A stretch of DNA of 64,000 bases from a virus: positions 1 through 64,000 of IMG/VR virus record IMGVR_UViG_3300023179_000037. One strand, written 5' to 3'. The position numbers were made by a program, and so were the translations under genes. The notes beneath the pieces are model-generated. The model worked only from the letters and a program-made list of their open reading frames with translations, had not been told where the DNA came from and did no database searches. Numbering within the stretch: position 1 is the first letter of the stretch; each line of letters begins with the position of its first letter. This document shows positions 1-64,000 of this stretch, piece after piece.

Positions 1-19
1 TACGTTGGTTCATTTTTTC

Positions 20-48
20 TTGACCTATATATAAAAAGATGTTAAACT
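20..48 (+). promoter_or_regulatory. candidate sigma70-type promoter upstream of the dpdA-like gene
   Basis: TTGACC is followed after 17 bases by TAAACT, a moderate match to the -35/-10 consensus. It lies about 95 bases before the first gene. It is weaker than the exact-consensus promoters elsewhere in the window. Confidence 0.4.
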
Positions 49-58
49 TAGACTGGGA

Positions 59-103
59 CAGCAAGAACTTGACCTCTTGTTGGGAATTGCTCGAACAATT
101 CCC
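59..103 (+). other. two adjacent stem-loops in the dpdA leader
   Basis: Bases 59-66 pair with 75-82 (8 bp with one G-T pair). Bases 82-89 pair perfectly with 96-103 (8 bp, 6-base loop). The two stems abut, and no T-run follows, so this is not a typical terminator. It may be a leader regulatory structure or a terminator remnant of the gene to the left. I could not match it to a known preQ1 aptamer. Confidence 0.45.
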
Positions 104-142
104 TAACCAGCCATTATTATTTATAAACAAACGGTTTTTGTA

Positions 143-1438
143 ATGCAAAAGAAACAAAAAATCTTCGAGTACACAATTTCTGGCCCGGCATATATTCGCC
201 TTGGTGCAGAACAATGCAATGATCCAGAGACTCTTGATATGATTAAAAATCTTATTTTAAAAACATGTCATAACCAAAACAACCATACCTTTTCTTTACT
301 ATATAATGGATTTACTGAAAAGAATTTTGGTGCCAAATTACAAAAGTATCGACCAGCTATTAAGCAAATTCATGCAGACTCAGGTGGGCTACAAATTATT
401 ACTAGAGGATTGCAAAATACTCCAGAAGTAAGAGATAAGGTTTATACTAATCAAGGAACATACGCAGATATAGGTATGGCATTTGATGAAATTCCTGTCA
501 AAGCAACTCAAGACGGTAGATCATCCAAAATTGATACGAAGCGTAGATTTTTCGATAAAGAAAATTTTGATACTTATGCAACACAAACAGGCAAGAATGT
601 TAGGGCACAGATTGAAAAGTTTGCAGAATTAAAATCCAACTGTAAACCTTTTGTAATTATACATGGCGCTTCCCATCAAACTTATCAACAATGGGCGGAA
701 ACGATTCTAAGAGAAGTTTCACAACCATTGCATCATAGAATAGGGGGCGTGGCGATGGGATCTGCTGCTCTGGGGATGGGGCAATTGGAAGATGTAAAAA
801 GAGCATACTATGTTACATTGATGCCTTTTTCTAAACCTTTTCATCTGCATATTTTGGGGGTAGGTGCACTTAGACGCATGCTTCCTTATTTACTTTTCAG
901 TCAAACGGGTTTGTATGATGGAATTGATATTTCTTATGATTCCACTACTCATTCTATGTCTCTTGATAATGGGTTATTCTACTTCTCACATTATAAGAAG
1001 TCACCAGGATCTGCCTATGGAGGCACTTCAGTGAAGATGGGAAGAGAATACTCTAACATCTATAGAACAGTTACAGAAGAAATCAATTCGGTATGCGAGA
1101 CAGAATACACACCCGAAGAATATCATAAATTAATGAACAAACAAGTTACTGCATATTTAGATGAAGGCGGCAAATTTATTGACATTATGCGAGCAAGACT
1201 GGCATTTATTTTAACTAATATTCATAATTTTACTAAAGACGTATCAGAGCTGACACAATCTAAAGAACAATTTCTAAAATTTGCAAGAAATAAAGATTGT
1301 GAAAATGAATATGCAGCACTATTTGATGTTAAAAATTTAGATGATTTTCTACATTGGGAAAAGCATATTGGAAGATATATGGACTCGGAATCGGTAGTTG
1401 ATAAACCACCTTCATCACTAGAGGATTTATTTACATGA
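143..1438 (+). CDS. dpdA: DpdA-like transglycosylase (TGT superfamily), 7-deazaguanine DNA modification
   Basis: The 431-residue protein belongs to the tRNA-guanine transglycosylase superfamily. It has HADSGGLQ (residues 77-84), AFDEIP (113-118), GGVAMGSAALG (201-211), HLHILGVG (234-241) and an IDISYDS segment (261-267), which correspond in order to the substrate-binding and nucleophile regions of the TIM barrel. Phage and bacterial DpdA proteins of this family exchange guanine in DNA for a 7-deazaguanine base. The next gene overlaps by 4 bases and is QueD-like, and a second QueD follows, which favours DNA modification over tRNA queuosine synthesis. QueC, QueE and FolE are not in the window. 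A tRNA-acting TGT is the alternative. Confidence 0.75.
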   Translation: MQKKQKIFEYTISGPAYIRLGAEQCNDPETLDMIKNLILKTCHNQNNHTFSLLYNGFTEKNFGAKLQKYRPAIKQIHADSGGLQIITRGLQNTPEVRDKVYTNQGTYADIGMAFDEIPVKATQDGRSSKIDTKRRFFDKENFDTYATQTGKNVRAQIEKFAELKSNCKPFVIIHGASHQTYQQWAETILREVSQPLHHRIGGVAMGSAALGMGQLEDVKRAYYVTLMPFSKPFHLHILGVGALRRMLPYLLFSQTGLYDGIDISYDSTTHSMSLDNGLFYFSHYKKSPGSAYGGTSVKMGREYSNIYRTVTEEINSVCETEYTPEEYHKLMNKQVTAYLDEGGKFIDIMRARLAFILTNIHNFTKDVSELTQSKEQFLKFARNKDCENEYAALFDVKNLDDFLHWEKHIGRYMDSESVVDKPPSSLEDLFT

Positions 1439-1815
1439 TTATCAAACAAGACATTAGACCTCGTACAGAAACATTTATTAAGATTCGTACAGAATTTGAA
1501 GGTTACCATAGATATCCTATTGCTAGCCAAATTGATTCTCGTATCGCATTTCTTGAAAATGAACATAGACATATGTTTAAAGTCGAGGTCAAGATTTCTG
1601 TATCACATCTTGATAGGGAATTGGAATTCTTTTTAGTTAAATGGGCATTACAAGATTTTATTAAAGGTGGTAATATGAATCACAAATCATGTGAGATGAT
1701 TGCTACAGATATTCTTGAACAACATCTTATTCCGAAATATGGCGAAAGATATTATGAAATTATTGTGTCCGAAGACGGCGAGTCTGATGGTATTGTTGAA
1801 TATTTTCCGGGTTAA
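1435..1815 (+). CDS. QueD-like 6-pyruvoyl-tetrahydropterin synthase family protein
   Basis: The 126-residue protein has the PTPS/QueD fold pattern: a first histidine in FEGYHRYP (residues 21-28), an HRH pair (44-46) in place of HGH, then SCEMIA (85-90) and a C-terminal acidic segment. The cysteine that normally sits four residues before the HxH pair is leucine here. Zinc binding therefore looks kept, but canonical QueD catalysis is doubtful. It overlaps the dpdA-like gene by 4 bases (ATGA), so the two are translationally coupled. The role may be an altered pterin or deazaguanine step. Confidence 0.6.
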   Translation: MIIKQDIRPRTETFIKIRTEFEGYHRYPIASQIDSRIAFLENEHRHMFKVEVKISVSHLDRELEFFLVKWALQDFIKGGNMNHKSCEMIATDILEQHLIPKYGERYYEIIVSEDGESDGIVEYFPG

Positions 1816-1817
1816 TT

Positions 1818-2990
1818 ATGCGTAAATTGTGGTATTGCGGACTAGAGCCGTATGAGGGCAGATATACTTTACAGCTTCAGCAATGGAGCGAAGCTGTATT
1901 TAAGCGCAGGGGTATTGATTATGAGGTAATTCATGGTGAACTACTAGATACATCTAAATCTATTGTGACGGGTCAAGTACTTGATGCACATGGCCGTAGT
2001 TATTATTCTTTGACTCAAATGGCCAAACTTGTAGCAAAGATGAAGGCGGGTGAAGTAACTTGGGAAGATACTATTTTCTTTGAGGATATGTTTACCCCCG
2101 GTATGGAAGCTTTGCCTTATATTATGGATCAGACAACAACAGATTATAGACCTCAGGTGTGGGTAAGATGTTTAGCGCAGACAATAGATCCAGATGATTT
2201 TCTTCATGTATGGGATATGCAAGATTGGATGCGACATTATGAGCATATGATAAATCATTTTGTGACTGGTGTATTAGCATCTAATGAAGAAATGGTGGCA
2301 CATATGAAAATTGCCGGTTGGAATGTTCCAACCTACAATATTTCTGGTCTTGCATTTAGTAAAGAAGAAGTGCAATCTCGAGTGCCTTATAGAAAAAAGT
2401 TTTACGATAGACAGAGGCGAGTGTGTTTTGCTGCTAGATTTGACCAAGAAAAACAACCTGGATTTTATATGGACATGGTTGAAAAAATAAAACCATATCA
2501 TGACATTGAATTTTGTGTTTTGTCGGGCGGACCACTACGCAGTAATGATCCCAATTATTTGGAGAGAGCACGTGAATTAGAAAATAAAGGTATTCTAAAG
2601 ATATATGAAAATTTATCTAAAAATGAATACTATAATATTTTGGCAGATTCAAGAATTTTATTTAACTGCGCCCTACAGGATTGGGTTTCTAATACTGCTT
2701 CAGAAGCTGACGCCCTTGGAACAAATTGCTTATATCCTGCTTATCGATCTTTTCCCGAGACATTTGCCAATGATGAAGAATGTTTGTATGTGCCTTGGTC
2801 AACAAAGGATGCTGAAACTAAGCTATTGTGGTTAATGAATAATCCGAGAACTGGACTAGGCAGATTATCAAATTGGACAAATGAAACTATAGATCGTTGT
2901 TTAGATATCATGGAGGATGGTTTTGCTAGTGAAAAATGGTATAGGGGAAACAATAGGTATAGAAATTATGTCTCAGAATCTAAATACTAA
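1818..2990 (+). CDS. glycosyltransferase, GT-B type
   Basis: The 390-residue protein has the layout of a two-domain GT-B enzyme. The C-terminal half contains RRVCFAARFDQEKQPG (a donor-domain start), LSGG, then NCALQDWVSNTASEADALG, which resembles the donor-binding E-x7-E/EALxxG region of GT4-like enzymes. It starts 2 bases after the QueD-like gene and overlaps the next gene, so it belongs to the dpdA operon. Its acceptor cannot be read from sequence. Location suggests either modified DNA or a surface glycan. Confidence 0.6.
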   Translation: MRKLWYCGLEPYEGRYTLQLQQWSEAVFKRRGIDYEVIHGELLDTSKSIVTGQVLDAHGRSYYSLTQMAKLVAKMKAGEVTWEDTIFFEDMFTPGMEALPYIMDQTTTDYRPQVWVRCLAQTIDPDDFLHVWDMQDWMRHYEHMINHFVTGVLASNEEMVAHMKIAGWNVPTYNISGLAFSKEEVQSRVPYRKKFYDRQRRVCFAARFDQEKQPGFYMDMVEKIKPYHDIEFCVLSGGPLRSNDPNYLERARELENKGILKIYENLSKNEYYNILADSRILFNCALQDWVSNTASEADALGTNCLYPAYRSFPETFANDEECLYVPWSTKDAETKLLWLMNNPRTGLGRLSNWTNETIDRCLDIMEDGFASEKWYRGNNRYRNYVSESKY

Positions 2991-3984
2991 AAATATTCTA
3001 GTTACTGGTGCTGCTGGTTATATTGGTGGCATTACTTGTATCGAGTTAAAAAGAAGAGGATACAATGTCTTTGGAGTGGATAGAAGATTTTTTGATCATT
3101 TAAAAGATTACTATGATGATTTTTATCATGGAGATTTTACTGACAATGAATCTTTTTTACTTATAAAGAAAGTAAATCCTGTTGCAATAATTCATTGTGC
3201 AGGAACAAGTTTAGTTGCTCCTAGTTTTATCTCTCCGGGGGATTATTTTAATAATAACGTAGCTAAAACAAATAAATTATTAAACTTTATTAAAGATGAA
3301 ATTCCTTCTACTAAATTTATTTTTAGTAGCAGTGCTGCTGTGTATGGTAATTGGTCTACATATCCTTATCGAGAATATAGTGACACAATACCTGTGTCAC
3401 CTTACGGTGAATCTAAGCTAATGGCGGAAAAGATATTATCATGGTATCATCAAGTATATAATTTAAATTATGTATCCTTAAGATATTTTAATGCATGCGG
3501 TGCAGATTATGATGCTGCTCATGGGCAAGAACCTTATGCTACACATATATTTGCTAAATTATTTGAAGCAGCATTAAATGATACAGTATTTACATTAAAT
3601 GGCGCAACTTATCGAACTAATGATAATACTTGTGTACGAGATTATGTTCATGTTTCAGATATAGCGGATGCTCATATTAAAAGTATTGAAAATAAAATCA
3701 CAGGCATATATAATTTAGCTACCTTAAGAGGCACATCAAATCTCGAATGTTTAGATTATGTAGAAAAGCTTTTAGATAAGAAAATTGTGGTAAATGTAGC
3801 TCCAGCAAGAAAAGGCGACCCTGCTATTCTTGTAGCTGATCCAACTAAGTTCCAAGTAGTAACAGGATGGAGAGCATGGCGAACTATTCCATTAGTGGTA
3901 AGCCATTTACAGAAATGGTATGAATCTTCTATATTTAAAAACTATAGTAATAAGCGGTCTCAGGACGCTCATCCCGCTTTATAA
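2968..3984 (+). CDS. NAD-dependent sugar epimerase, GalE-like
   Basis: An extended SDR of 338 residues. It has an N-terminal GAAGYIGG Rossmann motif, a SSSAAVYG strand, and the catalytic SPYGESK (YxxxK). It also has LRYFNACGAD, typical of UDP-glucose 4-epimerases, and DYVHVSDIADAH. I use the ATG inside the reading frame at 2968 because the upstream extension lies within the glycosyltransferase gene and the NAD motif begins normally from there. It probably supplies an epimerised sugar nucleotide to the adjacent glycosyltransferase. The exact substrate is unknown. Confidence 0.8.
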   Translation: MSQNLNTKNILVTGAAGYIGGITCIELKRRGYNVFGVDRRFFDHLKDYYDDFYHGDFTDNESFLLIKKVNPVAIIHCAGTSLVAPSFISPGDYFNNNVAKTNKLLNFIKDEIPSTKFIFSSSAAVYGNWSTYPYREYSDTIPVSPYGESKLMAEKILSWYHQVYNLNYVSLRYFNACGADYDAAHGQEPYATHIFAKLFEAALNDTVFTLNGATYRTNDNTCVRDYVHVSDIADAHIKSIENKITGIYNLATLRGTSNLECLDYVEKLLDKKIVVNVAPARKGDPAILVADPTKFQVVTGWRAWRTIPLVVSHLQKWYESSIFKNYSNKRSQDAHPAL

Positions 3985-4022
3985 ATTCTGCGTGTCATCA
4001 AACTTACTCAAGGAGGCAAGAG

Positions 4023-4094
4023 ATGGCTTATACGTATACAGTATATCATAATAAATTTGTTAGTACGACGGAACATCATGATGTTTTATGTTAA
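4023..4094 (+). CDS. 23-residue small ORF with a strong ribosome binding site
   Basis: A short reading frame starting MAYTYTVYHNK. AAGGAGG lies 6 bases before the ATG, one of the strongest Shine-Dalgarno matches in the window. It sits between the epimerase and queD genes. It could be a real small peptide or a leader ORF that couples ribosomes to queD 9 bases downstream. No family recognised. Confidence 0.45.
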   Translation: MAYTYTVYHNKFVSTTEHHDVLC

Positions 4095-4103
4095 GGATTA
4101 ATT

Positions 4104-4613
4104 ATGACATTCCAACCAATAGTATACAAATTTACAAGTACAAAAGAATATGTTGATGAATTTCCATGTGCCTACAAACAATGGAAAGCTGACACTCACT
4201 GTAACAGAAATCACGGTTATAGCTTTTCAATGAAGTTTTATTTTGGGGCTAACGAATTAGATAAGCGGGGCTGGGTTTGTGATTACGGCGGTCTTAAAGA
4301 ATTAAAGCAAATTCTTAAAGATCAATTTGACCACCGCACTTTAATTGCTCAGGATGATCCGGATCTTGAAAAGTTTAAACAACTTGAGCAGGACGGCATC
4401 TTACAACTTACCATACTACCGGGCATGGGCTGCGAAATGATTGCCGATATGCTTTACAAATATGTAAATGGAGTTTATATTCCGCAGTACCTCGGAGAAG
4501 GCGAAGCCAAACGAATTTGGTGCTACAGAGTTGAAGTCCGAGAAACCCAGTCTAATATGGCTTTTAGAGAAGGCCACCGAGAGTGGAACGAGGACTTATT
4601 TGTAGATTTTTAG
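4104..4613 (+). CDS. queD: QueD-family 6-carboxytetrahydropterin synthase-like protein
   Basis: The 169-residue protein carries ADTHCNRNHGYS (residues 30-41), matching the C-x-x-x-H-G-(H/Y) zinc and catalytic segment. It also has WVCDYGGLK (57-65), FDHRTL (75-80) and GMGCEMIA (107-114), all typical of QueD. QueD makes 6-carboxytetrahydropterin, the second committed step to preQ0. The third histidine of the canonical HGH is tyrosine. Together with the DpdA-like gene this supports local synthesis of a deazaguanine precursor. The C-terminus is echoed in the short ORF just downstream. Confidence 0.8.
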   Translation: MTFQPIVYKFTSTKEYVDEFPCAYKQWKADTHCNRNHGYSFSMKFYFGANELDKRGWVCDYGGLKELKQILKDQFDHRTLIAQDDPDLEKFKQLEQDGILQLTILPGMGCEMIADMLYKYVNGVYIPQYLGEGEAKRIWCYRVEVRETQSNMAFREGHREWNEDLFVDF

Positions 4614-4621
4614 TAAATCGA

Positions 4622-4629
4622 CATAAATA
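4622..4629 (+). promoter_or_regulatory. candidate T4-type late promoter (CATAAATA)
   Basis: Matches the NATAAATA late-promoter core of T4-like marine phages and lies in the gap between queD and gp47. It could be a chance AT-rich match, because the downstream genes are recombination genes. Confidence 0.3.
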
Positions 4630-4642
4630 AACACAAAACAAT

Positions 4643-4696
4643 ATGATTTTTAGAGAAAACCGCAGTCACCGGCATAAGGATTTATTCCAGTTATGA
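4643..4696 (+). pseudogene. short ORF echoing the queD C-terminus
   Basis: A 17-codon ORF (MIFRENRSHRHKDLFQL) whose start and end match the last residues of queD (MAFREGHREWNEDLF) at the same relative positions. The DNA is also recognisably related over about 50 bases (4554-4601 versus 4640-4687, roughly two thirds identical). It is probably a remnant of an older queD 3' end or a degenerate tandem duplication. Its stop overlaps the gp47 start (ATGA), so it may now only couple translation. Confidence 0.5.
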
Positions 4697-5739
4697 AAAT
4701 TTGTTTACTCGGTGATACACATTTTGGAGTTAGATCCGATTCTAAAATTTTTCATAAATATTTTCTATATTTCTATGAAAAAATATTTTTTCCTTATCTA
4801 GAGGAAAATAACATCAATACAATTATTCAATTAGGCGATTTATTTGATAGAAGAAAGTATATAAATTTTCTTACACTATCTGAGTCTAAAAAATATTTCT
4901 TTGATATAATTAAAAATAAAAATATAAAAACAATTGCTTTATTGGGCAATCATGATATTTTCTGGAAGGAAAGTTTATCAGTAAATTCTCCTGATTTATT
5001 ACTTGAAAATTATGAGACATTGTCCATTATTAAATCTCCAAAAACTTTAGAATTAAATATACCCATAGATATTATACCCTGGATATGTAAAGAAAATGAG
5101 GAGGAAGTTTTAGATTTCATAAAAAATTCCAATTCAAAAATTTGTATGGGACATTTTGAACTATCTGGATTTGAAATGATGCGAGGAGTTCCTAATCATG
5201 ATGGTATAGACAGTAAATTTTTAAATAAGTATGAGCGTGTTTATAGTGGTCATTTTCATACAGCATCTTCTAAAGGAAATATCACATATTTGGGTACTCC
5301 TTATGAATTGACGTGGTCAGATTATAATGACCCTAAAGGATTTTATATTCTTGATACTGATACATTGAAACTAGAATTTATTAAAAATCCTATTACAATG
5401 TTTGAAAAAATATATTACGATGACATTAAAAACGATATAATAGATACAAACAAATACGAAGATAAATTTATTAAACTGATTGTAGTAAATAAAACTGATT
5501 TTAAAAAGTTTGATTCTTTTGTTGATAATCTTTATAAAATTAATCCGAACGAAATAAAAATATTAGAAGATCTTTCTGAATTCGAATCTTCAGATATGGA
5601 GGAAAATCTAAATTTAGAAGATACGATGACACTCTTATCCGATTACGTAGATGGTATTGAAACTGATGCGAATAAAGATAGAATAAAATTATTATTGAAA
5701 GAGCTATATGTAGAAGCTCACGATTACGAGGAAACATGA
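4693..5739 (+). CDS. 47: gp47-like recombination nuclease (SbcD/Mre11 family)
   Basis: The 348-residue calcineurin-like phosphoesterase has GDTHFG (residues 7-12), GDLFDRRK, GNHD and SGHFHT in order, the metal-binding signature of Mre11/SbcD. With gp46 it forms the complex that resects DNA ends for recombination-dependent replication. It overlaps gp46 by 4 bases. The C-terminal acidic segment varies in this family. The assignment is secure. Confidence 0.93.
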   Translation: MKICLLGDTHFGVRSDSKIFHKYFLYFYEKIFFPYLEENNINTIIQLGDLFDRRKYINFLTLSESKKYFFDIIKNKNIKTIALLGNHDIFWKESLSVNSPDLLLENYETLSIIKSPKTLELNIPIDIIPWICKENEEEVLDFIKNSNSKICMGHFELSGFEMMRGVPNHDGIDSKFLNKYERVYSGHFHTASSKGNITYLGTPYELTWSDYNDPKGFYILDTDTLKLEFIKNPITMFEKIYYDDIKNDIIDTNKYEDKFIKLIVVNKTDFKKFDSFVDNLYKINPNEIKILEDLSEFESSDMEENLNLEDTMTLLSDYVDGIETDANKDRIKLLLKELYVEAHDYEET

Positions 5740-7448
5740 TTTATTTTCAAAAGATTAAGTGGCGTAACTTTTTATCTACAGGAAATAATTTTACAGTAAT
5801 AGAATTAGACAGAAATCCCTCGACTTTAATTATAGGCGAAAATGGTGCCGGGAAGAGCACCATTCTTGATGCTATTTGTTATGGATTATTTGGAAAAGCA
5901 TTTAGAAATATAAACAAACCGCAATTAGTTAATTCAATAAATCAAAAGAATTGTTCTGTAGAATTAGAATTTCGTATAGGCAAAAAAGAATATAGAATAA
6001 TACGAAGTCAGCGTCCAGGTGTATTTGAGATATATCAAGATGGGAATTTACTAAATCAAGATGCTGCATTAAAGGATTATCAAAAATATCTTGAAGATAA
6101 AATATTAAAATTAAATTTTAAATCGTTTACTCAAATTGTAATATTAGGTTCAGCTTCTTTTACTCCTTTTATGCAATTAGCACAGGGCACTAGAAGAGAG
6201 GTGATTGAGGATATTCTTGATATACAAATTTTTAGTGTTATGAATAATATTCTCAAATTGAGACAAAGTGAAATAAGAGATATTTTACGAGAAAAAGAAA
6301 ACAAAATAGATATAGGTAAACAAAAAGTAAAGTTGCAACAGAATTATATTAAACAACTTGAAGATGATCAAAAGAAAAGAAATGATGACCTCCAGGCAAA
6401 AATCGAAATCGCTAGTGAAAATATCAAGAATTTTGAATTGCAGAGTAGAAGCTTTACAGAAGAATACGATACACTCTCAAACTCAGTTAAAGATGATATG
6501 GAGATCGCTACCAGAAAAGTTGAAGTGGCAAATCTTTATAAATCATTACAAGCACGAATTAAGAAAGTTGAAAGTGATATCATATTCTACGAAGAACATG
6601 ACTCATGCCCGACTTGTTCTCAAATTATATCTACAGAATTTAAAACAACAACAATCGGTAAACATACACACAAAAAAGAAGAAATCGGTGATGCAATTGA
6701 TACGCTCTACAACAAAATGCAAGCAATTGAAGCTAGAGCTAATGAAATCATTGAAATTAAACAACAAATTGTTGCCGTACAAACTAATATCACGGAAATA
6801 AATGCAAAAATTATTGCTCAACAAAATTATATAAAGGCGCTACAAGCAGATACAAAAGAAGAAAGTAATATAGAAGATAGTTTAGTCAATGCAAAGCTTA
6901 CTCTTAAGCATCTTGCCAAAGAAGTTATAACCGAGTCAGAAAGTAAAAGTAAATTAAAAGAAGATTCATATTATTTTGATGCTGTATCTACCTTACTAAA
7001 AGATACCGGAATAAAGACTAGAATTATAAAACAGTATCTTCCTGTCATAAATAAATTAGTAAATAAGTATTTGACTGCGATGGATTTTTTTGTATCATTT
7101 GAATTAGACGAAGCTTTTAACGAAGTAATAAAATCTAGACATAGAGACGATTTTAGCTACGCATCCTTTAGTGAGGGCGAAAAACAAAGAATAGATTTAG
7201 CATTGTTATTTACTTGGAGAACTATCGCTAAGATGAAAAATAGTGTTTCTACTAATTTATTGTTATTAGATGAAGTATTTGATTCTAGCTTAGATATTAA
7301 TGGAACAGATTTTGTTATGAATTTACTTAATACCATAGGTGAGGATGTAAATGTATTTGTAATATCTCATAAAGGAGATCAATTATTAGATAAATTTAGT
7401 AATGTTATAAAGTTTGAAAAATATCAAAATTTTTCTAGGATAGTATAA
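5736..7448 (+). CDS. 46: gp46-like recombination ATPase (SbcC/Rad50 family)
   Basis: The 570-residue ABC-type ATPase has Walker A GENGAGKST at residues 34-42, long coiled coils on both sides of a CPTC zinc hook near residue 290, an SFSEGEKQR signature and Walker B LLLLDEVFD near 508. It partners gp47 in end processing. The last base of its stop is the first base of the deformylase start. Confidence 0.94.
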   Translation: MIYFQKIKWRNFLSTGNNFTVIELDRNPSTLIIGENGAGKSTILDAICYGLFGKAFRNINKPQLVNSINQKNCSVELEFRIGKKEYRIIRSQRPGVFEIYQDGNLLNQDAALKDYQKYLEDKILKLNFKSFTQIVILGSASFTPFMQLAQGTRREVIEDILDIQIFSVMNNILKLRQSEIRDILREKENKIDIGKQKVKLQQNYIKQLEDDQKKRNDDLQAKIEIASENIKNFELQSRSFTEEYDTLSNSVKDDMEIATRKVEVANLYKSLQARIKKVESDIIFYEEHDSCPTCSQIISTEFKTTTIGKHTHKKEEIGDAIDTLYNKMQAIEARANEIIEIKQQIVAVQTNITEINAKIIAQQNYIKALQADTKEESNIEDSLVNAKLTLKHLAKEVITESESKSKLKEDSYYFDAVSTLLKDTGIKTRIIKQYLPVINKLVNKYLTAMDFFVSFELDEAFNEVIKSRHRDDFSYASFSEGEKQRIDLALLFTWRTIAKMKNSVSTNLLLLDEVFDSSLDINGTDFVMNLLNTIGEDVNVFVISHKGDQLLDKFSNVIKFEKYQNFSRIV

Positions 7449-8032
7449 TGATTATTATTCGCAAAGATCAATTAAATTTAGTAGAACCTAATAATACTAT
7501 TTTAAACTCTTCCCCTGCTTTATATGATTTTGAAAAAAATAAAAGTAGCGCTTTAGCTATATCTAATGTTTTATTTGAAAGAATGAAGGAATTGGGGGGT
7601 ATCGGACTTAGTGCAAACCAAGTAGGCATAAATTTGAAAATATTTGTAATGGGAACCGATCATAATAAATTGGCAGTTTTTAATCCTGAAATCATTGAAT
7701 ATTTTGGTGAGGAAATTTCTTTTAAAGAAGGATGTTTGAGTTTTCCTGGGTTATTCATTTTCGTAAAAAGACCTGCAGGTATACGAGTTAAATTTCAAGA
7801 TATAGAGGGAAATTTAAAGGAGGGGGAATTTACTGGTTTAACTGCCAGAATTTTTCAACATGAGTATGATCATATGCAGGGAAAAGATTTTACAGAAAGA
7901 GTTTCAAAAATCAAGTTAGATCTTGCAAAAAAGAAATATCTTAATTTAAAAAAGAAAATAATTAAAAAACACGCAGTACAAACTATGATTGGTGCTTTAA
8001 ATGAATCAGAAAATTTAAATTTGCAAAAATAA
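7448..8032 (+). CDS. def: peptide deformylase
   Basis: The 194-residue protein has all three deformylase motifs: GIGLSANQVG (about residues 51-60), EGCLSFPG (94-101) and QHEYDH (137-142), giving the Cys-His-His metal site and the catalytic Glu. It removes the formyl group from nascent proteins. Phage deformylases are known in marine T4-like phages and are thought to assist rapid maturation of phage or host proteins. The lysine-rich C-terminal tail is longer than in compact phage versions. Confidence 0.95.
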   Translation: MIIIRKDQLNLVEPNNTILNSSPALYDFEKNKSSALAISNVLFERMKELGGIGLSANQVGINLKIFVMGTDHNKLAVFNPEIIEYFGEEISFKEGCLSFPGLFIFVKRPAGIRVKFQDIEGNLKEGEFTGLTARIFQHEYDHMQGKDFTERVSKIKLDLAKKKYLNLKKKIIKKHAVQTMIGALNESENLNLQK

Positions 8033-8044
8033 GCTTATTTAGTA

Positions 8045-8073
8045 TTGACATATATTACATTTGACTATATAAT
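8045..8073 (+). promoter_or_regulatory. consensus sigma70-type promoter for the VWA gene
   Basis: TTGACA, a 17-base spacer, then TATAAT: an exact match to the bacterial consensus. It sits just after the deformylase stop and is followed by GAAGGAGAG before the ATG at 8097. Confidence 0.85.
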
Positions 8074-8096
8074 AAAAATATAGTGAAGGAGAGTAT

Positions 8097-10220
8097 ATGT
8101 CTGTAGCCAATATTACCAATTCCAAATCAGTCTTAGCCAAACTTCTAGCTCAGGAAAATATTACCGTAGAGCATAGACGTATTCATACGGCAGCCTTCGA
8201 TCCCGTCAATCGAGTACTTATTTTGCCCCTTTGGAAAGAAATGGGGCCAGATATTTATGACTTACTAGTAGGACATGAAGTAGGTCATGCCTGGGAAACT
8301 CCGGCAGAGGGATGGCATTCAGCAATTGAAGAAAAGGGCAAAGGATTTAAATCTTTTCTCAATGTAATTGAAGATGCTCGTATTGAGAAAAAAATAAAAA
8401 CTAGATATCCTGGACTTCGTGCTCCAATGTATCGAGGATATAAACTATTATTTGATCAAAAGTTTTTCGGTGTGTCTGAAACAAATATATCCGATCTTAA
8501 ATTGATTGATAGATTGAATTTGCATTTTAAAATTGGGCATTTGCTTAATGTTCCATTTTCTAGTCAAGAAAAAATATATGTTTATAGAATGATGCAGCTA
8601 GAAACATGGGATGACGTTTATGAACTGGCTTGTGAATTATTTGATTATACGAAGGATTTTGAATCCGAAACAAATTTTGACGATATTGATATAAATCAAG
8701 ATGAGAATGAAAATAGTGATAGTTTTGATTTAGATTCCTACTATGAATTTGATGAATCAGTAGAGAATAATGATTATTTAAAAGGAAGATTTGACTCTAC
8801 TGATCCGGAATCAATAACTGACAAGGCATTTAGAGAAAATGAATCATCTTTGATAGATGATACACTTAAACCTTATGTTTATGTGAATTTACCTATAATT
8901 AAAATAGAAGATTTTATTGTTCCTCATCGAGTTTTGTACACTAAAACTGATTTTAGTAACTTTGATACATATTTTAACGAACACGATGAGAATAGCTTTA
9001 ACAAAAGTAAACTTTTTACCGAATATAGAGAACGTAACACAAAATTTATTATGTATTTGGTTAAAGAATTTGAATTAAAAAGAAATGCGGCACAATATGC
9101 AAGAGCAAGTATTTCTAAAACTGGGGAATTAGACTGCGAAAAAATTTGGTCTTATAAACTACGAGAAGATCTATTTAAACGTGTTACTAAAATACCAAAT
9201 GGTAAAAACCATGGTATGGTAATGTTTATTGATTTATCTGGATCAATGACAAATAATATTACAAATACTATTGAACAGACCTTAGTATTAGCAGATTTTT
9301 GTCTTAAGGTAAATATTCCTTTCGAAGTTTATGCTTTTTCAGATTCTTATAAAAATTACGAAAATTATTTAGGGCATGAAAGAGGCTCCAAGGTAAGATT
9401 TTCAAGAAGGCATAAAGATTTAGTTATGGATAATAATTCTTTTAAATTATTAAATTTTTTATCCTCAACTATGTCTAAGAGTCAATACAGAGAAGCACAA
9501 ATTAGATTATTGCAGTATGGAGCAGCTTTTGAATATTTTAGAAAGGGGCCAGATAAAAATGGTAATGTGTCAATTCGATATAGAACAGCTGCTATACCCA
9601 AAGGATGGGAATTGGGAGGCACTCCTTTAGATGAGACAATATTATTTGCCAATTATTTTGTTGAAAAATTCAAAGAAGAAAGAAAACTTGATATTGTAAA
9701 TACTATTTTCTTAACCGATGGGCAAGGGGTCGAAACTAATGCCCTTGTTGATGAAAATGGTAGGGGTTGCAGATTCGCATATCTTACTTCCAGTAAAAGC
9801 TTCAATTTGATTCTTACAGATACCAAAAATAAAATCACAGTATCAGCTGCACCGGGAGAATTAGTAAGTAGTGCTCTTTTAAGAATGCTAAAGGCAAGAT
9901 CGGGTAGCAACGTTGTAGGTTATTTTATTTCTGATAGAAATGTAAGATATTCAACGTTCAATATTTTGCAATCTTATGGAAAATTTATTTCAGAAGATCA
10001 GATAACTAGTTTTATCAGGAAATACAAATATTTTGATATACAAAATATTGGTTTTGACAGTTATTTTGTAATAACCAATAAAGATTTACTTATTGAAGAT
10101 GATGAATTAAAAGTTGAAAAGACTGGTAAAAACGAATTAAGAAAGGCATTTATTAAAAATCAAAAAAATAAATTAATGAATAGAATTCTTTTAAATAAGT
10201 TTATTGAAAGAATCGCTTGA
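8097..10220 (+). CDS. VWA-domain protein with HExxH motif (CobT/MoxR-partner-like)
   Basis: A 707-residue protein. The N-terminus has GHEVGHAWE (residues 59-67), an HExxH metalloprotease-type motif, followed by NVIEDARIE, which is typical of CobT-like proteins. An acidic linker (about 195-250) leads to a C-terminal von Willebrand A domain with MIDAS elements FIDLSGSM (near 378), GGTPLDE (near 507) and LTDGQG (near 540). It lies directly before an AAA+ gene, the usual pairing of a MoxR/CobS ATPase with its VWA partner. It probably acts with that ATPase in metal insertion or protein remodelling. Cobalamin synthesis itself is unlikely here because no other cob genes are seen. Confidence 0.75.
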   Translation: MSVANITNSKSVLAKLLAQENITVEHRRIHTAAFDPVNRVLILPLWKEMGPDIYDLLVGHEVGHAWETPAEGWHSAIEEKGKGFKSFLNVIEDARIEKKIKTRYPGLRAPMYRGYKLLFDQKFFGVSETNISDLKLIDRLNLHFKIGHLLNVPFSSQEKIYVYRMMQLETWDDVYELACELFDYTKDFESETNFDDIDINQDENENSDSFDLDSYYEFDESVENNDYLKGRFDSTDPESITDKAFRENESSLIDDTLKPYVYVNLPIIKIEDFIVPHRVLYTKTDFSNFDTYFNEHDENSFNKSKLFTEYRERNTKFIMYLVKEFELKRNAAQYARASISKTGELDCEKIWSYKLREDLFKRVTKIPNGKNHGMVMFIDLSGSMTNNITNTIEQTLVLADFCLKVNIPFEVYAFSDSYKNYENYLGHERGSKVRFSRRHKDLVMDNNSFKLLNFLSSTMSKSQYREAQIRLLQYGAAFEYFRKGPDKNGNVSIRYRTAAIPKGWELGGTPLDETILFANYFVEKFKEERKLDIVNTIFLTDGQGVETNALVDENGRGCRFAYLTSSKSFNLILTDTKNKITVSAAPGELVSSALLRMLKARSGSNVVGYFISDRNVRYSTFNILQSYGKFISEDQITSFIRKYKYFDIQNIGFDSYFVITNKDLLIEDDELKVEKTGKNELRKAFIKNQKNKLMNRILLNKFIERIA

Positions 10221-10245
10221 CACTTTTTACTTTTTATAATATAAT
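10217..10245 (+). promoter_or_regulatory. consensus sigma70-type promoter for the AAA+ gene
   Basis: TTGACA, 17 bases, TATAAT: an exact consensus. The -35 box contains the TGA stop codon of the VWA gene. A GAGGAG ribosome binding site follows before the ATG at 10276. Confidence 0.85.
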
Positions 10246-10275
10246 ATTATTATATATTTGAGGAGTTGCTAAAAA

Positions 10276-11439
10276 ATGAAATTGACAGAAATTGAAAAAC
10301 GAGATATTGTTGCCGATCTTGCTGAAAAATTTGGTGCATCAGCATCTAGAAAAATTATTATAAAGCACTTTAAAGATTCATCTCTCCCGGTTCCTAATTG
10401 GCTAATTAATGGTGACGAGTATCGTTTAGAACGAGGCATAATAAATTTATCCTTGCCCTTAGATCAAAATAAAATAATAATGAAAAAAGAAGAAACACAT
10501 ATGCCCGCATTACAAGCACAAGTAGTCCAAATTAAACAAAAGAAATTAGATCAACAAATAGATAATCTAGTTCCTATTAAAGATTATACTTATGTTCCTT
10601 TTGGATTTTTTAAAGATTTAGAAGAAATTATTAAGTCTGAATCATTTTATCCATTGTTTATTACTGGTTTATCTGGTAATGGTAAAACAACTATGGTTGA
10701 GCAAGTTTGTGCTAAGTTGAATAGAGAGTGTATTCGAGTAAATATTAGTATTGAAACGGATGAGGATGACCTTGTAGGTGGAAATACTTTAGTAGATGGA
10801 AATGTTGTCTTTAGAGAGGGTCCTGTAATTACTGCTATGCGTAGAGGAGCTATTCTACTTATTGATGAGATAGATAGAGGTAGCAATAAACTTATGTGTA
10901 TTCAAGGTATCTTGGAGGGCAAGCCTTTTTTTATTAAGAAAACCGGCGAAGTAGTACATCCAACTAATGGTTTTAATATCGTAGCAACTGCTAATACTAA
11001 AGGTAAAGGCACTGATGACGGTAAGTATATTGCTGCTCAAATTTTGGATGAAGCTTTTCTAGAACGTTTTCCAATCACTATTGAACAGGAATATCCTACT
11101 TTAGTAACCGAGAGAAAGATTATTCATAATAATATGAAACTGCTAGGGTGCACTGATGATGAGTTTGCGGATAAGTTGGTAGAATGGGCAGAAATTATTC
11201 GAAAAACTTATTTGGAAGGCGCAATTGATGAATTAATTTCTACACGACGTCTAGTACATATTGTTAAAGCATATTCAGTATTTAAAGATAAACTGAAAGC
11301 GATTAATCTGTGTATAAATCGCTTTGATTCTGATACTAAAAATGCTTTTATTGATTTGTATAATAAAATGGATTTGCCAAAACAACAGGAAACTGTACCA
11401 AGTCAGCCTTTATCTAACAATGATGAATTGCCTTTATAG
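10276..11439 (+). CDS. cobS: AAA+ ATPase, CobS/MoxR-like
   Basis: The 387-residue protein has Walker A GLSGNGKTT (about residues 131-139), Walker B LLIDEID (near 194) and sensor 1 NIVATANT. An N-terminal extension of about 100 residues probably binds partners. Marine T4-like phages carry such genes annotated cobS. The adjacent VWA gene with CobT-like features points to a two-component ATPase-VWA machine. The symbol is by family convention. The function in the phage is not established here. Confidence 0.8.
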   Translation: MKLTEIEKRDIVADLAEKFGASASRKIIIKHFKDSSLPVPNWLINGDEYRLERGIINLSLPLDQNKIIMKKEETHMPALQAQVVQIKQKKLDQQIDNLVPIKDYTYVPFGFFKDLEEIIKSESFYPLFITGLSGNGKTTMVEQVCAKLNRECIRVNISIETDEDDLVGGNTLVDGNVVFREGPVITAMRRGAILLIDEIDRGSNKLMCIQGILEGKPFFIKKTGEVVHPTNGFNIVATANTKGKGTDDGKYIAAQILDEAFLERFPITIEQEYPTLVTERKIIHNNMKLLGCTDDEFADKLVEWAEIIRKTYLEGAIDELISTRRLVHIVKAYSVFKDKLKAINLCINRFDSDTKNAFIDLYNKMDLPKQQETVPSQPLSNNDELPL

Positions 11440-11446
11440 TGAGATT

Positions 11447-12208
11447 ATGTTTACATTAGATAATTTTCTAGTAATGGAATCTATGTATGGGAAGTTTATT
11501 CTTCCCAGGCATTGTACTCCGGGCCCACCTACACCTGATCCTGCATCTACTATGCTTCGCACAGGTAAGACACATATTGAGGACGAACTAAGCAATATTT
11601 TATATCTTGTTAGTAAATTGCCTGAGAATTCTATTATTGTGGATGGGGGAGCAAATATGGGATTTTTCTCTATTCCAGTAGCTCAGGCAGTTAAAGAAAG
11701 GGGCAGTAAAGTAATTGCGTTTGAACCACAGAAACAATTATTTTATGCTTTAGGTGGCACTATTGCATTAAATGAATTAGATAATGTTTTTTTACACAAT
11801 TTGGGTATAGGTGACAAACAAACTGTTGCTCAGCTTTCTGAGGTAAGTTATAGCCAAGTTTCAGATTATGGTATGGTATCTATTTCTGAAATTTTAAGTA
11901 TTAATGAAATACCATATCTAAGATATAATACATGTGAAGTTATTACTATTGATTCTATGAATCTTCCGCGCCTAGATTTTTTAAAGTTGGATATTGAGGG
12001 ATTTGAATGCCAAGCTTTAAGGGGTTCTCTAAATACTATAACTAAATTCAAACCTTGGATTTGGATCGAATACAATATGGCCGGTGAGCAAAATATTAAA
12101 AAAGAACTTGAAAATATTAAAGAGTATCGATATCAAATTATTGATTGGCAAAATATGTTGATTGGAACTAAAGAGCAATTTTCTTCTATTGGGTTTAGAC
12201 ATGGATAA
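11447..12208 (+). CDS. FkbM-family methyltransferase
   Basis: A 253-residue SAM-dependent methyltransferase. It has VDGGANMGFFSIP (SAM-binding motif I), VIAFEPQ (motif II) and DFLKLDIEGFECQALRG, the FkbM hallmark. The ATG at 11447 is preferred because the upstream extension lies inside the AAA+ gene and has no family features. It is the first gene of the glycan island and overlaps the next gene by 8 bases. It probably O-methylates a sugar. Confidence 0.85.
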   Translation: MFTLDNFLVMESMYGKFILPRHCTPGPPTPDPASTMLRTGKTHIEDELSNILYLVSKLPENSIIVDGGANMGFFSIPVAQAVKERGSKVIAFEPQKQLFYALGGTIALNELDNVFLHNLGIGDKQTVAQLSEVSYSQVSDYGMVSISEILSINEIPYLRYNTCEVITIDSMNLPRLDFLKLDIEGFECQALRGSLNTITKFKPWIWIEYNMAGEQNIKKELENIKEYRYQIIDWQNMLIGTKEQFSSIGFRHG

Positions 12209-12986
12209 ACTATTACTGCATACTCATACCGGCCTTGGGGATCATATTATTACGAACGGAATGGCACATGCCTTTGCTGAAAGATATGATAAGGTATTAG
12301 TTATTCATATCAAACAATTAGGAGAATCAGTTAGAGCTCTCTATGCTGGTCATAACAAAATTCAAACTATTGAATTTCCCGATATTGATGTTACTCGTAA
12401 TGGTATGGATATGGTTAGAAAAACTGCAGAAATCGAAAATGCAGAATTAATTAGTATAGCTGATCCATATTTAGTGTATCCAAGACGTTATCTTTTAGAC
12501 AAAGACAATAATCTAACAGTGCAGCATGTCGCCACAAATTTCGATAGACAATTTTATGAATTAGCTGGAATGCATTTTTCTATTAGATATACTAAGAGTA
12601 GAATTCCAAACAGCACAAAAAGATCAAGAGAAATTCTTGGTGATTTATCAAAAGGGCAACCTTTCAGGCTAGTCCATAATACCAGTAGTCAAAATAATTC
12701 TGGATATCCTTTAGAATTTCAAAAGTTTACTAAATTTCATGATTTACCATTTATTGAAATTCTTCCAGGTATTACCAATAACGTATTTGACTTTGTGGAC
12801 TTAATTAAACATGCTTCAGAAATACACACGGTGGGTAGTTTCTTTCATCATATTGTGGATAGTATGATTCCTCAAACAAATGCAGAATTATTCTTTCATA
12901 ATATTATGATGAAACATGATACACAAATTAATTGCTTTTGGAATAATAATCGTTGGTCTATAGTAGAATACGACAGAAAATACTAA
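12201..12986 (+). CDS. GT-B glycosyltransferase-like protein (GT9-like)
   Basis: The 261-residue protein starts with HTHTGLGDHIITNG, the glycine-rich loop seen in heptosyltransferase-like (GT9) proteins. It has a conserved FDRQFYELAG segment that recurs in the gene at 20982, so the two are paralogues. ATG 12201 fits the motif position. Its donor and acceptor are unknown. Confidence 0.55.
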   Translation: MDKLLLHTHTGLGDHIITNGMAHAFAERYDKVLVIHIKQLGESVRALYAGHNKIQTIEFPDIDVTRNGMDMVRKTAEIENAELISIADPYLVYPRRYLLDKDNNLTVQHVATNFDRQFYELAGMHFSIRYTKSRIPNSTKRSREILGDLSKGQPFRLVHNTSSQNNSGYPLEFQKFTKFHDLPFIEILPGITNNVFDFVDLIKHASEIHTVGSFFHHIVDSMIPQTNAELFFHNIMMKHDTQINCFWNNNRWSIVEYDRKY

Positions 12987-12992
12987 TAAATA
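12985..12992 (+). promoter_or_regulatory. candidate late promoter (AATAAATA)
   Basis: A NATAAATA match between the GT9-like gene and the GT10-like gene, the only gap of any size inside the island. It could restart transcription of the remaining glycan genes late in infection. Confidence 0.35.
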
Positions 12993-13010
12993 ATTATTTT
13001 AATATGTTAT

Positions 13011-13883
13011 ATGAAAAAGTTAAAACTTGGATTTACTGATACTCATGATCACCTAGCTTCATTCTTTTATTCCCTATTATCCACTAGATATGAAATAGAA
13101 ATAGATAATAGTGACCCAGAATATTTAATTTTTGGTGATAATAATTTTGGCAATAATAATTTACGGTTCTCTAAAGATAAGTGTATAAAGATTTTTTATA
13201 CAGGTGAAAATCAGAGGCCCGAGGATTATGATTGCCATTATGCCATTTCTTTTGATCACATTTATGAACCATGGCATTATAGACTTCCTTTATTTGTAAT
13301 TTATATGTGGGCATGGAAGCATATTCACAATATGAAATATGATATGGATTTCATTCTTAGAGATAATGACATTCTAAAGAAAACATCTTTTGCTTCTTTT
13401 GTTGTATCTAATCCAAATTGTAGTGAAAGAAATAAATTCTTTAAGTCATTAAATGAATATAAGACAATTGACAGTGGAGGAAAACTATTCAATAATATAA
13501 ATGCTAATATAGATGGAGAGCAGGGCAAAATAGATTTTTTGTCTACTAGAAAATTTAATATCGCATTTGAACCTTTTTCATATCCTGGTTATACTACCGA
13601 AAAAATAATGCACGCATTTTATGCTGGGACAATCCCAATTTATTGGGGAAATGAATTAGCTAACTCAGACTTCAATAGAGATGCATTTATCAATGTACAT
13701 GATTTTTCATCATTTGACGATGCAATTAATTATATTATGAGGGTTGATAATGATGATTCACTTTATAATAAAATAGTAAAATCTCCCAAGTTTATCAATA
13801 ACATTCCTCCATCTTATCTTATTTTAGATAATTTTCTAAATTGGTTTGATGCAGTGGTATATAATAAGATACTACAACGATGA
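13011..13883 (+). CDS. GT10 (alpha-1,3-fucosyltransferase)-like glycosyltransferase
   Basis: The 290-residue protein shows KIFYTGEN and YAISFDH in the N-terminal half. The C-terminal half has FASFVVSNPNCSERNKF and the GT10 signature KFNIAFEPFSYPGYTTEKI, followed by AFYAGTIPIYWG. These match the donor-binding part of bacterial alpha-1,3-fucosyltransferases. It would transfer fucose or a similar deoxysugar from a nucleotide donor to a glycan. There is no good Shine-Dalgarno before the ATG. Confidence 0.85.
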   Translation: MKKLKLGFTDTHDHLASFFYSLLSTRYEIEIDNSDPEYLIFGDNNFGNNNLRFSKDKCIKIFYTGENQRPEDYDCHYAISFDHIYEPWHYRLPLFVIYMWAWKHIHNMKYDMDFILRDNDILKKTSFASFVVSNPNCSERNKFFKSLNEYKTIDSGGKLFNNINANIDGEQGKIDFLSTRKFNIAFEPFSYPGYTTEKIMHAFYAGTIPIYWGNELANSDFNRDAFINVHDFSSFDDAINYIMRVDNDDSLYNKIVKSPKFINNIPPSYLILDNFLNWFDAVVYNKILQR

Positions 13884-14593
13884 AAATACATACATTTATC
13901 TTTAATTGGCGTAACCAATACAATAAAACACTTGAAAAAATTGAACAATTCAGAGAAATAGGAATCCACCCTACCGTTATTAATAGTGATGAAGCATTCT
14001 ATTTAGACAATTGGCACAACTTAGGGGATGATGCATATTTTACTGCGCAAATGCTTAAGGCATTGGAAGTTTTTGATGGGGAAGTTTTATTTCATATACA
14101 AGCGGATGCTAGTTATAATAGATGGGCAGAATTAATAGCAGATGCTAAAAAATATTATGATCTTTACAAATGGGGTATCTATGCCCCTAACGTAGATTAC
14201 ACTTGGTATGATTCATCTAGAACAGATTTGGATTGTTTTACTGTAGATGAAACACCATTAAAAATGGTGGCAAATACTGATTGTACATGTTGGTTTATTC
14301 ATAAAGATGTAATTAATAAAGCGACTGAGCGCGATATAAATTTCGCACCGTATAAAATGGGTTGGAGTTTTGATATAGTTTATCCTGCATTATCATATCT
14401 TATGAAACGTCCTGTATTGAGAGATTATTCTCACACTATTAAGCATCCAAGAGGAACTAATTACGATACACAACAAGCAGAAAAAGAAATGGCGGATCTT
14501 TATAACTCATTACCTGTAGATATACAAGAAGCTTTTTACTATATTAAGGGTGATAGAATGCAGTTGTCTAAATACTATATGGATCAACAATGA
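13880..14593 (+). CDS. GT-A glycosyltransferase-like protein, family not recognised
   Basis: The 237-residue protein overlaps both neighbours by 4 bases. It has an N-terminal MKIHTFIFNWRNQ strand, a VLFHIQADAS segment at the place of a GT-A DxD motif, and ANTDCTCWFIHKDV downstream. I infer a nucleotide-sugar-dependent transferase from the pattern and context only. Confidence 0.45.
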   Translation: MKIHTFIFNWRNQYNKTLEKIEQFREIGIHPTVINSDEAFYLDNWHNLGDDAYFTAQMLKALEVFDGEVLFHIQADASYNRWAELIADAKKYYDLYKWGIYAPNVDYTWYDSSRTDLDCFTVDETPLKMVANTDCTCWFIHKDVINKATERDINFAPYKMGWSFDIVYPALSYLMKRPVLRDYSHTIKHPRGTNYDTQQAEKEMADLYNSLPVDIQEAFYYIKGDRMQLSKYYMDQQ

Positions 14594-15498
14594 TAATAGA
14601 TTTTCATCAAACTAATAGTTTTTTAAAACAAAAATTATTAGATAATGAATCATTTTATGCTTTAAGAATTGACAATACTGCAGGGTATGTTATTGAATGT
14701 CTCTTAAAAGGTGAAAACCCTGACCCAGGATTTTATACTGAAAAATCTATAATCGAGGCAGGTGTTGTGCCAACAACCAAAGAATATACATTAAATAGTT
14801 TGTATCCAATGACTATTGAATGTATGAAAAGATCTGATTTACTTGGTTTTGTTGATGTAGCAAATACACTTCATACTAAGAAAGATTTTTTAAATCATTT
14901 TTCCGGAAGACCTATATTTGCTGGATTACCAATGTTGGTTATGGATCCGGCGGCATTAGTAAATATTTCTGGTTATTATGAATGCACCGATCCTTGGACA
15001 AAATATTTAAAGGGAAAGAAGGTTTTAGTTGTATCTACTCACGCCGAATCTATTTTATATCAATGGGATAATATGAATAAAGTATGGGGCGATAAAAAAG
15101 ATTTAATTGTTCCTTTTGATTTAGTCGACGTAATTAGAAGCCCTTATCATCCTAGCATGGATAATAGACAGTATCCAAATTGTAAAAATTGGGAAGAAAC
15201 TGTAGAATACATTAAACACAAAATGGAGTCTTATGATTTTGATGTGCTGTTAGCAGGATCGACAACATCTGCTCCTTTCTATGCAGAACATGCTAAGAAT
15301 ATCGGCAAAGTGGGCATTCAAACTGGTGGCACAATACAACTCTTTTTTGGTATACTTGGTTATCGTTGGACACAGGTAGAGGGATATAAAAATTGGCATA
15401 AGATGTATAATGAACATTGGATAAATCCACTGCCTATTGATGAAGCCAAATTTCGTAAAGATAATCTTAGATTAGAAACTAATTTTGCATACTGGTAA
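14590..15498 (+). CDS. GT-D/DUF1792-like putative glycosyltransferase
   Basis: The 302-residue protein contains GKKVLVVSTHAESI and, near the C-terminus, NIGKVGIQTGGTIQLFFGI. The second segment resembles the GKxAIxxGGxxQLxFG motif of glycan-locus proteins related to the GT-D fold. It is tightly packed between a GT-A-like gene and the RfbH-like gene. Function is inferred from these motifs and the island. Confidence 0.45.
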   Translation: MIIDFHQTNSFLKQKLLDNESFYALRIDNTAGYVIECLLKGENPDPGFYTEKSIIEAGVVPTTKEYTLNSLYPMTIECMKRSDLLGFVDVANTLHTKKDFLNHFSGRPIFAGLPMLVMDPAALVNISGYYECTDPWTKYLKGKKVLVVSTHAESILYQWDNMNKVWGDKKDLIVPFDLVDVIRSPYHPSMDNRQYPNCKNWEETVEYIKHKMESYDFDVLLAGSTTSAPFYAEHAKNIGKVGIQTGGTIQLFFGILGYRWTQVEGYKNWHKMYNEHWINPLPIDEAKFRKDNLRLETNFAYW

Positions 15499-15499
15499 A

Positions 15500-16819
15500 A
15501 TGAAACAAGAAATAATTGATAATGTATCAAAGTTTTTCGTTGAAAAAGCTAAAAATAAAAAATGGACGGCAGGCAAAGACTTTGTAAATTATGCAGGACC
15601 ATACTTTGATGAGAGAGAATATGCTTCTGTCATGGATACATTACTTGATGGTTGGTTAGTAATGGGAGAGAAATGCCTAAAGTTTGAAAAAGAATTCCCA
15701 AAGTATTTTGGTAAATCACATGGCATAGTGACCAATTCAGGTTCAAGTTCTAATCTTCTTATGATGTCATCGTTGACATCTAAAAGAGGTTATAATCTAT
15801 CTAAAGGAACTAAAGTATTAGTGCCTGTAGCTGGATTTCCTACTACTTTTAATCCCATTTTGCAGGTAGGATTTGAGCCAATATTTTTAGATATTGAAAT
15901 TGATACATTAAATTTAGATTTAACCAAAGCAGAAGATTTAATTAAAAAATATAATATTAGAGTAATAACGTTTGCACACGTTTTAGGTAATCCCCCAAAC
16001 ATGCGTTGGATAATGGAATTAGTTAACAAATATGATTTATTATTTTTAGAAGATTGTTGTGATGCGTTGGGAACAACTTATGATGGAAAAGAGCTTGGCT
16101 CATTTGGCATAATGTCCACCTGTAGTTTTTATCCTGCTCATCATATAACTATGGGTGAGGGTGGTTATGTTGCTTGTAATACATATGAACAAGAAGTTAT
16201 TCTCAGATCATTTAGAGAATGGGGTAGAGGTTGTTACTGTGTAGGACCCGAGGCGAATAAATTACAATGCGGTACTTGTGGTAAAAGGTTTAGTGAATGG
16301 ATTCCGTGTTTAAAAGAACAGATTTTCGATCACAAATATGTATATGATGAGATAGGATATAATCTTAAACCCATTGAAGTTCAGGGGGCGATGGGTGTAG
16401 TTCAACTACAGAAATTAAATGAAATTCATTCATTACGAAAAAGAAACTACAAATTAATGTTTGAAATTTATAGTAAATATGAAGAATATTTTCATTTGCC
16501 TAGAGCACAAGAATATAGTGATCCCAGTTGGTTTGCATTTCCATTAACTATTAGAAAAGGTTCCCCTTTTAATAGAAATGATATAGTAGATTATCTTGAA
16601 ACAAATTTGATTCAGACAAGGCCGTATTTTGCTGGTAACTTATTACTACAACCTGCTTATTCTCATTTAATGAATTCTGAAGATGCTAAAAGAGAATTTC
16701 CCATAGCCACATTTGTGATGCAAAATACTTTCTTCCATGGCACTAGTCCGGTTATTACGAAAGAGCAAATTAATTACATTGGGTATACTGTAGATAATTT
16801 CATGAGTTTATTTAAATGA
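15500..16819 (+). CDS. rfbH: RfbH/DdhC-like PMP- and Fe-S-dependent sugar 3-dehydratase
   Basis: A 439-residue member of the DegT/DnrJ aminotransferase fold. At the position of the PLP-binding lysine it has FYPAHHITMGEGG, with His214 instead of Lys, the hallmark of CDP-6-deoxy-4-hexulose 3-dehydrase (E1). Cysteines 245, 247, 257 and 260, ending in CGKRF, match the [2Fe-2S] ligands of E1. The enzyme removes the 3-hydroxyl of a 4-keto-6-deoxyhexose to make 3,6-dideoxysugars. ATG 15500 is preferred to the upstream TTG. Its reductase partner (E3) is not in the window. Confidence 0.88.
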   Translation: MKQEIIDNVSKFFVEKAKNKKWTAGKDFVNYAGPYFDEREYASVMDTLLDGWLVMGEKCLKFEKEFPKYFGKSHGIVTNSGSSSNLLMMSSLTSKRGYNLSKGTKVLVPVAGFPTTFNPILQVGFEPIFLDIEIDTLNLDLTKAEDLIKKYNIRVITFAHVLGNPPNMRWIMELVNKYDLLFLEDCCDALGTTYDGKELGSFGIMSTCSFYPAHHITMGEGGYVACNTYEQEVILRSFREWGRGCYCVGPEANKLQCGTCGKRFSEWIPCLKEQIFDHKYVYDEIGYNLKPIEVQGAMGVVQLQKLNEIHSLRKRNYKLMFEIYSKYEEYFHLPRAQEYSDPSWFAFPLTIRKGSPFNRNDIVDYLETNLIQTRPYFAGNLLLQPAYSHLMNSEDAKREFPIATFVMQNTFFHGTSPVITKEQINYIGYTVDNFMSLFK

Positions 16820-17862
16820 GAGTATGTGATTACATAGCAGAATTTTTATATAACTACGGTGTCAGACGTGTTTATGGTTTGATGGGTGGGGGCGCATCTG
16901 GTCTTAATGATGGTTTTATAAAAAATGGTTTGATAGAATATGTTTGTTTTCATCATGAACAGGGTGCCGGATATGCTGGATATGCTGAAGCTAAATCTAC
17001 AAATAAACTAGCAGTTGTTAATCCGACAACAGGATGTGGTGGTACAAATTGTATGACGCCATTACTTAATAGTTGGCAGGATTCAATTCCTGTATTATTT
17101 TTATCTGGTAATGTTAGATTAACACATACTTCTAATTACATCAATAAAACTAAAAAGGTTAATATTCGAAAGTATGGTGTTCAAGAACACGATATAACTA
17201 ATACGGTAAAAAATATAACTAAGTATACAACAGTTATAGAAAATCCTGACGATGTACAATACGAATTACAAAAATCTATATACATCGCAACAAGCGGAAG
17301 ACCAGGGCCCGTGTGGATAGATATACCCAGTGATGTACAAACAGCAACAATGCCTAAAAATTCTAGAATCTTTTTATCTGATTCTAATAAAAATAAAAAA
17401 ACAATAGCATATAAATCATTTGAAGAAGTACTTCTTCAATCTAGTAAACCTATTGTATTGGCGGGCAACGGTATTCATCTAAGTAATACTAGAGATATAT
17501 TTAAAGATTTTATTGAATATCACAACATTCCTTTTGTGTCTACCTATTTAGGTAGGGATTTAATAGAATATGATCACGAATTGAATTTGGGAGCAATCGG
17601 CATAAAGGGAACTAGAGCAGCTAACTTTGCTTTGTATTATGGTGATTTATTACTAATATTGGGTTGCTCCTTAAATGCTACACATATGGGGTATGATGAA
17701 AAGCAATTTTCGCCTTTTTCATATAAAATAATGGTAGACATTGATAAAAATGAAACATTAAAATCTATTATTAATATAGATAAAATTTTTAATTTAGATT
17801 TAAGGATTTTCTTTGATGAATATCAATACAGAAAGACAAAAAAATTGGGCAACTCTTTGTAA
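16816..17862 (+). CDS. ThDP-dependent enzyme, N-terminal part (acetolactate synthase/YerE-like)
   Basis: The 348-residue protein has the pyrimidine-binding domain of ThDP enzymes: VYGLMGGGASGL, then FHHEQGAGYAGYAEAK with the catalytic glutamate at residue 48, then NPTTGCGG. A central domain with GRPGPVWIDIPSDVQ and LILGCS follows. The PP domain is missing and is encoded by the next, overlapping gene in another frame. Next to an RfbH-type enzyme this suggests YerE, the acetolactate-synthase homologue that adds a two-carbon branch to a 3,6-dideoxy-4-ketosugar. Confidence 0.8.
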   Translation: MRVCDYIAEFLYNYGVRRVYGLMGGGASGLNDGFIKNGLIEYVCFHHEQGAGYAGYAEAKSTNKLAVVNPTTGCGGTNCMTPLLNSWQDSIPVLFLSGNVRLTHTSNYINKTKKVNIRKYGVQEHDITNTVKNITKYTTVIENPDDVQYELQKSIYIATSGRPGPVWIDIPSDVQTATMPKNSRIFLSDSNKNKKTIAYKSFEEVLLQSSKPIVLAGNGIHLSNTRDIFKDFIEYHNIPFVSTYLGRDLIEYDHELNLGAIGIKGTRAANFALYYGDLLLILGCSLNATHMGYDEKQFSPFSYKIMVDIDKNETLKSIINIDKIFNLDLRIFFDEYQYRKTKKLGNSL

Positions 17863-18589
17863 AACTTGGAAAGATAAGTGGCCTGTTTATACTAATGATT
17901 ATAATGATACTGATCGAGCAATAAACATTTATACATTTATAGAAGTTTTGAACGATGTAATGAATGAAAATCATATAGTAATAACAGATGCCGGATCGCC
18001 TTCATATGCTTTACCTCAAAATTTAAAATGTAAATCTAATCAACGTTTTATTTTCTCAGCAGCACAAGCGGATATGGGATTTTCTATTCCAGGATCTGTA
18101 GGAGTAGCCAAAGCTAATCCAAATAAGCATATTATTGTTGTAACGGGTGATGGTAGTTTTAATTCAAATCTACAAGAGCTGGCAGTTATAAAATATCATA
18201 GATTGCCAATAAGTATTTTTGTTTTGGATAATAATGGATACTTAAGTATTAAAAATACACAAAAGAAGTTTTTTGAAAATCGAGTATATGGTGTAAATCC
18301 TAGTACAGGTATAATGTTCGCAGATTTAGTTAAATCTGCTAAATTATTTAATTTAGATTACTATGTTTTAGATAGAATTTCCGATATGCAGAAAATTATT
18401 ATGGAAATACTTGATTCATCTAAACCTAAAATTGTACAGGTTATTTCTCAAGAAGAACAGGATATTATACCAACTCAAATGTTTAAAACGGTTAATGGTA
18501 GTAGAGTACAACCCGGATTAGACGATATGTATCCATTTATAGAAGAACAAGATTATATTGAAGAGAGGAAAAAAGCTTTAAATATATGA
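17816..18589 (+). CDS. ThDP-dependent enzyme, C-terminal PP domain
   Basis: The 257-residue protein holds the ThDP pyrophosphate-binding domain: GDGSFNSNLQEL near residue 110, followed by VLDNNGY, the GDG-x-NN motif. It overlaps the N-terminal gene by 47 bases in the +1 frame. AAGGA sits 9 bases before the ATG, so it can be translated on its own as a second subunit. A frameshift in a once single gene is the alternative. Confidence 0.8.
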   Translation: MNINTERQKNWATLCKTWKDKWPVYTNDYNDTDRAINIYTFIEVLNDVMNENHIVITDAGSPSYALPQNLKCKSNQRFIFSAAQADMGFSIPGSVGVAKANPNKHIIVVTGDGSFNSNLQELAVIKYHRLPISIFVLDNNGYLSIKNTQKKFFENRVYGVNPSTGIMFADLVKSAKLFNLDYYVLDRISDMQKIIMEILDSSKPKIVQVISQEEQDIIPTQMFKTVNGSRVQPGLDDMYPFIEEQDYIEERKKALNI

Positions 18590-19401
18590 AAATACTTGTA
18601 TTAGGTGCTAACGGCTTTATTGGTAATCACTTATGTCAATATTTAGTATCTAAAAAACATCATGTAATAATGTTTAATAAACACGTCGATGTTTTAAAAG
18701 ATAATAAATTGTATGATTATATAAAGGATATATCCCCTCATGTATTAATTAATTGTATTACTTTTGGAGGCAAAAAAGAAATATTATCAAATGATTTACA
18801 TTTTGCTATAGATAATTTAATATTGTTTTCTAATATTTTTAAGGCATCCAAATACTTTAAAAAATTTATAAATATAGGGTCCGGCGCAGAATTTTTAGAA
18901 GATAAGAATACGAATCTTGATTTTATCTCAGAAGTATCTATATGGGAAAAATATCCCAATTTTGGAGCATACGCTTCATCCAAAAATATTATAGCTAGAT
19001 TATGTGATATTACTGATAATTACTACACTTTAAGATTATTTGGTTGTTTTGGTCAAAATGAACCCGCATTTAGAATATTTACAGCATATAAGAACTCATT
19101 ATTAAATAATACTGTTTTTCAGTTATCTGATAAGTATTTTGATAATTTTTTTATAGAAGACTTTTGTAAAGTAATTGAATACTTTATAAATTACAATCCT
19201 GCGATCAAAGATATAAATTGTGTTTATACGGAGAAATTTAAACTAAGTCAACAGTTAGAACTACTTTCTTTTGTAAACAATTGGCCAATAAATTTTAAAA
19301 TAAAAGAGACAGGTACAAATTATACAGGATGTTCTAAAAATTTAGAAAGTCTAAATTTAAATTTGGTAGGGTTGACATCGGGATTAAAAACATACAAATG
19401 A
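18586..19401 (+). CDS. SDR-family sugar reductase/epimerase
   Basis: The 271-residue protein has the NAD(P) motif LGANGFIG, an INIGSGAEF strand and YASSKN as the catalytic YxxxK. It is shorter and more diverged than GalE. Following the RfbH and ThDP genes with 4-base overlaps, it fits a reductase that completes a branched sugar (the YerF position), which is an inference. Confidence 0.7.
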   Translation: MKILVLGANGFIGNHLCQYLVSKKHHVIMFNKHVDVLKDNKLYDYIKDISPHVLINCITFGGKKEILSNDLHFAIDNLILFSNIFKASKYFKKFINIGSGAEFLEDKNTNLDFISEVSIWEKYPNFGAYASSKNIIARLCDITDNYYTLRLFGCFGQNEPAFRIFTAYKNSLLNNTVFQLSDKYFDNFFIEDFCKVIEYFINYNPAIKDINCVYTEKFKLSQQLELLSFVNNWPINFKIKETGTNYTGCSKNLESLNLNLVGLTSGLKTYK

Positions 19402-20351
19402 GAAAAATAGTTTATGTAACAGGGTGTTTAGGTTTTATAGGTTACCATGTAACCAAAGCGTGTTTAGATAGGGGTTGGTATGTATATGGAATAGATAAAT
19501 GTACATATGCTGCTAATTGTAATTTATTAGACGATTTGCAGAGTTATGGTGAACATTTTAAATTTGACGTAATAGATATAAATGATATTTCAAGATTATA
19601 TGACTGTGATTATGTAATTAATACTGCTGCTGAAACACATGTAGACAACAGTATTGAGAGCTCGGATGTTTTTCTTAAAAGTAATGTTAATGGTGTTCAC
19701 AAATTACTTGAATTGATAAAATGTAAACCTAAATCAAGAAGACCTATTTTGTTACATTTTAGTACAGATGAAGTTTATGGGGATATTGAAATAGGCTCTC
19801 ATTCTGAGGAAGATCTTTTATTACCAAGCAATCCCTATAGTGCCACAAAAGCAGCTGCTGATATGCTTATCTTAGCATGGGCAAGAACATATAGTATTCC
19901 CTATATTATAGTTAGGCCTACTAATAATTATGGTATTGGTCAATATGTGGAAAAATTTATTCCGAAAGCAATTAAAAATTTAAGCCTTGGTAAAAAAATT
20001 GTAATGCACAATGAAGGATTACCTAAAAGAACATGGCTTCATGTATCCGATACTGCCAATGCAGTTATTACAATAATAGAAAAGAATGTAGTAAATGAAA
20101 TTTATAATATTTCTGGCAATGTAGAAAAACAAAATATAGATGTAGCTCAACAATTACTTGGTTTATTTTATAGTAATACTTCATATACATTTAATGATAA
20201 TTTTGATTTTTCGGAAGTAAGACCTGGTCAAGATGTACGTTATTCAATTAACGATAAAAAATTAAAAGATTTAGGTTGGGAGCCAAAAGCTATCTTTGAA
20301 AATGAATTGATTCAGATAATGAATTGGTATAGAAAGAATTTTATATGGTAA
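19398..20351 (+). CDS. nucleotide-sugar 4,6-dehydratase (RmlB-like)
   Basis: A 317-residue extended SDR. It has VTGCLGFIG, TAAETHVDNS, FSTDEVYGDI (the T-D-E triad of 4,6-dehydratases) and NPYSATKAAADM with the catalytic YxxxK. It would make a 4-keto-6-deoxy sugar nucleotide, the substrate needed by the RfbH-like enzyme. The sequence looks closer to dTDP-glucose than to CDP-glucose dehydratases, but the nucleotide cannot be decided by eye. Confidence 0.85.
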   Translation: MRKIVYVTGCLGFIGYHVTKACLDRGWYVYGIDKCTYAANCNLLDDLQSYGEHFKFDVIDINDISRLYDCDYVINTAAETHVDNSIESSDVFLKSNVNGVHKLLELIKCKPKSRRPILLHFSTDEVYGDIEIGSHSEEDLLLPSNPYSATKAAADMLILAWARTYSIPYIIVRPTNNYGIGQYVEKFIPKAIKNLSLGKKIVMHNEGLPKRTWLHVSDTANAVITIIEKNVVNEIYNISGNVEKQNIDVAQQLLGLFYSNTSYTFNDNFDFSEVRPGQDVRYSINDKKLKDLGWEPKAIFENELIQIMNWYRKNFIW

Positions 20352-20989
20352 AATATTTTACGTTTAGTATTTGGGGAGATAATCCTAAATACACTTTCGG
20401 TGCTATTAGAAATGCTCAATTAGCACAAAAAATATTTCCAGATTGGAAGTGCTTATTTTACCATGACAATACTGTTCCTAATGCGGTCCTAAATATTCTA
20501 AGAAATTTCGACAACAGTGAAGTAATTGAAATCACAGATAATTCATTTGGAGCATTCTGGAGATTTGATATAATGTTTGACGGCGGGGACGTCGTATTAT
20601 CAAGAGATACTGATTCTAGATTAAGTGAGAGAGAAAAAGTTTTAATTGACCATTGGCTTGAAACTAATGCTAATTACATGGTAATTAGAGATCATCATAA
20701 TCATTATGAATTCCCAATACTTGCTGGTATGTGGGGGAAAAAATGTATTGCTCTTAATAGAAATTTTAAAGTTATTATGGAGCAATATAGATACACTAAA
20801 ACTTATACTGTAGATCAAGTATTTCTTAGAGACGTTGTATGGCCTTTGATTCAATATGAGACTCAAGTTTACGGTGTTAAAGAAGTAGAATGGATGAGGG
20901 ATAATTATGATTTTACTGGTCGTCATTTTATAGGACAAACATATACTGAAAATGACGAACCAGTATACGAGGGAAAAATAGATGAATGA
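20345..20989 (+). CDS. glycosyltransferase-like protein of the glycan island
   Basis: The 214-residue protein has RFDIMFDGGDVVLSRDTDSR, with a DTDSR segment in the position of a GT-A DxD motif, and ILAGMWGKK further on. The family is not recognised with certainty. It overlaps both neighbours (7 and 8 bases), so it is part of the same operon. Confidence 0.5.
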   Translation: MVKYFTFSIWGDNPKYTFGAIRNAQLAQKIFPDWKCLFYHDNTVPNAVLNILRNFDNSEVIEITDNSFGAFWRFDIMFDGGDVVLSRDTDSRLSEREKVLIDHWLETNANYMVIRDHHNHYEFPILAGMWGKKCIALNRNFKVIMEQYRYTKTYTVDQVFLRDVVWPLIQYETQVYGVKEVEWMRDNYDFTGRHFIGQTYTENDEPVYEGKIDE

Positions 20990-21686
20990 GGTGATTCTTT
21001 ACCATCATTTAGGTCTAGGTGATACATTTATTTGTAATGGGTTAGTGAATTATTTTTCAGAAAAATATGATCATATATTTTTGCCCTGCAAAATAGAATA
21101 CTTTCAAACTATAAGATGTTTATATAGTGAAAATGATAAAGTAACAGTATGTCCTATGCTTAATATTAATCCTGGTAATGAACAGCAAATTATACAAAAT
21201 TTTCAATGTGATAAAAATATTCCTTTAATAATGATTGGGTTTAAAGATATAGATCATAGTAATTTTGATAGACAATTCTATGAATTAAATGATTTATCCT
21301 TTGGATTTAGATATAGTAAATTTCAAATGCCAAAGTATGTTGAGAATAGTGATAAGTTATATAATTCTTTAGTGAAGGATGATTACATTCTTATTCATAA
21401 AAATACCAGTTTGGGTACAATGGAGATAGAGATTGATAGTGAACTGGATAAAATATACATAGATCCCACTATAACTAATAATCTTTTAGAATGGAAAGAT
21501 ATAGTATATAACGCTAAAGAAATTCATTGTGTGCCGAGTAGTGTTTATTGTTGGATTGATAGTATTTATGATAAAGTAGTCGGAAAATTATTTTATCATA
21601 ATATTAGAGAAGGCACTAAATTAAACGTGAATAATGATTATAATAAACATTCTTGGATAATTAAAGAATATGCTAGCAAATTATGA
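20982..21686 (+). CDS. GT9-like protein, paralogue of the gene at 12201
   Basis: The 234-residue protein begins with LYHHLGLGDTFICNG, carries NFDRQFYELNDLSFGFRYSK and ends with similar histidine and asparagine segments. These match the 12201 gene in order, so one is a diverged copy of the other. It is probably a transferase acting on a related donor or acceptor. Confidence 0.5.
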   Translation: MNEVILYHHLGLGDTFICNGLVNYFSEKYDHIFLPCKIEYFQTIRCLYSENDKVTVCPMLNINPGNEQQIIQNFQCDKNIPLIMIGFKDIDHSNFDRQFYELNDLSFGFRYSKFQMPKYVENSDKLYNSLVKDDYILIHKNTSLGTMEIEIDSELDKIYIDPTITNNLLEWKDIVYNAKEIHCVPSSVYCWIDSIYDKVVGKLFYHNIREGTKLNVNNDYNKHSWIIKEYASKL

Positions 21687-22302
21687 AAAAGATGAGTTTG
21701 GAGTTATTAAACAAATCGAAGTTACAAAAATATCTTATGATAAGAAATATATTAATGTTAGATACGATTCATATGGTGAATTAAATTCTTATATGAGCCA
21801 TTTAAGATTTGGGTATATAGTTGGCTCTATAGGTTACGTCCCTAAGTCTATTCTAGATGTTGGTTATGGTAATGGTTCATTTCTAAAGATTTGTGGAAAA
21901 CTAATAGATAATTGTTACGGAAATGATATTAATGGATATGCTATTCCCGATAATGCAGTTTTTGTTGAGGATATAACTAAGAATCACTATGATGTAATTA
22001 CATTCTTTGATTCCTTAGAACATTTTGAGAATTTAAATTTTATTGAAAATCTTAAATGTAATTATCTTGTTATATCTGTTCCATGGTGTCATTATTTTAG
22101 CAATGAATGGTTTAAAACTTGGAAACATAGAAGAGAGAATGAACATCTTTATCACTTTAATAAGGCATCATTAACTAATTTTATAAGTAGTTATAGATAT
22201 TCTTTAGTTACATCAAGTAATATAGAGGACACTATTAGAAAAGGTGTTGATAAAAATGAAAATATTTTAACTTGCATTTTCAAAAAAGATAATACTTTAT
22301 GA
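21670..22302 (+). CDS. SAM-dependent methyltransferase
   Basis: The 210-residue protein has ILDVGYGNGSFLKIC (SAM motif I), then YDVITFFDSLEHFEN and ISVPWCHYF, a class I methyltransferase layout. HLYHFNKASL resembles small-molecule methyltransferases acting on sugars or quinones. It overlaps its upstream neighbour by 17 bases. It may methylate a sugar of the island's product. Confidence 0.7.
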   Translation: MLANYEKDEFGVIKQIEVTKISYDKKYINVRYDSYGELNSYMSHLRFGYIVGSIGYVPKSILDVGYGNGSFLKICGKLIDNCYGNDINGYAIPDNAVFVEDITKNHYDVITFFDSLEHFENLNFIENLKCNYLVISVPWCHYFSNEWFKTWKHRRENEHLYHFNKASLTNFISSYRYSLVTSSNIEDTIRKGVDKNENILTCIFKKDNTL

Positions 22303-23021
22303 GTAACGTTACTATTATTACTGCTACTACAGGTGCAGATTTTTTAGAAAAGAATATAAATTCTGTAATCAATCAACAAGTCTCAGCTGATGTTAAAATA
22401 CAACATTTAGTTGTTGTAGATGGGAATCATCATTTAGAAAAAGTTAGCAAACATTTAACAGGTAATGAAGATCTAATCGTATTGCCGTATGCTACAGGTA
22501 TTGAGCAATATAATGGCCATAGAATATATGGAGGTTGTACTTTCTTAGCCAAAGGCGACTTTATCATGTATTTAGATGAGGATAATTGGATTGACTCCAA
22601 TCATGTACAAAGTTTAGTTGATATTTCTAATGAATTATCTTTTTCATGTTCTTTAAGAAAGATAGTAGATATGGAAGGCAAATATATTTGTAATGATGAC
22701 TGCGAAAGTTTAGGTAATTGGAAATCAATTATAGATGACTTTTTTGTGGATGTTAATTGTTTCTTTTTACCTAAAAAACTAGCATTACAATTATCTCCTC
22801 TGTGGTTCAGACGAGCAAGACATCCAGACGATCAACCTGAAGTCGATAGAATATTGACTTCCACTCTAAAAGATAATAATATAAGATGTAATGTGTCAGG
22901 TTTTTACACTGTTAATTATAGAGCGGGTAATAGACTTGATTCAGTGCAACCCGAATTTTTCATTAATGGTAATCAGGTAATGAAAAACTTATATAATAAT
23001 AACTTACCTTGGGCAAAGTGA
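22299..23021 (+). CDS. GT2-like glycosyltransferase
   Basis: The 240-residue protein begins with VTIITATTGADFLEKNINSV, a GT-A donor fold start, and has DFIMYLDEDNW with a DED metal-binding motif. HPDDQPEVDRI sits in the acceptor half. It overlaps neighbours by 4 bases and 1 base. Confidence 0.7.
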   Translation: MSNVTIITATTGADFLEKNINSVINQQVSADVKIQHLVVVDGNHHLEKVSKHLTGNEDLIVLPYATGIEQYNGHRIYGGCTFLAKGDFIMYLDEDNWIDSNHVQSLVDISNELSFSCSLRKIVDMEGKYICNDDCESLGNWKSIIDDFFVDVNCFFLPKKLALQLSPLWFRRARHPDDQPEVDRILTSTLKDNNIRCNVSGFYTVNYRAGNRLDSVQPEFFINGNQVMKNLYNNNLPWAK

Positions 23022-24007
23022 TGAAAGATTTTTTATTTTTTACATATAGTTTTGTACCCACTGCAATGTATTTATTCAAAGCTATAGAAAATTGTGGTTA
23101 TAATTGTGACTTGGTGACAGAATTAGATTTTGATTCTTTTGTTTGTGAGTCTAAATATAGAGTAGTTGTTGGATATTTACATGAACCAAATCATATTAGA
23201 GTCATAAACGAATTGCGAGAAGGAATATTAAAGGATAGTTATTTTATACAACATGATGATACTGATAATTATTGTATAAATTATTGGTTCAGCAAACCTC
23301 CAAATTTAATAATGCACCGAGAATTATTCTCGTACTCTAGAACACCTTATCCAGATGTGCCAGCTTACCCGATGCATTTTCCGATACCAAGTATCTATAA
23401 AGAGGAATATCAAAATAAAATTTATGATGTAACCTTTATAGGAGGACACACTAATCCAAGACGAGTGCATTTTGTCAATCACCTAAAATCTCTAATGGAA
23501 GGTAGCCTTAAACATTTGAATTGGTATTTTAAACATGAAGGCTATGGAGACGGTAAAGATTATCTTGTAAACAAAAATGATACGTTTAGAGTATACAATC
23601 AATCAAAAATAATTATACATAATCCCGGTAATAGTCAAGATTCAGTAAGGATATGGGAAGCAGTATCAGCTAAAGCAGTCTTATTGTCGCCTCAACTACC
23701 TAATCTAAGTTTAACTAAAGAGTTCATGGACTTTGATAAATATGTAGTATATAAAGATGACTTTTCAGATCTTGCAGATAAAATATTATGGATTTTAAAT
23801 GGTGACAATTGGAAAAGAATATCAGATATTTCTGTCAATGAATACTTAACACGCCAAGCACCGTATCATTGTTTTGTGTATTATTATAACATTATTATGC
23901 ATTACTGTGGTTTGGAGAAAAAACCAATTAAGAGAATGTCTGCTAGACCTATATTCATGGATATTAAATGGGGACATGAATTTGGGTATGGAGCCGATAT
24001 AGAATAA
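23021..24007 (+). CDS. CgeB-like glycosyltransferase
   Basis: The 328-residue protein has YDVTFIGGHTNPRRVHF in the middle and IIIHNPGNSQDSVRIWEA in the C-terminal half, the pattern of CgeB/GT4-like donor domains. The ATG at 23021 overlaps the previous stop by one base (TGATG) and is preferred to the earlier TTG. Donor and acceptor are unknown. Confidence 0.6.
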   Translation: MKDFLFFTYSFVPTAMYLFKAIENCGYNCDLVTELDFDSFVCESKYRVVVGYLHEPNHIRVINELREGILKDSYFIQHDDTDNYCINYWFSKPPNLIMHRELFSYSRTPYPDVPAYPMHFPIPSIYKEEYQNKIYDVTFIGGHTNPRRVHFVNHLKSLMEGSLKHLNWYFKHEGYGDGKDYLVNKNDTFRVYNQSKIIIHNPGNSQDSVRIWEAVSAKAVLLSPQLPNLSLTKEFMDFDKYVVYKDDFSDLADKILWILNGDNWKRISDISVNEYLTRQAPYHCFVYYYNIIMHYCGLEKKPIKRMSARPIFMDIKWGHEFGYGADIE

Positions 24008-24742
24008 GTGAAAATAATTAAAGATTTATATGGTTATTCTTCAAACAAATTAGAAATTATAGATGATAATGGTTTTATATTTGTTAGAAAATATGGCGAT
24101 AACCAAAGAAATTTAGAACGATTACTAGTATTAAAAAATTTGGATCTGCCTACTCCAAAGATATTACATTGCACTAATGAATATTATGATATGGAATTTA
24201 TTCAGGGCATGGATATCAAAAACTACCTTTTGAATCATTCGTCTGAAGGGTTGGCAAGTTTTTTAGTATCTCTGTTGGATACATTTAAAAAATATACTAA
24301 AGAAAAATGTTATATAGATGTATACAACAAAAAACTTTATAATGTAGATTTCTCTGATCTTAGCTTTAATAAGCAACAACTAATAGAAAAATTACCTAAA
24401 GTATTGCCGTCTTCTCTATACCACGGGGACTTAACTTTAGATAATATTTTATATGATATAAAAAATAATCGATTTGTTCTTATTGATCCATTAACTACTG
24501 ATTATGATTCATATGTATTTGATGTATCCAAATTAAAACAAGATTTAATATGTAAATGGTTTATACGAGATACAGATTTGATCTTAGATTCTAAGTTAAA
24601 GCATATAGATGATTTAATAAGTGATAATTTTTCCTATAATTATTTAGTTATACTAATGTTGTTAAGAATTTATCCTTATGTAAAAACCAAAAAAGATTAT
24701 ATTTTTTTAACTAATGAGATTAATAAATTATGGAAATTATAA
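24008..24742 (+). CDS. aminoglycoside phosphotransferase/choline-kinase-like kinase
   Basis: The 244-residue protein has YHGDLTLDNIL (the HGDxxxxN catalytic loop) and LIDPLTTDYDS, with the metal-binding Asp, as in APH/choline kinases. A GTG start follows the previous stop directly. It sits before a nucleotidyltransferase gene, a kinase-cytidylyltransferase pairing like LicA/LicC or sugar-activation pairs. It would phosphorylate a small alcohol or sugar. Confidence 0.7.
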   Translation: MKIIKDLYGYSSNKLEIIDDNGFIFVRKYGDNQRNLERLLVLKNLDLPTPKILHCTNEYYDMEFIQGMDIKNYLLNHSSEGLASFLVSLLDTFKKYTKEKCYIDVYNKKLYNVDFSDLSFNKQQLIEKLPKVLPSSLYHGDLTLDNILYDIKNNRFVLIDPLTTDYDSYVFDVSKLKQDLICKWFIRDTDLILDSKLKHIDDLISDNFSYNYLVILMLLRIYPYVKTKKDYIFLTNEINKLWKL

Positions 24743-25749
24743 TTCCGTGTGCTGGTCATTCTACTAGATTTCCTAATCTAAGACCTAAATATTTACTAAC
24801 AAATTATAGTGGCAAACTGATGGTCGAGAAGGCAGCTGAATGTTTTTCCTCGGACAAAAATAGATTAACTATTGCTATTTTAAAGGAACATGATGATGTT
24901 TATAATTCAAGTAAAATATTAACAAATACTTTTGGTAATACAATTAATATTGTAGTATTAGACAATTATACAAAAGGTCCCGCTGATACAGTTTATCAAT
25001 GCTTAAAAAAATTAGAATTAAATAAAAATGAACCTTTTCTAGTAAAAGATTGTGATAGTTTTTATCAAACAGATTTACCTGCGGGCAATTCTATTCATGT
25101 TTCAAGATTATCGTCTAATCCAAAAATAAAAAATCCAGCAGCTAAAAGTTTTACTATTTCAAATAATCAAGATATAATTTTATCCATTATTGAAAAGAAA
25201 ATAGTTAGTGATACTTTTTGTGTAGGCGGTTATCAATTTGAAAGAGTAGAAGATTACATTAATGCTATAGAAAAATTAGCAACATCTAATTCTGCTGAAA
25301 TATTTGTTTCTAATGTAATAGATTATTTGATTTCTAAAGGCAAGGTATTTACGCAAACTGAAGTTTCTAACTATATAGATGTTGGTACAGCGGAGGATTG
25401 GTTAGATTATAATAAAAAACCAACCTATTTTTGTGATATAGATGGTACTATTATAAAATCTAAAAGTGATATTGTTACCTATGAACCTTTGGTTGAAAAT
25501 ATTAAAATTCTATTGGAAAAAAAATCTAAAGGGTGTAAAATTATATTTTGTACAGCAAGACCGAACAAATTAAAAGATATAACTCGTACAATGTTGGATA
25601 ATCTTGGTTTTAATGGTTGTGAATTAATTATGGAAATACATCATTCATCTAGAGTTTTGATTAATGATTATGCAAAATCCAACCCGTATCCCTCAGCAGT
25701 TGCTATAAATCTGCGAAGAGATACTGATAATTTAGGAGAATTGATTTGA
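24730..25749 (+). CDS. nucleotidyltransferase-HAD phosphatase fusion
   Basis: The 339-residue protein has two domains. Residues 1-230 are a nucleotidyltransferase, with IIPCAGHSTRFP (the GxGxR-like loop), RPKYLL, LVKDCDSFY (the metal-site Asp) and YIDVGTAEDW. Residues 233-339 form a HAD-like domain with YFCDIDGTII (DxDGT nucleophile loop), IFCTARP and VLINDYA. It would activate a phosphorylated compound to an NDP form and also dephosphorylate one. It overlaps the kinase gene by 13 bases. Confidence 0.8.
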   Translation: MEIIIPCAGHSTRFPNLRPKYLLTNYSGKLMVEKAAECFSSDKNRLTIAILKEHDDVYNSSKILTNTFGNTINIVVLDNYTKGPADTVYQCLKKLELNKNEPFLVKDCDSFYQTDLPAGNSIHVSRLSSNPKIKNPAAKSFTISNNQDIILSIIEKKIVSDTFCVGGYQFERVEDYINAIEKLATSNSAEIFVSNVIDYLISKGKVFTQTEVSNYIDVGTAEDWLDYNKKPTYFCDIDGTIIKSKSDIVTYEPLVENIKILLEKKSKGCKIIFCTARPNKLKDITRTMLDNLGFNGCELIMEIHHSSRVLINDYAKSNPYPSAVAINLRRDTDNLGELI

Positions 25750-26051
25750 TTGATTACAAGTACAATGAAATTAATTTATTGAATGAATTAAAAAACTATA
25801 TTGATAATACTTATTCTCAACATTATGCTCAAGGTAAAATTCAAACAACAGAATTTATAATTGACAATGGGCATGGTATTGGACATACTGCCGGAAATAT
25901 CATTAAGTATACCCAAAGATACGGCAAAAAAGAAGGAAGAAATAGGAAGGATATACTAAAGGTGTTACACTATGCTTTAATTATGCTGTATGTGCATGAT
26001 TTAGAGATAAAAAATAAAGAAGTGATAGAAACAATTCATCATCCAGTATGA
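25746..26051 (+). CDS. DUF3310-like small protein
   Basis: The 101-residue protein contains HTAGNIIKYTQRYGKKEG and a following LKVLHYALIML helix, the core pattern of phage DUF3310 proteins, whose function is not settled. A TTG start is supported by AGGAG 7 bases upstream. It overlaps the fusion gene and leads into the replication block. Confidence 0.65.
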   Translation: MIDYKYNEINLLNELKNYIDNTYSQHYAQGKIQTTEFIIDNGHGIGHTAGNIIKYTQRYGKKEGRNRKDILKVLHYALIMLYVHDLEIKNKEVIETIHHPV

Positions 26052-26058
26052 GGTTATT

Positions 26059-26715
26059 ATGCAAATTAGTAAAGAAACAATTGAAATTCTAAAGAATTTT
26101 GCCAGCATAAACAGCAATATTCTTATTCGTAAAGGTAAAACGCTAGCTACTATTAGTACAGCAAAAAATATTTTTGCTAAAGCAGCCGTAGCGGAAGATT
26201 TTCCTGTAGAAGTACCAATCTATGATTTGAATTCTTTGTTAGCATTGCTGACACTAATGGAAAATCAAAATGTCGAGTTCGGGGATAAATCGTTAACGAT
26301 TTCCAAAGATGGAGGAAAATTTGAGTATTTTTATTCTAATCTAGGCGTAATTGTAGCAGCCCCAGATAAAACCATTGAATTAGATAATCATTTTCAGTTT
26401 AAGTTATCCGCTGAGGATGTACAAATGATAATGAAAGCTGCAGCAATCACATCTGCCCCTACTATTTCTGTTACTTGTAAATATCAACAGGTTGTTCTTA
26501 CTATTGGTGATAAAAAGAATGATACTGCAAATACTTATAAGAAAACTATAGGTTCTGGGCTTGAAGATTTTGAATGCCATATTGCTGTGGAGAACTTTAA
26601 AATTATTCCTGATGCGTATTCGATTACTATTTCCAAAAAGAAATTTATGCATTTTAAAAATGAAACAAAATCTATAGAATATTTTATCGCAATGGAACCA
26701 GATTCTGTAGTTTAA
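26059..26715 (+). CDS. 45: sliding clamp gp45
   Basis: The 218-residue protein matches T4-type gp45 in length and order: an N-terminal ETIEILKNFASINSNILI, central EFGDKSLTI and a hydrophobic C-terminal strand near EYFIAMEP. It is the trimeric processivity factor for the DNA polymerase and, in T4, the activator of late transcription. The clamp loader genes follow. The late promoters in this window make its dual role likely here too. Confidence 0.9.
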   Translation: MQISKETIEILKNFASINSNILIRKGKTLATISTAKNIFAKAAVAEDFPVEVPIYDLNSLLALLTLMENQNVEFGDKSLTISKDGGKFEYFYSNLGVIVAAPDKTIELDNHFQFKLSAEDVQMIMKAAAITSAPTISVTCKYQQVVLTIGDKKNDTANTYKKTIGSGLEDFECHIAVENFKIIPDAYSITISKKKFMHFKNETKSIEYFIAMEPDSVV

Positions 26716-26720
26716 ATAAA

Positions 26721-27482
26721 ATGTATTTCTCTGAAAACAATCTCACCTCCGTTTTAATTGGCACTCCAATGTATGGAGGAATGTGTACTTATGCTTATAC
26801 TAGTAGTTTAATCAATAACATTATGGATTTAAGAAAAAATGATATTGGTGCTTACTGGTATTTTGTTGCCAATGAAAGTCTAATTACTCGAGGCAGAAAT
26901 TATTTAGTAGATTATTTTTTAACTCAAACCAATTGTACACATTTAATGTTTATAGATGCAGATATTACATATCCTGAAACATCTATACGCAGACTAATTG
27001 AAGCTGATAAAGAAATTATATGTGCTCCTTATCCCAAAAAATTTATTGATTGGGAAAATATTGCAAAAGTTGCTGCGTCTAAAAGTGAACCCATTCCCAA
27101 TATCCATGAATATGGTGCATCATATGTAATTAACTATATCGATTCTAGTAATATCCCGTTACCAGATAAAAATGGTGTAATAGAAATATTACATGGCGGC
27201 ACCGGATTTATGTGTATTAAAAGAGAAGTTTTTCTTAAAATGAAACCTCAGCTTAAGAAAGCGAGAGCGGCAAATTTTGGTAGATTTGATAACTGGTACA
27301 CTGAATATTTTATGACAGAGATAGATGAGGACGGAGTTTTTCAATCAGAGGATTGGTATTTCTGTAATAGATGGAGAAATCTAGGGGGCAAAATTCATTT
27401 AATTCCGAATATTAAATTAGATCATATGGGATCTCATATATACAGCGGGAATATTTTAAAAGCTGGCGCAAATATTACTTAA
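26721..27482 (+). CDS. GT-A glycosyltransferase-like protein between clamp and clamp loader
   Basis: The 253-residue protein has LIGTPMYGG at the start, HLMFIDADITYP with a DAD metal motif, GGTGFMCIKREVF and EDWYFCNRW, consistent with a GT-A transferase. Its position between gp45 and gp44 is unusual, since T4 keeps these adjacent. It may be a later insertion. Confidence 0.65.
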   Translation: MYFSENNLTSVLIGTPMYGGMCTYAYTSSLINNIMDLRKNDIGAYWYFVANESLITRGRNYLVDYFLTQTNCTHLMFIDADITYPETSIRRLIEADKEIICAPYPKKFIDWENIAKVAASKSEPIPNIHEYGASYVINYIDSSNIPLPDKNGVIEILHGGTGFMCIKREVFLKMKPQLKKARAANFGRFDNWYTEYFMTEIDEDGVFQSEDWYFCNRWRNLGGKIHLIPNIKLDHMGSHIYSGNILKAGANIT

Positions 27483-27497
27483 AATAATGGAGTTGTT

Positions 27498-28439
27498 ATG
27501 GAAGTTCGTGAAGATCAATTTTTATGGGTTGAGCGTTATCGTCCTCGTAATTTGAGTGAATGTATTTTACCTGCCGCACAAAAACAAATATTTGAGGATA
27601 TGATTGCCAAGGGCGAAATACAAAATATGCTTTTGTGCGGTTCTGCTGGTGTTGGAAAAACAACTGTTGCTAGAGCTTTATGTGAAGAACTAAAAACAGA
27701 TTATATGATTATAAATGGATCAGAAGAATCTGGTATAGATGTTTTAAGAACAAAAATTAGACAGTTTGCATCTACTGTATCTTTTACTGGTAAAACTAAA
27801 GTAGTAATTTTAGATGAGGCGGATTATTTAAACCCAAACTCTACTCAACCTGCTCTTCGTAATTTCATTGAAGAATTTTCTTCAAACTGCAGATTTATTT
27901 TTACTTGTAATTTTAAAAACAGAATTATTGCTCCACTTCATTCTAGATGTGCAGTAATAGAATTTAAACTACAAAAAGAGGATAAACCCAAAATTGCAGC
28001 AAAATTCTTTAAACGTGTATCTGAAATTCTCACTCTGGAAAATATAAATTTTGACCCAAAAGTAATAGCAAAAGTTATTGAGAAATATTTTCCAGACAAC
28101 AGAAGAACTATTAATGAATTACAAAGATATTCCAGTTCTGGTAAAATTGATGAGGGTATACTAATAAACGTTGGTGAACTGATTATAAATGATTTAGTAA
28201 GTTCTTTGAAGGAAAAAGACTGGAAAAGAATGAGAACTTGGGTAGTAAACAATATTGATAGTGAACCTGTTACTATCATGAGAAAACTATATGATACATT
28301 AACTGAAAATGTAGTACAAGTGCCGCAATTAGTTATTATCTTAGCAGATTATCAATATAAGTCTGCATTTGTTGCTGATCAAGAAATTAATCTGGTAGCT
28401 TGTTTAACTGAGATAATGGCTACGGTTGAATTTAAATGA
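27498..28439 (+). CDS. 44: clamp loader large subunit gp44
   Basis: A 313-residue AAA+ protein. It has WVERYRPRNLSECI at the N-terminus, Walker A LLCGSAGVGKTT, Walker B VVILDEADYL, and the SRC motif in LHSRCAVIEF, all clamp-loader features. With gp62 it opens and loads gp45. The gp62 gene overlaps by 4 bases. Confidence 0.95.
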   Translation: MEVREDQFLWVERYRPRNLSECILPAAQKQIFEDMIAKGEIQNMLLCGSAGVGKTTVARALCEELKTDYMIINGSEESGIDVLRTKIRQFASTVSFTGKTKVVILDEADYLNPNSTQPALRNFIEEFSSNCRFIFTCNFKNRIIAPLHSRCAVIEFKLQKEDKPKIAAKFFKRVSEILTLENINFDPKVIAKVIEKYFPDNRRTINELQRYSSSGKIDEGILINVGELIINDLVSSLKEKDWKRMRTWVVNNIDSEPVTIMRKLYDTLTENVVQVPQLVIILADYQYKSAFVADQEINLVACLTEIMATVEFK

Positions 28440-28939
28440 AGTCGAAGAAGTCTAAAGTAACAATTTCTAATGATAAAGAAATTACGAGTGAAGGATACTT
28501 ATTTGATGATATAAAACATAAAGATACAATAGAAGAAAAATGGACCGCCCCAAATATCTCTCCTTTTGATTTCATAAATGCTATTCATTATTCAAAAGAA
28601 AATCTTATTGTGGATGAATGGTCCGAAAAACAATACTCCCCATATATAGTAAACAAAGGATTATCATATGGGCAGGATACCGCTATTCCTGCTAATGAAA
28701 TGAATTCCCGTCCACATTTACCAAAAAGCCTTCAGTTTTCGTTTTTAATAAATATAGTTAAGCCTAAAAAAAGATTTAACAAATGGATTAAGGCTGAAAA
28801 GATTGAAGCGTTAGAAGTAATAAAGGAATACTATGGATATAGCACAGATAAAGCCCGCCAAGTACTTCTGCTTCTTAACGATGTTCAACTTGAAATAATA
28901 AGAACAAGACTAACTAAAGGTGGTAAAAATGGCGGATGA
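28436..28939 (+). CDS. 62: clamp loader small subunit gp62
   Basis: The 167-residue protein has ISPFDFINAIHYSKENL, YIVNKGLSYGQDT, PANEMNSRPHLPK and KPKKRFNKWIK, the conserved segments of T4-family gp62. It caps the gp44 tetramer. Place and overlap with gp44 and regA match T4 gene order. Confidence 0.9.
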   Translation: MKSKKSKVTISNDKEITSEGYLFDDIKHKDTIEEKWTAPNISPFDFINAIHYSKENLIVDEWSEKQYSPYIVNKGLSYGQDTAIPANEMNSRPHLPKSLQFSFLINIVKPKKRFNKWIKAEKIEALEVIKEYYGYSTDKARQVLLLLNDVQLEIIRTRLTKGGKNGG

Positions 28940-29354
28940 TTTATTCCACATCGATTTTCCGGGGTATGCTCCATTAGAAGTAACGCTTACTCATCCTGAT
29001 GATTTCTTAAAGGTTAGAGAAACTCTTACTCGCATCGGGGTAGCATCTAGAAAAGATAAAGTATTGTATCAATCTTGTCATATTCTTCATAAACAAGGTA
29101 GATATTTTATAGTACATTTTAAAGAATTATTTGCTTTAGATGGAAAACAAGCTGATTTAACAGATAATGATTTGCAGCGTAGAAATACTATAGCAAAATT
29201 ATTAGTTGATTGGGGATTGGTAAAAATAAATGAACCTAATTTATTTTTTGATATTGCTCCATTATCTCAAATTAAAGTTATTGCTTTTAAAGATAAGGAT
29301 GACTGGGATTTACAAACTAAGTATAATATTGGTAAGAAAAAACAATCTGCATAA
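28929..29354 (+). CDS. regA: RegA translational repressor
   Basis: The 141-residue protein has ILHKQGRYFIVHFKELFALD and the surrounding RegA segments. In T4, RegA binds start regions of early mRNAs and shuts off their translation. The ATG at 28929 is used, with AAAGGTGG before it. It directly follows gp62 as in T4. Confidence 0.93.
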   Translation: MADDLFHIDFPGYAPLEVTLTHPDDFLKVRETLTRIGVASRKDKVLYQSCHILHKQGRYFIVHFKELFALDGKQADLTDNDLQRRNTIAKLLVDWGLVKINEPNLFFDIAPLSQIKVIAFKDKDDWDLQTKYNIGKKKQSA

Positions 29355-29360
29355 TAAATA
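29353..29360 (+). promoter_or_regulatory. candidate late promoter (AATAAATA) before hsp20
   Basis: A NATAAATA match overlapping the regA stop, about 108 bases before the hsp20 start. The leader also contains a CTAGC...GCTAG hairpin (29377-29398). Confidence 0.45.
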
Positions 29361-29467
29361 ATATTGTCTATATTAACTAGCATGTCAGTGAAGGCTAGTA
29401 AAATATACACTGATGCCAATGCCATTTGGGTTGGCTTTACTTAACTCGCTAAATAGGAGAACTATAA

Positions 29468-29956
29468 ATGACACTAATGTTTCCTTCATTATTTAAAGAT
29501 ATGGATAAATTTCTTGTTGGTTTTGATGATACATACAATCGTATGTCGAAATTTCATGATGATCTGACCAAAAATGTTCCCAATTATCCTCCATATAATA
29601 TTCGTAAATTAGACGAAAACAAATATATTATAGAATTGGCTGTTGCAGGTTTTGCTAAATCTGATATTGAAATTGTTTTCGAAGATAATAAATTGATTAT
29701 TAGCGGTAAATCCCAAGATGATTCCGATAATGCCAATTTTCTTTTTAAAGGAATTGCAAATAGAGCATTTACTCGCACATTTTTACTTGATGATCAAATA
29801 GAAATAAATGATGCAGCAATGATGAACGGAATGCTTAAAATAGCTTTGGAAAAAATTATTCCGGATCATAAAAAGCCCAAGAAGATTCAAGTAAAAGATG
29901 GAGAAGCAAAAACATCTAGTAAACAATTATTGACGGAAAACGAGCATGATATCTAA
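29468..29956 (+). CDS. Hsp20 small heat-shock protein
   Basis: The 162-residue protein has an alpha-crystallin domain: YIIELAVAGFAKSDIEI, KLIISGK and MMNGMLKIALEKIIP. T4-like marine phages carry hsp20 homologues, thought to hold folding intermediates during assembly. An AGGAG ribosome binding site precedes the ATG. Confidence 0.92.
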   Translation: MTLMFPSLFKDMDKFLVGFDDTYNRMSKFHDDLTKNVPNYPPYNIRKLDENKYIIELAVAGFAKSDIEIVFEDNKLIISGKSQDDSDNANFLFKGIANRAFTRTFLLDDQIEINDAAMMNGMLKIALEKIIPDHKKPKKIQVKDGEAKTSSKQLLTENEHDI

Positions 29957-30092
29957 TCTTTTTGCTTTTTTAGCAAATACTTTAGATAAATGGTCATATA
30001 TTTCTACCGCAGAACTTTATCTTTCTAAAAGCGTAGACAGAGCAGATTTCGATTATAGAGAAAAAAATCTAAAATATCGAAGTTTACTATGA
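29946..30092 (+). CDS. 48-residue small protein
   Basis: Starts MISNLFAFLANTLDKWSYI and has ELYLSKSVDRADFDYREK, which resembles short bacterial proteins of the DUF3563 type (YLxxxxDxxDxExR). It overlaps hsp20 by 11 bases and the next ORF by 4 bases, which supports translation. Function unknown. Confidence 0.5.
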   Translation: MISNLFAFLANTLDKWSYISTAELYLSKSVDRADFDYREKNLKYRSLL

Positions 30093-30187
30093 ATTTTATT
30101 AAGAAATTAATATTCACTATGATTGAAGGTAGAAGAATGAGAATTGAAAAACAAGTGCAAAATTATGTTAAGAGGTATAGGCAATAA
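30089..30187 (+). CDS. 32-residue basic small ORF
   Basis: MNFIKKLIFTMIEGRRMRIE opens a short basic frame that overlaps both neighbours, giving an unbroken chain of coupled starts and stops. No family recognised. Confidence 0.4.
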   Translation: MNFIKKLIFTMIEGRRMRIEKQVQNYVKRYRQ

Positions 30188-30359
30188 AAGATTTTGTACT
30201 TTCGATACTATTAAACTAGGGAACTGGTTAGTAAAAATTAGTTCCCTAGATAGTCAAATTATGATTCATAGTATGAATCTGTTTACTGACGAATATGAAC
30301 TTCGTGTTTTTATGAACGATCTTGAAGCATTTTATTTTTTAGAGAGATATAATGATTAA
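30165..30359 (+). CDS. small hypothetical protein
   Basis: A 64-residue frame from the ATG at 30165 (MLRGIGNKRFCTFDTI). It overlaps the next gene by 8 bases. The sequence alternates hydrophobic strands and ends with a Leu/Phe-rich helix. Function not recognised. Confidence 0.5.
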   Translation: MLRGIGNKRFCTFDTIKLGNWLVKISSLDSQIMIHSMNLFTDEYELRVFMNDLEAFYFLERYND

Positions 30360-30633
30360 AATTATTAAACTTATCACTGCAGAAGAAATTCTTGGTGATA
30401 TGACAATTGAAGATGAAGTATTAAAAATTAAAGAACCCTGTGCTATTATAATGATTCCCTCGCAATCCTCTGTTAATCAACATAGTATGGCACTTATGCC
30501 TTATGCTGGTTATACTAAAAACCATAGGATTGAAGTTAATATGAATAAGATTGTTTGGATAGCTGAGCCGGCGGAAGAAGTTTATAATCAATATAATAAA
30601 ATTTTTGGTACTGGAATTCAAATAGTTGTATAA
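30352..30633 (+). CDS. LSm-like phage protein
   Basis: The 93-residue protein has IKLITAEEILGDM, IKEPCAIIMIPSQ, ALMPYAGY and a C-terminal YNQYNKIFGTGI. This order is common in small conserved T4-like phage proteins with a predicted Sm-like fold. It may bind RNA, which is an inference from the family. Confidence 0.6.
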   Translation: MIKIIKLITAEEILGDMTIEDEVLKIKEPCAIIMIPSQSSVNQHSMALMPYAGYTKNHRIEVNMNKIVWIAEPAEEVYNQYNKIFGTGIQIVV

Positions 30634-30636
30634 TTC

Positions 30637-30945
30637 ATGAAAAAAATTACACATGGTCCTGTGGTTTATATCAATCCTATCTCAGGATTGCCCAAATGTT
30701 CTCCAAAAGACTGTGTGAATAAGTTTCAAAGTTTTTGTGAAATAAAAGAAACCAATTATAAATGGATTGGCGGGCCCGTATTTCATGAATACTATTTTTC
30801 AATTTGTAGAGAATGTAATACTAGAACTATTACTACTTTTGATAAAAAAAGAACAGACCAATCTTACAAAAATGCTATTAAAAATAATGGTAAAGATCCA
30901 GCAATTGAGGAAAAAATAAATGACAACAGAGAAAAAACACAATAG
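30637..30945 (+). CDS. small Cys-containing protein
   Basis: The 102-residue protein contains CSPKDC and, later, C-x7-C spacings with FSICREC, so a zinc site is possible. The C-terminal third is charged and probably disordered. Family not recognised. Confidence 0.5.
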   Translation: MKKITHGPVVYINPISGLPKCSPKDCVNKFQSFCEIKETNYKWIGGPVFHEYYFSICRECNTRTITTFDKKRTDQSYKNAIKNNGKDPAIEEKINDNREKTQ

Positions 30946-31042
30946 AGTTGAAAAGAAAACTAGACAAAATGGTGGCAAAAAAGCTACAATGAATAAATAC
31001 GTTAAAAGATCACATAAAGAATACCGAGGACAAGGAAAATAG
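30920..31042 (+). CDS. 40-residue highly basic protein
   Basis: MTTEKKHNRVEKKTRQNGGK opens a Lys/Arg-rich frame that overlaps the previous gene by 26 bases and ends 9 bases before a tRNA. Basic small phage proteins often bind nucleic acid, but this is only suggestive. Confidence 0.4.
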   Translation: MTTEKKHNRVEKKTRQNGGKKATMNKYVKRSHKEYRGQGK

Positions 31043-31051
31043 CATACTTGA

Positions 31052-31125
31052 TGCGGGTTGGTGAAAAGGTATCACAGAGGACTCATAATCCTCAGTCTCT
31101 AGTTCGAATCTAGAACCCGCTACCA
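31052..31125 (+). tRNA. tRNA with CAT anticodon (Met or lysidine-type Ile2)
   Basis: The cloverleaf is complete: D stem GTGA/TCAC, anticodon stem GAGGA/TCCTC around CTCATAA (anticodon at 31084-31086), T stem TCTAG/CTAGA around TTCGAAT, discriminator A and encoded CCA. The first acceptor pair is T-T, the other six are paired. CAT reads Met, or Ile if C34 becomes lysidine. I cannot decide from sequence. Confidence 0.9.
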
Positions 31126-31186
31126 AATATATCAATCGTTACAAATAGATTTTGTAATATCTTTATTACCCATTATAATATAAGGA

Positions 31187-31212
31187 GCGTACCAGTACAT
31201 CAATAGGTACGC
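31187..31212. other. hairpin between convergent units
   Basis: GCGTACC pairs with GGTACGC across a 12-base loop, between the tRNA and the end of the minus-strand block. No T-run follows on either strand, so it is not a classic terminator, although its place suits a transcription boundary. Confidence 0.35.
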
Positions 31213-31222
31213 CACTGATACA

Positions 31223-31834
31223 TCAAAAACTAATTGGTTTAATTGTTGGTTTACCAATTGGTCTTACTCCTGGTGTTGGTTCGCTAGATACTGGTTCAGA
31301 ATCCAATGGTTCGGGCCCAAAGTTTCCTCGCACAGACATCGAATCATTATTACCCATTCCTGCACTCATGGATAAAGGAGCTGGACCAAATGGTCTTGGA
31401 CTCGCTGGTTTATTTAAACCATTCATTGCATTCGCTTGAGCTGCTGCACCTGCCATTGCTGCCTCTTTACCTGAACCTGCTAGCATGATACCAGATAAAG
31501 TACCACATAAAAATGTTGCAACAGGAATAATAAGTTCAAAGAATTTTTGATCTATTGGACTTATAGCATTTAAAGGTTGCGTGACAAACATGATACTATA
31601 AAGAACAGTAAAAACAATCCCAATAAGAGTGAGCGCCAAGCAGACTCCGATAATGAATTTAAGCCTGACCATAAGTTCATTTTCAGTGTATCTTTCACCT
31701 GGTTTTGATCTATCTGAATGTTTTTTCTCTTCATTAGCATTTGATTCAATCTTTTTAGTATTTGGTGAAGTAATAGTTTGATTTTCAATATCATTTGTTT
31801 TTTCCGGTTCCGTAAACATATTTTTTAAATTCAT
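31223..31834 (-). CDS. membrane protein with two transmembrane segments
   Basis: The 203-residue protein has a charged N-terminal 55 residues. Two hydrophobic segments follow (about 57-81 and 98-120, the second including CGTLSGIMLAGSG), then an Ala-rich stretch and a Pro/Ser-rich tail. It overlaps the lipoprotein gene by ATGA and has AAAGGAG upstream. It may be an envelope or lysis-related factor, and no family is recognised. Confidence 0.6.
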   Translation of the reverse strand: MNLKNMFTEPEKTNDIENQTITSPNTKKIESNANEEKKHSDRSKPGERYTENELMVRLKFIIGVCLALTLIGIVFTVLYSIMFVTQPLNAISPIDQKFFELIIPVATFLCGTLSGIMLAGSGKEAAMAGAAAQANAMNGLNKPASPRPFGPAPLSMSAGMGNNDSMSVRGNFGPEPLDSEPVSSEPTPGVRPIGKPTIKPISF

Positions 31835-32061
31835 TTGTTAGCTCCTTTACATTCAGAACAACTATTTTTGCTAGGTGTGGAGTAGGATGCTACACCCTCT
31901 TGTCCTTTAAAAATGTGCTCAGGGCAATCCCTTGATACTTCGCAATAAGGTTTTTTACAATAATCTTTTTCCCAATTATCCGGATTTTGGCATGGGTATC
32001 TGTATCTAGAATCACATCCTGCTAGAAAAAGAATACTAAGAAGTAGAATAATCTTTTTCAT
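31831..32061 (-). CDS. small cysteine-rich lipoprotein
   Basis: MKKIILLLSILFLAGC is a clear lipoprotein signal with the lipobox LAGC. The mature 61 residues hold six further cysteines (CQNP, YCKKPYC, DCPEH, CSEC), suggesting disulfides. Asp at +2 after the lipid Cys is the inner-membrane retention signal in enterobacteria, though the rule varies by host. It could be an outer spanin-like or exclusion lipoprotein. Confidence 0.75.
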   Translation of the reverse strand: MKKIILLLSILFLAGCDSRYRYPCQNPDNWEKDYCKKPYCEVSRDCPEHIFKGQEGVASYSTPSKNSCSECKGANK

Positions 32062-32085
32062 TTACATCTTTCCAAGAAATTTTTA

Positions 32086-32433
32086 TTAATTAATGACTTT
32101 ATCATTATAGTCATTCTCCTTTTTTTTATTCAAGTATTTATCTAAAATAGCATTTCCAACCCAAGTAGCCATGTAACCGACGAAATACCATTCACTAAAT
32201 CTTTCTTCTACAATTAAGTACACAAATCCCCACGTACTTACTATCCAAGCGCCAAATCTAACAAATTTCTTTTCATCAAGTTTACCATCGGAACATATTA
32301 AATCTTTAAGATCAAGACTATTTTCGCTATTACGATGCCAAACCCAAAGTAATAAAATAAGAAATACAACCACTATAATCAAAATGGTAGACATTGTAAA
32401 TTGTGTTTTATTGATATCAATCCAATCTATCAT
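32086..32433 (-). CDS. small membrane protein
   Basis: The 115-residue protein has a strong transmembrane helix (residues 14-33, ILIIVVVFLILLLWVW). Two more hydrophobic stretches are separated by DLICSDGKLDEKKFVRFG, and it ends in a charged tail. The layout resembles holin-like phage proteins, but I cannot name a family. It overlaps the upstream coiled-coil gene by 4 bases. Confidence 0.6.
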   Translation of the reverse strand: MIDWIDINKTQFTMSTILIIVVVFLILLLWVWHRNSENSLDLKDLICSDGKLDEKKFVRFGAWIVSTWGFVYLIVEERFSEWYFVGYMATWVGNAILDKYLNKKKENDYNDKVIN

Positions 32434-33116
32434 TTATTTGCTAAAGGATTATCCAGAGCTTTCTTGAGCTTATCATCTATGTCCCTCTCCAGTTTTTTCA
32501 TTTTGGCATCGATGTCTTTGTTGTTGGCATTTATGGCCTTAGTATTTTCTGCTGTCATTGAAGATACAGCCTTGGTATTTTCTGCTGCCATGCGATTCAT
32601 TTCTTTAGTAGCAGCATTAATTGATGCATCAGCTTGCTTTTGAATGTTTCTTACATCAGTTTTTACTTCAGCTACCGTCTTATCAATTTCTCTTTGTTGA
32701 GTTTTGTTACCACGTTCTACATCTTCAACTGTTTTCTCGAGGCGACGAATATCTGCCTTCAAATCATTTTTAATATCACGGGTGTATTCTGCAGTTTTAT
32801 CGCTTCCTTCTTGAACTGCCTTGGCTGTCTTGCTGGCATTTTCCTCTATCAGAGCTAATCGCTTGTCAAATTCCGAAAAGTCCGGACTGACATATTCAGC
32901 AATTTTTTTCTTCATGCTCATGTAGTCTTTGTATATCTCAAAGGTACCATACAGACCACCTAGAATAGATGACACCAAAGTAAATGCTACCATGAGTTTT
33001 GCTGGCGTAAATTCGTAACCGCCTATACTAATAACTGTATCTTTACTAGCATACTTTTTAACTGCTGCTTCGGCATCGTCAATTTTTTTGTTGACGTCTT
33101 TGATTTCTTCGGTCAT
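32430..33116 (-). CDS. membrane-anchored coiled-coil protein
   Basis: The 228-residue protein has one transmembrane segment (about residues 37-60) followed by some 150 residues of heptad-rich, Lys/Glu-rich sequence with repeated AENTKA units, typical of a long coiled coil. It may span the periplasm like an inner spanin or act as a scaffold. No enzyme motif is visible. Confidence 0.6.
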   Translation of the reverse strand: MTEEIKDVNKKIDDAEAAVKKYASKDTVISIGGYEFTPAKLMVAFTLVSSILGGLYGTFEIYKDYMSMKKKIAEYVSPDFSEFDKRLALIEENASKTAKAVQEGSDKTAEYTRDIKNDLKADIRRLEKTVEDVERGNKTQQREIDKTVAEVKTDVRNIQKQADASINAATKEMNRMAAENTKAVSSMTAENTKAINANNKDIDAKMKKLERDIDDKLKKALDNPLANK

Positions 33117-33124
33117 TTTAACCC

Positions 33125-33220
33125 CTATTCTTCTTTTTTACCGGTAGAAGCTGCCAGAATCATTAAACCAAATACGAATAATATAACGTGAAACAATGGC
33201 AAATAATTGTAGTTTTCCAT
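33125..33220 (-). CDS. 31-residue membrane peptide
   Basis: MENYNYLPLFHVILFVFGLM and the next residues form one transmembrane helix followed by the tail GKKEE. AGGAG lies 5 bases before its ATG, and it starts 1 base after the stop of the large secreted-protein gene. The tight spacing and clear ribosome site support a real gene. Confidence 0.6.
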   Translation of the reverse strand: MENYNYLPLFHVILFVFGLMILAASTGKKEE

Positions 33221-33221
33221 G

Positions 33222-35843
33222 TTATCTCCTGTATTGTTGATCGACCATTTCCTGATGAAGTCTGTCGCTTGATAGTTGTCTTAATGCCCTTACATTATCC
33301 ACAGTTCGTTGATTTCTGTATATCTCTTTGGGAGCATAAAAATTAACATCTGATAAAGCAACCAAATAGGTATTAAATCCCACTGGCGCTCTGGCCAGAT
33401 TATCTATAGAAACTCCAGCAGCTGCATCGTTGTCTTGAATATTTTGTTTTGTGGTATACTGAGTATTAGTTTGTCTTTCTGGTTCCGGAGTAGTTGGTTT
33501 TGTATCTAGAATGTTGTTTATAGGATTAGTTCTATCGATTAAAAAATTACCTGCAGTTTGAGGAATTTCTAACTGTGTAACAGGAGCTATGGCAACTGTC
33601 TGTGTTGTAACTGGTTGAACTTCTGCACTTTGTATTTGTGGAGGTTGTACTAGGTTTATCTGTATGGCTCCAGCATTGGTAACAATATTTTCTGACTGTA
33701 ATTGTTCCTGTTTATCAGATAACTGCATCATCGGCGGAGTATATTGACTACTTGTTTGTGTTTGAGTTGCAGCAACAGCAGAACTAGTTGGTGGCAGTAA
33801 AGGACTAGCAGTGCCTGTTTCAGATCTTCTTTCCTCGATAATTGGCGCTGTACTCACATTTATATTTACAAAGGTTTGTACTGAACCTGTATTTTGTTGA
33901 ATGGTCTGATTAGATGTATTAAAGATTTGTACCGGATTAACTATGACTACACTAGTATTTGTACTAGTTTGCTCGGTCTGTGCAACAGATGTTATGGGTT
34001 TTAATGATACCATGCCTAAAACTTCTGCACTATTCTGAGTATTTTGTTGGTTATTTACTGTAGCACTGGAATCTGATTTATTGAAAACTATGCTAGTGCT
34101 GCCTGGTGCTGGGCCAACTATAAAGGTTTCAGATTTATTTGTGCCAGCTATGGATTCTGTAGAGCCAGAAGATTTCTGAGAACTTATATCTGAAGAACTT
34201 TTCTGAGCCAAATCCAAAGCCAATGTTTCTGCCTGTTTTATGCCTGCTACAGCGCTTATCTGTGCATTTTCTACAGCAGTCTGACTAGCCTGCAGAGCTA
34301 TGTTGTTCTCTCTTTGTTGATTTTGTTTGATTATAGATAATGCCAGAGCTGTAGAATCAGACTGTGCAGGATTATCAAGTCTTGAAATAGATTTGCCTGT
34401 TGATTCAGATACGCTCATGGTCAATGAAGTTACGGGCGATGGTGCTCCAGGTGGAGGGGCGGAACCTGGAAGTGGGGGAGATCCCAGTGGAGGTTTACCA
34501 GAATCACTATCAATAATGGCTACTTTTATTTTGGGATTAGTAGATTCTGGATCTTCCAGAGGAGCAGGTATTTTTCCTGCAGGAGGCGGAGTGGATGCAG
34601 TAATAATTTCATTCAATGATGTTTGTTGAATTTTATTTTGTTCGTCTGCCAATCGTTTTATTTCAGCATTAAAGTTGCTGCAGTTTGGACTATATAATGG
34701 CTGTGTATAACAGGGATCTGGACTCCATATGGGTTTAGTATAGGGTGCTATGCCCATGTTGTCGCCATATCCTCCCCATACATTCCAACTTATTCTGCCC
34801 ATGTTAAGACTATTCTGCGATTCAACAAAAAGAACTCGTCCAGATCTGCTGCCCCCACTGTAATTTCCTTCGACCCACCAGCTATCATTGTACAGACTAG
34901 TACCAAATTTATCGTTTATATTAAAACTAACATTTCTTCCATTGGCGCCACTGGAAGCCCAACAAATTATAAAACTAGCAGTACAATAATCACCAGCATA
35001 ATACCCGAATCCATAGTCAAAACCATGTAACTGTACACCGCCACCTATGTGAGGAAGTGTTTTAGCAATATCATAGTTCCACCAAAAGGTTGGACTCAAA
35101 GATCCTTGTACAACACTGCTAAATCCCGGACAACCTGAACTAAAAGCAGGATTTAGTATGCAGGGATCTACACTGTAATTCACATGCATGTAGGCATCTT
35201 TTACCTGCGGTCCATAGCATTGGTTTCCAGAACAGGCCCAAAATCCTGTATCCATGCCAGTGATGCTTAGCTTGGCTGTGCCCACTGTTGACAACATCTT
35301 GGCCCCGGAAAATGTATAGGTTTCGGCCAAGGATTGCCAGGTAGGATTATAAGGGGGATTTCCGTCATTGATATTTTTTAAACCAAGCTGATGCAGTTGT
35401 GAATGCTCTATGGCTCCGGACTTGTTAAAATATTCAAAGGTTGCACTCAGATTATCCTGCATTCCAGATACATCTTCACAATATCCACCGATTTTATTTG
35501 CACAGGGAAATCTATACTGAAAACCATAGCTTATTCCAGTAACAAAAATAGCGCTCGTGTTCTGATAATTAACTGGAAAATTACCTGCATTTACTGTTTG
35601 CGATACTGTGCTGTTGGAATAAGAAAAAGTATAACCATCGGTCACAAAACTACCAGGCATTCCGCTGACATTCCAGCCATTGTTGGTTTTTAGGCTACTG
35701 TCATAGTTTAGTAAATTGCCGGTCTGTAGATCTATGCTATAACCGCTGGGCGTATTAATGGATCCTGAACTGGTAGCCTGAGCCAGAACAGCAGAGCTCT
35801 GCGTCAGCAACAATAAGCACAGTATAATCTTTAAAAAATTCAT
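33222..35843 (-). CDS. large exported protein, 873 residues
   Basis: A signal peptide (MNFLKIILCLLLLTQSSAVLAQ) has an AxA-type cleavage site. Residues 25-390 are rich in aromatics, Gly and paired cysteines (for example CANKIGGYC, CILNPAFSSGC, CYTQPLYSPNC), like an extracellular beta-rich domain. A Pro-rich linker (about 420-470) and a long Gln/Ser/Thr-rich low-complexity region follow, then a conserved-looking C-terminus (APVGFNTYLVALSD). It probably acts outside the inner membrane, as a secreted, host-surface or virion-exported factor. No family is recognised. It overlaps its neighbour gene by one base. Confidence 0.65.
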   Translation of the reverse strand: MNFLKIILCLLLLTQSSAVLAQATSSGSINTPSGYSIDLQTGNLLNYDSSLKTNNGWNVSGMPGSFVTDGYTFSYSNSTVSQTVNAGNFPVNYQNTSAIFVTGISYGFQYRFPCANKIGGYCEDVSGMQDNLSATFEYFNKSGAIEHSQLHQLGLKNINDGNPPYNPTWQSLAETYTFSGAKMLSTVGTAKLSITGMDTGFWACSGNQCYGPQVKDAYMHVNYSVDPCILNPAFSSGCPGFSSVVQGSLSPTFWWNYDIAKTLPHIGGGVQLHGFDYGFGYYAGDYCTASFIICWASSGANGRNVSFNINDKFGTSLYNDSWWVEGNYSGGSRSGRVLFVESQNSLNMGRISWNVWGGYGDNMGIAPYTKPIWSPDPCYTQPLYSPNCSNFNAEIKRLADEQNKIQQTSLNEIITASTPPPAGKIPAPLEDPESTNPKIKVAIIDSDSGKPPLGSPPLPGSAPPPGAPSPVTSLTMSVSESTGKSISRLDNPAQSDSTALALSIIKQNQQRENNIALQASQTAVENAQISAVAGIKQAETLALDLAQKSSSDISSQKSSGSTESIAGTNKSETFIVGPAPGSTSIVFNKSDSSATVNNQQNTQNSAEVLGMVSLKPITSVAQTEQTSTNTSVVIVNPVQIFNTSNQTIQQNTGSVQTFVNINVSTAPIIEERRSETGTASPLLPPTSSAVAATQTQTSSQYTPPMMQLSDKQEQLQSENIVTNAGAIQINLVQPPQIQSAEVQPVTTQTVAIAPVTQLEIPQTAGNFLIDRTNPINNILDTKPTTPEPERQTNTQYTTKQNIQDNDAAAGVSIDNLARAPVGFNTYLVALSDVNFYAPKEIYRNQRTVDNVRALRQLSSDRLHQEMVDQQYRR

Positions 35844-37426
35844 TAGTTATACTCGCCCGATGTATAACCCTTTACTGTTTTTGCTTCGGCGGGCTGAGTT
35901 TTATAATCATACTGAGGTATTTTTTCGGGATTGGCTTGCCATAAATCTTTGGCCTGATCACCTATTTTTCCTTCATAAGGACAGGGAGTACCAGCTGCCA
36001 TCATGGCTTCCCATACTCTGCGATCCTGACACATGGTAGCCACAGCAGCAACCTTCATGCCCATGTCAAATAAGGTTTTACTAAGCTTTAATCTTTCGCA
36101 GTTTAAATCTCGTTGAGTACCACCCAATGCCATACCGAACATCTGAGTTTGCAGCGCACCGCTGGCACCTGTAGTGCACAGATCAGCACCCCCGCCAGAC
36201 ATCATGGCAGGAGCTATGGCTGTTGGGGGCGGCTGTATGACACGCTGTGTAATAGTGGTTTCGTTGATGTTTCTATTGGTCATGTCTCCAGTCTGGACAT
36301 TCTGATTAATATTAGTGTTGTTATTCTGATTTATATTTGTGTTGGTTGATGTAGCAGTGGACTGATTAATGTTGCGATTGGTCATGTCTCCAGTCTGGAC
36401 ATTGGTATTATTATTGTTGGTTGTAGCTGTCGTCTGGTTAATGTTGCGATTGGTCATGTCTCCAGTCTGAACATTGTTGTTGGTGTTTACATTGTTGGCT
36501 GTACTGGTGCTATTGTTGTTATTATTATAGGTCATGGTGCCAGTATTGACGTTATTATTGGTGTTAACACTGGTGGAGTTATTGGTGTTTATGCTGGTAC
36601 TCGTCGATGTATTGATGTTGCGATTGGTCATATCTCCAGTATTAATATTATTATTTGTAGCAGTGCTGGTACTGGTATTGACATTGTTGTTATTGTAGGT
36701 AACAGTTCCAGACATAATAGTTCTATTGGTACTGTCACTAGTACTGGTATTTTGATTGATGTTGGTTATTTGTCCAGACTGAATATTGTGATTTGTATTA
36801 ACATTAGTCGCAGTACTGGTGCTGGTATTTTGATTGATGTTAGTTATCTGCCCAGACTGAATATTATTGTTGGTATTTACATTGTTATTTGTACTGGTGC
36901 TAGTACTGGTATTTTGATTGATGTTGGTTATCTGCCCAGACTGAATATTATTGTTGGTATTTACATTGTTGTTTGTACTTACACTGGTGCTGGTTGATGT
37001 GTTGTTATTGTTATTGGTCATGGTACCAGTATTTACATTATTATTGTTGTAGGTAACCGATCCACTCATATTATTGTTGTTGTTATTGGTTACTGTGCCG
37101 CTCTGCACATTATTATTGGTATTTACATTTGTGCTTGTACTGGTGCTGGCGTTGACATTATTGTTGGTATTAGTACTAATACTGTTTACTGTACTGTTAT
37201 TAGTATTTGTACTTGTACTAACACTGGTATTATTGGTTTGTACAGAACTGGTGCTGTTAGATGTCGAATTGGTATCTACAAGACTTTTGGAATCGTAACT
37301 GCCTTGGTTTATGGGGTTAGTAGTACTGGTAGTAGTTCCGTTAGATGTTGACTGAGTACTGGTGTTTTGCGCTGATGCTATCGCCGTAAACATAATTAAA
37401 AGCGCTGCTAGAGCCGCTTTTAACAT
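35843..37426 (-). CDS. exported Asn/Thr/Ser-repeat protein with Cys-containing C-terminal domain
   Basis: The 527-residue protein has a signal peptide ending in ASAQ. About 370 residues of imperfect 26-28-residue repeats follow, built from N-rich runs with cores such as NNIQSGQITNINQN and NVQTGDMTNRNINQ. The Q-x-G-x-x-x-N spacing recalls curlin or other beta-solenoid repeats. The C-terminal 110 residues are a distinct domain with four cysteines (LCTT, LNCERLKLSKTL, MCQDRR, CPYEG). It is first in the leftward operon, with AAAAGGAG before its ATG. Confidence 0.65.
   Translation of the reverse strand: MLKAALAALLIMFTAIASAQNTSTQSTSNGTTTSTTNPINQGSYDSKSLVDTNSTSNSTSSVQTNNTSVSTSTNTNNSTVNSISTNTNNNVNASTSTSTNVNTNNNVQSGTVTNNNNNNMSGSVTYNNNNVNTGTMTNNNNNTSTSTSVSTNNNVNTNNNIQSGQITNINQNTSTSTSTNNNVNTNNNIQSGQITNINQNTSTSTATNVNTNHNIQSGQITNINQNTSTSDSTNRTIMSGTVTYNNNNVNTSTSTATNNNINTGDMTNRNINTSTSTSINTNNSTSVNTNNNVNTGTMTYNNNNNSTSTANNVNTNNNVQTGDMTNRNINQTTATTNNNNTNVQTGDMTNRNINQSTATSTNTNINQNNNTNINQNVQTGDMTNRNINETTITQRVIQPPPTAIAPAMMSGGGADLCTTGASGALQTQMFGMALGGTQRDLNCERLKLSKTLFDMGMKVAAVATMCQDRRVWEAMMAAGTPCPYEGKIGDQAKDLWQANPEKIPQYDYKTQPAEAKTVKGYTSGEYN
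36270..37240 (-). repeat. coding tandem repeats of the Asn-rich protein
   Basis: Imperfect in-frame repeats of about 78-84 bases. For example, the same 10-base phrase recurs at 36751, 36829 and 36913 (spacings of 78 and 84). The repeats keep reading frame and vary mostly at Ser/Thr/Asn codons, so selection is on the protein pattern. Such tracts are prone to slippage and assembly collapse. Confidence 0.75.
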
Positions 37427-37533
37427 GAAGTTCTCCTTTTAAGTTAGTAATGAGCAACGTCACTTTAACAAAATCAGAGTTCAACAATAAATATTAATGC
37501 ACATACACCATAAGTATTTTGATCAAACTTCTA

Positions 37534-37562
37534 TTGACATCCCTGTCTATTTTATTTATAAT
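37534..37562 (+). promoter_or_regulatory. consensus sigma70-type promoter for DNA polymerase
   Basis: TTGACA, 17 bases, TATAAT, an exact consensus, 24 bases before the polymerase ATG. Its -10 region overlaps a leftward late-promoter match. Confidence 0.85.
37553..37560 (-). promoter_or_regulatory. candidate leftward T4-type late promoter (TATAAATA)
   Basis: An exact T4 late consensus on the minus strand, 127 bases before the first minus-strand gene. It lies inside the rightward early promoter, so early and late transcription at this divergent region should exclude each other. Confidence 0.6.
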
Positions 37563-37585
37563 TATAGAGTCTATGGAGATTCTTG

Positions 37586-39046
37586 ATGCGCTTTTATACT
37601 AATGTAGTAAGTTTTGGTAACAAAATACTTGTTCGAGGAATAAACAACGGTAAAAGAGTACAAGATCGAATTGATTTCGGCCCAACTCTTTTTATTAGAT
37701 CAAACAAATCATCTGAATATAAATCCTTATATGGTCAAAACTTAGAATCAATTGCCTTTGAATCAATTAATGAAACTAGGGATTTTATAAAGCGATATAA
37801 AGAAGTAAAAGATTTCCCCATATTTGGTAATACTAATTTTGCATATCAATATATTACTAAAGAATTTCCTGAAGATATAGAATTCGATATTAGTCAGATA
37901 AAAATATGGACAATCGATATTGAAACTTCTGCAGAATTTGGTTTTCCCGATGTTTCTGATCCGATTGAAGAACTATTACTAATTACCATTCAAGATTTTA
38001 ATACTAAAGAAATAGTTTCGTTCGGCACTAGACATTGTAATTCTATAAAAGAAAATCATACATATCATCGCTGTAAAGATGAATATGATCTCTTTAAGAA
38101 ATTTATTGACTTTATGTCTAACGACTATCCTCATATTATTACGGGTTGGAATATTGAATTTTTTGACATTCCTTATCTATGCAATAGAATTCGTAAGATT
38201 CTCGGTGAGGATATTTTAAAACAATTATCTCCCTGGAATGTGGTCAATCAAAGAGAAATTAGTAGATTCAAAAGTATAGAAACAGTTTTTGATATTTTGG
38301 GGATATCTATTTTAGATTATTTAGATTTATATAGAAAATTCACATATACTGCACAAGAATCCTACAAATTAGATCACATTGCTAAAGTAGAACTTGGAAA
38401 AGAAAAAATTGACTATGGTGAATACGATTCGTTTAGAATGTTTTATAAAAATAATTGGCAAAAGTTTGTTGAATATAACGTAGTTGACGTTGAACTTGTA
38501 GATCAACTTGAAGATAAAATGAAGTTGATTGAATTGATTCTTACAATGGCATATGATGCTAAATGTAATTACGTTGATGTATTTTCAGCAGTAAGGACAT
38601 GGGATTGTATTTTGTGGAATCATCTTTGGAAAAAGAACATTGTTGCTCATCAGAGGGATGAGTCTAGAAGTGGTAGACAAATTGAAGGGGCATTTGTACA
38701 AGAACCCAAACCCGGTAAATATGATTGGGTGGTATCTTTCGATGCAACAAGTCTATATCCAAGTATTATTATGCAGTATAATATGTCACCCGAAACAATT
38801 ATGCCGGGAAAAGAAGATGTAACAGTTGATACATTAATTAATAAAGAGCATTCACTTGATACATTGAAAAAAGATAAACTTTGTATGGCAGCAAATGGTT
38901 ATAAGTTTAAAACAGATAAGCAAGGTATTTTTCCTGAAATTGTACAAAAATTATTTGATGACCGGCAAAAGTATAAAAAATTGATGATTGCCGCTCAAAA
39001 AGAGATGCAGTTAATAGAAGAAGAAATACGAAGAAGATCGTCATAA
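37586..39046 (+). CDS. 43: DNA polymerase gp43, N-terminal part (43A)
   Basis: The 486-residue fragment holds the 3'-5' exonuclease domain with Exo I TIDIETS, Exo II ITGWNIEFFDIPY and Exo III YNVVDVELVD. It also holds the start of the palm with motif A SFDATSLYPSIIMQYN. It ends in a stop within the fingers region after IEEEIRRRSS, before motifs B and C. ATG 37586 with GGAG upstream is used rather than the TTG before it. The rest of the polymerase follows in two further pieces. Confidence 0.9.
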   Translation: MRFYTNVVSFGNKILVRGINNGKRVQDRIDFGPTLFIRSNKSSEYKSLYGQNLESIAFESINETRDFIKRYKEVKDFPIFGNTNFAYQYITKEFPEDIEFDISQIKIWTIDIETSAEFGFPDVSDPIEELLLITIQDFNTKEIVSFGTRHCNSIKENHTYHRCKDEYDLFKKFIDFMSNDYPHIITGWNIEFFDIPYLCNRIRKILGEDILKQLSPWNVVNQREISRFKSIETVFDILGISILDYLDLYRKFTYTAQESYKLDHIAKVELGKEKIDYGEYDSFRMFYKNNWQKFVEYNVVDVELVDQLEDKMKLIELILTMAYDAKCNYVDVFSAVRTWDCILWNHLWKKNIVAHQRDESRSGRQIEGAFVQEPKPGKYDWVVSFDATSLYPSIIMQYNMSPETIMPGKEDVTVDTLINKEHSLDTLKKDKLCMAANGYKFKTDKQGIFPEIVQKLFDDRQKYKKLMIAAQKEMQLIEEEIRRRSS

Positions 39047-39245
39047 TATTCAAAAAGCAATAGAGAAAAGAATTGGAAGTAAGGATTCCCTCGAAACCAT
39101 CTTTAAAAGAGCAAACTCGGTGAAGAATTTTTATTCTAACAATGTGAGCATTTTAAAGGACGTACCAAAATCAGCAGAACATAAACCGCCATCAATATGA
39201 AAAGATGGCATTTTGAACGTTGCAAAAGGAAAATATGAACCTTAA
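39018..39245 (+). pseudogene. remnant of a homing-endonuclease-like gene inside the polymerase
   Basis: A frame with one internal TGA (39198-39200) encodes KKKYEEDRHNIQKAIEKR, then SAEHKPPSI, stop, KDGILNVAKGKYEP. The second half resembles the NUMOD-type tail of phage GIY-YIG/HNH homing endonucleases (K-S-x-E-H-K...W-K-D-G). It lacks a start and any nuclease core, so it is a decayed leftover. Its end overlaps the start of the next polymerase piece. Confidence 0.45.
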
Positions 39246-39369
39246 AAATCTTTCTATGGAGGAACTGCAAGCGCTTCGAAAAGACACTGAGAAGAAAATT
39301 TCTAGTTTGAATAATTATCAAATGGCTAGAAAAATTCAACTCAATAGTCTTTTCGGTGCGCTTGGTTAA
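39235..39369 (+). CDS. 43: DNA polymerase gp43, middle part (start of 43B)
   Basis: A 44-residue frame, from MNLKNLSMEELQAL to MARKIQLNSLFGALG, is the fingers helix with motif B (KxxxNSLFG). It has its own AAAGGA and ATG, as expected for the second half of a split polymerase. It stops with TAA directly after the GGT codon of GALG, where polymerases normally continue with GN(E)YFRFYD. Confidence 0.8.
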   Translation: MNLKNLSMEELQALRKDTEKKISSLNNYQMARKIQLNSLFGALG

Positions 39370-39376
39370 CTAAGGT
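39364..39376 (+). other. 10-base interruption flanked by matching GGT codons
   Basis: GGT is followed by TAACTAA and a second GGT, after which the polymerase reading frame resumes (AAC GAA TAC). Removing 10 bases restores the conserved Gly-Asn-x-Tyr-Phe. The arrangement of a take-off codon, an immediate stop and an identical landing codon recalls translational bypassing in T4 gene 60. A sequencing or assembly artefact or a repair scar is also possible. Confidence 0.6.
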
Positions 39377-40342
39377 AACGAATACTTTAGATTTTATGAT
39401 GATAGAATAGCAGAAGGCATTACAATTACTGGGCAGTATACAATTAGGACTGTAGGCAAAGCTCTAAATGAATATCTTAATAAGGTATGTAGTACTAACG
39501 ACTATACTTATTCTTTTTATTCAGATACTGATGCATGTTATATTACGCTTGATCCCTTAGTGCAAAAATTTTATAAAGATATGCCTAAGGACAAAGTTGT
39601 GGAAATTCTTGATAAAATCTGCGATGAAAAGATAGAAAAGGCAATCAATAAGGCATGCGATGATCTCATGTCTTATACCAATTCCTTTGAACGAAAGGTA
39701 TACTTTAAACGAGAAGTAATTGCTGATAGAGGTATTTGGGTAGCAAAGAAAAGATATGCTTTGAATGTCTATAACAATGAAGGCGTACAGTATAAAGAGC
39801 CAAAGTTAAAAGTAATGGGTTTAGAAATTGTTAGATCTTCCACTCCAGAGCCTGTTAGAAAGGCATTAAAAGAAGCAGTAAATTTAGCATTGACTAAAAC
39901 AGAATTACATATTCAAAAATATATTAAAGATTTCGAAGAGGAGTATAAGACACTTAAAGTAGAAGATATTGCTTTTCCTAGAAGTGTAAATGGTATTAAC
40001 AAATATAGTGACAAGTCAAGTATTTATAGACAAAGTACTCCAATGCACGTAAGAGGTTCTCTTTTATATAATTTCCATTTAAAGAATAAAAACTTAGATA
40101 AAAAATATGAGTTGATTAGAGAGGGAGACAAGATTAAATTTATATATTTGAAAGAACCAAATACTATAGGAGAAAATTGTATTGCATTTATTTCATCCAT
40201 ACCCGACGAATTTCAATTGACACAGTATGTCGATTATAATATAATGTTTGAGAAGTCTTTTCTTGAACCATTAACAACTATTTTAAATGGTATTGGTTGG
40301 AATGCTAAACCAATAGCAACTTTGGAAGGTTTGTTTGCATAG
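39374..40342 (+). CDS. 43: DNA polymerase gp43, C-terminal part
   Basis: Open from GNEYFRFYDDRIAEGIT to the end. It contains motif C as FYSDTDACYIT (both catalytic Asp present, Ser replaced by Ala), KREVIADRGIWVAKKRYAL and KVMGLEIVRSSTP. No ATG lies upstream of motif C in this frame. The first internal GTG (39560) would give a protein without motif C, so activity seems to need joining to the preceding piece. Confidence 0.85.
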   Translation, partial: GNEYFRFYDDRIAEGITITGQYTIRTVGKALNEYLNKVCSTNDYTYSFYSDTDACYITLDPLVQKFYKDMPKDKVVEILDKICDEKIEKAINKACDDLMSYTNSFERKVYFKREVIADRGIWVAKKRYALNVYNNEGVQYKEPKLKVMGLEIVRSSTPEPVRKALKEAVNLALTKTELHIQKYIKDFEEEYKTLKVEDIAFPRSVNGINKYSDKSSIYRQSTPMHVRGSLLYNFHLKNKNLDKKYELIREGDKIKFIYLKEPNTIGENCIAFISSIPDEFQLTQYVDYNIMFEKSFLEPLTTILNGIGWNAKPIATLEGLFA

Positions 40343-40351
40343 GAGTTTTTT

Positions 40352-41413
40352 ATGTCTCTATTAGAAAAATTAAAAAAGAATTCTACAATAAAGGAAACAG
40401 AAGTATTGGACAAGTCCAAATTCTTTTTGAAAAAGGATATGATTCAAACTTCTGTACCAATGATAAATGTTGCTTTATCGGGATCTTTAGAAGGAGGATT
40501 GTCGCCGGGACTTACAGTATTTGCCGGCCCATCCAAGCATTTTAAAACCGCGTTTTCTTTACTATGTGCAAAGGCTTATTTAGACAAATATGAAGATGCT
40601 ATTATTTTATTTTACGATTCTGAGTTTGGTAGCCCTCAGTCTTATTTTGATAACTTCAGTATCGACACATCCCGTGTTCTTCATACGCCCATAACTGATA
40701 TTGAGCAATTAAAATTTGATAGTATGCAACAGATCAATAATATTGAGCGCGGAGATCACGTAATGATTGTAGTTGATTCTGTAGGCAATCTTGCATCCAA
40801 GAAAGAAGTAGAAGATGCTTTAGAAGGCAAATCGGTTGCGGACATGACACGTGCTAAACAAATGAAATCTTTGTTTAGAATGATTACCCCACATCTAACA
40901 ATCAAAGATATCCCAATGGTTGTAGTTAACCACACATATTCGGAAATAGGATTATTTCCGAAACAAATTGTTTCCGGTGGCACTGGATTAGTTTACTCAG
41001 CAGATAATATTTTCATTATTGGACGCCAACAAGAAAAAGATGGTGCTGATGTAGTAGGGTTTAACTTTATTATAAATGTAGAGAAATCTAGATTCGTCAG
41101 AGAAAAATCTAAAATTCCGATCGAGGTATCTTTTGAGGGTGGTATCAGCACATGGTCGGGTCTACTTGATGTTGCTATGGATGGTGGATTTGTTGTTAAA
41201 CCTAGTAACGGTTGGTATTCGCATAAAGGGACTGAAAAGAAACATAGACATAAGGATACGTATACTAAAGAGTTTTGGATGCCTATTTTAACTAGCAAAG
41301 AGTTCCGAGATTATATAGAATCAAGATTTAAAATTGCTGGTACAGATATGTTACAAACAAGATTAACAGATGAGGATTTAGACCAGGAGTTTGATAATGC
41401 TAGTGAAGTATGA
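40352..41413 (+). CDS. uvsX: UvsX recombinase (RecA family)
   Basis: The 353-residue protein has the UvsX-type Walker A GPSKHFKTA, VMIVVDSVGNLASKKE (Walker B), MTRAKQMKSLFR and VVVNHTYSEIG. It is the strand-exchange protein of T4-type recombination and repair. It follows the polymerase by 9 bases with AGGAG upstream. Confidence 0.94.
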   Translation: MSLLEKLKKNSTIKETEVLDKSKFFLKKDMIQTSVPMINVALSGSLEGGLSPGLTVFAGPSKHFKTAFSLLCAKAYLDKYEDAIILFYDSEFGSPQSYFDNFSIDTSRVLHTPITDIEQLKFDSMQQINNIERGDHVMIVVDSVGNLASKKEVEDALEGKSVADMTRAKQMKSLFRMITPHLTIKDIPMVVVNHTYSEIGLFPKQIVSGGTGLVYSADNIFIIGRQQEKDGADVVGFNFIINVEKSRFVREKSKIPIEVSFEGGISTWSGLLDVAMDGGFVVKPSNGWYSHKGTEKKHRHKDTYTKEFWMPILTSKEFRDYIESRFKIAGTDMLQTRLTDEDLDQEFDNASEV

Positions 41414-41690
41414 ACCATGGAATATTGAAGATACTACTTGGGGTATAGAAATTGTAGAAGGAGAATTCAAGGGAACAAAAATTAGTATTAATGATATTTC
41501 TATGCCAAAAGAAAATGGGGATGAGATGTTATTAGATTTTAATTTTATAAAAATACCTGAGGGAAAGACTGATCAAGATATGAATTCCGATGAATTTAAT
41601 ATTACAATAAATTTTATTCTCAACGATATCTTAACTAAAGCTATAGATGAATTTCAAAATAGAAACCGTAATACTTCAAAATCTGATTAA
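41397..41690 (+). CDS. conserved phage protein between uvsX and gene 41
   Basis: The 97-residue protein begins MLVKYEPWNIEDTTWGIEI and is acidic. It overlaps uvsX by 17 bases and gene 41 by 44 bases. AGGAG before the ATG at 41397 decides the start. No family recognised; its place suggests a recombination or replication accessory role. Confidence 0.6.
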   Translation: MLVKYEPWNIEDTTWGIEIVEGEFKGTKISINDISMPKENGDEMLLDFNFIKIPEGKTDQDMNSDEFNITINFILNDILTKAIDEFQNRNRNTSKSD

Positions 41691-42276
41691 TAACGAAGAA
41701 TACATGCGTAAAGTTATTCCGTTTTTAAAACGAGAATATTTTACTAGTAATATGGAGCAACAAATATATGATGAGGTAAAAAAATTTATAGATGAATACA
41801 ATACGTTGCCCAGCAGAGATGCGTTAGTTATTGCTTTTCAAAATAATAGAAACCTAAATGAAGAGCAATACAAAGAGGTAATAGAATATGTAAATACACT
41901 TGAAACGACAAACCACAATAAAGATTGGCTCTTGGATCAGACTGAAAAATTTTGCAAAGACAAAGCAATTTATAATGCAATACTGAGCTCTATTTCCATT
42001 ATTGATGGTCGTAATAAAAATTTATCTACAGATGGAATACCAAGTTTATTACAAGAAGCTCTTGCAGTATGTTTCGATAATAATGTAGGGCATGACTATA
42101 TTGACAATGCGAATGCTAGATATGATTTTTATCATAAGGTAGAGTCAAGAATACCCTTTGATCTTGATTATTTTAATAAGATCACTAATGGTGGTCTTCC
42201 TAATAAGACATTAAATGTAGTTTTAGCTGGGTGTGTACACCCCAATACTAAAGTTAGAATTCGTTTTAAAAAGTAG
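41647..42276 (+). CDS. 41: gp41 replicative helicase N-terminal part plus N-intein
   Basis: Residues 1-195 match the N-terminal domain of DnaB-type gp41 helicases and end in the P-loop start LNVVLAG. A cysteine then begins CVHPNTKVRIRFKK and stop, 14 residues that read as intein block A. The Walker A loop is thus cut after its first Gly. The rest is encoded separately 130 bases downstream, so an active helicase would need protein trans-splicing. Confidence 0.85.
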   Translation: MNFKIETVILQNLINNEEYMRKVIPFLKREYFTSNMEQQIYDEVKKFIDEYNTLPSRDALVIAFQNNRNLNEEQYKEVIEYVNTLETTNHNKDWLLDQTEKFCKDKAIYNAILSSISIIDGRNKNLSTDGIPSLLQEALAVCFDNNVGHDYIDNANARYDFYHKVESRIPFDLDYFNKITNGGLPNKTLNVVLAGCVHPNTKVRIRFKK

Positions 42277-42793
42277 CACCAAGGCGATATCCTTAATTGG
42301 TTTTCTCGTCCTCTTTGAACCCAAATAGCCCGTTTCTCTTTAGAAAAACCATGAAAACCTATTTTATTATCCCTGCAATATTCTATTTGTATTTTTAGGA
42401 GTTTTAATGAAAGATTGGATAGTAAAAGATGTAGAAATTCAAGAAATAAACAATCTTTTGCAACAAGGATATGAAGTTCAAGTTGATAGCCCCGATGGTT
42501 GGATAGATGTAGATCTATTTGTCGATAAGGGAATGTGGCCAGAATATGTTCTAAATACATCTAATGGATATATTGTTAAATGTAATGAAAATCATTTATT
42601 TGAAACAACCTCTGGTTGGGTAAGAGCCAAAGAATTATTGGATTTCCAATCTTCTCAGGTCATAACTGTTCTAACAGATAAAGGATGGCTTACTGCAAAT
42701 ATTGAAAAAACGAGTAACCTTATTCCCATAGTAGATATCAGAGTCAATCATCCAAACCATAGGTACTATACCAATGGAGTAAGTTCGCATAAT
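42232..42793 (+). mobile_element. atypical split intein in the gp41 Walker A motif
   Basis: The N-intein is only 14 residues (C1 to stop). The C-intein is 129 residues from the ATG at 42407, with CNENHLF (block B), IPIVDIRVNHP (block F) and HRYYTNGVSSHN (block G, terminal His-Asn), followed by Thr+1. Ligation gives LAG-TGVGKS, a perfect Walker A. A split this close to the N-terminus resembles the atypical phage TerL inteins and differs from gp41-1, which splits after about 88 residues. The 130-base gap carries no rightward ORF. Confidence 0.85.
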
Positions 42794-43609
42794 ACAGGTG
42801 TTGGAAAATCTTTATTTATGTGTCACGTTGCTGCATCTATTTTATCGCAAGGTAAAAATGTTCTGTATATTACTTTGGAGATGGCAGAGGAAAGAATTGC
42901 CGAAAGAATAGATGCCAATTTAATGAATATAACAATGGATCAATTAAAAGATTTACCTAAGCCGCTATTCACTAATAGAATAGAAAAAATACGAAATAAA
43001 ACTAATGGTAAATTAGTTATCAAAGAATATCCAACTACTAGCGCACACGTGGGACATTTTAAATCTTTACTTAACGAATTACAACTAAAAAGACAATTCA
43101 AACCCCATATAATTGTTGTAGATTATTTAAATATCTGCGCATCATCTAGATTTAAAGCTGGTGCTAATATAAATTCCTATACATTAATTAAATCTATTGC
43201 TGAAGAACTAAGAGGATTGGCAGTAGAAGAGAACTTACCCATTTTATCTGCGACTCAAACTACCAGAGGCGGGTATGGAAATACTGACGTTGAACTTACA
43301 GATACTTCAGAATCATTTGGTCTTCCTGCTACAGTTGATCTCATGTTTGCTCTTATTGCAACTGAAGAACTAGATCAATTAAATCAGATAATGGTCAAAC
43401 AACTTAAAAATAGATATAACGATCCAACAATAAATAAAAGATTCGTAATAGGTATTGATAGAGCAAAAATGAAATTATATGATTTGGAACAGACAGCACA
43501 AAAGGGTTTATCTGATTCTGGTATTAAGTTAGATGAGAATAAACTTGAGCAATATGATTTAAGTAATGTTTTTAAAAAATCCAGAGATTTTTCTGGTATC
43601 AAAATATAG
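42407..43609 (+). CDS. 41: C-intein plus gp41 helicase C-terminal part
   Basis: A 400-residue protein. Residues 1-129 are the C-intein. From residue 130 the sequence is the RecA-like helicase domain: TGVGKSLFMCHVA, ITLEMAEERIAERID, HIIVVDYLNI (Walker B) and SATQTTRGGYGN. AGGAG precedes the ATG, so the fragment is expressed by itself. It would join gp41-N by trans-splicing to make the hexameric replication-fork helicase. Confidence 0.88.
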   Translation: MKDWIVKDVEIQEINNLLQQGYEVQVDSPDGWIDVDLFVDKGMWPEYVLNTSNGYIVKCNENHLFETTSGWVRAKELLDFQSSQVITVLTDKGWLTANIEKTSNLIPIVDIRVNHPNHRYYTNGVSSHNTGVGKSLFMCHVAASILSQGKNVLYITLEMAEERIAERIDANLMNITMDQLKDLPKPLFTNRIEKIRNKTNGKLVIKEYPTTSAHVGHFKSLLNELQLKRQFKPHIIVVDYLNICASSRFKAGANINSYTLIKSIAEELRGLAVEENLPILSATQTTRGGYGNTDVELTDTSESFGLPATVDLMFALIATEELDQLNQIMVKQLKNRYNDPTINKRFVIGIDRAKMKLYDLEQTAQKGLSDSGIKLDENKLEQYDLSNVFKKSRDFSGIKI

Positions 43610-43617
43610 GAGGCAAC

Positions 43618-43773
43618 ATGCTTTTTCCGCACCCAAACAAACAAACAGTCCAAGAACAAATTGATGAAGAAAAATTACTTCTTAAAGAAGTATTAAATGA
43701 TAAACCAAAAAAAATTAAGAAGATAGAAGAAGAATTATTTAATCAAGAACCATCTTCTATATTAGATAAATAA
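43618..43773 (+). CDS. 51-residue small acidic/basic protein
   Basis: MLFPHPNKQTVQEQIDEEKL starts a charged, helical frame. TAGGAGG lies 5 bases before the ATG and overlaps the gp41 stop, strongly supporting translation. Function unknown. Confidence 0.55.
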   Translation: MLFPHPNKQTVQEQIDEEKLLLKEVLNDKPKKIKKIEEELFNQEPSSILDK

Positions 43774-43873
43774 TAGTAACAGAAAGCTTGGGAAATAGAA
43801 GCATTTAAGTTAGAGGGGGAAATGTTAAATTATTTTAGGAGAAATACTGGTACATAATTAAGAAAGGATTAGT

Positions 43874-44035
43874 ATGAACTCAATAACATTTACGTTAATT
43901 GACCTTGGACAAATTGCTTTACTATTGGCAGCATGTTATGGATGTTATATTAAGGGAGTTAATAAGGGAATAGGCGATACTTTAGAGTTCTTTGAGGAAC
44001 AAGGATTAATAGAAAAAGAAGAAATAAGCGAATAA
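43874..44035 (+). CDS. 53-residue single-span membrane protein
   Basis: MNSITFTLIDLGQIALLLAA and the next residues form one hydrophobic helix with CYGC at its end, followed by an acidic tail (EEQGLIEKEEISE). AAAGGA is upstream. The 100 bases before it hold an 11-codon ORF after an AGGGGG site but nothing else I can name. Confidence 0.5.
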   Translation: MNSITFTLIDLGQIALLLAACYGCYIKGVNKGIGDTLEFFEEQGLIEKEEISE

Positions 44036-44066
44036 TAGTTACGATGTTGTTTTTTCACAACACTAA

Positions 44067-44098
44067 GTACCCGAGCATTTGACTCGGGTTACTTTTTC
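44067..44098 (+). terminator. rho-independent terminator
   Basis: ACCCGAG/CTCGGGT stem (7 bp, 7-base loop) followed by TACTTTTTC. A second perfect hairpin (44045-44062) lies just before. It ends the polymerase-uvsX-41 transcription unit. Confidence 0.8.
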
Positions 44099-44113
44099 TA
44101 TTATAATAATGAT

Positions 44114-44494
44114 ATGAACTTAGAAATCGGAAAATTCGTAGAGCTCAAAATACGTCAATATTCTTATCTTTATAAGAATGAGGGGTGGATTGAGAAAACT
44201 ATAAAAGGACAAATCGTTCCTAATCCCAAATGGTTAGACGACGATTACGTTAGTATTTTGACAGATCAATCACATTTTCCTGTTTCAATGGTTTTTAAAC
44301 AAAACATTATAGGGCTAGATATAGCAAAAGGTAGAACTGCTAGTAGATTTTTTAATGTAAAATCAAAAAAGACAGGTAAACAATATAAAGTAATTTCAAG
44401 TAATGGTTCAGTTACTTGTGATTGTATTGGTTTTCAGTATCGTAAGTCATGTAAGCATTCATTGGCTGTAAAGAAATTTATTCAAAATGCTTGA
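44114..44494 (+). CDS. SWIM zinc-finger protein
   Basis: The 126-residue protein ends in CDCIGFQYRKSCKHSLAV, a C-x-C-xn-C-x-H SWIM motif that binds zinc and often DNA or protein. The N-terminal 80 residues look like a small beta-rich domain. It lies just after a terminator, so it has a separate promoter or depends on read-through. Confidence 0.75.
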   Translation: MNLEIGKFVELKIRQYSYLYKNEGWIEKTIKGQIVPNPKWLDDDYVSILTDQSHFPVSMVFKQNIIGLDIAKGRTASRFFNVKSKKTGKQYKVISSNGSVTCDCIGFQYRKSCKHSLAVKKFIQNA

Positions 44495-44519
44495 CATTGT
44501 ATACAAATGAATTTATAAT
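44491..44519 (+). promoter_or_regulatory. consensus sigma70-type promoter
   Basis: TTGACA, 17 bases, TATAAT, exact. The -35 box overlaps the TGA stop of the SWIM gene. It drives the next small gene and possibly the tRNA-like element. Confidence 0.85.
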
Positions 44520-44567
44520 TTAAGTGTAGTAGTTAATTTATTCAATTTTTTGAGAGGTAATATTATT

Positions 44568-44993
44568 ATGTCAGATTCATATTTCACAGTAGCGGGTGTT
44601 TCTACTCAAAATGGTTCCACTAAGGTTCGTTTTGCCAATGACCTAGCATCTCGTGTTAAATTGCTTGCAAGGGGTGGCCATAGTCCATTGGAACTTATTC
44701 AGCTTCCAACAGCAATGACGAAGGCAGAAGCTTGCCAATACTTGCTAGATTTTGGGGGTGTTTTTACGCAGTGGAACGCGCTTATCACAGAAACTATTGG
44801 TAAGAAATCCGGTGTTTCGGCTGTACATAAAGCTGCAGCAACATCTAAAGCGCCGAAAGTTGCTAAGGCGCAGGCAACGGTCAATGCTCCTGTTAAGACC
44901 AAAGCTGTAAAGCAACCCAAGATTGTCGTAGCCCCCAAAGCTGAAGACGAGGATCTTGAGATCGAAGAGCTGAAGCAAATTGCAGCCGTATAA
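44568..44993 (+). CDS. small protein with Ala/Lys/Pro-rich tail
   Basis: The 141-residue protein has a compact N-terminal half (TKVRFANDLASRVKLLARGG, then MTKAEACQYLLDFGGVF), a pattern seen in small conserved phage proteins. A histone-H1-like AKP-rich segment and an acidic end (AEDEDLEIEELKQ) follow. It may bind DNA or RNA. It has its own strong promoter, which suggests abundant early expression. Confidence 0.6.
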   Translation: MSDSYFTVAGVSTQNGSTKVRFANDLASRVKLLARGGHSPLELIQLPTAMTKAEACQYLLDFGGVFTQWNALITETIGKKSGVSAVHKAAATSKAPKVAKAQATVNAPVKTKAVKQPKIVVAPKAEDEDLEIEELKQIAAV

Positions 44994-45008
44994 CGTCGGG
45001 AGACGTTA
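44991..45008 (+). other. stem-loop at the gene end
   Basis: TAACGTC pairs with GACGTTA across a GGGA loop, beginning in the stop codon. No T-run follows. The remaining bases up to 45086 contain a second short hairpin (GGCAT/ATGCC) and no ORF I can support. Confidence 0.5.
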
Positions 45009-45086
45009 ATTAAGGGGGAGCGGCATACAATGCCTGTTCTTAAATAACAATAGTGTGCCCAAATACGCATATCCATACCAACAATT

Positions 45087-45170
45087 ACCACCGAGCCCGA
45101 TATCGGTCTTCTAAATCGATCCTTAGATTCGGGTGGAAGGCATGAGGTTCGATTCCTCCCGGTGGTGCCA
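45087..45170 (+). tRNA. tRNA-like element, Arg(TCT)-type anticodon, no normal D arm
   Basis: Acceptor ACCACCG/CGGTGGT, discriminator G and encoded CCA are perfect. The T loop is TTCGATT with four of five stem pairs. TCGGT/ATCGA closes a normal CTTCTAA loop (anticodon 45110-45112). Only 9 bases separate acceptor and anticodon stems, too few for a D arm, and the variable region is 23 bases with a CCTT/AAGG stem. An alternative pairing CCCGA/TCGGG also exists. It may be a degenerate or a truly odd tRNA. Confidence 0.55.
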
Positions 45171-45230
45171 AAACATAAAAAAACAAATGATATTGCTTGT
45201 TACTAATAACTAATTACTATAAAATAGAGC

Positions 45231-45788
45231 ATGAATAGAAATTTAGAGCATTACATGAAATTTTATCGAAATCATCTAAATAATGATTTGGTAAAAAGAA
45301 CAATGGGTGAATTACTAACTACTGATTATAATAAACATACATTTTACAATGTAACAAGTAATTCTAATCATTCGTATGATGACGATTTGTTTATAACTTA
45401 CAATACTTCAACATCTGACGAAATTATGAAAAGAATCTGGGAAGGAATTTATTCCTACTATCAAGATATGAATTTTTCTTGGTTTTCAGGTTGGAAAGGA
45501 TTTTCTAAAGTTAGATTTAACAAGTATCCTGTAGGAACAAATATGAAACCGCACTGCGACCATATACATAGTTTATTTGATGGTAGTATAAAAGGTATTC
45601 CTATTTTAAGTGTTTTAGGAAGCTTAAATGATGACTATGAAGGCGGTGAATTAATTTTTTTCGATAACCAAAAAATAGTATTAAATGCTGGTGACATAGT
45701 TATTTTTCCTTCTAATTTTTTATTTCCTCATGCTGTGAAAAATGTTACTAAAGGAACAAGATATAGTTTTGTATCTTGGGTTTGGTAA
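45231..45788 (+). CDS. 2OG-Fe(II) oxygenase (prolyl 4-hydroxylase-like)
   Basis: The 185-residue protein has MKPHCDHIHSLFD (HxD iron ligands), YEGGELIFF and GDIVIFPSNFLFPHAV with the distal His, then TKGTRYSFVSW with the 2OG-binding Arg. Such oxygenases are common in marine T4-like phages. The target (protein, base or sugar) is unknown. Confidence 0.85.
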   Translation: MNRNLEHYMKFYRNHLNNDLVKRTMGELLTTDYNKHTFYNVTSNSNHSYDDDLFITYNTSTSDEIMKRIWEGIYSYYQDMNFSWFSGWKGFSKVRFNKYPVGTNMKPHCDHIHSLFDGSIKGIPILSVLGSLNDDYEGGELIFFDNQKIVLNAGDIVIFPSNFLFPHAVKNVTKGTRYSFVSWVW

Positions 45789-45793
45789 GTATT

Positions 45794-45876
45794 GGGGATG
45801 TGGTGAAATTGGTAGACACACCTGGTTTAAGCCCAGACGTTTCGACGTGAGAGTTCGAATCTCTCCATCCCCACCA
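45794..45876 (+). tRNA. tRNA-Leu(TAA)
   Basis: A class II tRNA: acceptor GGGGATG/CATCCCC, anticodon stem around TTTAAGC, variable arm ACG TTTC CGT-type, T loop TTCGAAT, and encoded CCA. It reads UUA, a frequent codon in this AT-rich genome. Confidence 0.95.
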
Positions 45877-45890
45877 ATAGGTTTCTTTGT

Positions 45891-45964
45891 GCGACCATAG
45901 CTCAGAGGTCAGCAGCGCCCGGCTCATAACCGGTGGGTCCCTGGTTCGAATCCAGGTGGTCGCA
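45891..45964 (+). tRNA. tRNA-Met(CAT)
   Basis: Acceptor GCGACCA/TGGTCGC, anticodon loop CTCATAA, T stem CCTGG/CCAGG around TTCGAAT. CCA is not encoded. The acceptor stem is extended outward by ten more perfect pairs (45881-45890 with 45964-45973), giving a 17-bp stem. An elongator or Ile2 identity cannot be separated by eye. Confidence 0.92.
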
Positions 45965-45980
45965 CAAAGAAACTTATAGG

Positions 45981-45988
45981 TATAAATA
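45981..45988 (+). promoter_or_regulatory. T4-type late promoter (TATAAATA)
   Basis: An exact late consensus, 28 bases before the second 2OG oxygenase start, with ACGAGG before the ATG. Confidence 0.65.
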
Positions 45989-46016
45989 ACTAATTAAATT
46001 TTTACGAGGCAAAATT

Positions 46017-46589
46017 ATGGTAAGAGAATGGGTAGTTTTTGAAAAAGCATTTTCACCGGACGCATGCGACACTCTAATAGCTTTATGTAATATGTTGCCA
46101 AAAGAAAATGCCAATATTGGTCCCGCAGGCACTACGGTAAATGATGATTATCGAAAAAGTGATATTGCTTTTATACAAGTAGATAATACTAAATTTAGTG
46201 GTCTTTTCGACAGTTTGTGGAAATTAATTTGGGCATCAAATTCCCAATTTTTTGATTTTCATATTAGTAAATTAGACTTTATGCAGTATGCCGAATATAC
46301 AGCTGATAAGAAAAGTGAGTATAAAAAGCATCAAGATGTTTTTTGGATAAATAATGCTCCGTATTATCATAGAAAACTTACTGCTGTTCTACAATTAAGT
46401 GATGAAACCGCTTATGAGGGTGGAAATTTGGAATTTTATGATCTAAACGAAAACCCAGACAATACTATAGTCAGAAAACAAGGAAGTCTAATAATTTTTC
46501 CCTCTTTTTATTATCATTGTGTAACCCCTGTTACTAAAGGTAAAAGAGAAAGTATTACAGCTTGGGTTGATGGACCCAAATGGCGATAA
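46017..46589 (+). CDS. 2OG-Fe(II) oxygenase (second copy)
   Basis: The 190-residue protein has KKHQDVFWI (HxD), YEGGNLEFYD, GSLIIFPSFYYHCVTPV with the distal His, and TKGKRESITAWV with the 2OG Arg. It is related to PiuC/prolyl hydroxylase-type phage proteins. It sits behind a late promoter, whereas the first copy does not. Confidence 0.88.
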   Translation: MVREWVVFEKAFSPDACDTLIALCNMLPKENANIGPAGTTVNDDYRKSDIAFIQVDNTKFSGLFDSLWKLIWASNSQFFDFHISKLDFMQYAEYTADKKSEYKKHQDVFWINNAPYYHRKLTAVLQLSDETAYEGGNLEFYDLNENPDNTIVRKQGSLIIFPSFYYHCVTPVTKGKRESITAWVDGPKWR

Positions 46590-46592
46590 AGT

Positions 46593-47405
46593 ATGAATAT
46601 TCTAATCACCGGACATAAAGGGTTTATTGGTCAGAATATGGTGAAGGCATTATCTGATCATAATCTTTACTTTTATGAATGGGGAGATAATGTAAATATT
46701 AATGATATAAAAAAGTTAGATTGGGTTGTTCATCTTGGAGCCATAACTTCTACCACTGAAACTAATGTTGAAAAAGTATATAGACAAAACGTAGAATTTA
46801 CATTAGTTCTTAGTAAAATATGCAGAGAATTAAATATAAATTTACAATATGCAAGCTCTGCTAGTGTTTATGGCTCTAACACAAATTTTGAGGAAAATGC
46901 GCCAAAATCTCCTCAAAGCCCATATGCCTGGTCAAAATTTTTAATAGACAAGTATATGGACGGAATGTATTTTAAAAACAAACAAAATATTATTGTACAA
47001 GGTTTAAGATATTTTAATGTCTATGGTCCCCACGAAGACCATAAAGGTGATCAAGCTAGTCCTTTCTTTAAATTTAAAAAACAAGCAGAAGAGACAGGAG
47101 TGATAACTATTTTTGAAAATAGTGAAAACTATAGAAGAGATTTCATTCATGTAGATACAGTATGTAATATTCACAAAATAATGTTAAGAAAAGAAGTATC
47201 AGGAATTTTTAATGTCGGTATGGGGGACACTAAATCTTTTCTAGAGATTGCAAAAGAGATTGCAGATGTATATAATGCAAAAATAGAATTTATTCCTATG
47301 CCAGAAAATATTAAAAGGCAGTATCAAGCTTATACTTGTGCAGATGTAACTAAACTAAATGAGGTATTAAATGGCACGAATAACGTCGGAAGTGGCATCG
47401 AATAA
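46593..47405 (+). CDS. HldD-like sugar epimerase (ADP-heptose 6-epimerase family)
   Basis: A 270-residue SDR with ITGHKGFIGQN, HLGAITSTTETN, ASSASVYGSN and SPYAWSKFLID (catalytic YxxxK). QGLRYFNVYGPHEDHKG and YRRDFIHVDTV are segments typical of ADP-L-glycero-D-manno-heptose 6-epimerase. It may supply heptose for LPS or another glycan. It overlaps rpoZ by 35 bases. Confidence 0.82.
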   Translation: MNILITGHKGFIGQNMVKALSDHNLYFYEWGDNVNINDIKKLDWVVHLGAITSTTETNVEKVYRQNVEFTLVLSKICRELNINLQYASSASVYGSNTNFEENAPKSPQSPYAWSKFLIDKYMDGMYFKNKQNIIVQGLRYFNVYGPHEDHKGDQASPFFKFKKQAEETGVITIFENSENYRRDFIHVDTVCNIHKIMLRKEVSGIFNVGMGDTKSFLEIAKEIADVYNAKIEFIPMPENIKRQYQAYTCADVTKLNEVLNGTNNVGSGIE

Positions 47406-47595
47406 AATTGGTAGTAAATATGACATGATTTTAATTGCTGCGGTTCGAGCAAGAGAACTGTCAAGGGGATATAAATCTACATTAGGAGAAAAAAATAGGC
47501 CTATTGTTACTGCCATTAAAGAAATTGAACAAGGTATAATTGGCAGAGAATATCTTAGGAAAGTAAAAAATGCTTCAAAAACAAAAAGGAAGTAA
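47371..47595 (+). CDS. rpoZ: RNA polymerase omega subunit homologue
   Basis: The 74-residue protein MARITSEVASNKIGSKYDMI, then LIAAVRARELSRGYKS and IVTAIKEIEQGIIG, matches bacterial omega in length and at the conserved MARIT, D-x-x-L-I-A-A-x-R-A-R-E-L and EI-x-x-G positions. It could replace or compete with host omega in RNA polymerase during infection. It is followed by a small gene and an HTH protein. Confidence 0.88.
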   Translation: MARITSEVASNKIGSKYDMILIAAVRARELSRGYKSTLGEKNRPIVTAIKEIEQGIIGREYLRKVKNASKTKRK

Positions 47596-47737
47596 AACAG
47601 TTTGTATTCATTCTAGAACTTTTGGTGGTTATAGATTATTTTTATATAATGCGTATTATGATTCCCAGGAAGAATTATACTTCGAATCATTAGAACAAGC
47701 AGAAGATTATGCAAATATTTGGCTAACTTCAGATTGA
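47570..47737 (+). CDS. 55-residue small protein
   Basis: MLQKQKGSKTVCIHSRTFGG starts a frame with ELYFESLEQAEDYANIWL, a helix seen in small phage proteins that clamp other proteins. It overlaps rpoZ by 26 bases. Its stop lies in a -35 box. Function unknown. Confidence 0.5.
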   Translation: MLQKQKGSKTVCIHSRTFGGYRLFLYNAYYDSQEELYFESLEQAEDYANIWLTSD

Positions 47738-47762
47738 CATCTATATCAAATAATATTAAAAT
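47734..47762 (+). promoter_or_regulatory. sigma70-type promoter upstream of an immediate terminator
   Basis: TTGACA, 17 bases, TAAAAT. The -35 overlaps the TGA stop of the preceding gene. The predicted transcript start is only a few bases before the terminator hairpin at 47776. Confidence 0.65.
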
Positions 47763-47775
47763 AAGAAATGGTGAC

Positions 47776-47804
47776 ATTCGCACACCTTAATGCGAATTTT
47801 TTTT
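47776..47804 (+). terminator. terminator/attenuator before the HTH gene
   Basis: ATTCGCA/TGCGAAT stem (7 bp, 8-base loop) followed by a run of eight T. It lies between a promoter and the HTH gene, so it can end the upstream unit or attenuate the HTH gene. Confidence 0.85.
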
Positions 47805-47817
47805 AAATGGAGTAATT

Positions 47818-48066
47818 ATGCTTAAAACTCGTGTATTGAAAGTACTACAATCTGGTCATCAGTTTACCCCAGCACAACTTGCAGGTTTGACAAATTCTTC
47901 TGAAGACAGCATTCGCCCTCGTATTAGCGAGCTTCGTTCTGAAGGATATGCTATCTATACCAATACCACTAAAAATGGAAAATCAGCATATCGTCTTGGT
48001 AAACCAAGTCGTGCTATGGTAGCTGCTGCATATAAACAAGCAGGCAGTGAAGCATTTTCAGCCTAA
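47818..48066 (+). CDS. winged-helix-type small regulator
   Basis: The 82-residue protein has QFTPAQLAGLTNSSEDSIRP and RISELRSEGYAI, a helix-turn-helix followed by a wing, as in small phage MarR/DUF3489-like proteins. ATGGAG lies upstream. It is enclosed by terminators on both sides, so it is a separate unit. Confidence 0.75.
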   Translation: MLKTRVLKVLQSGHQFTPAQLAGLTNSSEDSIRPRISELRSEGYAIYTNTTKNGKSAYRLGKPSRAMVAAAYKQAGSEAFSA

Positions 48067-48073
48067 TTGATAT

Positions 48074-48097
48074 GCCGAGGGACTCCCTCGGCTTTTT
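48074..48097 (+). terminator. strong rho-independent terminator
   Basis: GCCGAGGG/CCCTCGGC, a perfect 8-bp stem with an ACT loop, then TTTTT. It ends the HTH transcript 4 bases before the next ATG. Confidence 0.92.
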
Positions 48098-48100
48098 ACT

Positions 48101-48661
48101 ATGAATACATTTGATTTTACTGAGAAGGCATTAGTTAAAGAAGCTAGACGTCTTAATCTTGTCAAGAAAGTTGGCGAACGAAACTTAACTGAAGATGAAA
48201 CTAGTCTATTGGTAGCGTTTACTAAATACGAATACCAACTAAAGAAAGAAAAACTTAAGAATCTACCTGAAAGTAAATTACGAAAACTAAAAGAAAGGCA
48301 TGGTGCCAGTTATCGTAGACGCAAAGCTGATCCTTTACGTTTCGGTAAAATGGAACATACTGCTCTCAAAACAAGAGCAAAATCAAAAGATCTTAAATTT
48401 GATCTTACTCCAGAATACATTCAAAAGAAATTTGACGAATGTGACGGAAAATGTGCTATTACCAAAATTCCCTTTAGTATGGAGATGGGTACCAAAGGAA
48501 AACGAAATCCTTATAGACCCAGTGTAGATCGAATTAACTCAAATAGAGGATATATTAAAGGGAATATTCAAGTAGTATTAGCTGTCGTAAATACTATGAA
48601 AATGGATTATACCAATGATATTTTACACCCTGTAGTTAAAGCATGGGCAGAAAATATTTAA
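48101..48661 (+). CDS. HNH endonuclease, probably free-standing homing enzyme
   Basis: The 186-residue protein is basic in the first 100 residues. It ends with CAITKIPF, then PSVDRINSNRGYIKGNIQVV and VNTMKMDYT, a phage HNH pattern with the D-R-I and N residues of the catalytic fold. It starts right after a terminator, has no visible ribosome site and is followed by another terminator, as expected for a tightly silenced mobile endonuclease gene. Confidence 0.85.
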   Translation: MNTFDFTEKALVKEARRLNLVKKVGERNLTEDETSLLVAFTKYEYQLKKEKLKNLPESKLRKLKERHGASYRRRKADPLRFGKMEHTALKTRAKSKDLKFDLTPEYIQKKFDECDGKCAITKIPFSMEMGTKGKRNPYRPSVDRINSNRGYIKGNIQVVLAVVNTMKMDYTNDILHPVVKAWAENI

Positions 48662-48678
48662 TTTTAATCACTATCTTC

Positions 48679-48703
48679 AGGGGCCTTCGGGCCCTTTCTT
48701 TTT
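48679..48703 (+). terminator. rho-independent terminator with UUCG loop
   Basis: A 7-bp stem closed by TTCG (48679-48685 with 48690-48696, one G-T pair) and followed by TTTCTTTTT. It ends the endonuclease gene. Confidence 0.9.
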
Positions 48704-48717
48704 GATTTTCTAGAACT

Positions 48718-48725
48718 AATAAATA
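48718..48725 (+). promoter_or_regulatory. late promoter (AATAAATA) before the head/structural block
   Basis: A NATAAATA match 30 bases before the first late gene. The start of the leader can fold ATTAGAA (48725-48731) with TTCTAAT (48740-48746), a 7-bp hairpin just before the ribosome site. Confidence 0.6.
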
Positions 48726-48755
48726 TTAGAATAAATTTGTTCTAATGGAGAAAAA

Positions 48756-49880
48756 ATGGCCTCACTTTTTAAAAATTTTAGGCAAAAACTTGATGAAGCT
48801 AGGGGATTTATTAGCAGCTATGGTAATGAAGCAGAAAAACATAAAATGAAATATCTAGATCCATACGTTGGTTCTGAAAATCCCACACATGAGGTTGGAA
48901 CCAAACATGAAAATTTAAAAATTGGATCTAAAGTTAGATTACATTCTGTCTATACTGGAAATGATAAAAAAAATTATGCTGTAGTTTCCGGTGAAGATAA
49001 AAAACAAGTTACTATTCCTGTTTCTAAGTTATTAAAACCCGGTGAGGAAAAGGTTAATCTTGGTACTAAATACGAATCAGACTTTGTGGATAGACTTAGA
49101 AAACATGGATTAGTTCCAGAAAAATTTCAAGCTGCAGGATCTACTGCAGGCGCAGATGTTATGGTTTTGAATAAAAAGAAAAATATTACACACCCAGGTC
49201 GAGTGATGAGTGGGGATAGTGTGTTTCAAGGCGAGGTCAAACAAGATATAACCGCAGCTATGGGGCAGTTAACAATTAGACACAATAAAGAAAAAGGATG
49301 GCATATTCCAGATGATGCAAGAGCCAAAAGACCTAAATATGCCGCCGAAATAGAAAAGGCAGGCATTTTAGAACACATGAATAAAACAATACCCGATCCA
49401 AATACAGCAGAAACAACCGCTAGTGGTAGAGCCAAAAGTATTGTTTTGAAACATTCTGATCTATCTCCTGCAGATGCGTATTTACAAGATCATCATGTTG
49501 ATTTTGTTCAAGTAGGTTCGGGGTTCGGTACCTATAAGGTAGGAGACAAGGATAAAACAGAGCATGGATTGCCCGGATTACGAGGTAACGGGAAATGGAC
49601 TATTAGAGAAAAACAAGCAGGCAATAAGAATTCTAGAACAGTAATGTTTCAACCCGATGGTAAAAAGGGTTTGATAAAAAGTCATGTAAATTTAGATGAT
49701 GATAAACATTTAGAAGATTTTAAAAAGACTCTTGGTCATAGTGTAGTAAATAAAACTAAAGAAAACCAAAACGTACCTGAAACAAAGCAATCTGCAACTA
49801 AAAATGCACAGTTATCTGCAGAACCTTCTCATATTATTGTCCATGCTGGTGATACGAATAAAAAAATAAGAATAAAATAA
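48756..49880 (+). CDS. PD-(D/E)XK nuclease-like internal protein
   Basis: A 374-residue protein. GTKYESDFVDRLRKHG, AGSTAGADVMVLN and FQGEVKQDITAAMGQL give the E, D, E-x-K and Q positions of a restriction-endonuclease-like fold. The N-terminus MASLFKNFRQKLDEARG resembles a capsid-targeting leader with a cleavage site after LDE. It could be packaged and injected, which is an inference. Confidence 0.65.
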   Translation: MASLFKNFRQKLDEARGFISSYGNEAEKHKMKYLDPYVGSENPTHEVGTKHENLKIGSKVRLHSVYTGNDKKNYAVVSGEDKKQVTIPVSKLLKPGEEKVNLGTKYESDFVDRLRKHGLVPEKFQAAGSTAGADVMVLNKKKNITHPGRVMSGDSVFQGEVKQDITAAMGQLTIRHNKEKGWHIPDDARAKRPKYAAEIEKAGILEHMNKTIPDPNTAETTASGRAKSIVLKHSDLSPADAYLQDHHVDFVQVGSGFGTYKVGDKDKTEHGLPGLRGNGKWTIREKQAGNKNSRTVMFQPDGKKGLIKSHVNLDDDKHLEDFKKTLGHSVVNKTKENQNVPETKQSATKNAQLSAEPSHIIVHAGDTNKKIRIK

Positions 49881-51043
49881 TGTATTCCTTTAAGTCATAT
49901 TTTTATGAATCAGTGACGGATGAGAGCAAACTAACTCATCTTGAACATTTAGAAGACCATGTGATAAATGCTGGATCGGAAGGATTTCACCATGCTGTTA
50001 ACAATCTAGTACAGACGCACAATCTTTTAACTGGAAAAAAATCTAATGCTTCCATTTCCACAAAATATGATGGAAGTCCAAGTATAATAGCCGGACATAA
50101 TCCTGAGAATGGTAAATTCTTTGTGGCATCAAAATCCGTATTCAATAAAAACCCAAAATTAAATTATACAATCGAGGATATAGCTAAAAATCATGGCCAT
50201 GCGCCTGGATTAGTATCTAAATTAAGTCATGCATTAAAATATCTACCAAAGGTGATACCCCCGGGTAAAGTATATCAAGGCGATCTAATGTATAGTAAAG
50301 ATGACGGTGATGTGCAAGAGACTAAAGATAGTTATCACTTTAAACCCAATACTATTACTTATTCAGTAAAAAAGAATAATCCAGAAGCCAATAAAATTAA
50401 AAAAGCTAAATTAGGTGTTGCTTTTCATACTGCATATAGTGGACCTAGTTTAGACAATATGAAGGCAGAATATAATGCCGACACCGGACATCTAAAAGCT
50501 AACGACAATGTTCATATCATCAATACAAAGTTTGATCATACCGCTGCTACGTTAACTCCTAAAGCAAATGAAGAATATAATAAACATTTTTCTGCTGCTA
50601 TTGCTGAACACAATAAATTACAAAATTATGGACATCAGAATGGCCATGAGGATAGAATGAAGGAATATATTAATCAAACAGTTAAAGATGAATCAACGCC
50701 TAATACTAATGATTACAAAAAGTATCTAAAATCTTGGCATAGTAAACAGATAGATAAGGTGAAGACTCAAGTAGCCAAACAAAGAAAAACTAATGAGATG
50801 AATAGTGTTCTAAATCACGTTGATACTCATAAATCTCATTTTGATTCAAGTTTTAAGATACACCATCATCTACAAAAGGCTAAAGACATTTTGACACACT
50901 CTATGGCAGCTGCAGACTTTGATTATAACCATAGTATAAATGGAAAAGCAGCAAAACCAGAAGGTTTTGTAGTTGCCATAAATAACCGACCAACTAAATT
51001 TGTTGACAGAGAAGAATTTAGTAAAGCTAATTTTCAAAGATGA
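49880..51043 (+). CDS. ligase-like nucleotidyltransferase superfamily protein (DUF6267-like)
   Basis: The 387-residue protein contains STKYDGSPSI, a KxDG-type motif I of DNA/RNA ligases. KVYQGDLMY may be motif III, and PEGFVVAINNRPTKFVDREE matches motif IV/V (EGxV and a later Lys). It may be a polynucleotide ligase or a relative that lost activity. The N-terminus MYSFKSYFYESVTDES looks like a head-targeting leader. It overlaps both neighbours. Confidence 0.65.
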   Translation: MYSFKSYFYESVTDESKLTHLEHLEDHVINAGSEGFHHAVNNLVQTHNLLTGKKSNASISTKYDGSPSIIAGHNPENGKFFVASKSVFNKNPKLNYTIEDIAKNHGHAPGLVSKLSHALKYLPKVIPPGKVYQGDLMYSKDDGDVQETKDSYHFKPNTITYSVKKNNPEANKIKKAKLGVAFHTAYSGPSLDNMKAEYNADTGHLKANDNVHIINTKFDHTAATLTPKANEEYNKHFSAAIAEHNKLQNYGHQNGHEDRMKEYINQTVKDESTPNTNDYKKYLKSWHSKQIDKVKTQVAKQRKTNEMNSVLNHVDTHKSHFDSSFKIHHHLQKAKDILTHSMAAADFDYNHSINGKAAKPEGFVVAINNRPTKFVDREEFSKANFQR

Positions 51044-51555
51044 AATCATTTAGAGATTACAATAAACAAAAAGAAATTATTAGAGATTTCGTAGAATATA
51101 CTAGTAAAGAACTTGGACTTAAAGAAGTCCCTAAAGTTTTCTTTAGTGATTCAAAAAAAGAAGCATTTGATAATACAAGCTTCGGACATTATAATCCAAG
51201 CGAAAACAAAATAATGGTAAATACTGCAGGTAGGCATCTTGCAGACATACTCAGAACATTAGGTCACGAAATGGTTCATCATAAACAAAACGAAGATGGT
51301 AGACTTCATGCATTAGCTGGTGAAACAGGATCATCCTTTGAAAATGAAGCAAATTCTATGGCTGGTATACTTCTTCGTAATTTCGGTAGATCTAATCCAA
51401 CTATATACGAAGACTATGAAAACCATTATCGCTTCGATTGGGGAACTCCCGAAGGAACAAAATATATGATGAGCTTACATCCTTGGAATATAATATCACC
51501 TACAACAGCTAAAGAAATAATCAAAAATAAAATTAAAAATAGAAATTTAAAGTAA
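51040..51555 (+). CDS. zinc metallopeptidase-like protein
   Basis: The 171-residue protein has LGHEMVHHKQ (HExxH) followed by SFENEANSMAG with a third Glu ligand 30 residues later, a gluzincin-like pattern. It may process structural proteins or be packaged. Its N-terminus MKSFRDYNKQKE again resembles the targeting leader of neighbouring genes. Confidence 0.7.
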   Translation: MKSFRDYNKQKEIIRDFVEYTSKELGLKEVPKVFFSDSKKEAFDNTSFGHYNPSENKIMVNTAGRHLADILRTLGHEMVHHKQNEDGRLHALAGETGSSFENEANSMAGILLRNFGRSNPTIYEDYENHYRFDWGTPEGTKYMMSLHPWNIISPTTAKEIIKNKIKNRNLK

Positions 51556-51601
51556 CTTTATCATCTAGGCTCATAGTAAATAATAACACCTTGTCAATAG
51601 A

Positions 51602-52366
51602 ATGTCTATAAAATCTATCAAAGAAAAGCAACTTTTGGTCAACTTAGCCAATTATTTTGGACAGAAAGTCGATAAATCTATAATTGAGGATGTGAATATA
51701 CGCAATAATTTAGTTAATAATATAAAAGAAAATATTCGCTCTAATGTTTTTGAAGATTTATCGGATGCATTGGATCTTATAAAGAATGAAACAAATAAAG
51801 TATCACAATTGCAAAATAATACTTTACCAAATATATCAGATCATCTAATAGAAAAAAAAGTTATTATAGTAGAAGAAAAAAATGAAGAGATAGGTTTTAG
51901 CCGAAGTCTTACTGATCTTGCCTCGGAAGCTATTACTGCTAGCGCAAAAAGAGACTCCTTCCAGCAACCTGATCCCTTGTTGGTGGCGCCAGATATAAAT
52001 TCTATTCAAAAGAAAATTAGATATCTTGAGCAATGGATAGCTAAATTATCTGAAACAGGTCCAGGAGGGGGAGCAGGATCAGTAGCTAGATTAGATCATG
52101 AAACTAAACTGGTAACTACTCCTTATTATGAAATAACAACCAAAGATTTTTATATAGGTATAAATTACAATGGTAATGTTACTATTACTTTGCCAAGTAT
52201 TATAAATGCTGGTAGAATGTATATTATAAAAGATGAATCTGGAAACTGTTCTGTAAATCCAATAACTGTTTTAGGGACAGTTGACAATGATGCAGGTGGT
52301 TTTATTTTACAACAAGATAATGGCGGTGTACAATTAATTTATAGAAATGGTTGGAGAATAGTATGA
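51602..52366 (+). CDS. virion structural protein
   Basis: A 254-residue protein. The N-terminal half is helical with a charged segment, then a Gly-rich hinge (TGPGGGAGS). The C-terminal beta-strand domain (YIGINYNGNVTITLPSI, then MYIIKDESGN and IYRNGWRIV) is of a kind repeated in phage tail-fibre and neck proteins. It overlaps the next gene by 4 bases. Confidence 0.6.
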   Translation: MSIKSIKEKQLLVNLANYFGQKVDKSIIEDVNIRNNLVNNIKENIRSNVFEDLSDALDLIKNETNKVSQLQNNTLPNISDHLIEKKVIIVEEKNEEIGFSRSLTDLASEAITASAKRDSFQQPDPLLVAPDINSIQKKIRYLEQWIAKLSETGPGGGAGSVARLDHETKLVTTPYYEITTKDFYIGINYNGNVTITLPSIINAGRMYIIKDESGNCSVNPITVLGTVDNDAGGFILQQDNGGVQLIYRNGWRIV

Positions 52367-53649
52367 CTTATCTATTTACTACTAGTAATACAGCTACTAT
52401 AGTTAACGAAGTAGAAATAAAAAATAATTCTGGCAATGCTATATCTGTGGTACTTGCCGAAACTAATTACGATTCTTTTGGTAGATTTAGAACTACAACG
52501 CCCTATACTCTATTTGATTCCTCACAAAGATATGCCGATAATGGCAAATTTGCAACATCTAATACTGCAACCACCAGCTATTCTTTTCAGGCAAATACAG
52601 CTAGCATAGATATGGTGGTTGATACAACAGCTAATGCTAAAGTTTATAGAGAAAGCTACAGAGTATTTGCCTATCAACCAGGCAAATCCTTGCAGATTAT
52701 TAACACATTTGTCATGAATGCCAGCAAGGCAAATCTCAGACAGCGTGTAGGATATTTTAGTACAGACAATGGTATTTTTCTAGAGCAGTCAGATGATGTA
52801 TATTTTGTAAAACGATCCAAGGTAACTGGATCAGTTATAGATACAAAAATTGCACAATCTAATTGGAACATAGATCCCATGAATGGAACTGGTCCTTCAG
52901 GATTGACGTTAAATCTAAACTATCCGCAAATCTTTTGGATGGACATAGAATGGTTGGGTGTTGGCACAGTAAGAATGGGATTTGTAGTTAATGGTCGATT
53001 TATTCATTGTCATTCCATACACCATGCAAATCTTTCTAGCTCGCCTGCTGGCGCTTATATGCAAACAGCATGTCTGCCGGTAAGATATGAAATAGAAAAC
53101 ACTGGAGCAACTGCGAGTTCTTCTACTCTTAAGCAAATATGCTCTACAGTGATTTCAGAGGGTGGTTATGAACTAGCAGGAAAAATGCGAACCATAGGTA
53201 TGCAACCTATTACTGCTGCTAATTATAATCTAGCAACAGCCAATGTATTTTATCCAGTGGCCAGTATTAGATTAAAATCCACTCATTTAGATGCCATTGT
53301 CATTCCTAAGAACATAGCTTTGGTTGGTACAACACAAAGTGATTTTAGATACAAGATTATTTCTAATGCTAATGTTACTGGAGGTTCTTGGGTTTCTGAC
53401 GGCGCAGATTCTGCTGTAGAATACAACCTCTCTGGCACTTCTTTTACTGGAGGAACAGACTTAAGATCTTCTTATCTAATATCTACAGGTAGCCAGAGCT
53501 TAACTGTTGATCTCAGAGATGGTGATTTTAAATTTCAATTAGAAAGAGATAGTTTTACTGCAACTCCCATAACCTTTACCCTAGTAGCTGCTGCTAAAAA
53601 TAATAATGATAAAGTATTGGCTTCTATAGATTGGGAAGAAATCACATAG
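52363..53649 (+). CDS. virion structural protein
   Basis: The 428-residue protein has FWMDIEWLGVGTVRMGFVVN and YMQTACLPVRYEI, segments seen in conserved structural proteins of many myoviruses. It is Ser/Thr/Asn-rich throughout, with no enzyme motif. The ATG at 52363 overlaps the previous stop and is used instead of the earlier TTG. Confidence 0.65.
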   Translation: MTYLFTTSNTATIVNEVEIKNNSGNAISVVLAETNYDSFGRFRTTTPYTLFDSSQRYADNGKFATSNTATTSYSFQANTASIDMVVDTTANAKVYRESYRVFAYQPGKSLQIINTFVMNASKANLRQRVGYFSTDNGIFLEQSDDVYFVKRSKVTGSVIDTKIAQSNWNIDPMNGTGPSGLTLNLNYPQIFWMDIEWLGVGTVRMGFVVNGRFIHCHSIHHANLSSSPAGAYMQTACLPVRYEIENTGATASSSTLKQICSTVISEGGYELAGKMRTIGMQPITAANYNLATANVFYPVASIRLKSTHLDAIVIPKNIALVGTTQSDFRYKIISNANVTGGSWVSDGADSAVEYNLSGTSFTGGTDLRSSYLISTGSQSLTVDLRDGDFKFQLERDSFTATPITFTLVAAAKNNNDKVLASIDWEEIT

Positions 53650-53672
53650 TAATTAACCAAAATATCTAATTT

Positions 53673-53680
53673 TATAAATA
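53673..53680 (+). promoter_or_regulatory. T4-type late promoter (TATAAATA)
   Basis: An exact late consensus 30 bases before the next gene, with AATGGA as the ribosome site. Confidence 0.65.
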
Positions 53681-53709
53681 AATAGATAACTATATTCTAA
53701 TGGACAACT

Positions 53710-55434
53710 ATGGCAATTAACGAATCAAAACACGAGGATCATGCTTTTGCAATAGGCGGATTCTCGCCCTTTACCCTAGGTCATCAAGCTGTAGCAAGGG
53801 AAATGCAAAAGGGTAAACACGCCAGTGTTAGTGTATACACCACTAAAGCTACCACTAGACCTATTCCTGTTGACAAAAAAGTAGAATATATCAAAAAATC
53901 TGTTGCGCCTTCCATACATGTGGGTGCAACAGTTACTCCACTTCACGCTCTATCAGATATGCACTCTAGAGGTTTGAGAGGATCCGTCACTTTCTATGGT
54001 GGTTCTGACAGAAAACCTATAGTTGACAGATTAAAACAATATAATGGTAAAGAGGGAGGACATGGTTATTATAAATTTGATGCTATTCATTTCAAACAGG
54101 TAGGCGGAGAAAGAAAAGAGGGAGCAAGTGGTCTAGCTGGTATTTCTGGTACTGCTGCCAGAGCTTCTAAGTCGCCCGAAGAACTGAAAAAGTTTATTCC
54201 GAAAGAATTGCACAAGCACGCTACTGAGATATTTAATCATATTCAAGATAAAACAAGTCAAAAGAAACCTATAAGGGAAAGATATATAAACGAGGAATTA
54301 TTTAATCTGTTAGATACTGTAGAGACGAAAGAGGGCCATATTGGAGAAATAGTATACAGAGGTTCAAATTATGTTACTATTCAATTACCAAATAATCAAA
54401 CAGTTAAGTCTTGGATTTATGAAATAAAAGAATCAAAACAAAATAAAATAGTAATAGAAAATACATTACCTGCAGAAAAAGAAAATACCTATGTTGTTAG
54501 ATATAGGCATAAAATAAATGAAAAAATTCCTGCTCTATTATTACCATCAAAAAAATTAATAGAAGAAATGGGACAAGTAAAATACGATGATTATACTACT
54601 AAAAATTTAGAAATAGATAAAACAGCTGGAAGATTACTAAAATCTATATCAACTAGAAATGATCTTAATCCAAAATATGTTAAACAGGCTATCATGGCAG
54701 TAGATAAAATGTTTGATATTGAAAAACAGGCAGCTAAAGGTAAAATTCCACCGGAAAAAGTGCACGATTTTACAATGTATGCTTCTATTGCGCATGATAC
54801 TCTTAATCTTCTTGGATATCAAGATAAAGAAATAATGTTTGTACAAAAACATTACATAGATTTTTCTAAAAATGTTGATGAAGATGATGCGGATCTTCAA
54901 GATGATGCCCCTGGACATTTAGTTGGGATTCATGGTGGGGGTGAAATCGATGAATGGACCGCCCCAGAAGAAAATAGATTTATTCAAAAGGGAAGAGCAA
55001 GTCCTGGCATGTTTAAAAAAATATCAACTGCTGACTACGAGACCAGAACCAGCCCTGATGGTAAAACTTATAAAGTAAAAAAACAAATTATTAGTAAAGG
55101 TCATCAAAAAATAGATGATAAAGATAAATCTAATGTACAACCATTTGTAGGAATGTACGAGGAAAAAATGAAATTTAACTACGATAAACCTATTAAAAAT
55201 CTAACTCATGATACAACTAAACCTGATAATAGAGTAGGATTAGTACCATTTAGTGATTTTTTAAAAATGAAACTTGATCAAAAAAATAAAGTATTTGGAA
55301 CAGAGATAGGAGGATCAAGTATTCAACAGCCTCCCCCAACATCTAATCAGACGAATTCAAAAAGTTTAGATTTAATTTCTAAAACAAAACAGGCAAAAAC
55401 AGCAGCAAAAAGAATTCAAATGGGACTTGATTGA
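53710..55434 (+). CDS. cytidylyltransferase-like domain fused to a structural region
   Basis: A 574-residue protein. Residues 10-160 have GGFSPFTLGHQAV (the HxGH-type loop) and GLAGISGTAARAS (the ISSTxxR motif), typical of cytidylyl/adenylyltransferases. The rest is lysine-rich and contains LVGIHGGGEIDEWTAPEENR and AKTAAKRIQMGLD. The position among head genes suggests that the domain is carried by a prohead core or scaffold protein. The nucleotide substrate is unknown. Confidence 0.65.
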   Translation: MAINESKHEDHAFAIGGFSPFTLGHQAVAREMQKGKHASVSVYTTKATTRPIPVDKKVEYIKKSVAPSIHVGATVTPLHALSDMHSRGLRGSVTFYGGSDRKPIVDRLKQYNGKEGGHGYYKFDAIHFKQVGGERKEGASGLAGISGTAARASKSPEELKKFIPKELHKHATEIFNHIQDKTSQKKPIRERYINEELFNLLDTVETKEGHIGEIVYRGSNYVTIQLPNNQTVKSWIYEIKESKQNKIVIENTLPAEKENTYVVRYRHKINEKIPALLLPSKKLIEEMGQVKYDDYTTKNLEIDKTAGRLLKSISTRNDLNPKYVKQAIMAVDKMFDIEKQAAKGKIPPEKVHDFTMYASIAHDTLNLLGYQDKEIMFVQKHYIDFSKNVDEDDADLQDDAPGHLVGIHGGGEIDEWTAPEENRFIQKGRASPGMFKKISTADYETRTSPDGKTYKVKKQIISKGHQKIDDKDKSNVQPFVGMYEEKMKFNYDKPIKNLTHDTTKPDNRVGLVPFSDFLKMKLDQKNKVFGTEIGGSSIQQPPPTSNQTNSKSLDLISKTKQAKTAAKRIQMGLD

Positions 55435-55865
55435 TGGAACAATTGCAATTAGTTTTAAATAAAGTTTTAGCTGACACATTTGGTATGTATTATAAGGCAC
55501 ATACTTATCATTGGAATATTGAAGGTCCCAATTTTCCTCAATATCATACTTTTTTAAACAATCTATATGAAGAATTATTTGAAGCTGTAGATAATATAGC
55601 TGAATTTTTAAAAGCTATAGATGGATATCCACCGAAAAAATTATCGGCATTACAAAATATGATGTCCATAATTGAATCTGAACCTGATACGGCATTAGAG
55701 ATGATTAATGATTTAAACATTACTAATAACTTAGTTTTGATTTCATTAATGAGGGCATATCAATTAGCAGATGATGCTGATGAATTAGGTTTAGCTAATT
55801 TTATTCAAGATAGAATAGGTGTTCATCAGAAACATGGTTGGATGTTAAAAACAATACTAAAATGA
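55434..55865 (+). CDS. Dps-like ferritin-family protein
   Basis: The 143-residue protein has YYKAHTYHWNIEGPNFPQYH and LYEELFEAVDNIAEFLKAID, the ferroxidase-site region of Dps (H, H, D, E). It is a compact four-helix protein that would oxidise iron and bind DNA as a dodecamer. It starts inside the previous stop (TGATG) and overlaps the next gene, so it is expressed with the head genes. Confidence 0.88.
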   Translation: MEQLQLVLNKVLADTFGMYYKAHTYHWNIEGPNFPQYHTFLNNLYEELFEAVDNIAEFLKAIDGYPPKKLSALQNMMSIIESEPDTALEMINDLNITNNLVLISLMRAYQLADDADELGLANFIQDRIGVHQKHGWMLKTILK

Positions 55866-56332
55866 AAAAATTTAACGAATTTCTAACTGAAGGTAGAATT
55901 AAAGAAGAACAACTTAATGATTGGATTTCTGTTTTTACCTGGGAAGATATAAGTGATTTGTATGGTCTACACGAATTTGAATCTACCCCCGAAACTTTAT
56001 CTGAAAAAATTTCTGCCACAACAAGATTAAGAAAAAGTCAGCAACTAAAAACTAAATCTGCAAAATTACAAATGGCAAGGCAGATGAAGCTACTTCGTAC
56101 TTCTACACCGGCAATATTGAATAGAAGAGCTAAAGAAGCAGCGAGAAGAATGTTGATAAAAAAGCTTTTACAAGGTAAAGATAAATCACAATTATCTGCT
56201 CAAGAAAGGGATAGAATAGAACAAAGCGTATCTAATCTTATTTCTACAAATCCCGTATTTGTTCAAAAAATGATTATGAAAGTTAAAAAATTAGAACAAT
56301 CAAGATTAATCAGTAAAAATAATACTAAATGA
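55862..56332 (+). CDS. internal head/scaffold-like protein
   Basis: The 156-residue protein starts MKKFNEFLTEGRIKEEQLND, close to the capsid-targeting leader of T4 internal proteins (MKTYQEFIAEA). The rest is Lys/Arg-rich helix (LRKSQQLKTKSAKLQMARQM), suited to DNA binding inside the head. Confidence 0.6.
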   Translation: MKKFNEFLTEGRIKEEQLNDWISVFTWEDISDLYGLHEFESTPETLSEKISATTRLRKSQQLKTKSAKLQMARQMKLLRTSTPAILNRRAKEAARRMLIKKLLQGKDKSQLSAQERDRIEQSVSNLISTNPVFVQKMIMKVKKLEQSRLISKNNTK

Positions 56333-58830
56333 AGATTCCTATAACTAATGAGGATCTAAGAACCTGGTTTAGACAAAAATGGGTTCGAATGGATACTAAA
56401 GGTAATATAAAGGGTGACTGCGCTAGAGAAGAAGGTGAAGGTAAACCAAAATGCTTGCCCTTGGCTAAAGCATCATCAATGAGTAAAACTGATAGAGCAG
56501 CTGCAGTAAAAAGAAAAAGAAGAGAAGATCCTATAGCAGATAGATTCGGTAAAGGCGGTAAACCAATAAATGTTAGGACAGAGAAAATGGATTTAGAGGA
56601 AGAAAATAAACCAACGAAACCTGATCTATGGGCAAGAGCAAAGGCATTGGCAAAATCTAAATTCGATGTTTACCCTTCTGCTTATGCTAATGGTTGGGCG
56701 GCTAAATGGTATAAATCTAAAGGTGGGAGTTGGAAATCTGTCAGTGAGGGTATAGATGACGAAGGTGGAATGGCTAAAGGTGATTTGGAAACTATAGCAT
56801 CTAAAGCTAAAGAATTGTCTAAAATGATGAAAAAAAATAAACAACTTGATGCTTGGGTACAATCTAAAATAACTAAAGCTGATGATTATATCGGTTCAGT
56901 GCATGATTTTTTAAAGAATGGAAAACAAGAAGTAGATGAACAAATGCAAAAGAAAACATTTTTTACACTTAGAGAACAACTTGATTCTGTTTGTATAGAT
57001 TGTGATGATTCTCTTTATGGATCGGTAGAAGAAGATTTTGAACCAACAGGTGAAGAACAATATGAGAATTGGGATCTACAGGAATCTACATATTCGTACG
57101 ATCCTTTCAAATCAATTACAAAATTTAATACAACGTCTAAAGGGCACACAGTTGTAGGTATAACCAAGGATGAGCAAGGACGAAAAGGTGCAAATATTTT
57201 AAAACATAAAAGTGGAGGATATTTTGCATCACCCGGATCATTAACTAGACCAGAGGGCGATATACATAAAACACCCGAAGAAGCTGCTAAAGCATTTCAT
57301 ACGAAGCGTAATGAAAAACTAGTTGAAGCTGAAACACCATTGTCCTATATGCTTAAAAATCCAGGCAAAAAAGTGCCCTTTCATTTAGATCCAAATAGAC
57401 CATTTGACCCAGATATGCCTAAGAAAAATCCAGTGGCCAAAGCAGGCAAATATGGGCAAGGTTTCTCTACAGCAAAACACTTGGCTAAACAGGGCATGGC
57501 AAGTGTTAGTAAAAAGAAAATCAAAGAAACACATGATCAAGCATATCAATCATCTTATGGTGATAATAATGCTATAGATATTTTACAAAACTGGAAAAAT
57601 GAGGTTCCGGCGCAATATGCTGAGCATTTAATGAATACTTTTGGTGAACCCGATGATATAACTAGTGATCTGGTAATATGGAAAAATACCGATGGATTTA
57701 AACGAATAGAAATTAAAGATGAATATGTAATGCATACTAGTCCAGAACCACATTATGATTATTGTTATTGTTTTATTGATCTTAAAGTGCCTCATATGCT
57801 TGCTACATCATTAGCTGATTGTAGCGAAAGTATTTTAATAGATTTTTTAAAAAATGAGGTAGGTGCAAGATGTGCAAGCTTAGCGGCAAATGCTGTGACA
57901 CTAAATTTTGTAATGGATGTAGTTGCCGGCAGAGCGAAACCAACTAAACAAGAATATGAATCTAGAATAATGAAAATGCATGATGCATTTGATCAGGGAA
58001 AAACCTTTAAAATAGATTGGTGGCCAGACGAAAGTCATGATACTGATCCCAATAATCCTTACTACGCTGAGGATACTGAGGGTGATTTGTATGAAGCAAA
58101 AAATCTTGCACAGCAAGCAGCAATTGCAATTGCTATGAAAAAAGCAGGTATACCCCCTAAGAATGTAGATGAAGCCAAATATCAAAAATTAACTCCTCGA
58201 CAAAAATTTACTAATTCTTTAGCACGTGCAGGCTATGATGTAAATGCCAGTTCAAAACGAATACAAGACTTATTAGCTAAGCAAAAGAAAGAGCGTGAAG
58301 AAAGAGAAAAGCAAAGTGTGGCGGAAGGCGCTAAATGGCGTAAACACCCAGATGCATATGATGTAGATGATGAGGGTAATAAAACACCTCGTAATCCTAA
58401 TAGTTCTAAGTTTGGTTACGATCCACTTCAACGCAGAGCAGATACAGCAAATGATGCTAAAACTTCCAAAGGTAAGGTATCAGCATTAAAAACCTCATTG
58501 AAAATGGCTAAAGGTCAGAAAGGTGTGGCGGAAGGCATTGAACTACAAGAAGCAGAAAAGAATGGTAGAACTGTTCAGCTAAATAAACCATTTAGAACAT
58601 CTGATGGCAAAGGAAAATTTGCTGTTTATACAAAGAATGATAAAGGCAATGTGGTAAAGGTTAATTTTGGAGATACTACAGGATTAACCATAAAGACTGG
58701 TAATCCAGAAAGACGTCGAAGTTTTAGAGCTAGACATAATTGTGATGATCCGGGGCCTCGTTATAAAGCGCGTTTCTGGGCATGCAAAAGTTGGTCCAAA
58801 GATACTGTTTCTGCAGGCTTAGGTACTTAA
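56329..58830 (+). CDS. multi-domain internal structural protein with repeated cleavage-like motifs
   Basis: An 833-residue protein. It contains DLWARAKALAKSKFDVYPSA followed by YANGWAAKWYKSKGGSW, a domain common in marine phages, a central globular domain (about 430-570), and a C-terminal FRARHNCDDPGPRYKARFWA. Many sites of the form SVSEG, LQES, KLVEA, DLYEA, SVAEG, GVAEG and LQEA resemble the LxE/VxE sites of the T4 prohead protease. It may be a core polyprotein cut into pieces. Confidence 0.55.
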   Translation: MKIPITNEDLRTWFRQKWVRMDTKGNIKGDCAREEGEGKPKCLPLAKASSMSKTDRAAAVKRKRREDPIADRFGKGGKPINVRTEKMDLEEENKPTKPDLWARAKALAKSKFDVYPSAYANGWAAKWYKSKGGSWKSVSEGIDDEGGMAKGDLETIASKAKELSKMMKKNKQLDAWVQSKITKADDYIGSVHDFLKNGKQEVDEQMQKKTFFTLREQLDSVCIDCDDSLYGSVEEDFEPTGEEQYENWDLQESTYSYDPFKSITKFNTTSKGHTVVGITKDEQGRKGANILKHKSGGYFASPGSLTRPEGDIHKTPEEAAKAFHTKRNEKLVEAETPLSYMLKNPGKKVPFHLDPNRPFDPDMPKKNPVAKAGKYGQGFSTAKHLAKQGMASVSKKKIKETHDQAYQSSYGDNNAIDILQNWKNEVPAQYAEHLMNTFGEPDDITSDLVIWKNTDGFKRIEIKDEYVMHTSPEPHYDYCYCFIDLKVPHMLATSLADCSESILIDFLKNEVGARCASLAANAVTLNFVMDVVAGRAKPTKQEYESRIMKMHDAFDQGKTFKIDWWPDESHDTDPNNPYYAEDTEGDLYEAKNLAQQAAIAIAMKKAGIPPKNVDEAKYQKLTPRQKFTNSLARAGYDVNASSKRIQDLLAKQKKEREEREKQSVAEGAKWRKHPDAYDVDDEGNKTPRNPNSSKFGYDPLQRRADTANDAKTSKGKVSALKTSLKMAKGQKGVAEGIELQEAEKNGRTVQLNKPFRTSDGKGKFAVYTKNDKGNVVKVNFGDTTGLTIKTGNPERRRSFRARHNCDDPGPRYKARFWACKSWSKDTVSAGLGT

Positions 58831-58833
58831 TCA

Positions 58834-58841
58834 AATAAATA
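58834..58841 (+). promoter_or_regulatory. late promoter (AATAAATA)
   Basis: A NATAAATA match 30 bases before the next gene, with AAAAGGA as the ribosome site. The spacing equals that of the promoters at 48718 and 53673. Confidence 0.6.
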
Positions 58842-58871
58842 TAATAATAAGAATTAATAAAAGGAACTACA

Positions 58872-60173
58872 ATGATTAGAATCACTAATAATCTTTTTGA
58901 GGCGATTCAAAAAGTTACGCAAGGCAATAATAATCCTTCAAAACTAAATGAAGAGCATCTGGATGTTTCTGACGATGTCATTTCTAAAATGGTAGATGAA
59001 CTATCGGATGACGAATTTGTTGAAGCTTTGGAAGAAGCCAGTTATTCAGCTAAAGCTGCTCGTGCTGGTAAAGACATTGGTAAGCCGGGCAAAATGTTTG
59101 CGAAGATTGCTGCTTCTGCTGCCAAGCGTTATGGTTCGGAAGAGCGAGGCAAGAAAGTTGCTGGTGCTGTTCTAGCTAAACTTCGCAAAATGGAAGAAGC
59201 TGAAGAGTTGGATGAATTAGATAAATCTACTTTAGGTTCTTATGTTAAAAAAGCTGCCAGGGATGTGCAACAAAATACTTATAGATCGGGATTATCTGCT
59301 GCTAGAGGTGTTACTAATGAACCAAGTATTAGTAAGACTCAAAAAAGACAAACGGGTATTGCTAAAGCAGTGAATAGACTTACTAGTGAAGATATTGAGC
59401 AGACCAATGAAGCACAGACCAGTGCTGCAGCCAGATATGCTAAAGCTAAAATGAGTTCGCAAGCTAAAACAACTATGAAGCATGTTGCTAATCCTACTGC
59501 TGGAGAAATGCAAGCTGCAAAGGATATCAAACCTGGTATTGCTGGGTATCGTGACCGTGCAGCAATGCTTAAGTCTGCAGAAAAAGACGGGCGCCTAAAA
59601 GAAGGTATGGATTCAGTAGGCAAAGAGGATTCGGATATCAACAATGACGGTAAGACAGATAAGTCAGATTCTTATTTACTCAATCGCCGTAAAGCAATTA
59701 AGACTGCAATGAAGGAACAAATAGAAGTAAAGTATTATGTTGAAGAAACGGCAACTGTTGAAGTTCCCGCAGATCCAACTTATGCTGATTATCTTGATGC
59801 AGTACAAACTATTGTAGGTTCAGATGATCATGAATTACAACAAGATATAATAGCTATTGCTGAAGAAGCATTTGACAAACAAGAGTTTAATATTATTCTT
59901 GAAGCGGCAATCACAAAACAGCAAAAGAAAGATTTAAAACAAAAAATGAATTATTATTTTGGTGATTTTAAACCAACAATGAAACCAGAAACTATTAAAA
60001 GAACTGTTGGCGCCAGACATGACATTGAAACAAAAGGCGGAGTAACAAAAGCAACTGCTAGGCTCGCTCATACCACCGGAGAAAGTCCAGAAGAAGCAAA
60101 AGCAAGAAGAGCTGTCGATAAAAGAGAAAAGCAACTTGCAAAGATGGCTAAAGTTCTAAAATCAAGAAAATAG
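58872..60173 (+). CDS. internal head protein with DUF7218-like and EF-hand-like segments
   Basis: A 433-residue protein. It has SAKAARAGKDIGKPGKMFAK and then YGSEERGKKVAGAVLAKLRK, a small domain repeated in phage proteins. A calcium-binding-like loop DINNDGKTDKSDSYL near residue 262 and a Lys-rich tail follow. The N-terminus MIRITNNLFEAIQ has an LFE|A site. It is probably a packaged or core protein. Confidence 0.55.
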   Translation: MIRITNNLFEAIQKVTQGNNNPSKLNEEHLDVSDDVISKMVDELSDDEFVEALEEASYSAKAARAGKDIGKPGKMFAKIAASAAKRYGSEERGKKVAGAVLAKLRKMEEAEELDELDKSTLGSYVKKAARDVQQNTYRSGLSAARGVTNEPSISKTQKRQTGIAKAVNRLTSEDIEQTNEAQTSAAARYAKAKMSSQAKTTMKHVANPTAGEMQAAKDIKPGIAGYRDRAAMLKSAEKDGRLKEGMDSVGKEDSDINNDGKTDKSDSYLLNRRKAIKTAMKEQIEVKYYVEETATVEVPADPTYADYLDAVQTIVGSDDHELQQDIIAIAEEAFDKQEFNIILEAAITKQQKKDLKQKMNYYFGDFKPTMKPETIKRTVGARHDIETKGGVTKATARLAHTTGESPEEAKARRAVDKREKQLAKMAKVLKSRK

Positions 60174-60194
60174 CCAATACAAAAGGGGAAAAAA

Positions 60195-60728
60195 ATGTCT
60201 CAATGGGGAAAATTAGATAGAATAAACCTATCTGGTGTAACAGCAATAGCAAATTTAAACAGTACAACTGTAACAACTACTACTAGTTCTTTTGTAACTG
60301 CCAATGTTAAAGTCGGTGATGCATTAGTTATTGAGAACGTGGCTTATAGAGTAAATCAAATTAATAATGCAAATACAATTGTTTTAGATGTAGCGTATAC
60401 GAGTGCTAATTCTGCTATCTTAACTTTAGGAGTACAACAGTCACCAAAAGAATTAACCACATATGGTTGGGGTAATGCTGCGATTGGTTTGTGGAATTCT
60501 AAACGTAACGTGTACGGCGTAGATAGTGTTGAAGTTGGTGTTAATGCAAATAAGGCAAATGGTATTAGTCACACCGGTTGGGTAAGATATGAACGATATA
60601 CTTCATCTAACGGTAGTACTAGAAATAAATCAGAAGTATTAGTGGCAATGTCTAAGAATTTTAATAGAAATAATGCCGGTACACTACAAACTGATGCAAA
60701 CGACGATACGATAATCAAAGACGCATAA
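60195..60728 (+). CDS. virion structural protein
   Basis: The 177-residue protein begins MSQWGKLDRINLSGVTAI, is Asn/Thr-rich and contains TGWVRYERYTSSNGSTRNKS, a segment found in conserved T4-like cyanophage structural proteins. AAAAGGGG precedes its ATG. Confidence 0.65.
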   Translation: MSQWGKLDRINLSGVTAIANLNSTTVTTTTSSFVTANVKVGDALVIENVAYRVNQINNANTIVLDVAYTSANSAILTLGVQQSPKELTTYGWGNAAIGLWNSKRNVYGVDSVEVGVNANKANGISHTGWVRYERYTSSNGSTRNKSEVLVAMSKNFNRNNAGTLQTDANDDTIIKDA

Positions 60729-60736
60729 GTTTTTAA

Positions 60737-63700
60737 ATGGCTGATCTTAAAGTCTCTGAACTAGAATCAGCTAATGTAGTACAGAGAGGTGATTTACTTT
60801 ATATTGTTCAGGATGGAACCAGTAAAAATGTAAATGCTGGTATTCTATTTGCATCCTTATCTGATCCTAGATTAGCTGGTAATGTACAACTAGGTGGAAA
60901 CGTACAAGTACTTTCCACTTCTGGTGTAATTAGTTTAACTGTTCCCAGAACAGAATTAATTGGTGGTAATGTTGCTAATACCACCGCTATTACTGATGGT
61001 ACAGCATTACCGGCAACAATCTTTATGTATACTCCCAATGTGTCTGGTACAGGATTGGGATTTACATTCACTGAAGGCGTAAGTTTTACTAAGAATATAG
61101 TTGTTAGTTACGCTAACAATAAAATAAAGTTAAACGGTTACTTCCCAAATGAATGGGCAGGATCGGGTGTAAATAAACCATTCCCAAGCGGATTGACCTT
61201 TGTTAAAGGCGCAAATTATGTCTTTAATGTTAGTGATCCTACCAATATTGGAAATACTTTATCGTTTTCCACATCCATAGATGGTACCAATACTCTAGGT
61301 ACTGAATACACTGCCAACGTTGTTAGAAACGGAACTGCAGGTTCTGCTGGTGCTAATATAACATTTATTCCTGCTAATGTAAGAATAGATGATGGTGGCC
61401 TAAAATATATTGATATCGCAAAAGGAACAGATGGCCAATTAAAGATTATTACTTTAACTAGCACCAGTGGAGGTAGCTATAGTTTAAGTAGTAATATTTT
61501 AAATAATCTTAATATAAAATTTACTAAATCTGGCGAAACAGCTTTCTTAATGTATTCAGGCAATGCTTGGATATTAGTTGGAGCAACGCCTGGATTTCAA
61601 ACCACATTCTCTGGTACTTCCGATGATGTGCCTGAGGGATCGAAATTATATTTTACTAATGCGAGAGCAAGAGCAGCAATTTCTGCATTTGATAATAGTA
61701 TTATATACGATTCTGTTTCTGGTACTATAAAAGCAAATGCTGCGTTCTTAGGCAACATTAGTATTTCTTCTATAGCAACTACAGATGAAATTCCCGAAGG
61801 ACCAATTGCTTTAGCAAATTTAAATTATGGTAGATCATATTTTACAAATGCTAGAGCTATTGCTGCAGTTACAGACGTTATACGATCTCAAACTGCTAAT
61901 CTTAATGCTGTAGCAAATATAACCTTTGCCAATGTAGCCAATGTTATTTACGTTACTTGTACTGGTAATGATGCTAATGATGGAAGGTCTATACAAAAAC
62001 CTTTGGCTAATATTCATACCGCATTAGCTAGATCAAAGGCATGGGATACTATTAAAGTAAGTAGTGGGCAATATGTGTTGTATAATCAACCTGTTACTAT
62101 TCCCACAAGAGTTTCTTTAGTTGGTGATAGTTTAAGAACTACTTCAGTATATCCATATCAAGCTAATGTTGATATGTTTTATGTTAATAATGGATGTTAT
62201 GTAACCGGATTCACATTTAGAAATCATGTTTCACCTGCTGCAGTATTTTCATACAATCCTAATGGATCTGCTGGATTTATTGTAACTAGTCCATATATTC
62301 AAAATTGTTCATCAATTACAACTACTGGTTGTGGTATGAGAGTTAATGGAAATTATGTTTCCGGTTTACGATCCATGGTAGTAGATTCCTATACCCAAAC
62401 CAATGAGGGTGGTATTGGAATTCATATGTTAAATAGAGGATATACGCAACTGGTATCTGTTTTTACTATTTGCTGTAATATTGCTATTTTATGTGAAAAT
62501 GGCGGATTTTGTTCTATTACCAATTCCAATTCATCCTTTGGTACTTATGGTTTGGTAGCTAGGGGAGTAAGTTTTCCTTTGTACTTTGGAACATTATTGT
62601 ATCAAGATGGCAATAATTTGACTCTGGGTAATTTAAATCAAAAACCAAATTATGGAGATGCAGTTTTAATTGCTGATTTTGATCAAAGTAAGTGCTCAAG
62701 AGATACGGGATTGATAGTAGATGCATTATTATTTGATTTAGCATACAACGGTAATACTGAAGCTACTTTTGCTGGGTTGCAGTATTTTGCTCAGTCAAGT
62801 TCTGCAATACCTGGGCAAGCCACTGAAACAATCAATGCCTTAAATTATGCGAAAAGATTGGCAACCAATGTTATTCTTAATATTGCAGTAACTCCTACAT
62901 ATCAATTAGCAAATTCGCAAGTTATTGTTGCGGGCCCAGTGGGGGGCCAAGATGGTGTTTATAAAATAAATAATGAATTTTATCTAATTACTGATATCAT
63001 TCAAAATGGGACGGTTGGAGTAACTGATAGAATAATTCCAAATAAGTATCCTGCTAATAGTGCTCCAAATATTAATCTATCAGCTAATATTCTTTATGCA
63101 AATAAAAATTTTATTCAGTCAGAAGTAGTAGCTTATGTTGCTAATGTATATCCCGCTTTCTCTTTTAATACAGCTAAATGTTTTAGAGATGTTGGCTATA
63201 TTATAGATAGTATTGTATTTGATTTAAGACACGATGGAAATAAACAAGCCATTACATCCGGGGTATACTATTATAACTTTAATGCGAATGTTTCACAAAT
63301 TAATAATCAAGTAGTGCAAACGAGATACGCATACAATTATATTGGTAGTTTAGTAACAAATTTAATACAAAATAAATCTGTAGCCAACTACAATGAGGCA
63401 AAGTGCAGGCGTGATACCGGATTGATAGTTGATTCATTGGTTATTGATTTGGCATATCAAAGTAATACTCAAGCAGTATTTGCCGGTTTACAATATTGGG
63501 CCCAAAGTTCTTCTGCTATTCCAGGTCAAGCTACAGAAACAATAGCAGCAATTGGATATGCCAAAAATTTAGCTACTAATGTTTTAGCTAATGTAACTAT
63601 TACTAATCTTAGACAAACCAATGTAGCTCAAGTTAGGGGATTGGGTGGTACAGCTATTGAAAAAGCGAATGTAGCAACGAATTTTGATCTAGTTGCCAAT

Positions 63701-64000
63701 ATTATTGGTGGTGGAACAGTAGGTGTAACTGATAGAATTATATCTAATAGATATCCAAAAACAGCAAATGCAACCATTAATAATGCAGCTAATTTATTGT
63801 ATTTAAATAATACTTTTATATCATCAGAAGTAGTAGCTTTTGTAAATCAAACTTATCCTTCTTTTACGTACAATGCTAATACTTGTGCAAGAGATGTTGG
63901 TTTTATTGTAGATAGTATTGTATTTGATTTAAGACATGGTGGAAATAGACAATCCATTATGTCTGGTGTCTATTATTATAACTTTAGCGCTAGTAATACT
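60737..64000 (+). CDS. tail-fibre/beta-helix structural protein, partial
   Basis: Open from MADLKVSELESANVVQRGDL to the window edge (1088 codons). It contains repeated LYFTNARARAAIS and SYFTNARAIAAVT segments. A right-handed beta-helix start (GNDANDGRSIQKPLANIHTA, then IPTRVSLVGDSL) follows, then alternating CxRDTGLIVD and CxRDVGxIxDSIVFDL modules. It is probably a host-recognition or baseplate-linked fibre. The C-terminus lies outside the window. Confidence 0.8.
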   Translation, partial: MADLKVSELESANVVQRGDLLYIVQDGTSKNVNAGILFASLSDPRLAGNVQLGGNVQVLSTSGVISLTVPRTELIGGNVANTTAITDGTALPATIFMYTPNVSGTGLGFTFTEGVSFTKNIVVSYANNKIKLNGYFPNEWAGSGVNKPFPSGLTFVKGANYVFNVSDPTNIGNTLSFSTSIDGTNTLGTEYTANVVRNGTAGSAGANITFIPANVRIDDGGLKYIDIAKGTDGQLKIITLTSTSGGSYSLSSNILNNLNIKFTKSGETAFLMYSGNAWILVGATPGFQTTFSGTSDDVPEGSKLYFTNARARAAISAFDNSIIYDSVSGTIKANAAFLGNISISSIATTDEIPEGPIALANLNYGRSYFTNARAIAAVTDVIRSQTANLNAVANITFANVANVIYVTCTGNDANDGRSIQKPLANIHTALARSKAWDTIKVSSGQYVLYNQPVTIPTRVSLVGDSLRTTSVYPYQANVDMFYVNNGCYVTGFTFRNHVSPAAVFSYNPNGSAGFIVTSPYIQNCSSITTTGCGMRVNGNYVSGLRSMVVDSYTQTNEGGIGIHMLNRGYTQLVSVFTICCNIAILCENGGFCSITNSNSSFGTYGLVARGVSFPLYFGTLLYQDGNNLTLGNLNQKPNYGDAVLIADFDQSKCSRDTGLIVDALLFDLAYNGNTEATFAGLQYFAQSSSAIPGQATETINALNYAKRLATNVILNIAVTPTYQLANSQVIVAGPVGGQDGVYKINNEFYLITDIIQNGTVGVTDRIIPNKYPANSAPNINLSANILYANKNFIQSEVVAYVANVYPAFSFNTAKCFRDVGYIIDSIVFDLRHDGNKQAITSGVYYYNFNANVSQINNQVVQTRYAYNYIGSLVTNLIQNKSVANYNEAKCRRDTGLIVDSLVIDLAYQSNTQAVFAGLQYWAQSSSAIPGQATETIAAIGYAKNLATNVLANVTITNLRQTNVAQVRGLGGTAIEKANVATNFDLVANIIGGGTVGVTDRIISNRYPKTANATINNAANLLYLNNTFISSEVVAFVNQTYPSFTYNANTCARDVGFIVDSIVFDLRHGGNRQSIMSGVYYYNFSASNT
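62690..64000 (+). repeat. about 0.7-kb in-frame duplication in the fibre gene
   Basis: The block beginning CSRDTGLIVDALLFDLAYNG (Cys codon 62693) recurs 711 bases later as CRRDTGLIVDSLVIDLAYQS (63404). CFRDVGYIIDSIVFDLRHDG (63179) recurs 705 bases later (63884). The second copy runs into the window edge. Confidence 0.85.

Follow-up and report, generated by a model that had tools for sequence, protein, structure and literature searches.

What does a phage make with an operon that sets an RfbH-type 3-dehydratase beside a ThDP enzyme, an SDR and a 4,6-dehydratase? The predicted enzyme activities point, with a probability that we put at roughly 70%, to a nucleotide-activated 3,6-dideoxyhexose branched at C-4. 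The phage would probably use this rare branched sugar to alter a surface glycan. The operon lies in the window analysed here, which covers the first 64 kb of a virus record of 111,975 bases, itself partial.

The five genes at 15500-20351 run head to tail on the + strand as one coupled operon. They are joined by 4-base stop/start overlaps, except at the ThDP pair, where the overlap is 47 bases. The coordinates at which the first-pass annotation placed the RfbH-type 3-dehydratase, ThDP enzyme, SDR and 4,6-dehydratase side by side are exact. The operon belongs to a sugar-gene island bounded upstream by a MoxR-like AAA ATPase (10276..11439, +; assigned from sequence, with homologues in 11/53 distinct loci) and downstream by the gp45 sliding clamp (26059..26715, +; PF09116, phrog_223). 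Judged by its backbone genes, the phage is T4-like: besides the clamp, a marker of this backbone, it carries a gp44-type clamp loader and a UvsX-type recombinase whose closest annotated relatives include those of Stenotrophomonas phage DLP_6 and Xanthomonas phage X1 (~63%). A peptidase-type protein of this phage is common mainly to cyanophages, and DNA comparison with annotated phages returned nothing useful. Dozens of viral contigs have an equivalent gene set around their ThDP genes, and this recurrence argues that the set is not a product of chance. Our phage sample comprises 93 loci, some of them one contig fetched twice, of which 53 are distinct by ThDP sequence; RfbH and the RmlB-type dehydratase are each present in 47 of these 53. 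The cassette is widespread in uncultured phages.

Reading substrates and the order of steps from protein families, active-site residues and gene order, we infer the following route. The RmlB-like enzyme would convert an NDP-glucose, probably the dTDP-glucose of the host, into a 4-keto-6-deoxy sugar, from which RfbH, with a host electron donor replacing E3, would remove the C-3 hydroxyl. A two-subunit YerE-like ThDP enzyme would then decarboxylate a 2-oxo acid, by default pyruvate, and attach its acyl group to the ketone at C-4, after which the SDR would reduce the side-chain ketone. Neighbouring glycosyltransferases would pass the sugar to a glycan, most likely a surface glycan of the host during infection. 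The yersiniose A pathway (DdhB/RfbG, DdhC/RfbH, YerE, YerF) likewise combines a 4,6-dehydratase, an RfbH-type E1, a YerE-like ThDP enzyme and an SDR side by side. The window differs from it in having an RmlB-type and not a CDP-type 4,6-dehydratase, no RfbF, a ThDP enzyme of two subunits, and a phage genome as its setting.

The first gene (15500..16819, +) encodes a 439-residue RfbH/DdhC-type PMP, [2Fe-2S] 3-dehydratase (E1). The protein passes the NCBIfam RfbH model NF011936 (441.1 bits against a cut-off of 423), aligns along its length with the Yersinia 3-dehydratase, and has its best PDB matches in 3bcx and 3bb8. His214, within SFYPAHH, replaces the PLP lysine of transaminases, and a histidine occupies this position in every phage RfbH homologue with a readable motif. 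Curated model and residue check thus bear out the initial assignment of an RfbH/DdhC-type dehydratase with histidine in place of lysine. The published ligand pattern for the Fe-S cluster of E1 enzymes is C-X57-C-X1-C-X7-C. All four cysteines first named as ligands (245, 247, 257 and 260) are present, but C257 appears to be an extra one: the Yersinia alignment, taken with the published pattern, makes C186 or C187 (in EDCCD) together with C245, C247 and C260 the more likely set. The four Fe-S cysteines are present (EDCC, C245, C247, C260), with a last spacing of X12 and not X7. A search of the partial record for an E3 reductase partner returned neither PF00175 nor PF00111, nor any ferredoxin domain, and the role may be filled by the host; E3 is a partner in the pathway and not a feature of the RfbH protein itself. 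Phage-borne RfbH also occurs in the cyanophages S-H68, S-B05 and S-B43 (~41% identity), but, unlike the window phage, their records list no ThDP match.

At the other end of the operon (19398..20351, +) lies an RmlB-like NDP-glucose 4,6-dehydratase with the catalytic TDE and YxxxK motifs (STDE within STDEVYG, and YSATK), both of which were read in 81 of 82 homologues. Its 299 bits against TIGR01181 (RmlB) fall below the cut-off of 365, which marks it as RmlB-like and not as a confirmed equivalog; the CDP-glucose model gives 70 bits against a cut-off of 278, and the top PDB matches are all of the dTDP type. Since an RmlB-like gene recurs in 47/53 loci and RfbF and RfbG in none of the 53 distinct phage loci, we infer a dTDP-linked route, tentatively in view of the score below the RmlB cut-off. 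Of the earlier label "yersiniose-like", our results support the route to a C-branched 3,6-dideoxysugar. They do not support its strict sense, a CDP sugar with pyruvate as donor, given the RmlB-type dehydratase, the lack of CDP-glucose genes, the absence of an E3 partner for RfbH from the partial record and the alternative donor-making genes of related phages. Between this gene and the ThDP pair, an extended SDR (18586..19401, +; PF01370) carries a cofactor motif (GANGFIG) and a YxxxK motif (Y129ASSK), and is the candidate side-chain-ketone reductase in the role of YerF.

The carbon-carbon bond would be formed by the ThDP enzyme, which is encoded by two overlapping ORFs in different frames. The first subunit (16816..17862, +; 348 aa) comprises the PYR and central domains (PF02776, PF00205) and carries an invariant catalytic Glu48. 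The second (17816..18589, +; 257 aa) has its own ATG and comprises the PP domain (PF02775), in which the GD-X25-30-N motif reads as GDG 111-113 with Asn139. TPP_N, TPP_M and TPP_C domains are thus all present across the pair. Separate structure models of the two halves are usable (mean pLDDT 84 and 74), and JanthE is the best PDB match of both by sequence or fold: 8rph leads the fold matches of the first subunit, and the top seven of the second are all JanthE. With the N-half profile, PpYerE and JanthE match equally well. These two ketone-accepting YerE-like lyases (PDB 5ahk and 8rph, respectively) are the best structural and profile relatives of the window enzyme; they are ~30% identical to it and are single chains where the window has two subunits, and JanthE has a CDG motif in place of GDG. 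YerE-like enzymes serve LPS sugar biosynthesis and form the only subclass of the decarboxylase superfamily for which addition to isolated ketones is known (PMC12247030).

Which acid is donated determines the branch. The 2-oxo-acid donor varies among YerE-like enzymes: YerE uses pyruvate, and ErwE takes 4-hydroxy-2-oxo acids and not pyruvate (PMC12247030). On account of this variation we read certain neighbours of the phage ThDP genes as donor suppliers, namely a class I aminotransferase (25/53 distinct phage loci), a PanB-family protein (4/53) and an HpcH/HpaI aldolase with an AroB-like protein (1/53); 23/53 loci have none of the three. For comparison, a genome scan with the C-domain alignment yielded 80 bacterial relatives, among which the aminotransferase occurs in 14, the PanB-like protein in 3 and the HpcH aldolase in 5. 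The same scan with the N-domain alignment yielded 0, which is not evidence of absence, as its two peptide patterns are probably phage-specific. Two donor-type kinds never occur together in the 53 phage loci or the 80 bacterial relatives, which suggests interchangeable suppliers of 2-oxo acids; the phage loci share ancestry, so that these counts are not independent trials. The same pathway could accordingly run in the window phage on a longer or functionalised donor, giving an erwiniose- or caryophyllose-like branch. The donor-type genes of its close phage relatives and the preference of ErwE speak for this, and we regard it as a real possibility, short of even odds, given that the aminotransferase, PanB-like and HpcH aldolase genes are all absent from the window's partial record. 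A two-carbon branch derived from pyruvate is in this phage a default only. As a tentative generalisation, a phage-specific heteromeric YerE-like core could be combined with a swapped donor gene (aminotransferase, PanB-like, HpcH aldolase/AroB-like, or none) to give dTDP-linked sugars with varied C-4 branches, and so to vary the surface glycans of host or virion. Neighbouring donor genes would then yield testable predictions of branch structure.

Glycosyltransferase-like genes flank the cassette. A protein of the GT10 fucosyltransferase family (13011..13883, +; PF00852/PF18025) lies in the island, followed by two candidate transferases. One is a conserved protein of no assigned function directly before the cassette (13880..14593, +; in 19/53 distinct loci, no Pfam match); the other, directly before RfbH, weakly resembles the GT-D fold (14590..15498, +; PF22882 at E 0.00085, below the cut-off; 20/53 loci) and could transfer the sugar itself. 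Downstream, a further conserved protein without an assigned function overlaps the 4,6-dehydratase gene at its end (20345..20989, +; 20/53 loci, no Pfam match). T4-like phages are able to glycosylate their own DNA, and several small proteins of the island resemble transferases, so that the sugar might instead decorate phage DNA or virion proteins. We consider this unlikely: the partial record shows no protein of the thymidylate-synthase/dCMP-hydroxymethylase family, and the glycosyltransferases of pelagimyophages, which are marine T4-like phages, have been interpreted as modifiers of the host O-chain (PMC7029224). Most probably the sugar serves to change the host surface so that other phages are blocked.

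It could also be supposed that the ThDP genes encode an acetolactate synthase with which the virus raises the synthesis of branched-chain amino acids. The top NCBIfam matches of the protein are indeed acetolactate synthases, and viral K01652 genes have been placed under valine/isoleucine synthesis (PMC8226683). The scores nevertheless lie far under every acetolactate synthase cut-off (the best such model gives the N half 179 bits against 738, short of the curated threshold), the genes sit among sugar genes, and the phylogeny separates the two groups. In a quick tree with SH-aLRT in place of bootstrap support and four acetolactate synthases as outgroup, the ThDP proteins of the phages fall into a single clade (SH-aLRT 100), which joins 24 bacterial YerE-like proteins at 98. 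These 24 proteins and the JanthE group fall inside the ingroup, and the branch dividing it from acetolactate synthase has a support of 100. PpYerE falls outside the phage and JanthE group, but it was represented by its N half only and sits on a long branch, which makes its placement unsure. Many of the bacterial YerE-like loci also hold RfbH. On this tree the window protein belongs to a single phage clade within the YerE-like family, apart from acetolactate synthase; the grouping with unrelated decarboxylases that the first-pass annotation had named as a refutation did not arise. That annotation had read the two ThDP genes as one enzyme gene, and had also missed the dTDP-glucose type of the 4,6-dehydratase. 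Scores, tree and sugar-gene context led us to reject a housekeeping acetolactate synthase, and they make a viral one very improbable.

No recognisable YerE-like gene was found in the annotated phage records searched. Protein matches to the ThDP half in phage records reach no more than ~34% identity, and those with an annotation are called acetolactate synthases; among the others are a few faecal phage contigs at 31-34%. The earlier remark that no phage had been described with this route agrees with the annotated records and the literature, within the limits of our searches. Within these, no earlier viral route to a branched sugar by carbon-carbon bond formation is known, and the present one would be the first. 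One paper reports a viral ilvB alongside rfbG, gmd and fcl and treats them separately, as genes for amino acids and for sugars (PMC8226683); it may be a relative of the present system labelled by its nearest name. The operon described here suggests that at least some viral "acetolactate synthase" genes filed under amino acid metabolism are sugar enzymes.

The division of the ThDP enzyme into two genes is itself a recurrent trait of the phage proteins, split in 87/93 loci and fused in 6/93. Its 47 distinct junctions all lie at one interdomain place, mostly with an ATGA overlap (the overlap is 4 bases long in 36), and the second gene starts with ATG in 46. A Shine-Dalgarno-like motif precedes the second gene at 40/47 junctions, against 9.8% ahead of random ATGs; in the window this is AAGGA (17802..17806, +), inside the first-subunit gene and 9 bases before the second ATG. 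In the window the two frames adjoin close to an A7 run, as they might if the gene were broken or the assembly had introduced a frameshift, but the recurrence of the split, its own starts, overlaps and ribosome-binding motifs and its two frame relations leave this reading with next to no credibility. Because one frame relation holds at 36/47 junctions and another at 11/47, a single programmed frameshift is rejected as well.

An interdomain split was seen in 0/80 bacterial relatives examined; the sole apparent case (L152) was rejected, as its break lies inside the N domain and not at the domain border. Five bacterial clusters (L095, L096, L098, L105 and L117) combine a YerE-like enzyme and RfbH with the aminotransferase that many phage cassettes also have, but with the ThDP gene fused. 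In L095, L096, L098 and L117, genes near it read from their sequence as RfbF and RfbG, both of which the phages lack. PYR and PP domains on two proteins are already known from the phosphonopyruvate decarboxylase RhiEF, which differs in ThDP family and substrate (PMC12141560), and the novelty of the split is thus confined to the YerE-like family, where it represents a natural division within a class of biocatalysts that yield tertiary alcohols. Counted on the tree, its distribution would require about three changes, for example one split and two re-fusions.

Sugar branching in some antibiotics is performed by a superfamily of E1 alpha/beta-type ThDP proteins (PF00676/PF02779), and short proteins of this type are also present in some related phages (L003:13153, L026:16027-17229 and L050:7834-8999). 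In L015, another related phage locus, the fused, single-gene YerE-like enzyme is adjoined by an HpcH/HpaI aldolase, an SDR and an AroB-like cyclase (TIGR04425; L015:11328-13838), an arrangement that also occurs in the bacterial relatives L126 and L143. The same island carries a GDP-mannose dehydratase, a GDP-fucose synthase and a perosamine-synthase-like protein, together with GT10 transferases (L015:4414-7497), a second nucleotide-sugar set.

Within the window, a nucleotidyltransferase-HAD fusion is adjoined by an APH-fold kinase (24008-25749), and these proteins are candidates that might activate another glycan substituent. Two long, low-complexity, signal-peptide-like proteins rich in Asn/Thr/Ser (33222-37426) are both encoded on the minus strand, in contrast to the remainder of the window.

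The DNA polymerase frame (37583-40342) is fragmented: several stops fall in frame, and the reading frame shifts around 39046-39560. This disruption may reflect an intron, a bypass element, decay or sequence error. At 42227-42800, the P-loop of a gp41-type helicase seems to be broken by a split intein. The putative N piece is very short (CVHPNTKVRIRFKK) and is followed by a stop. The putative C piece, carried by a second ORF that starts at 42407, ends in SHN just ahead of TGVGKS.
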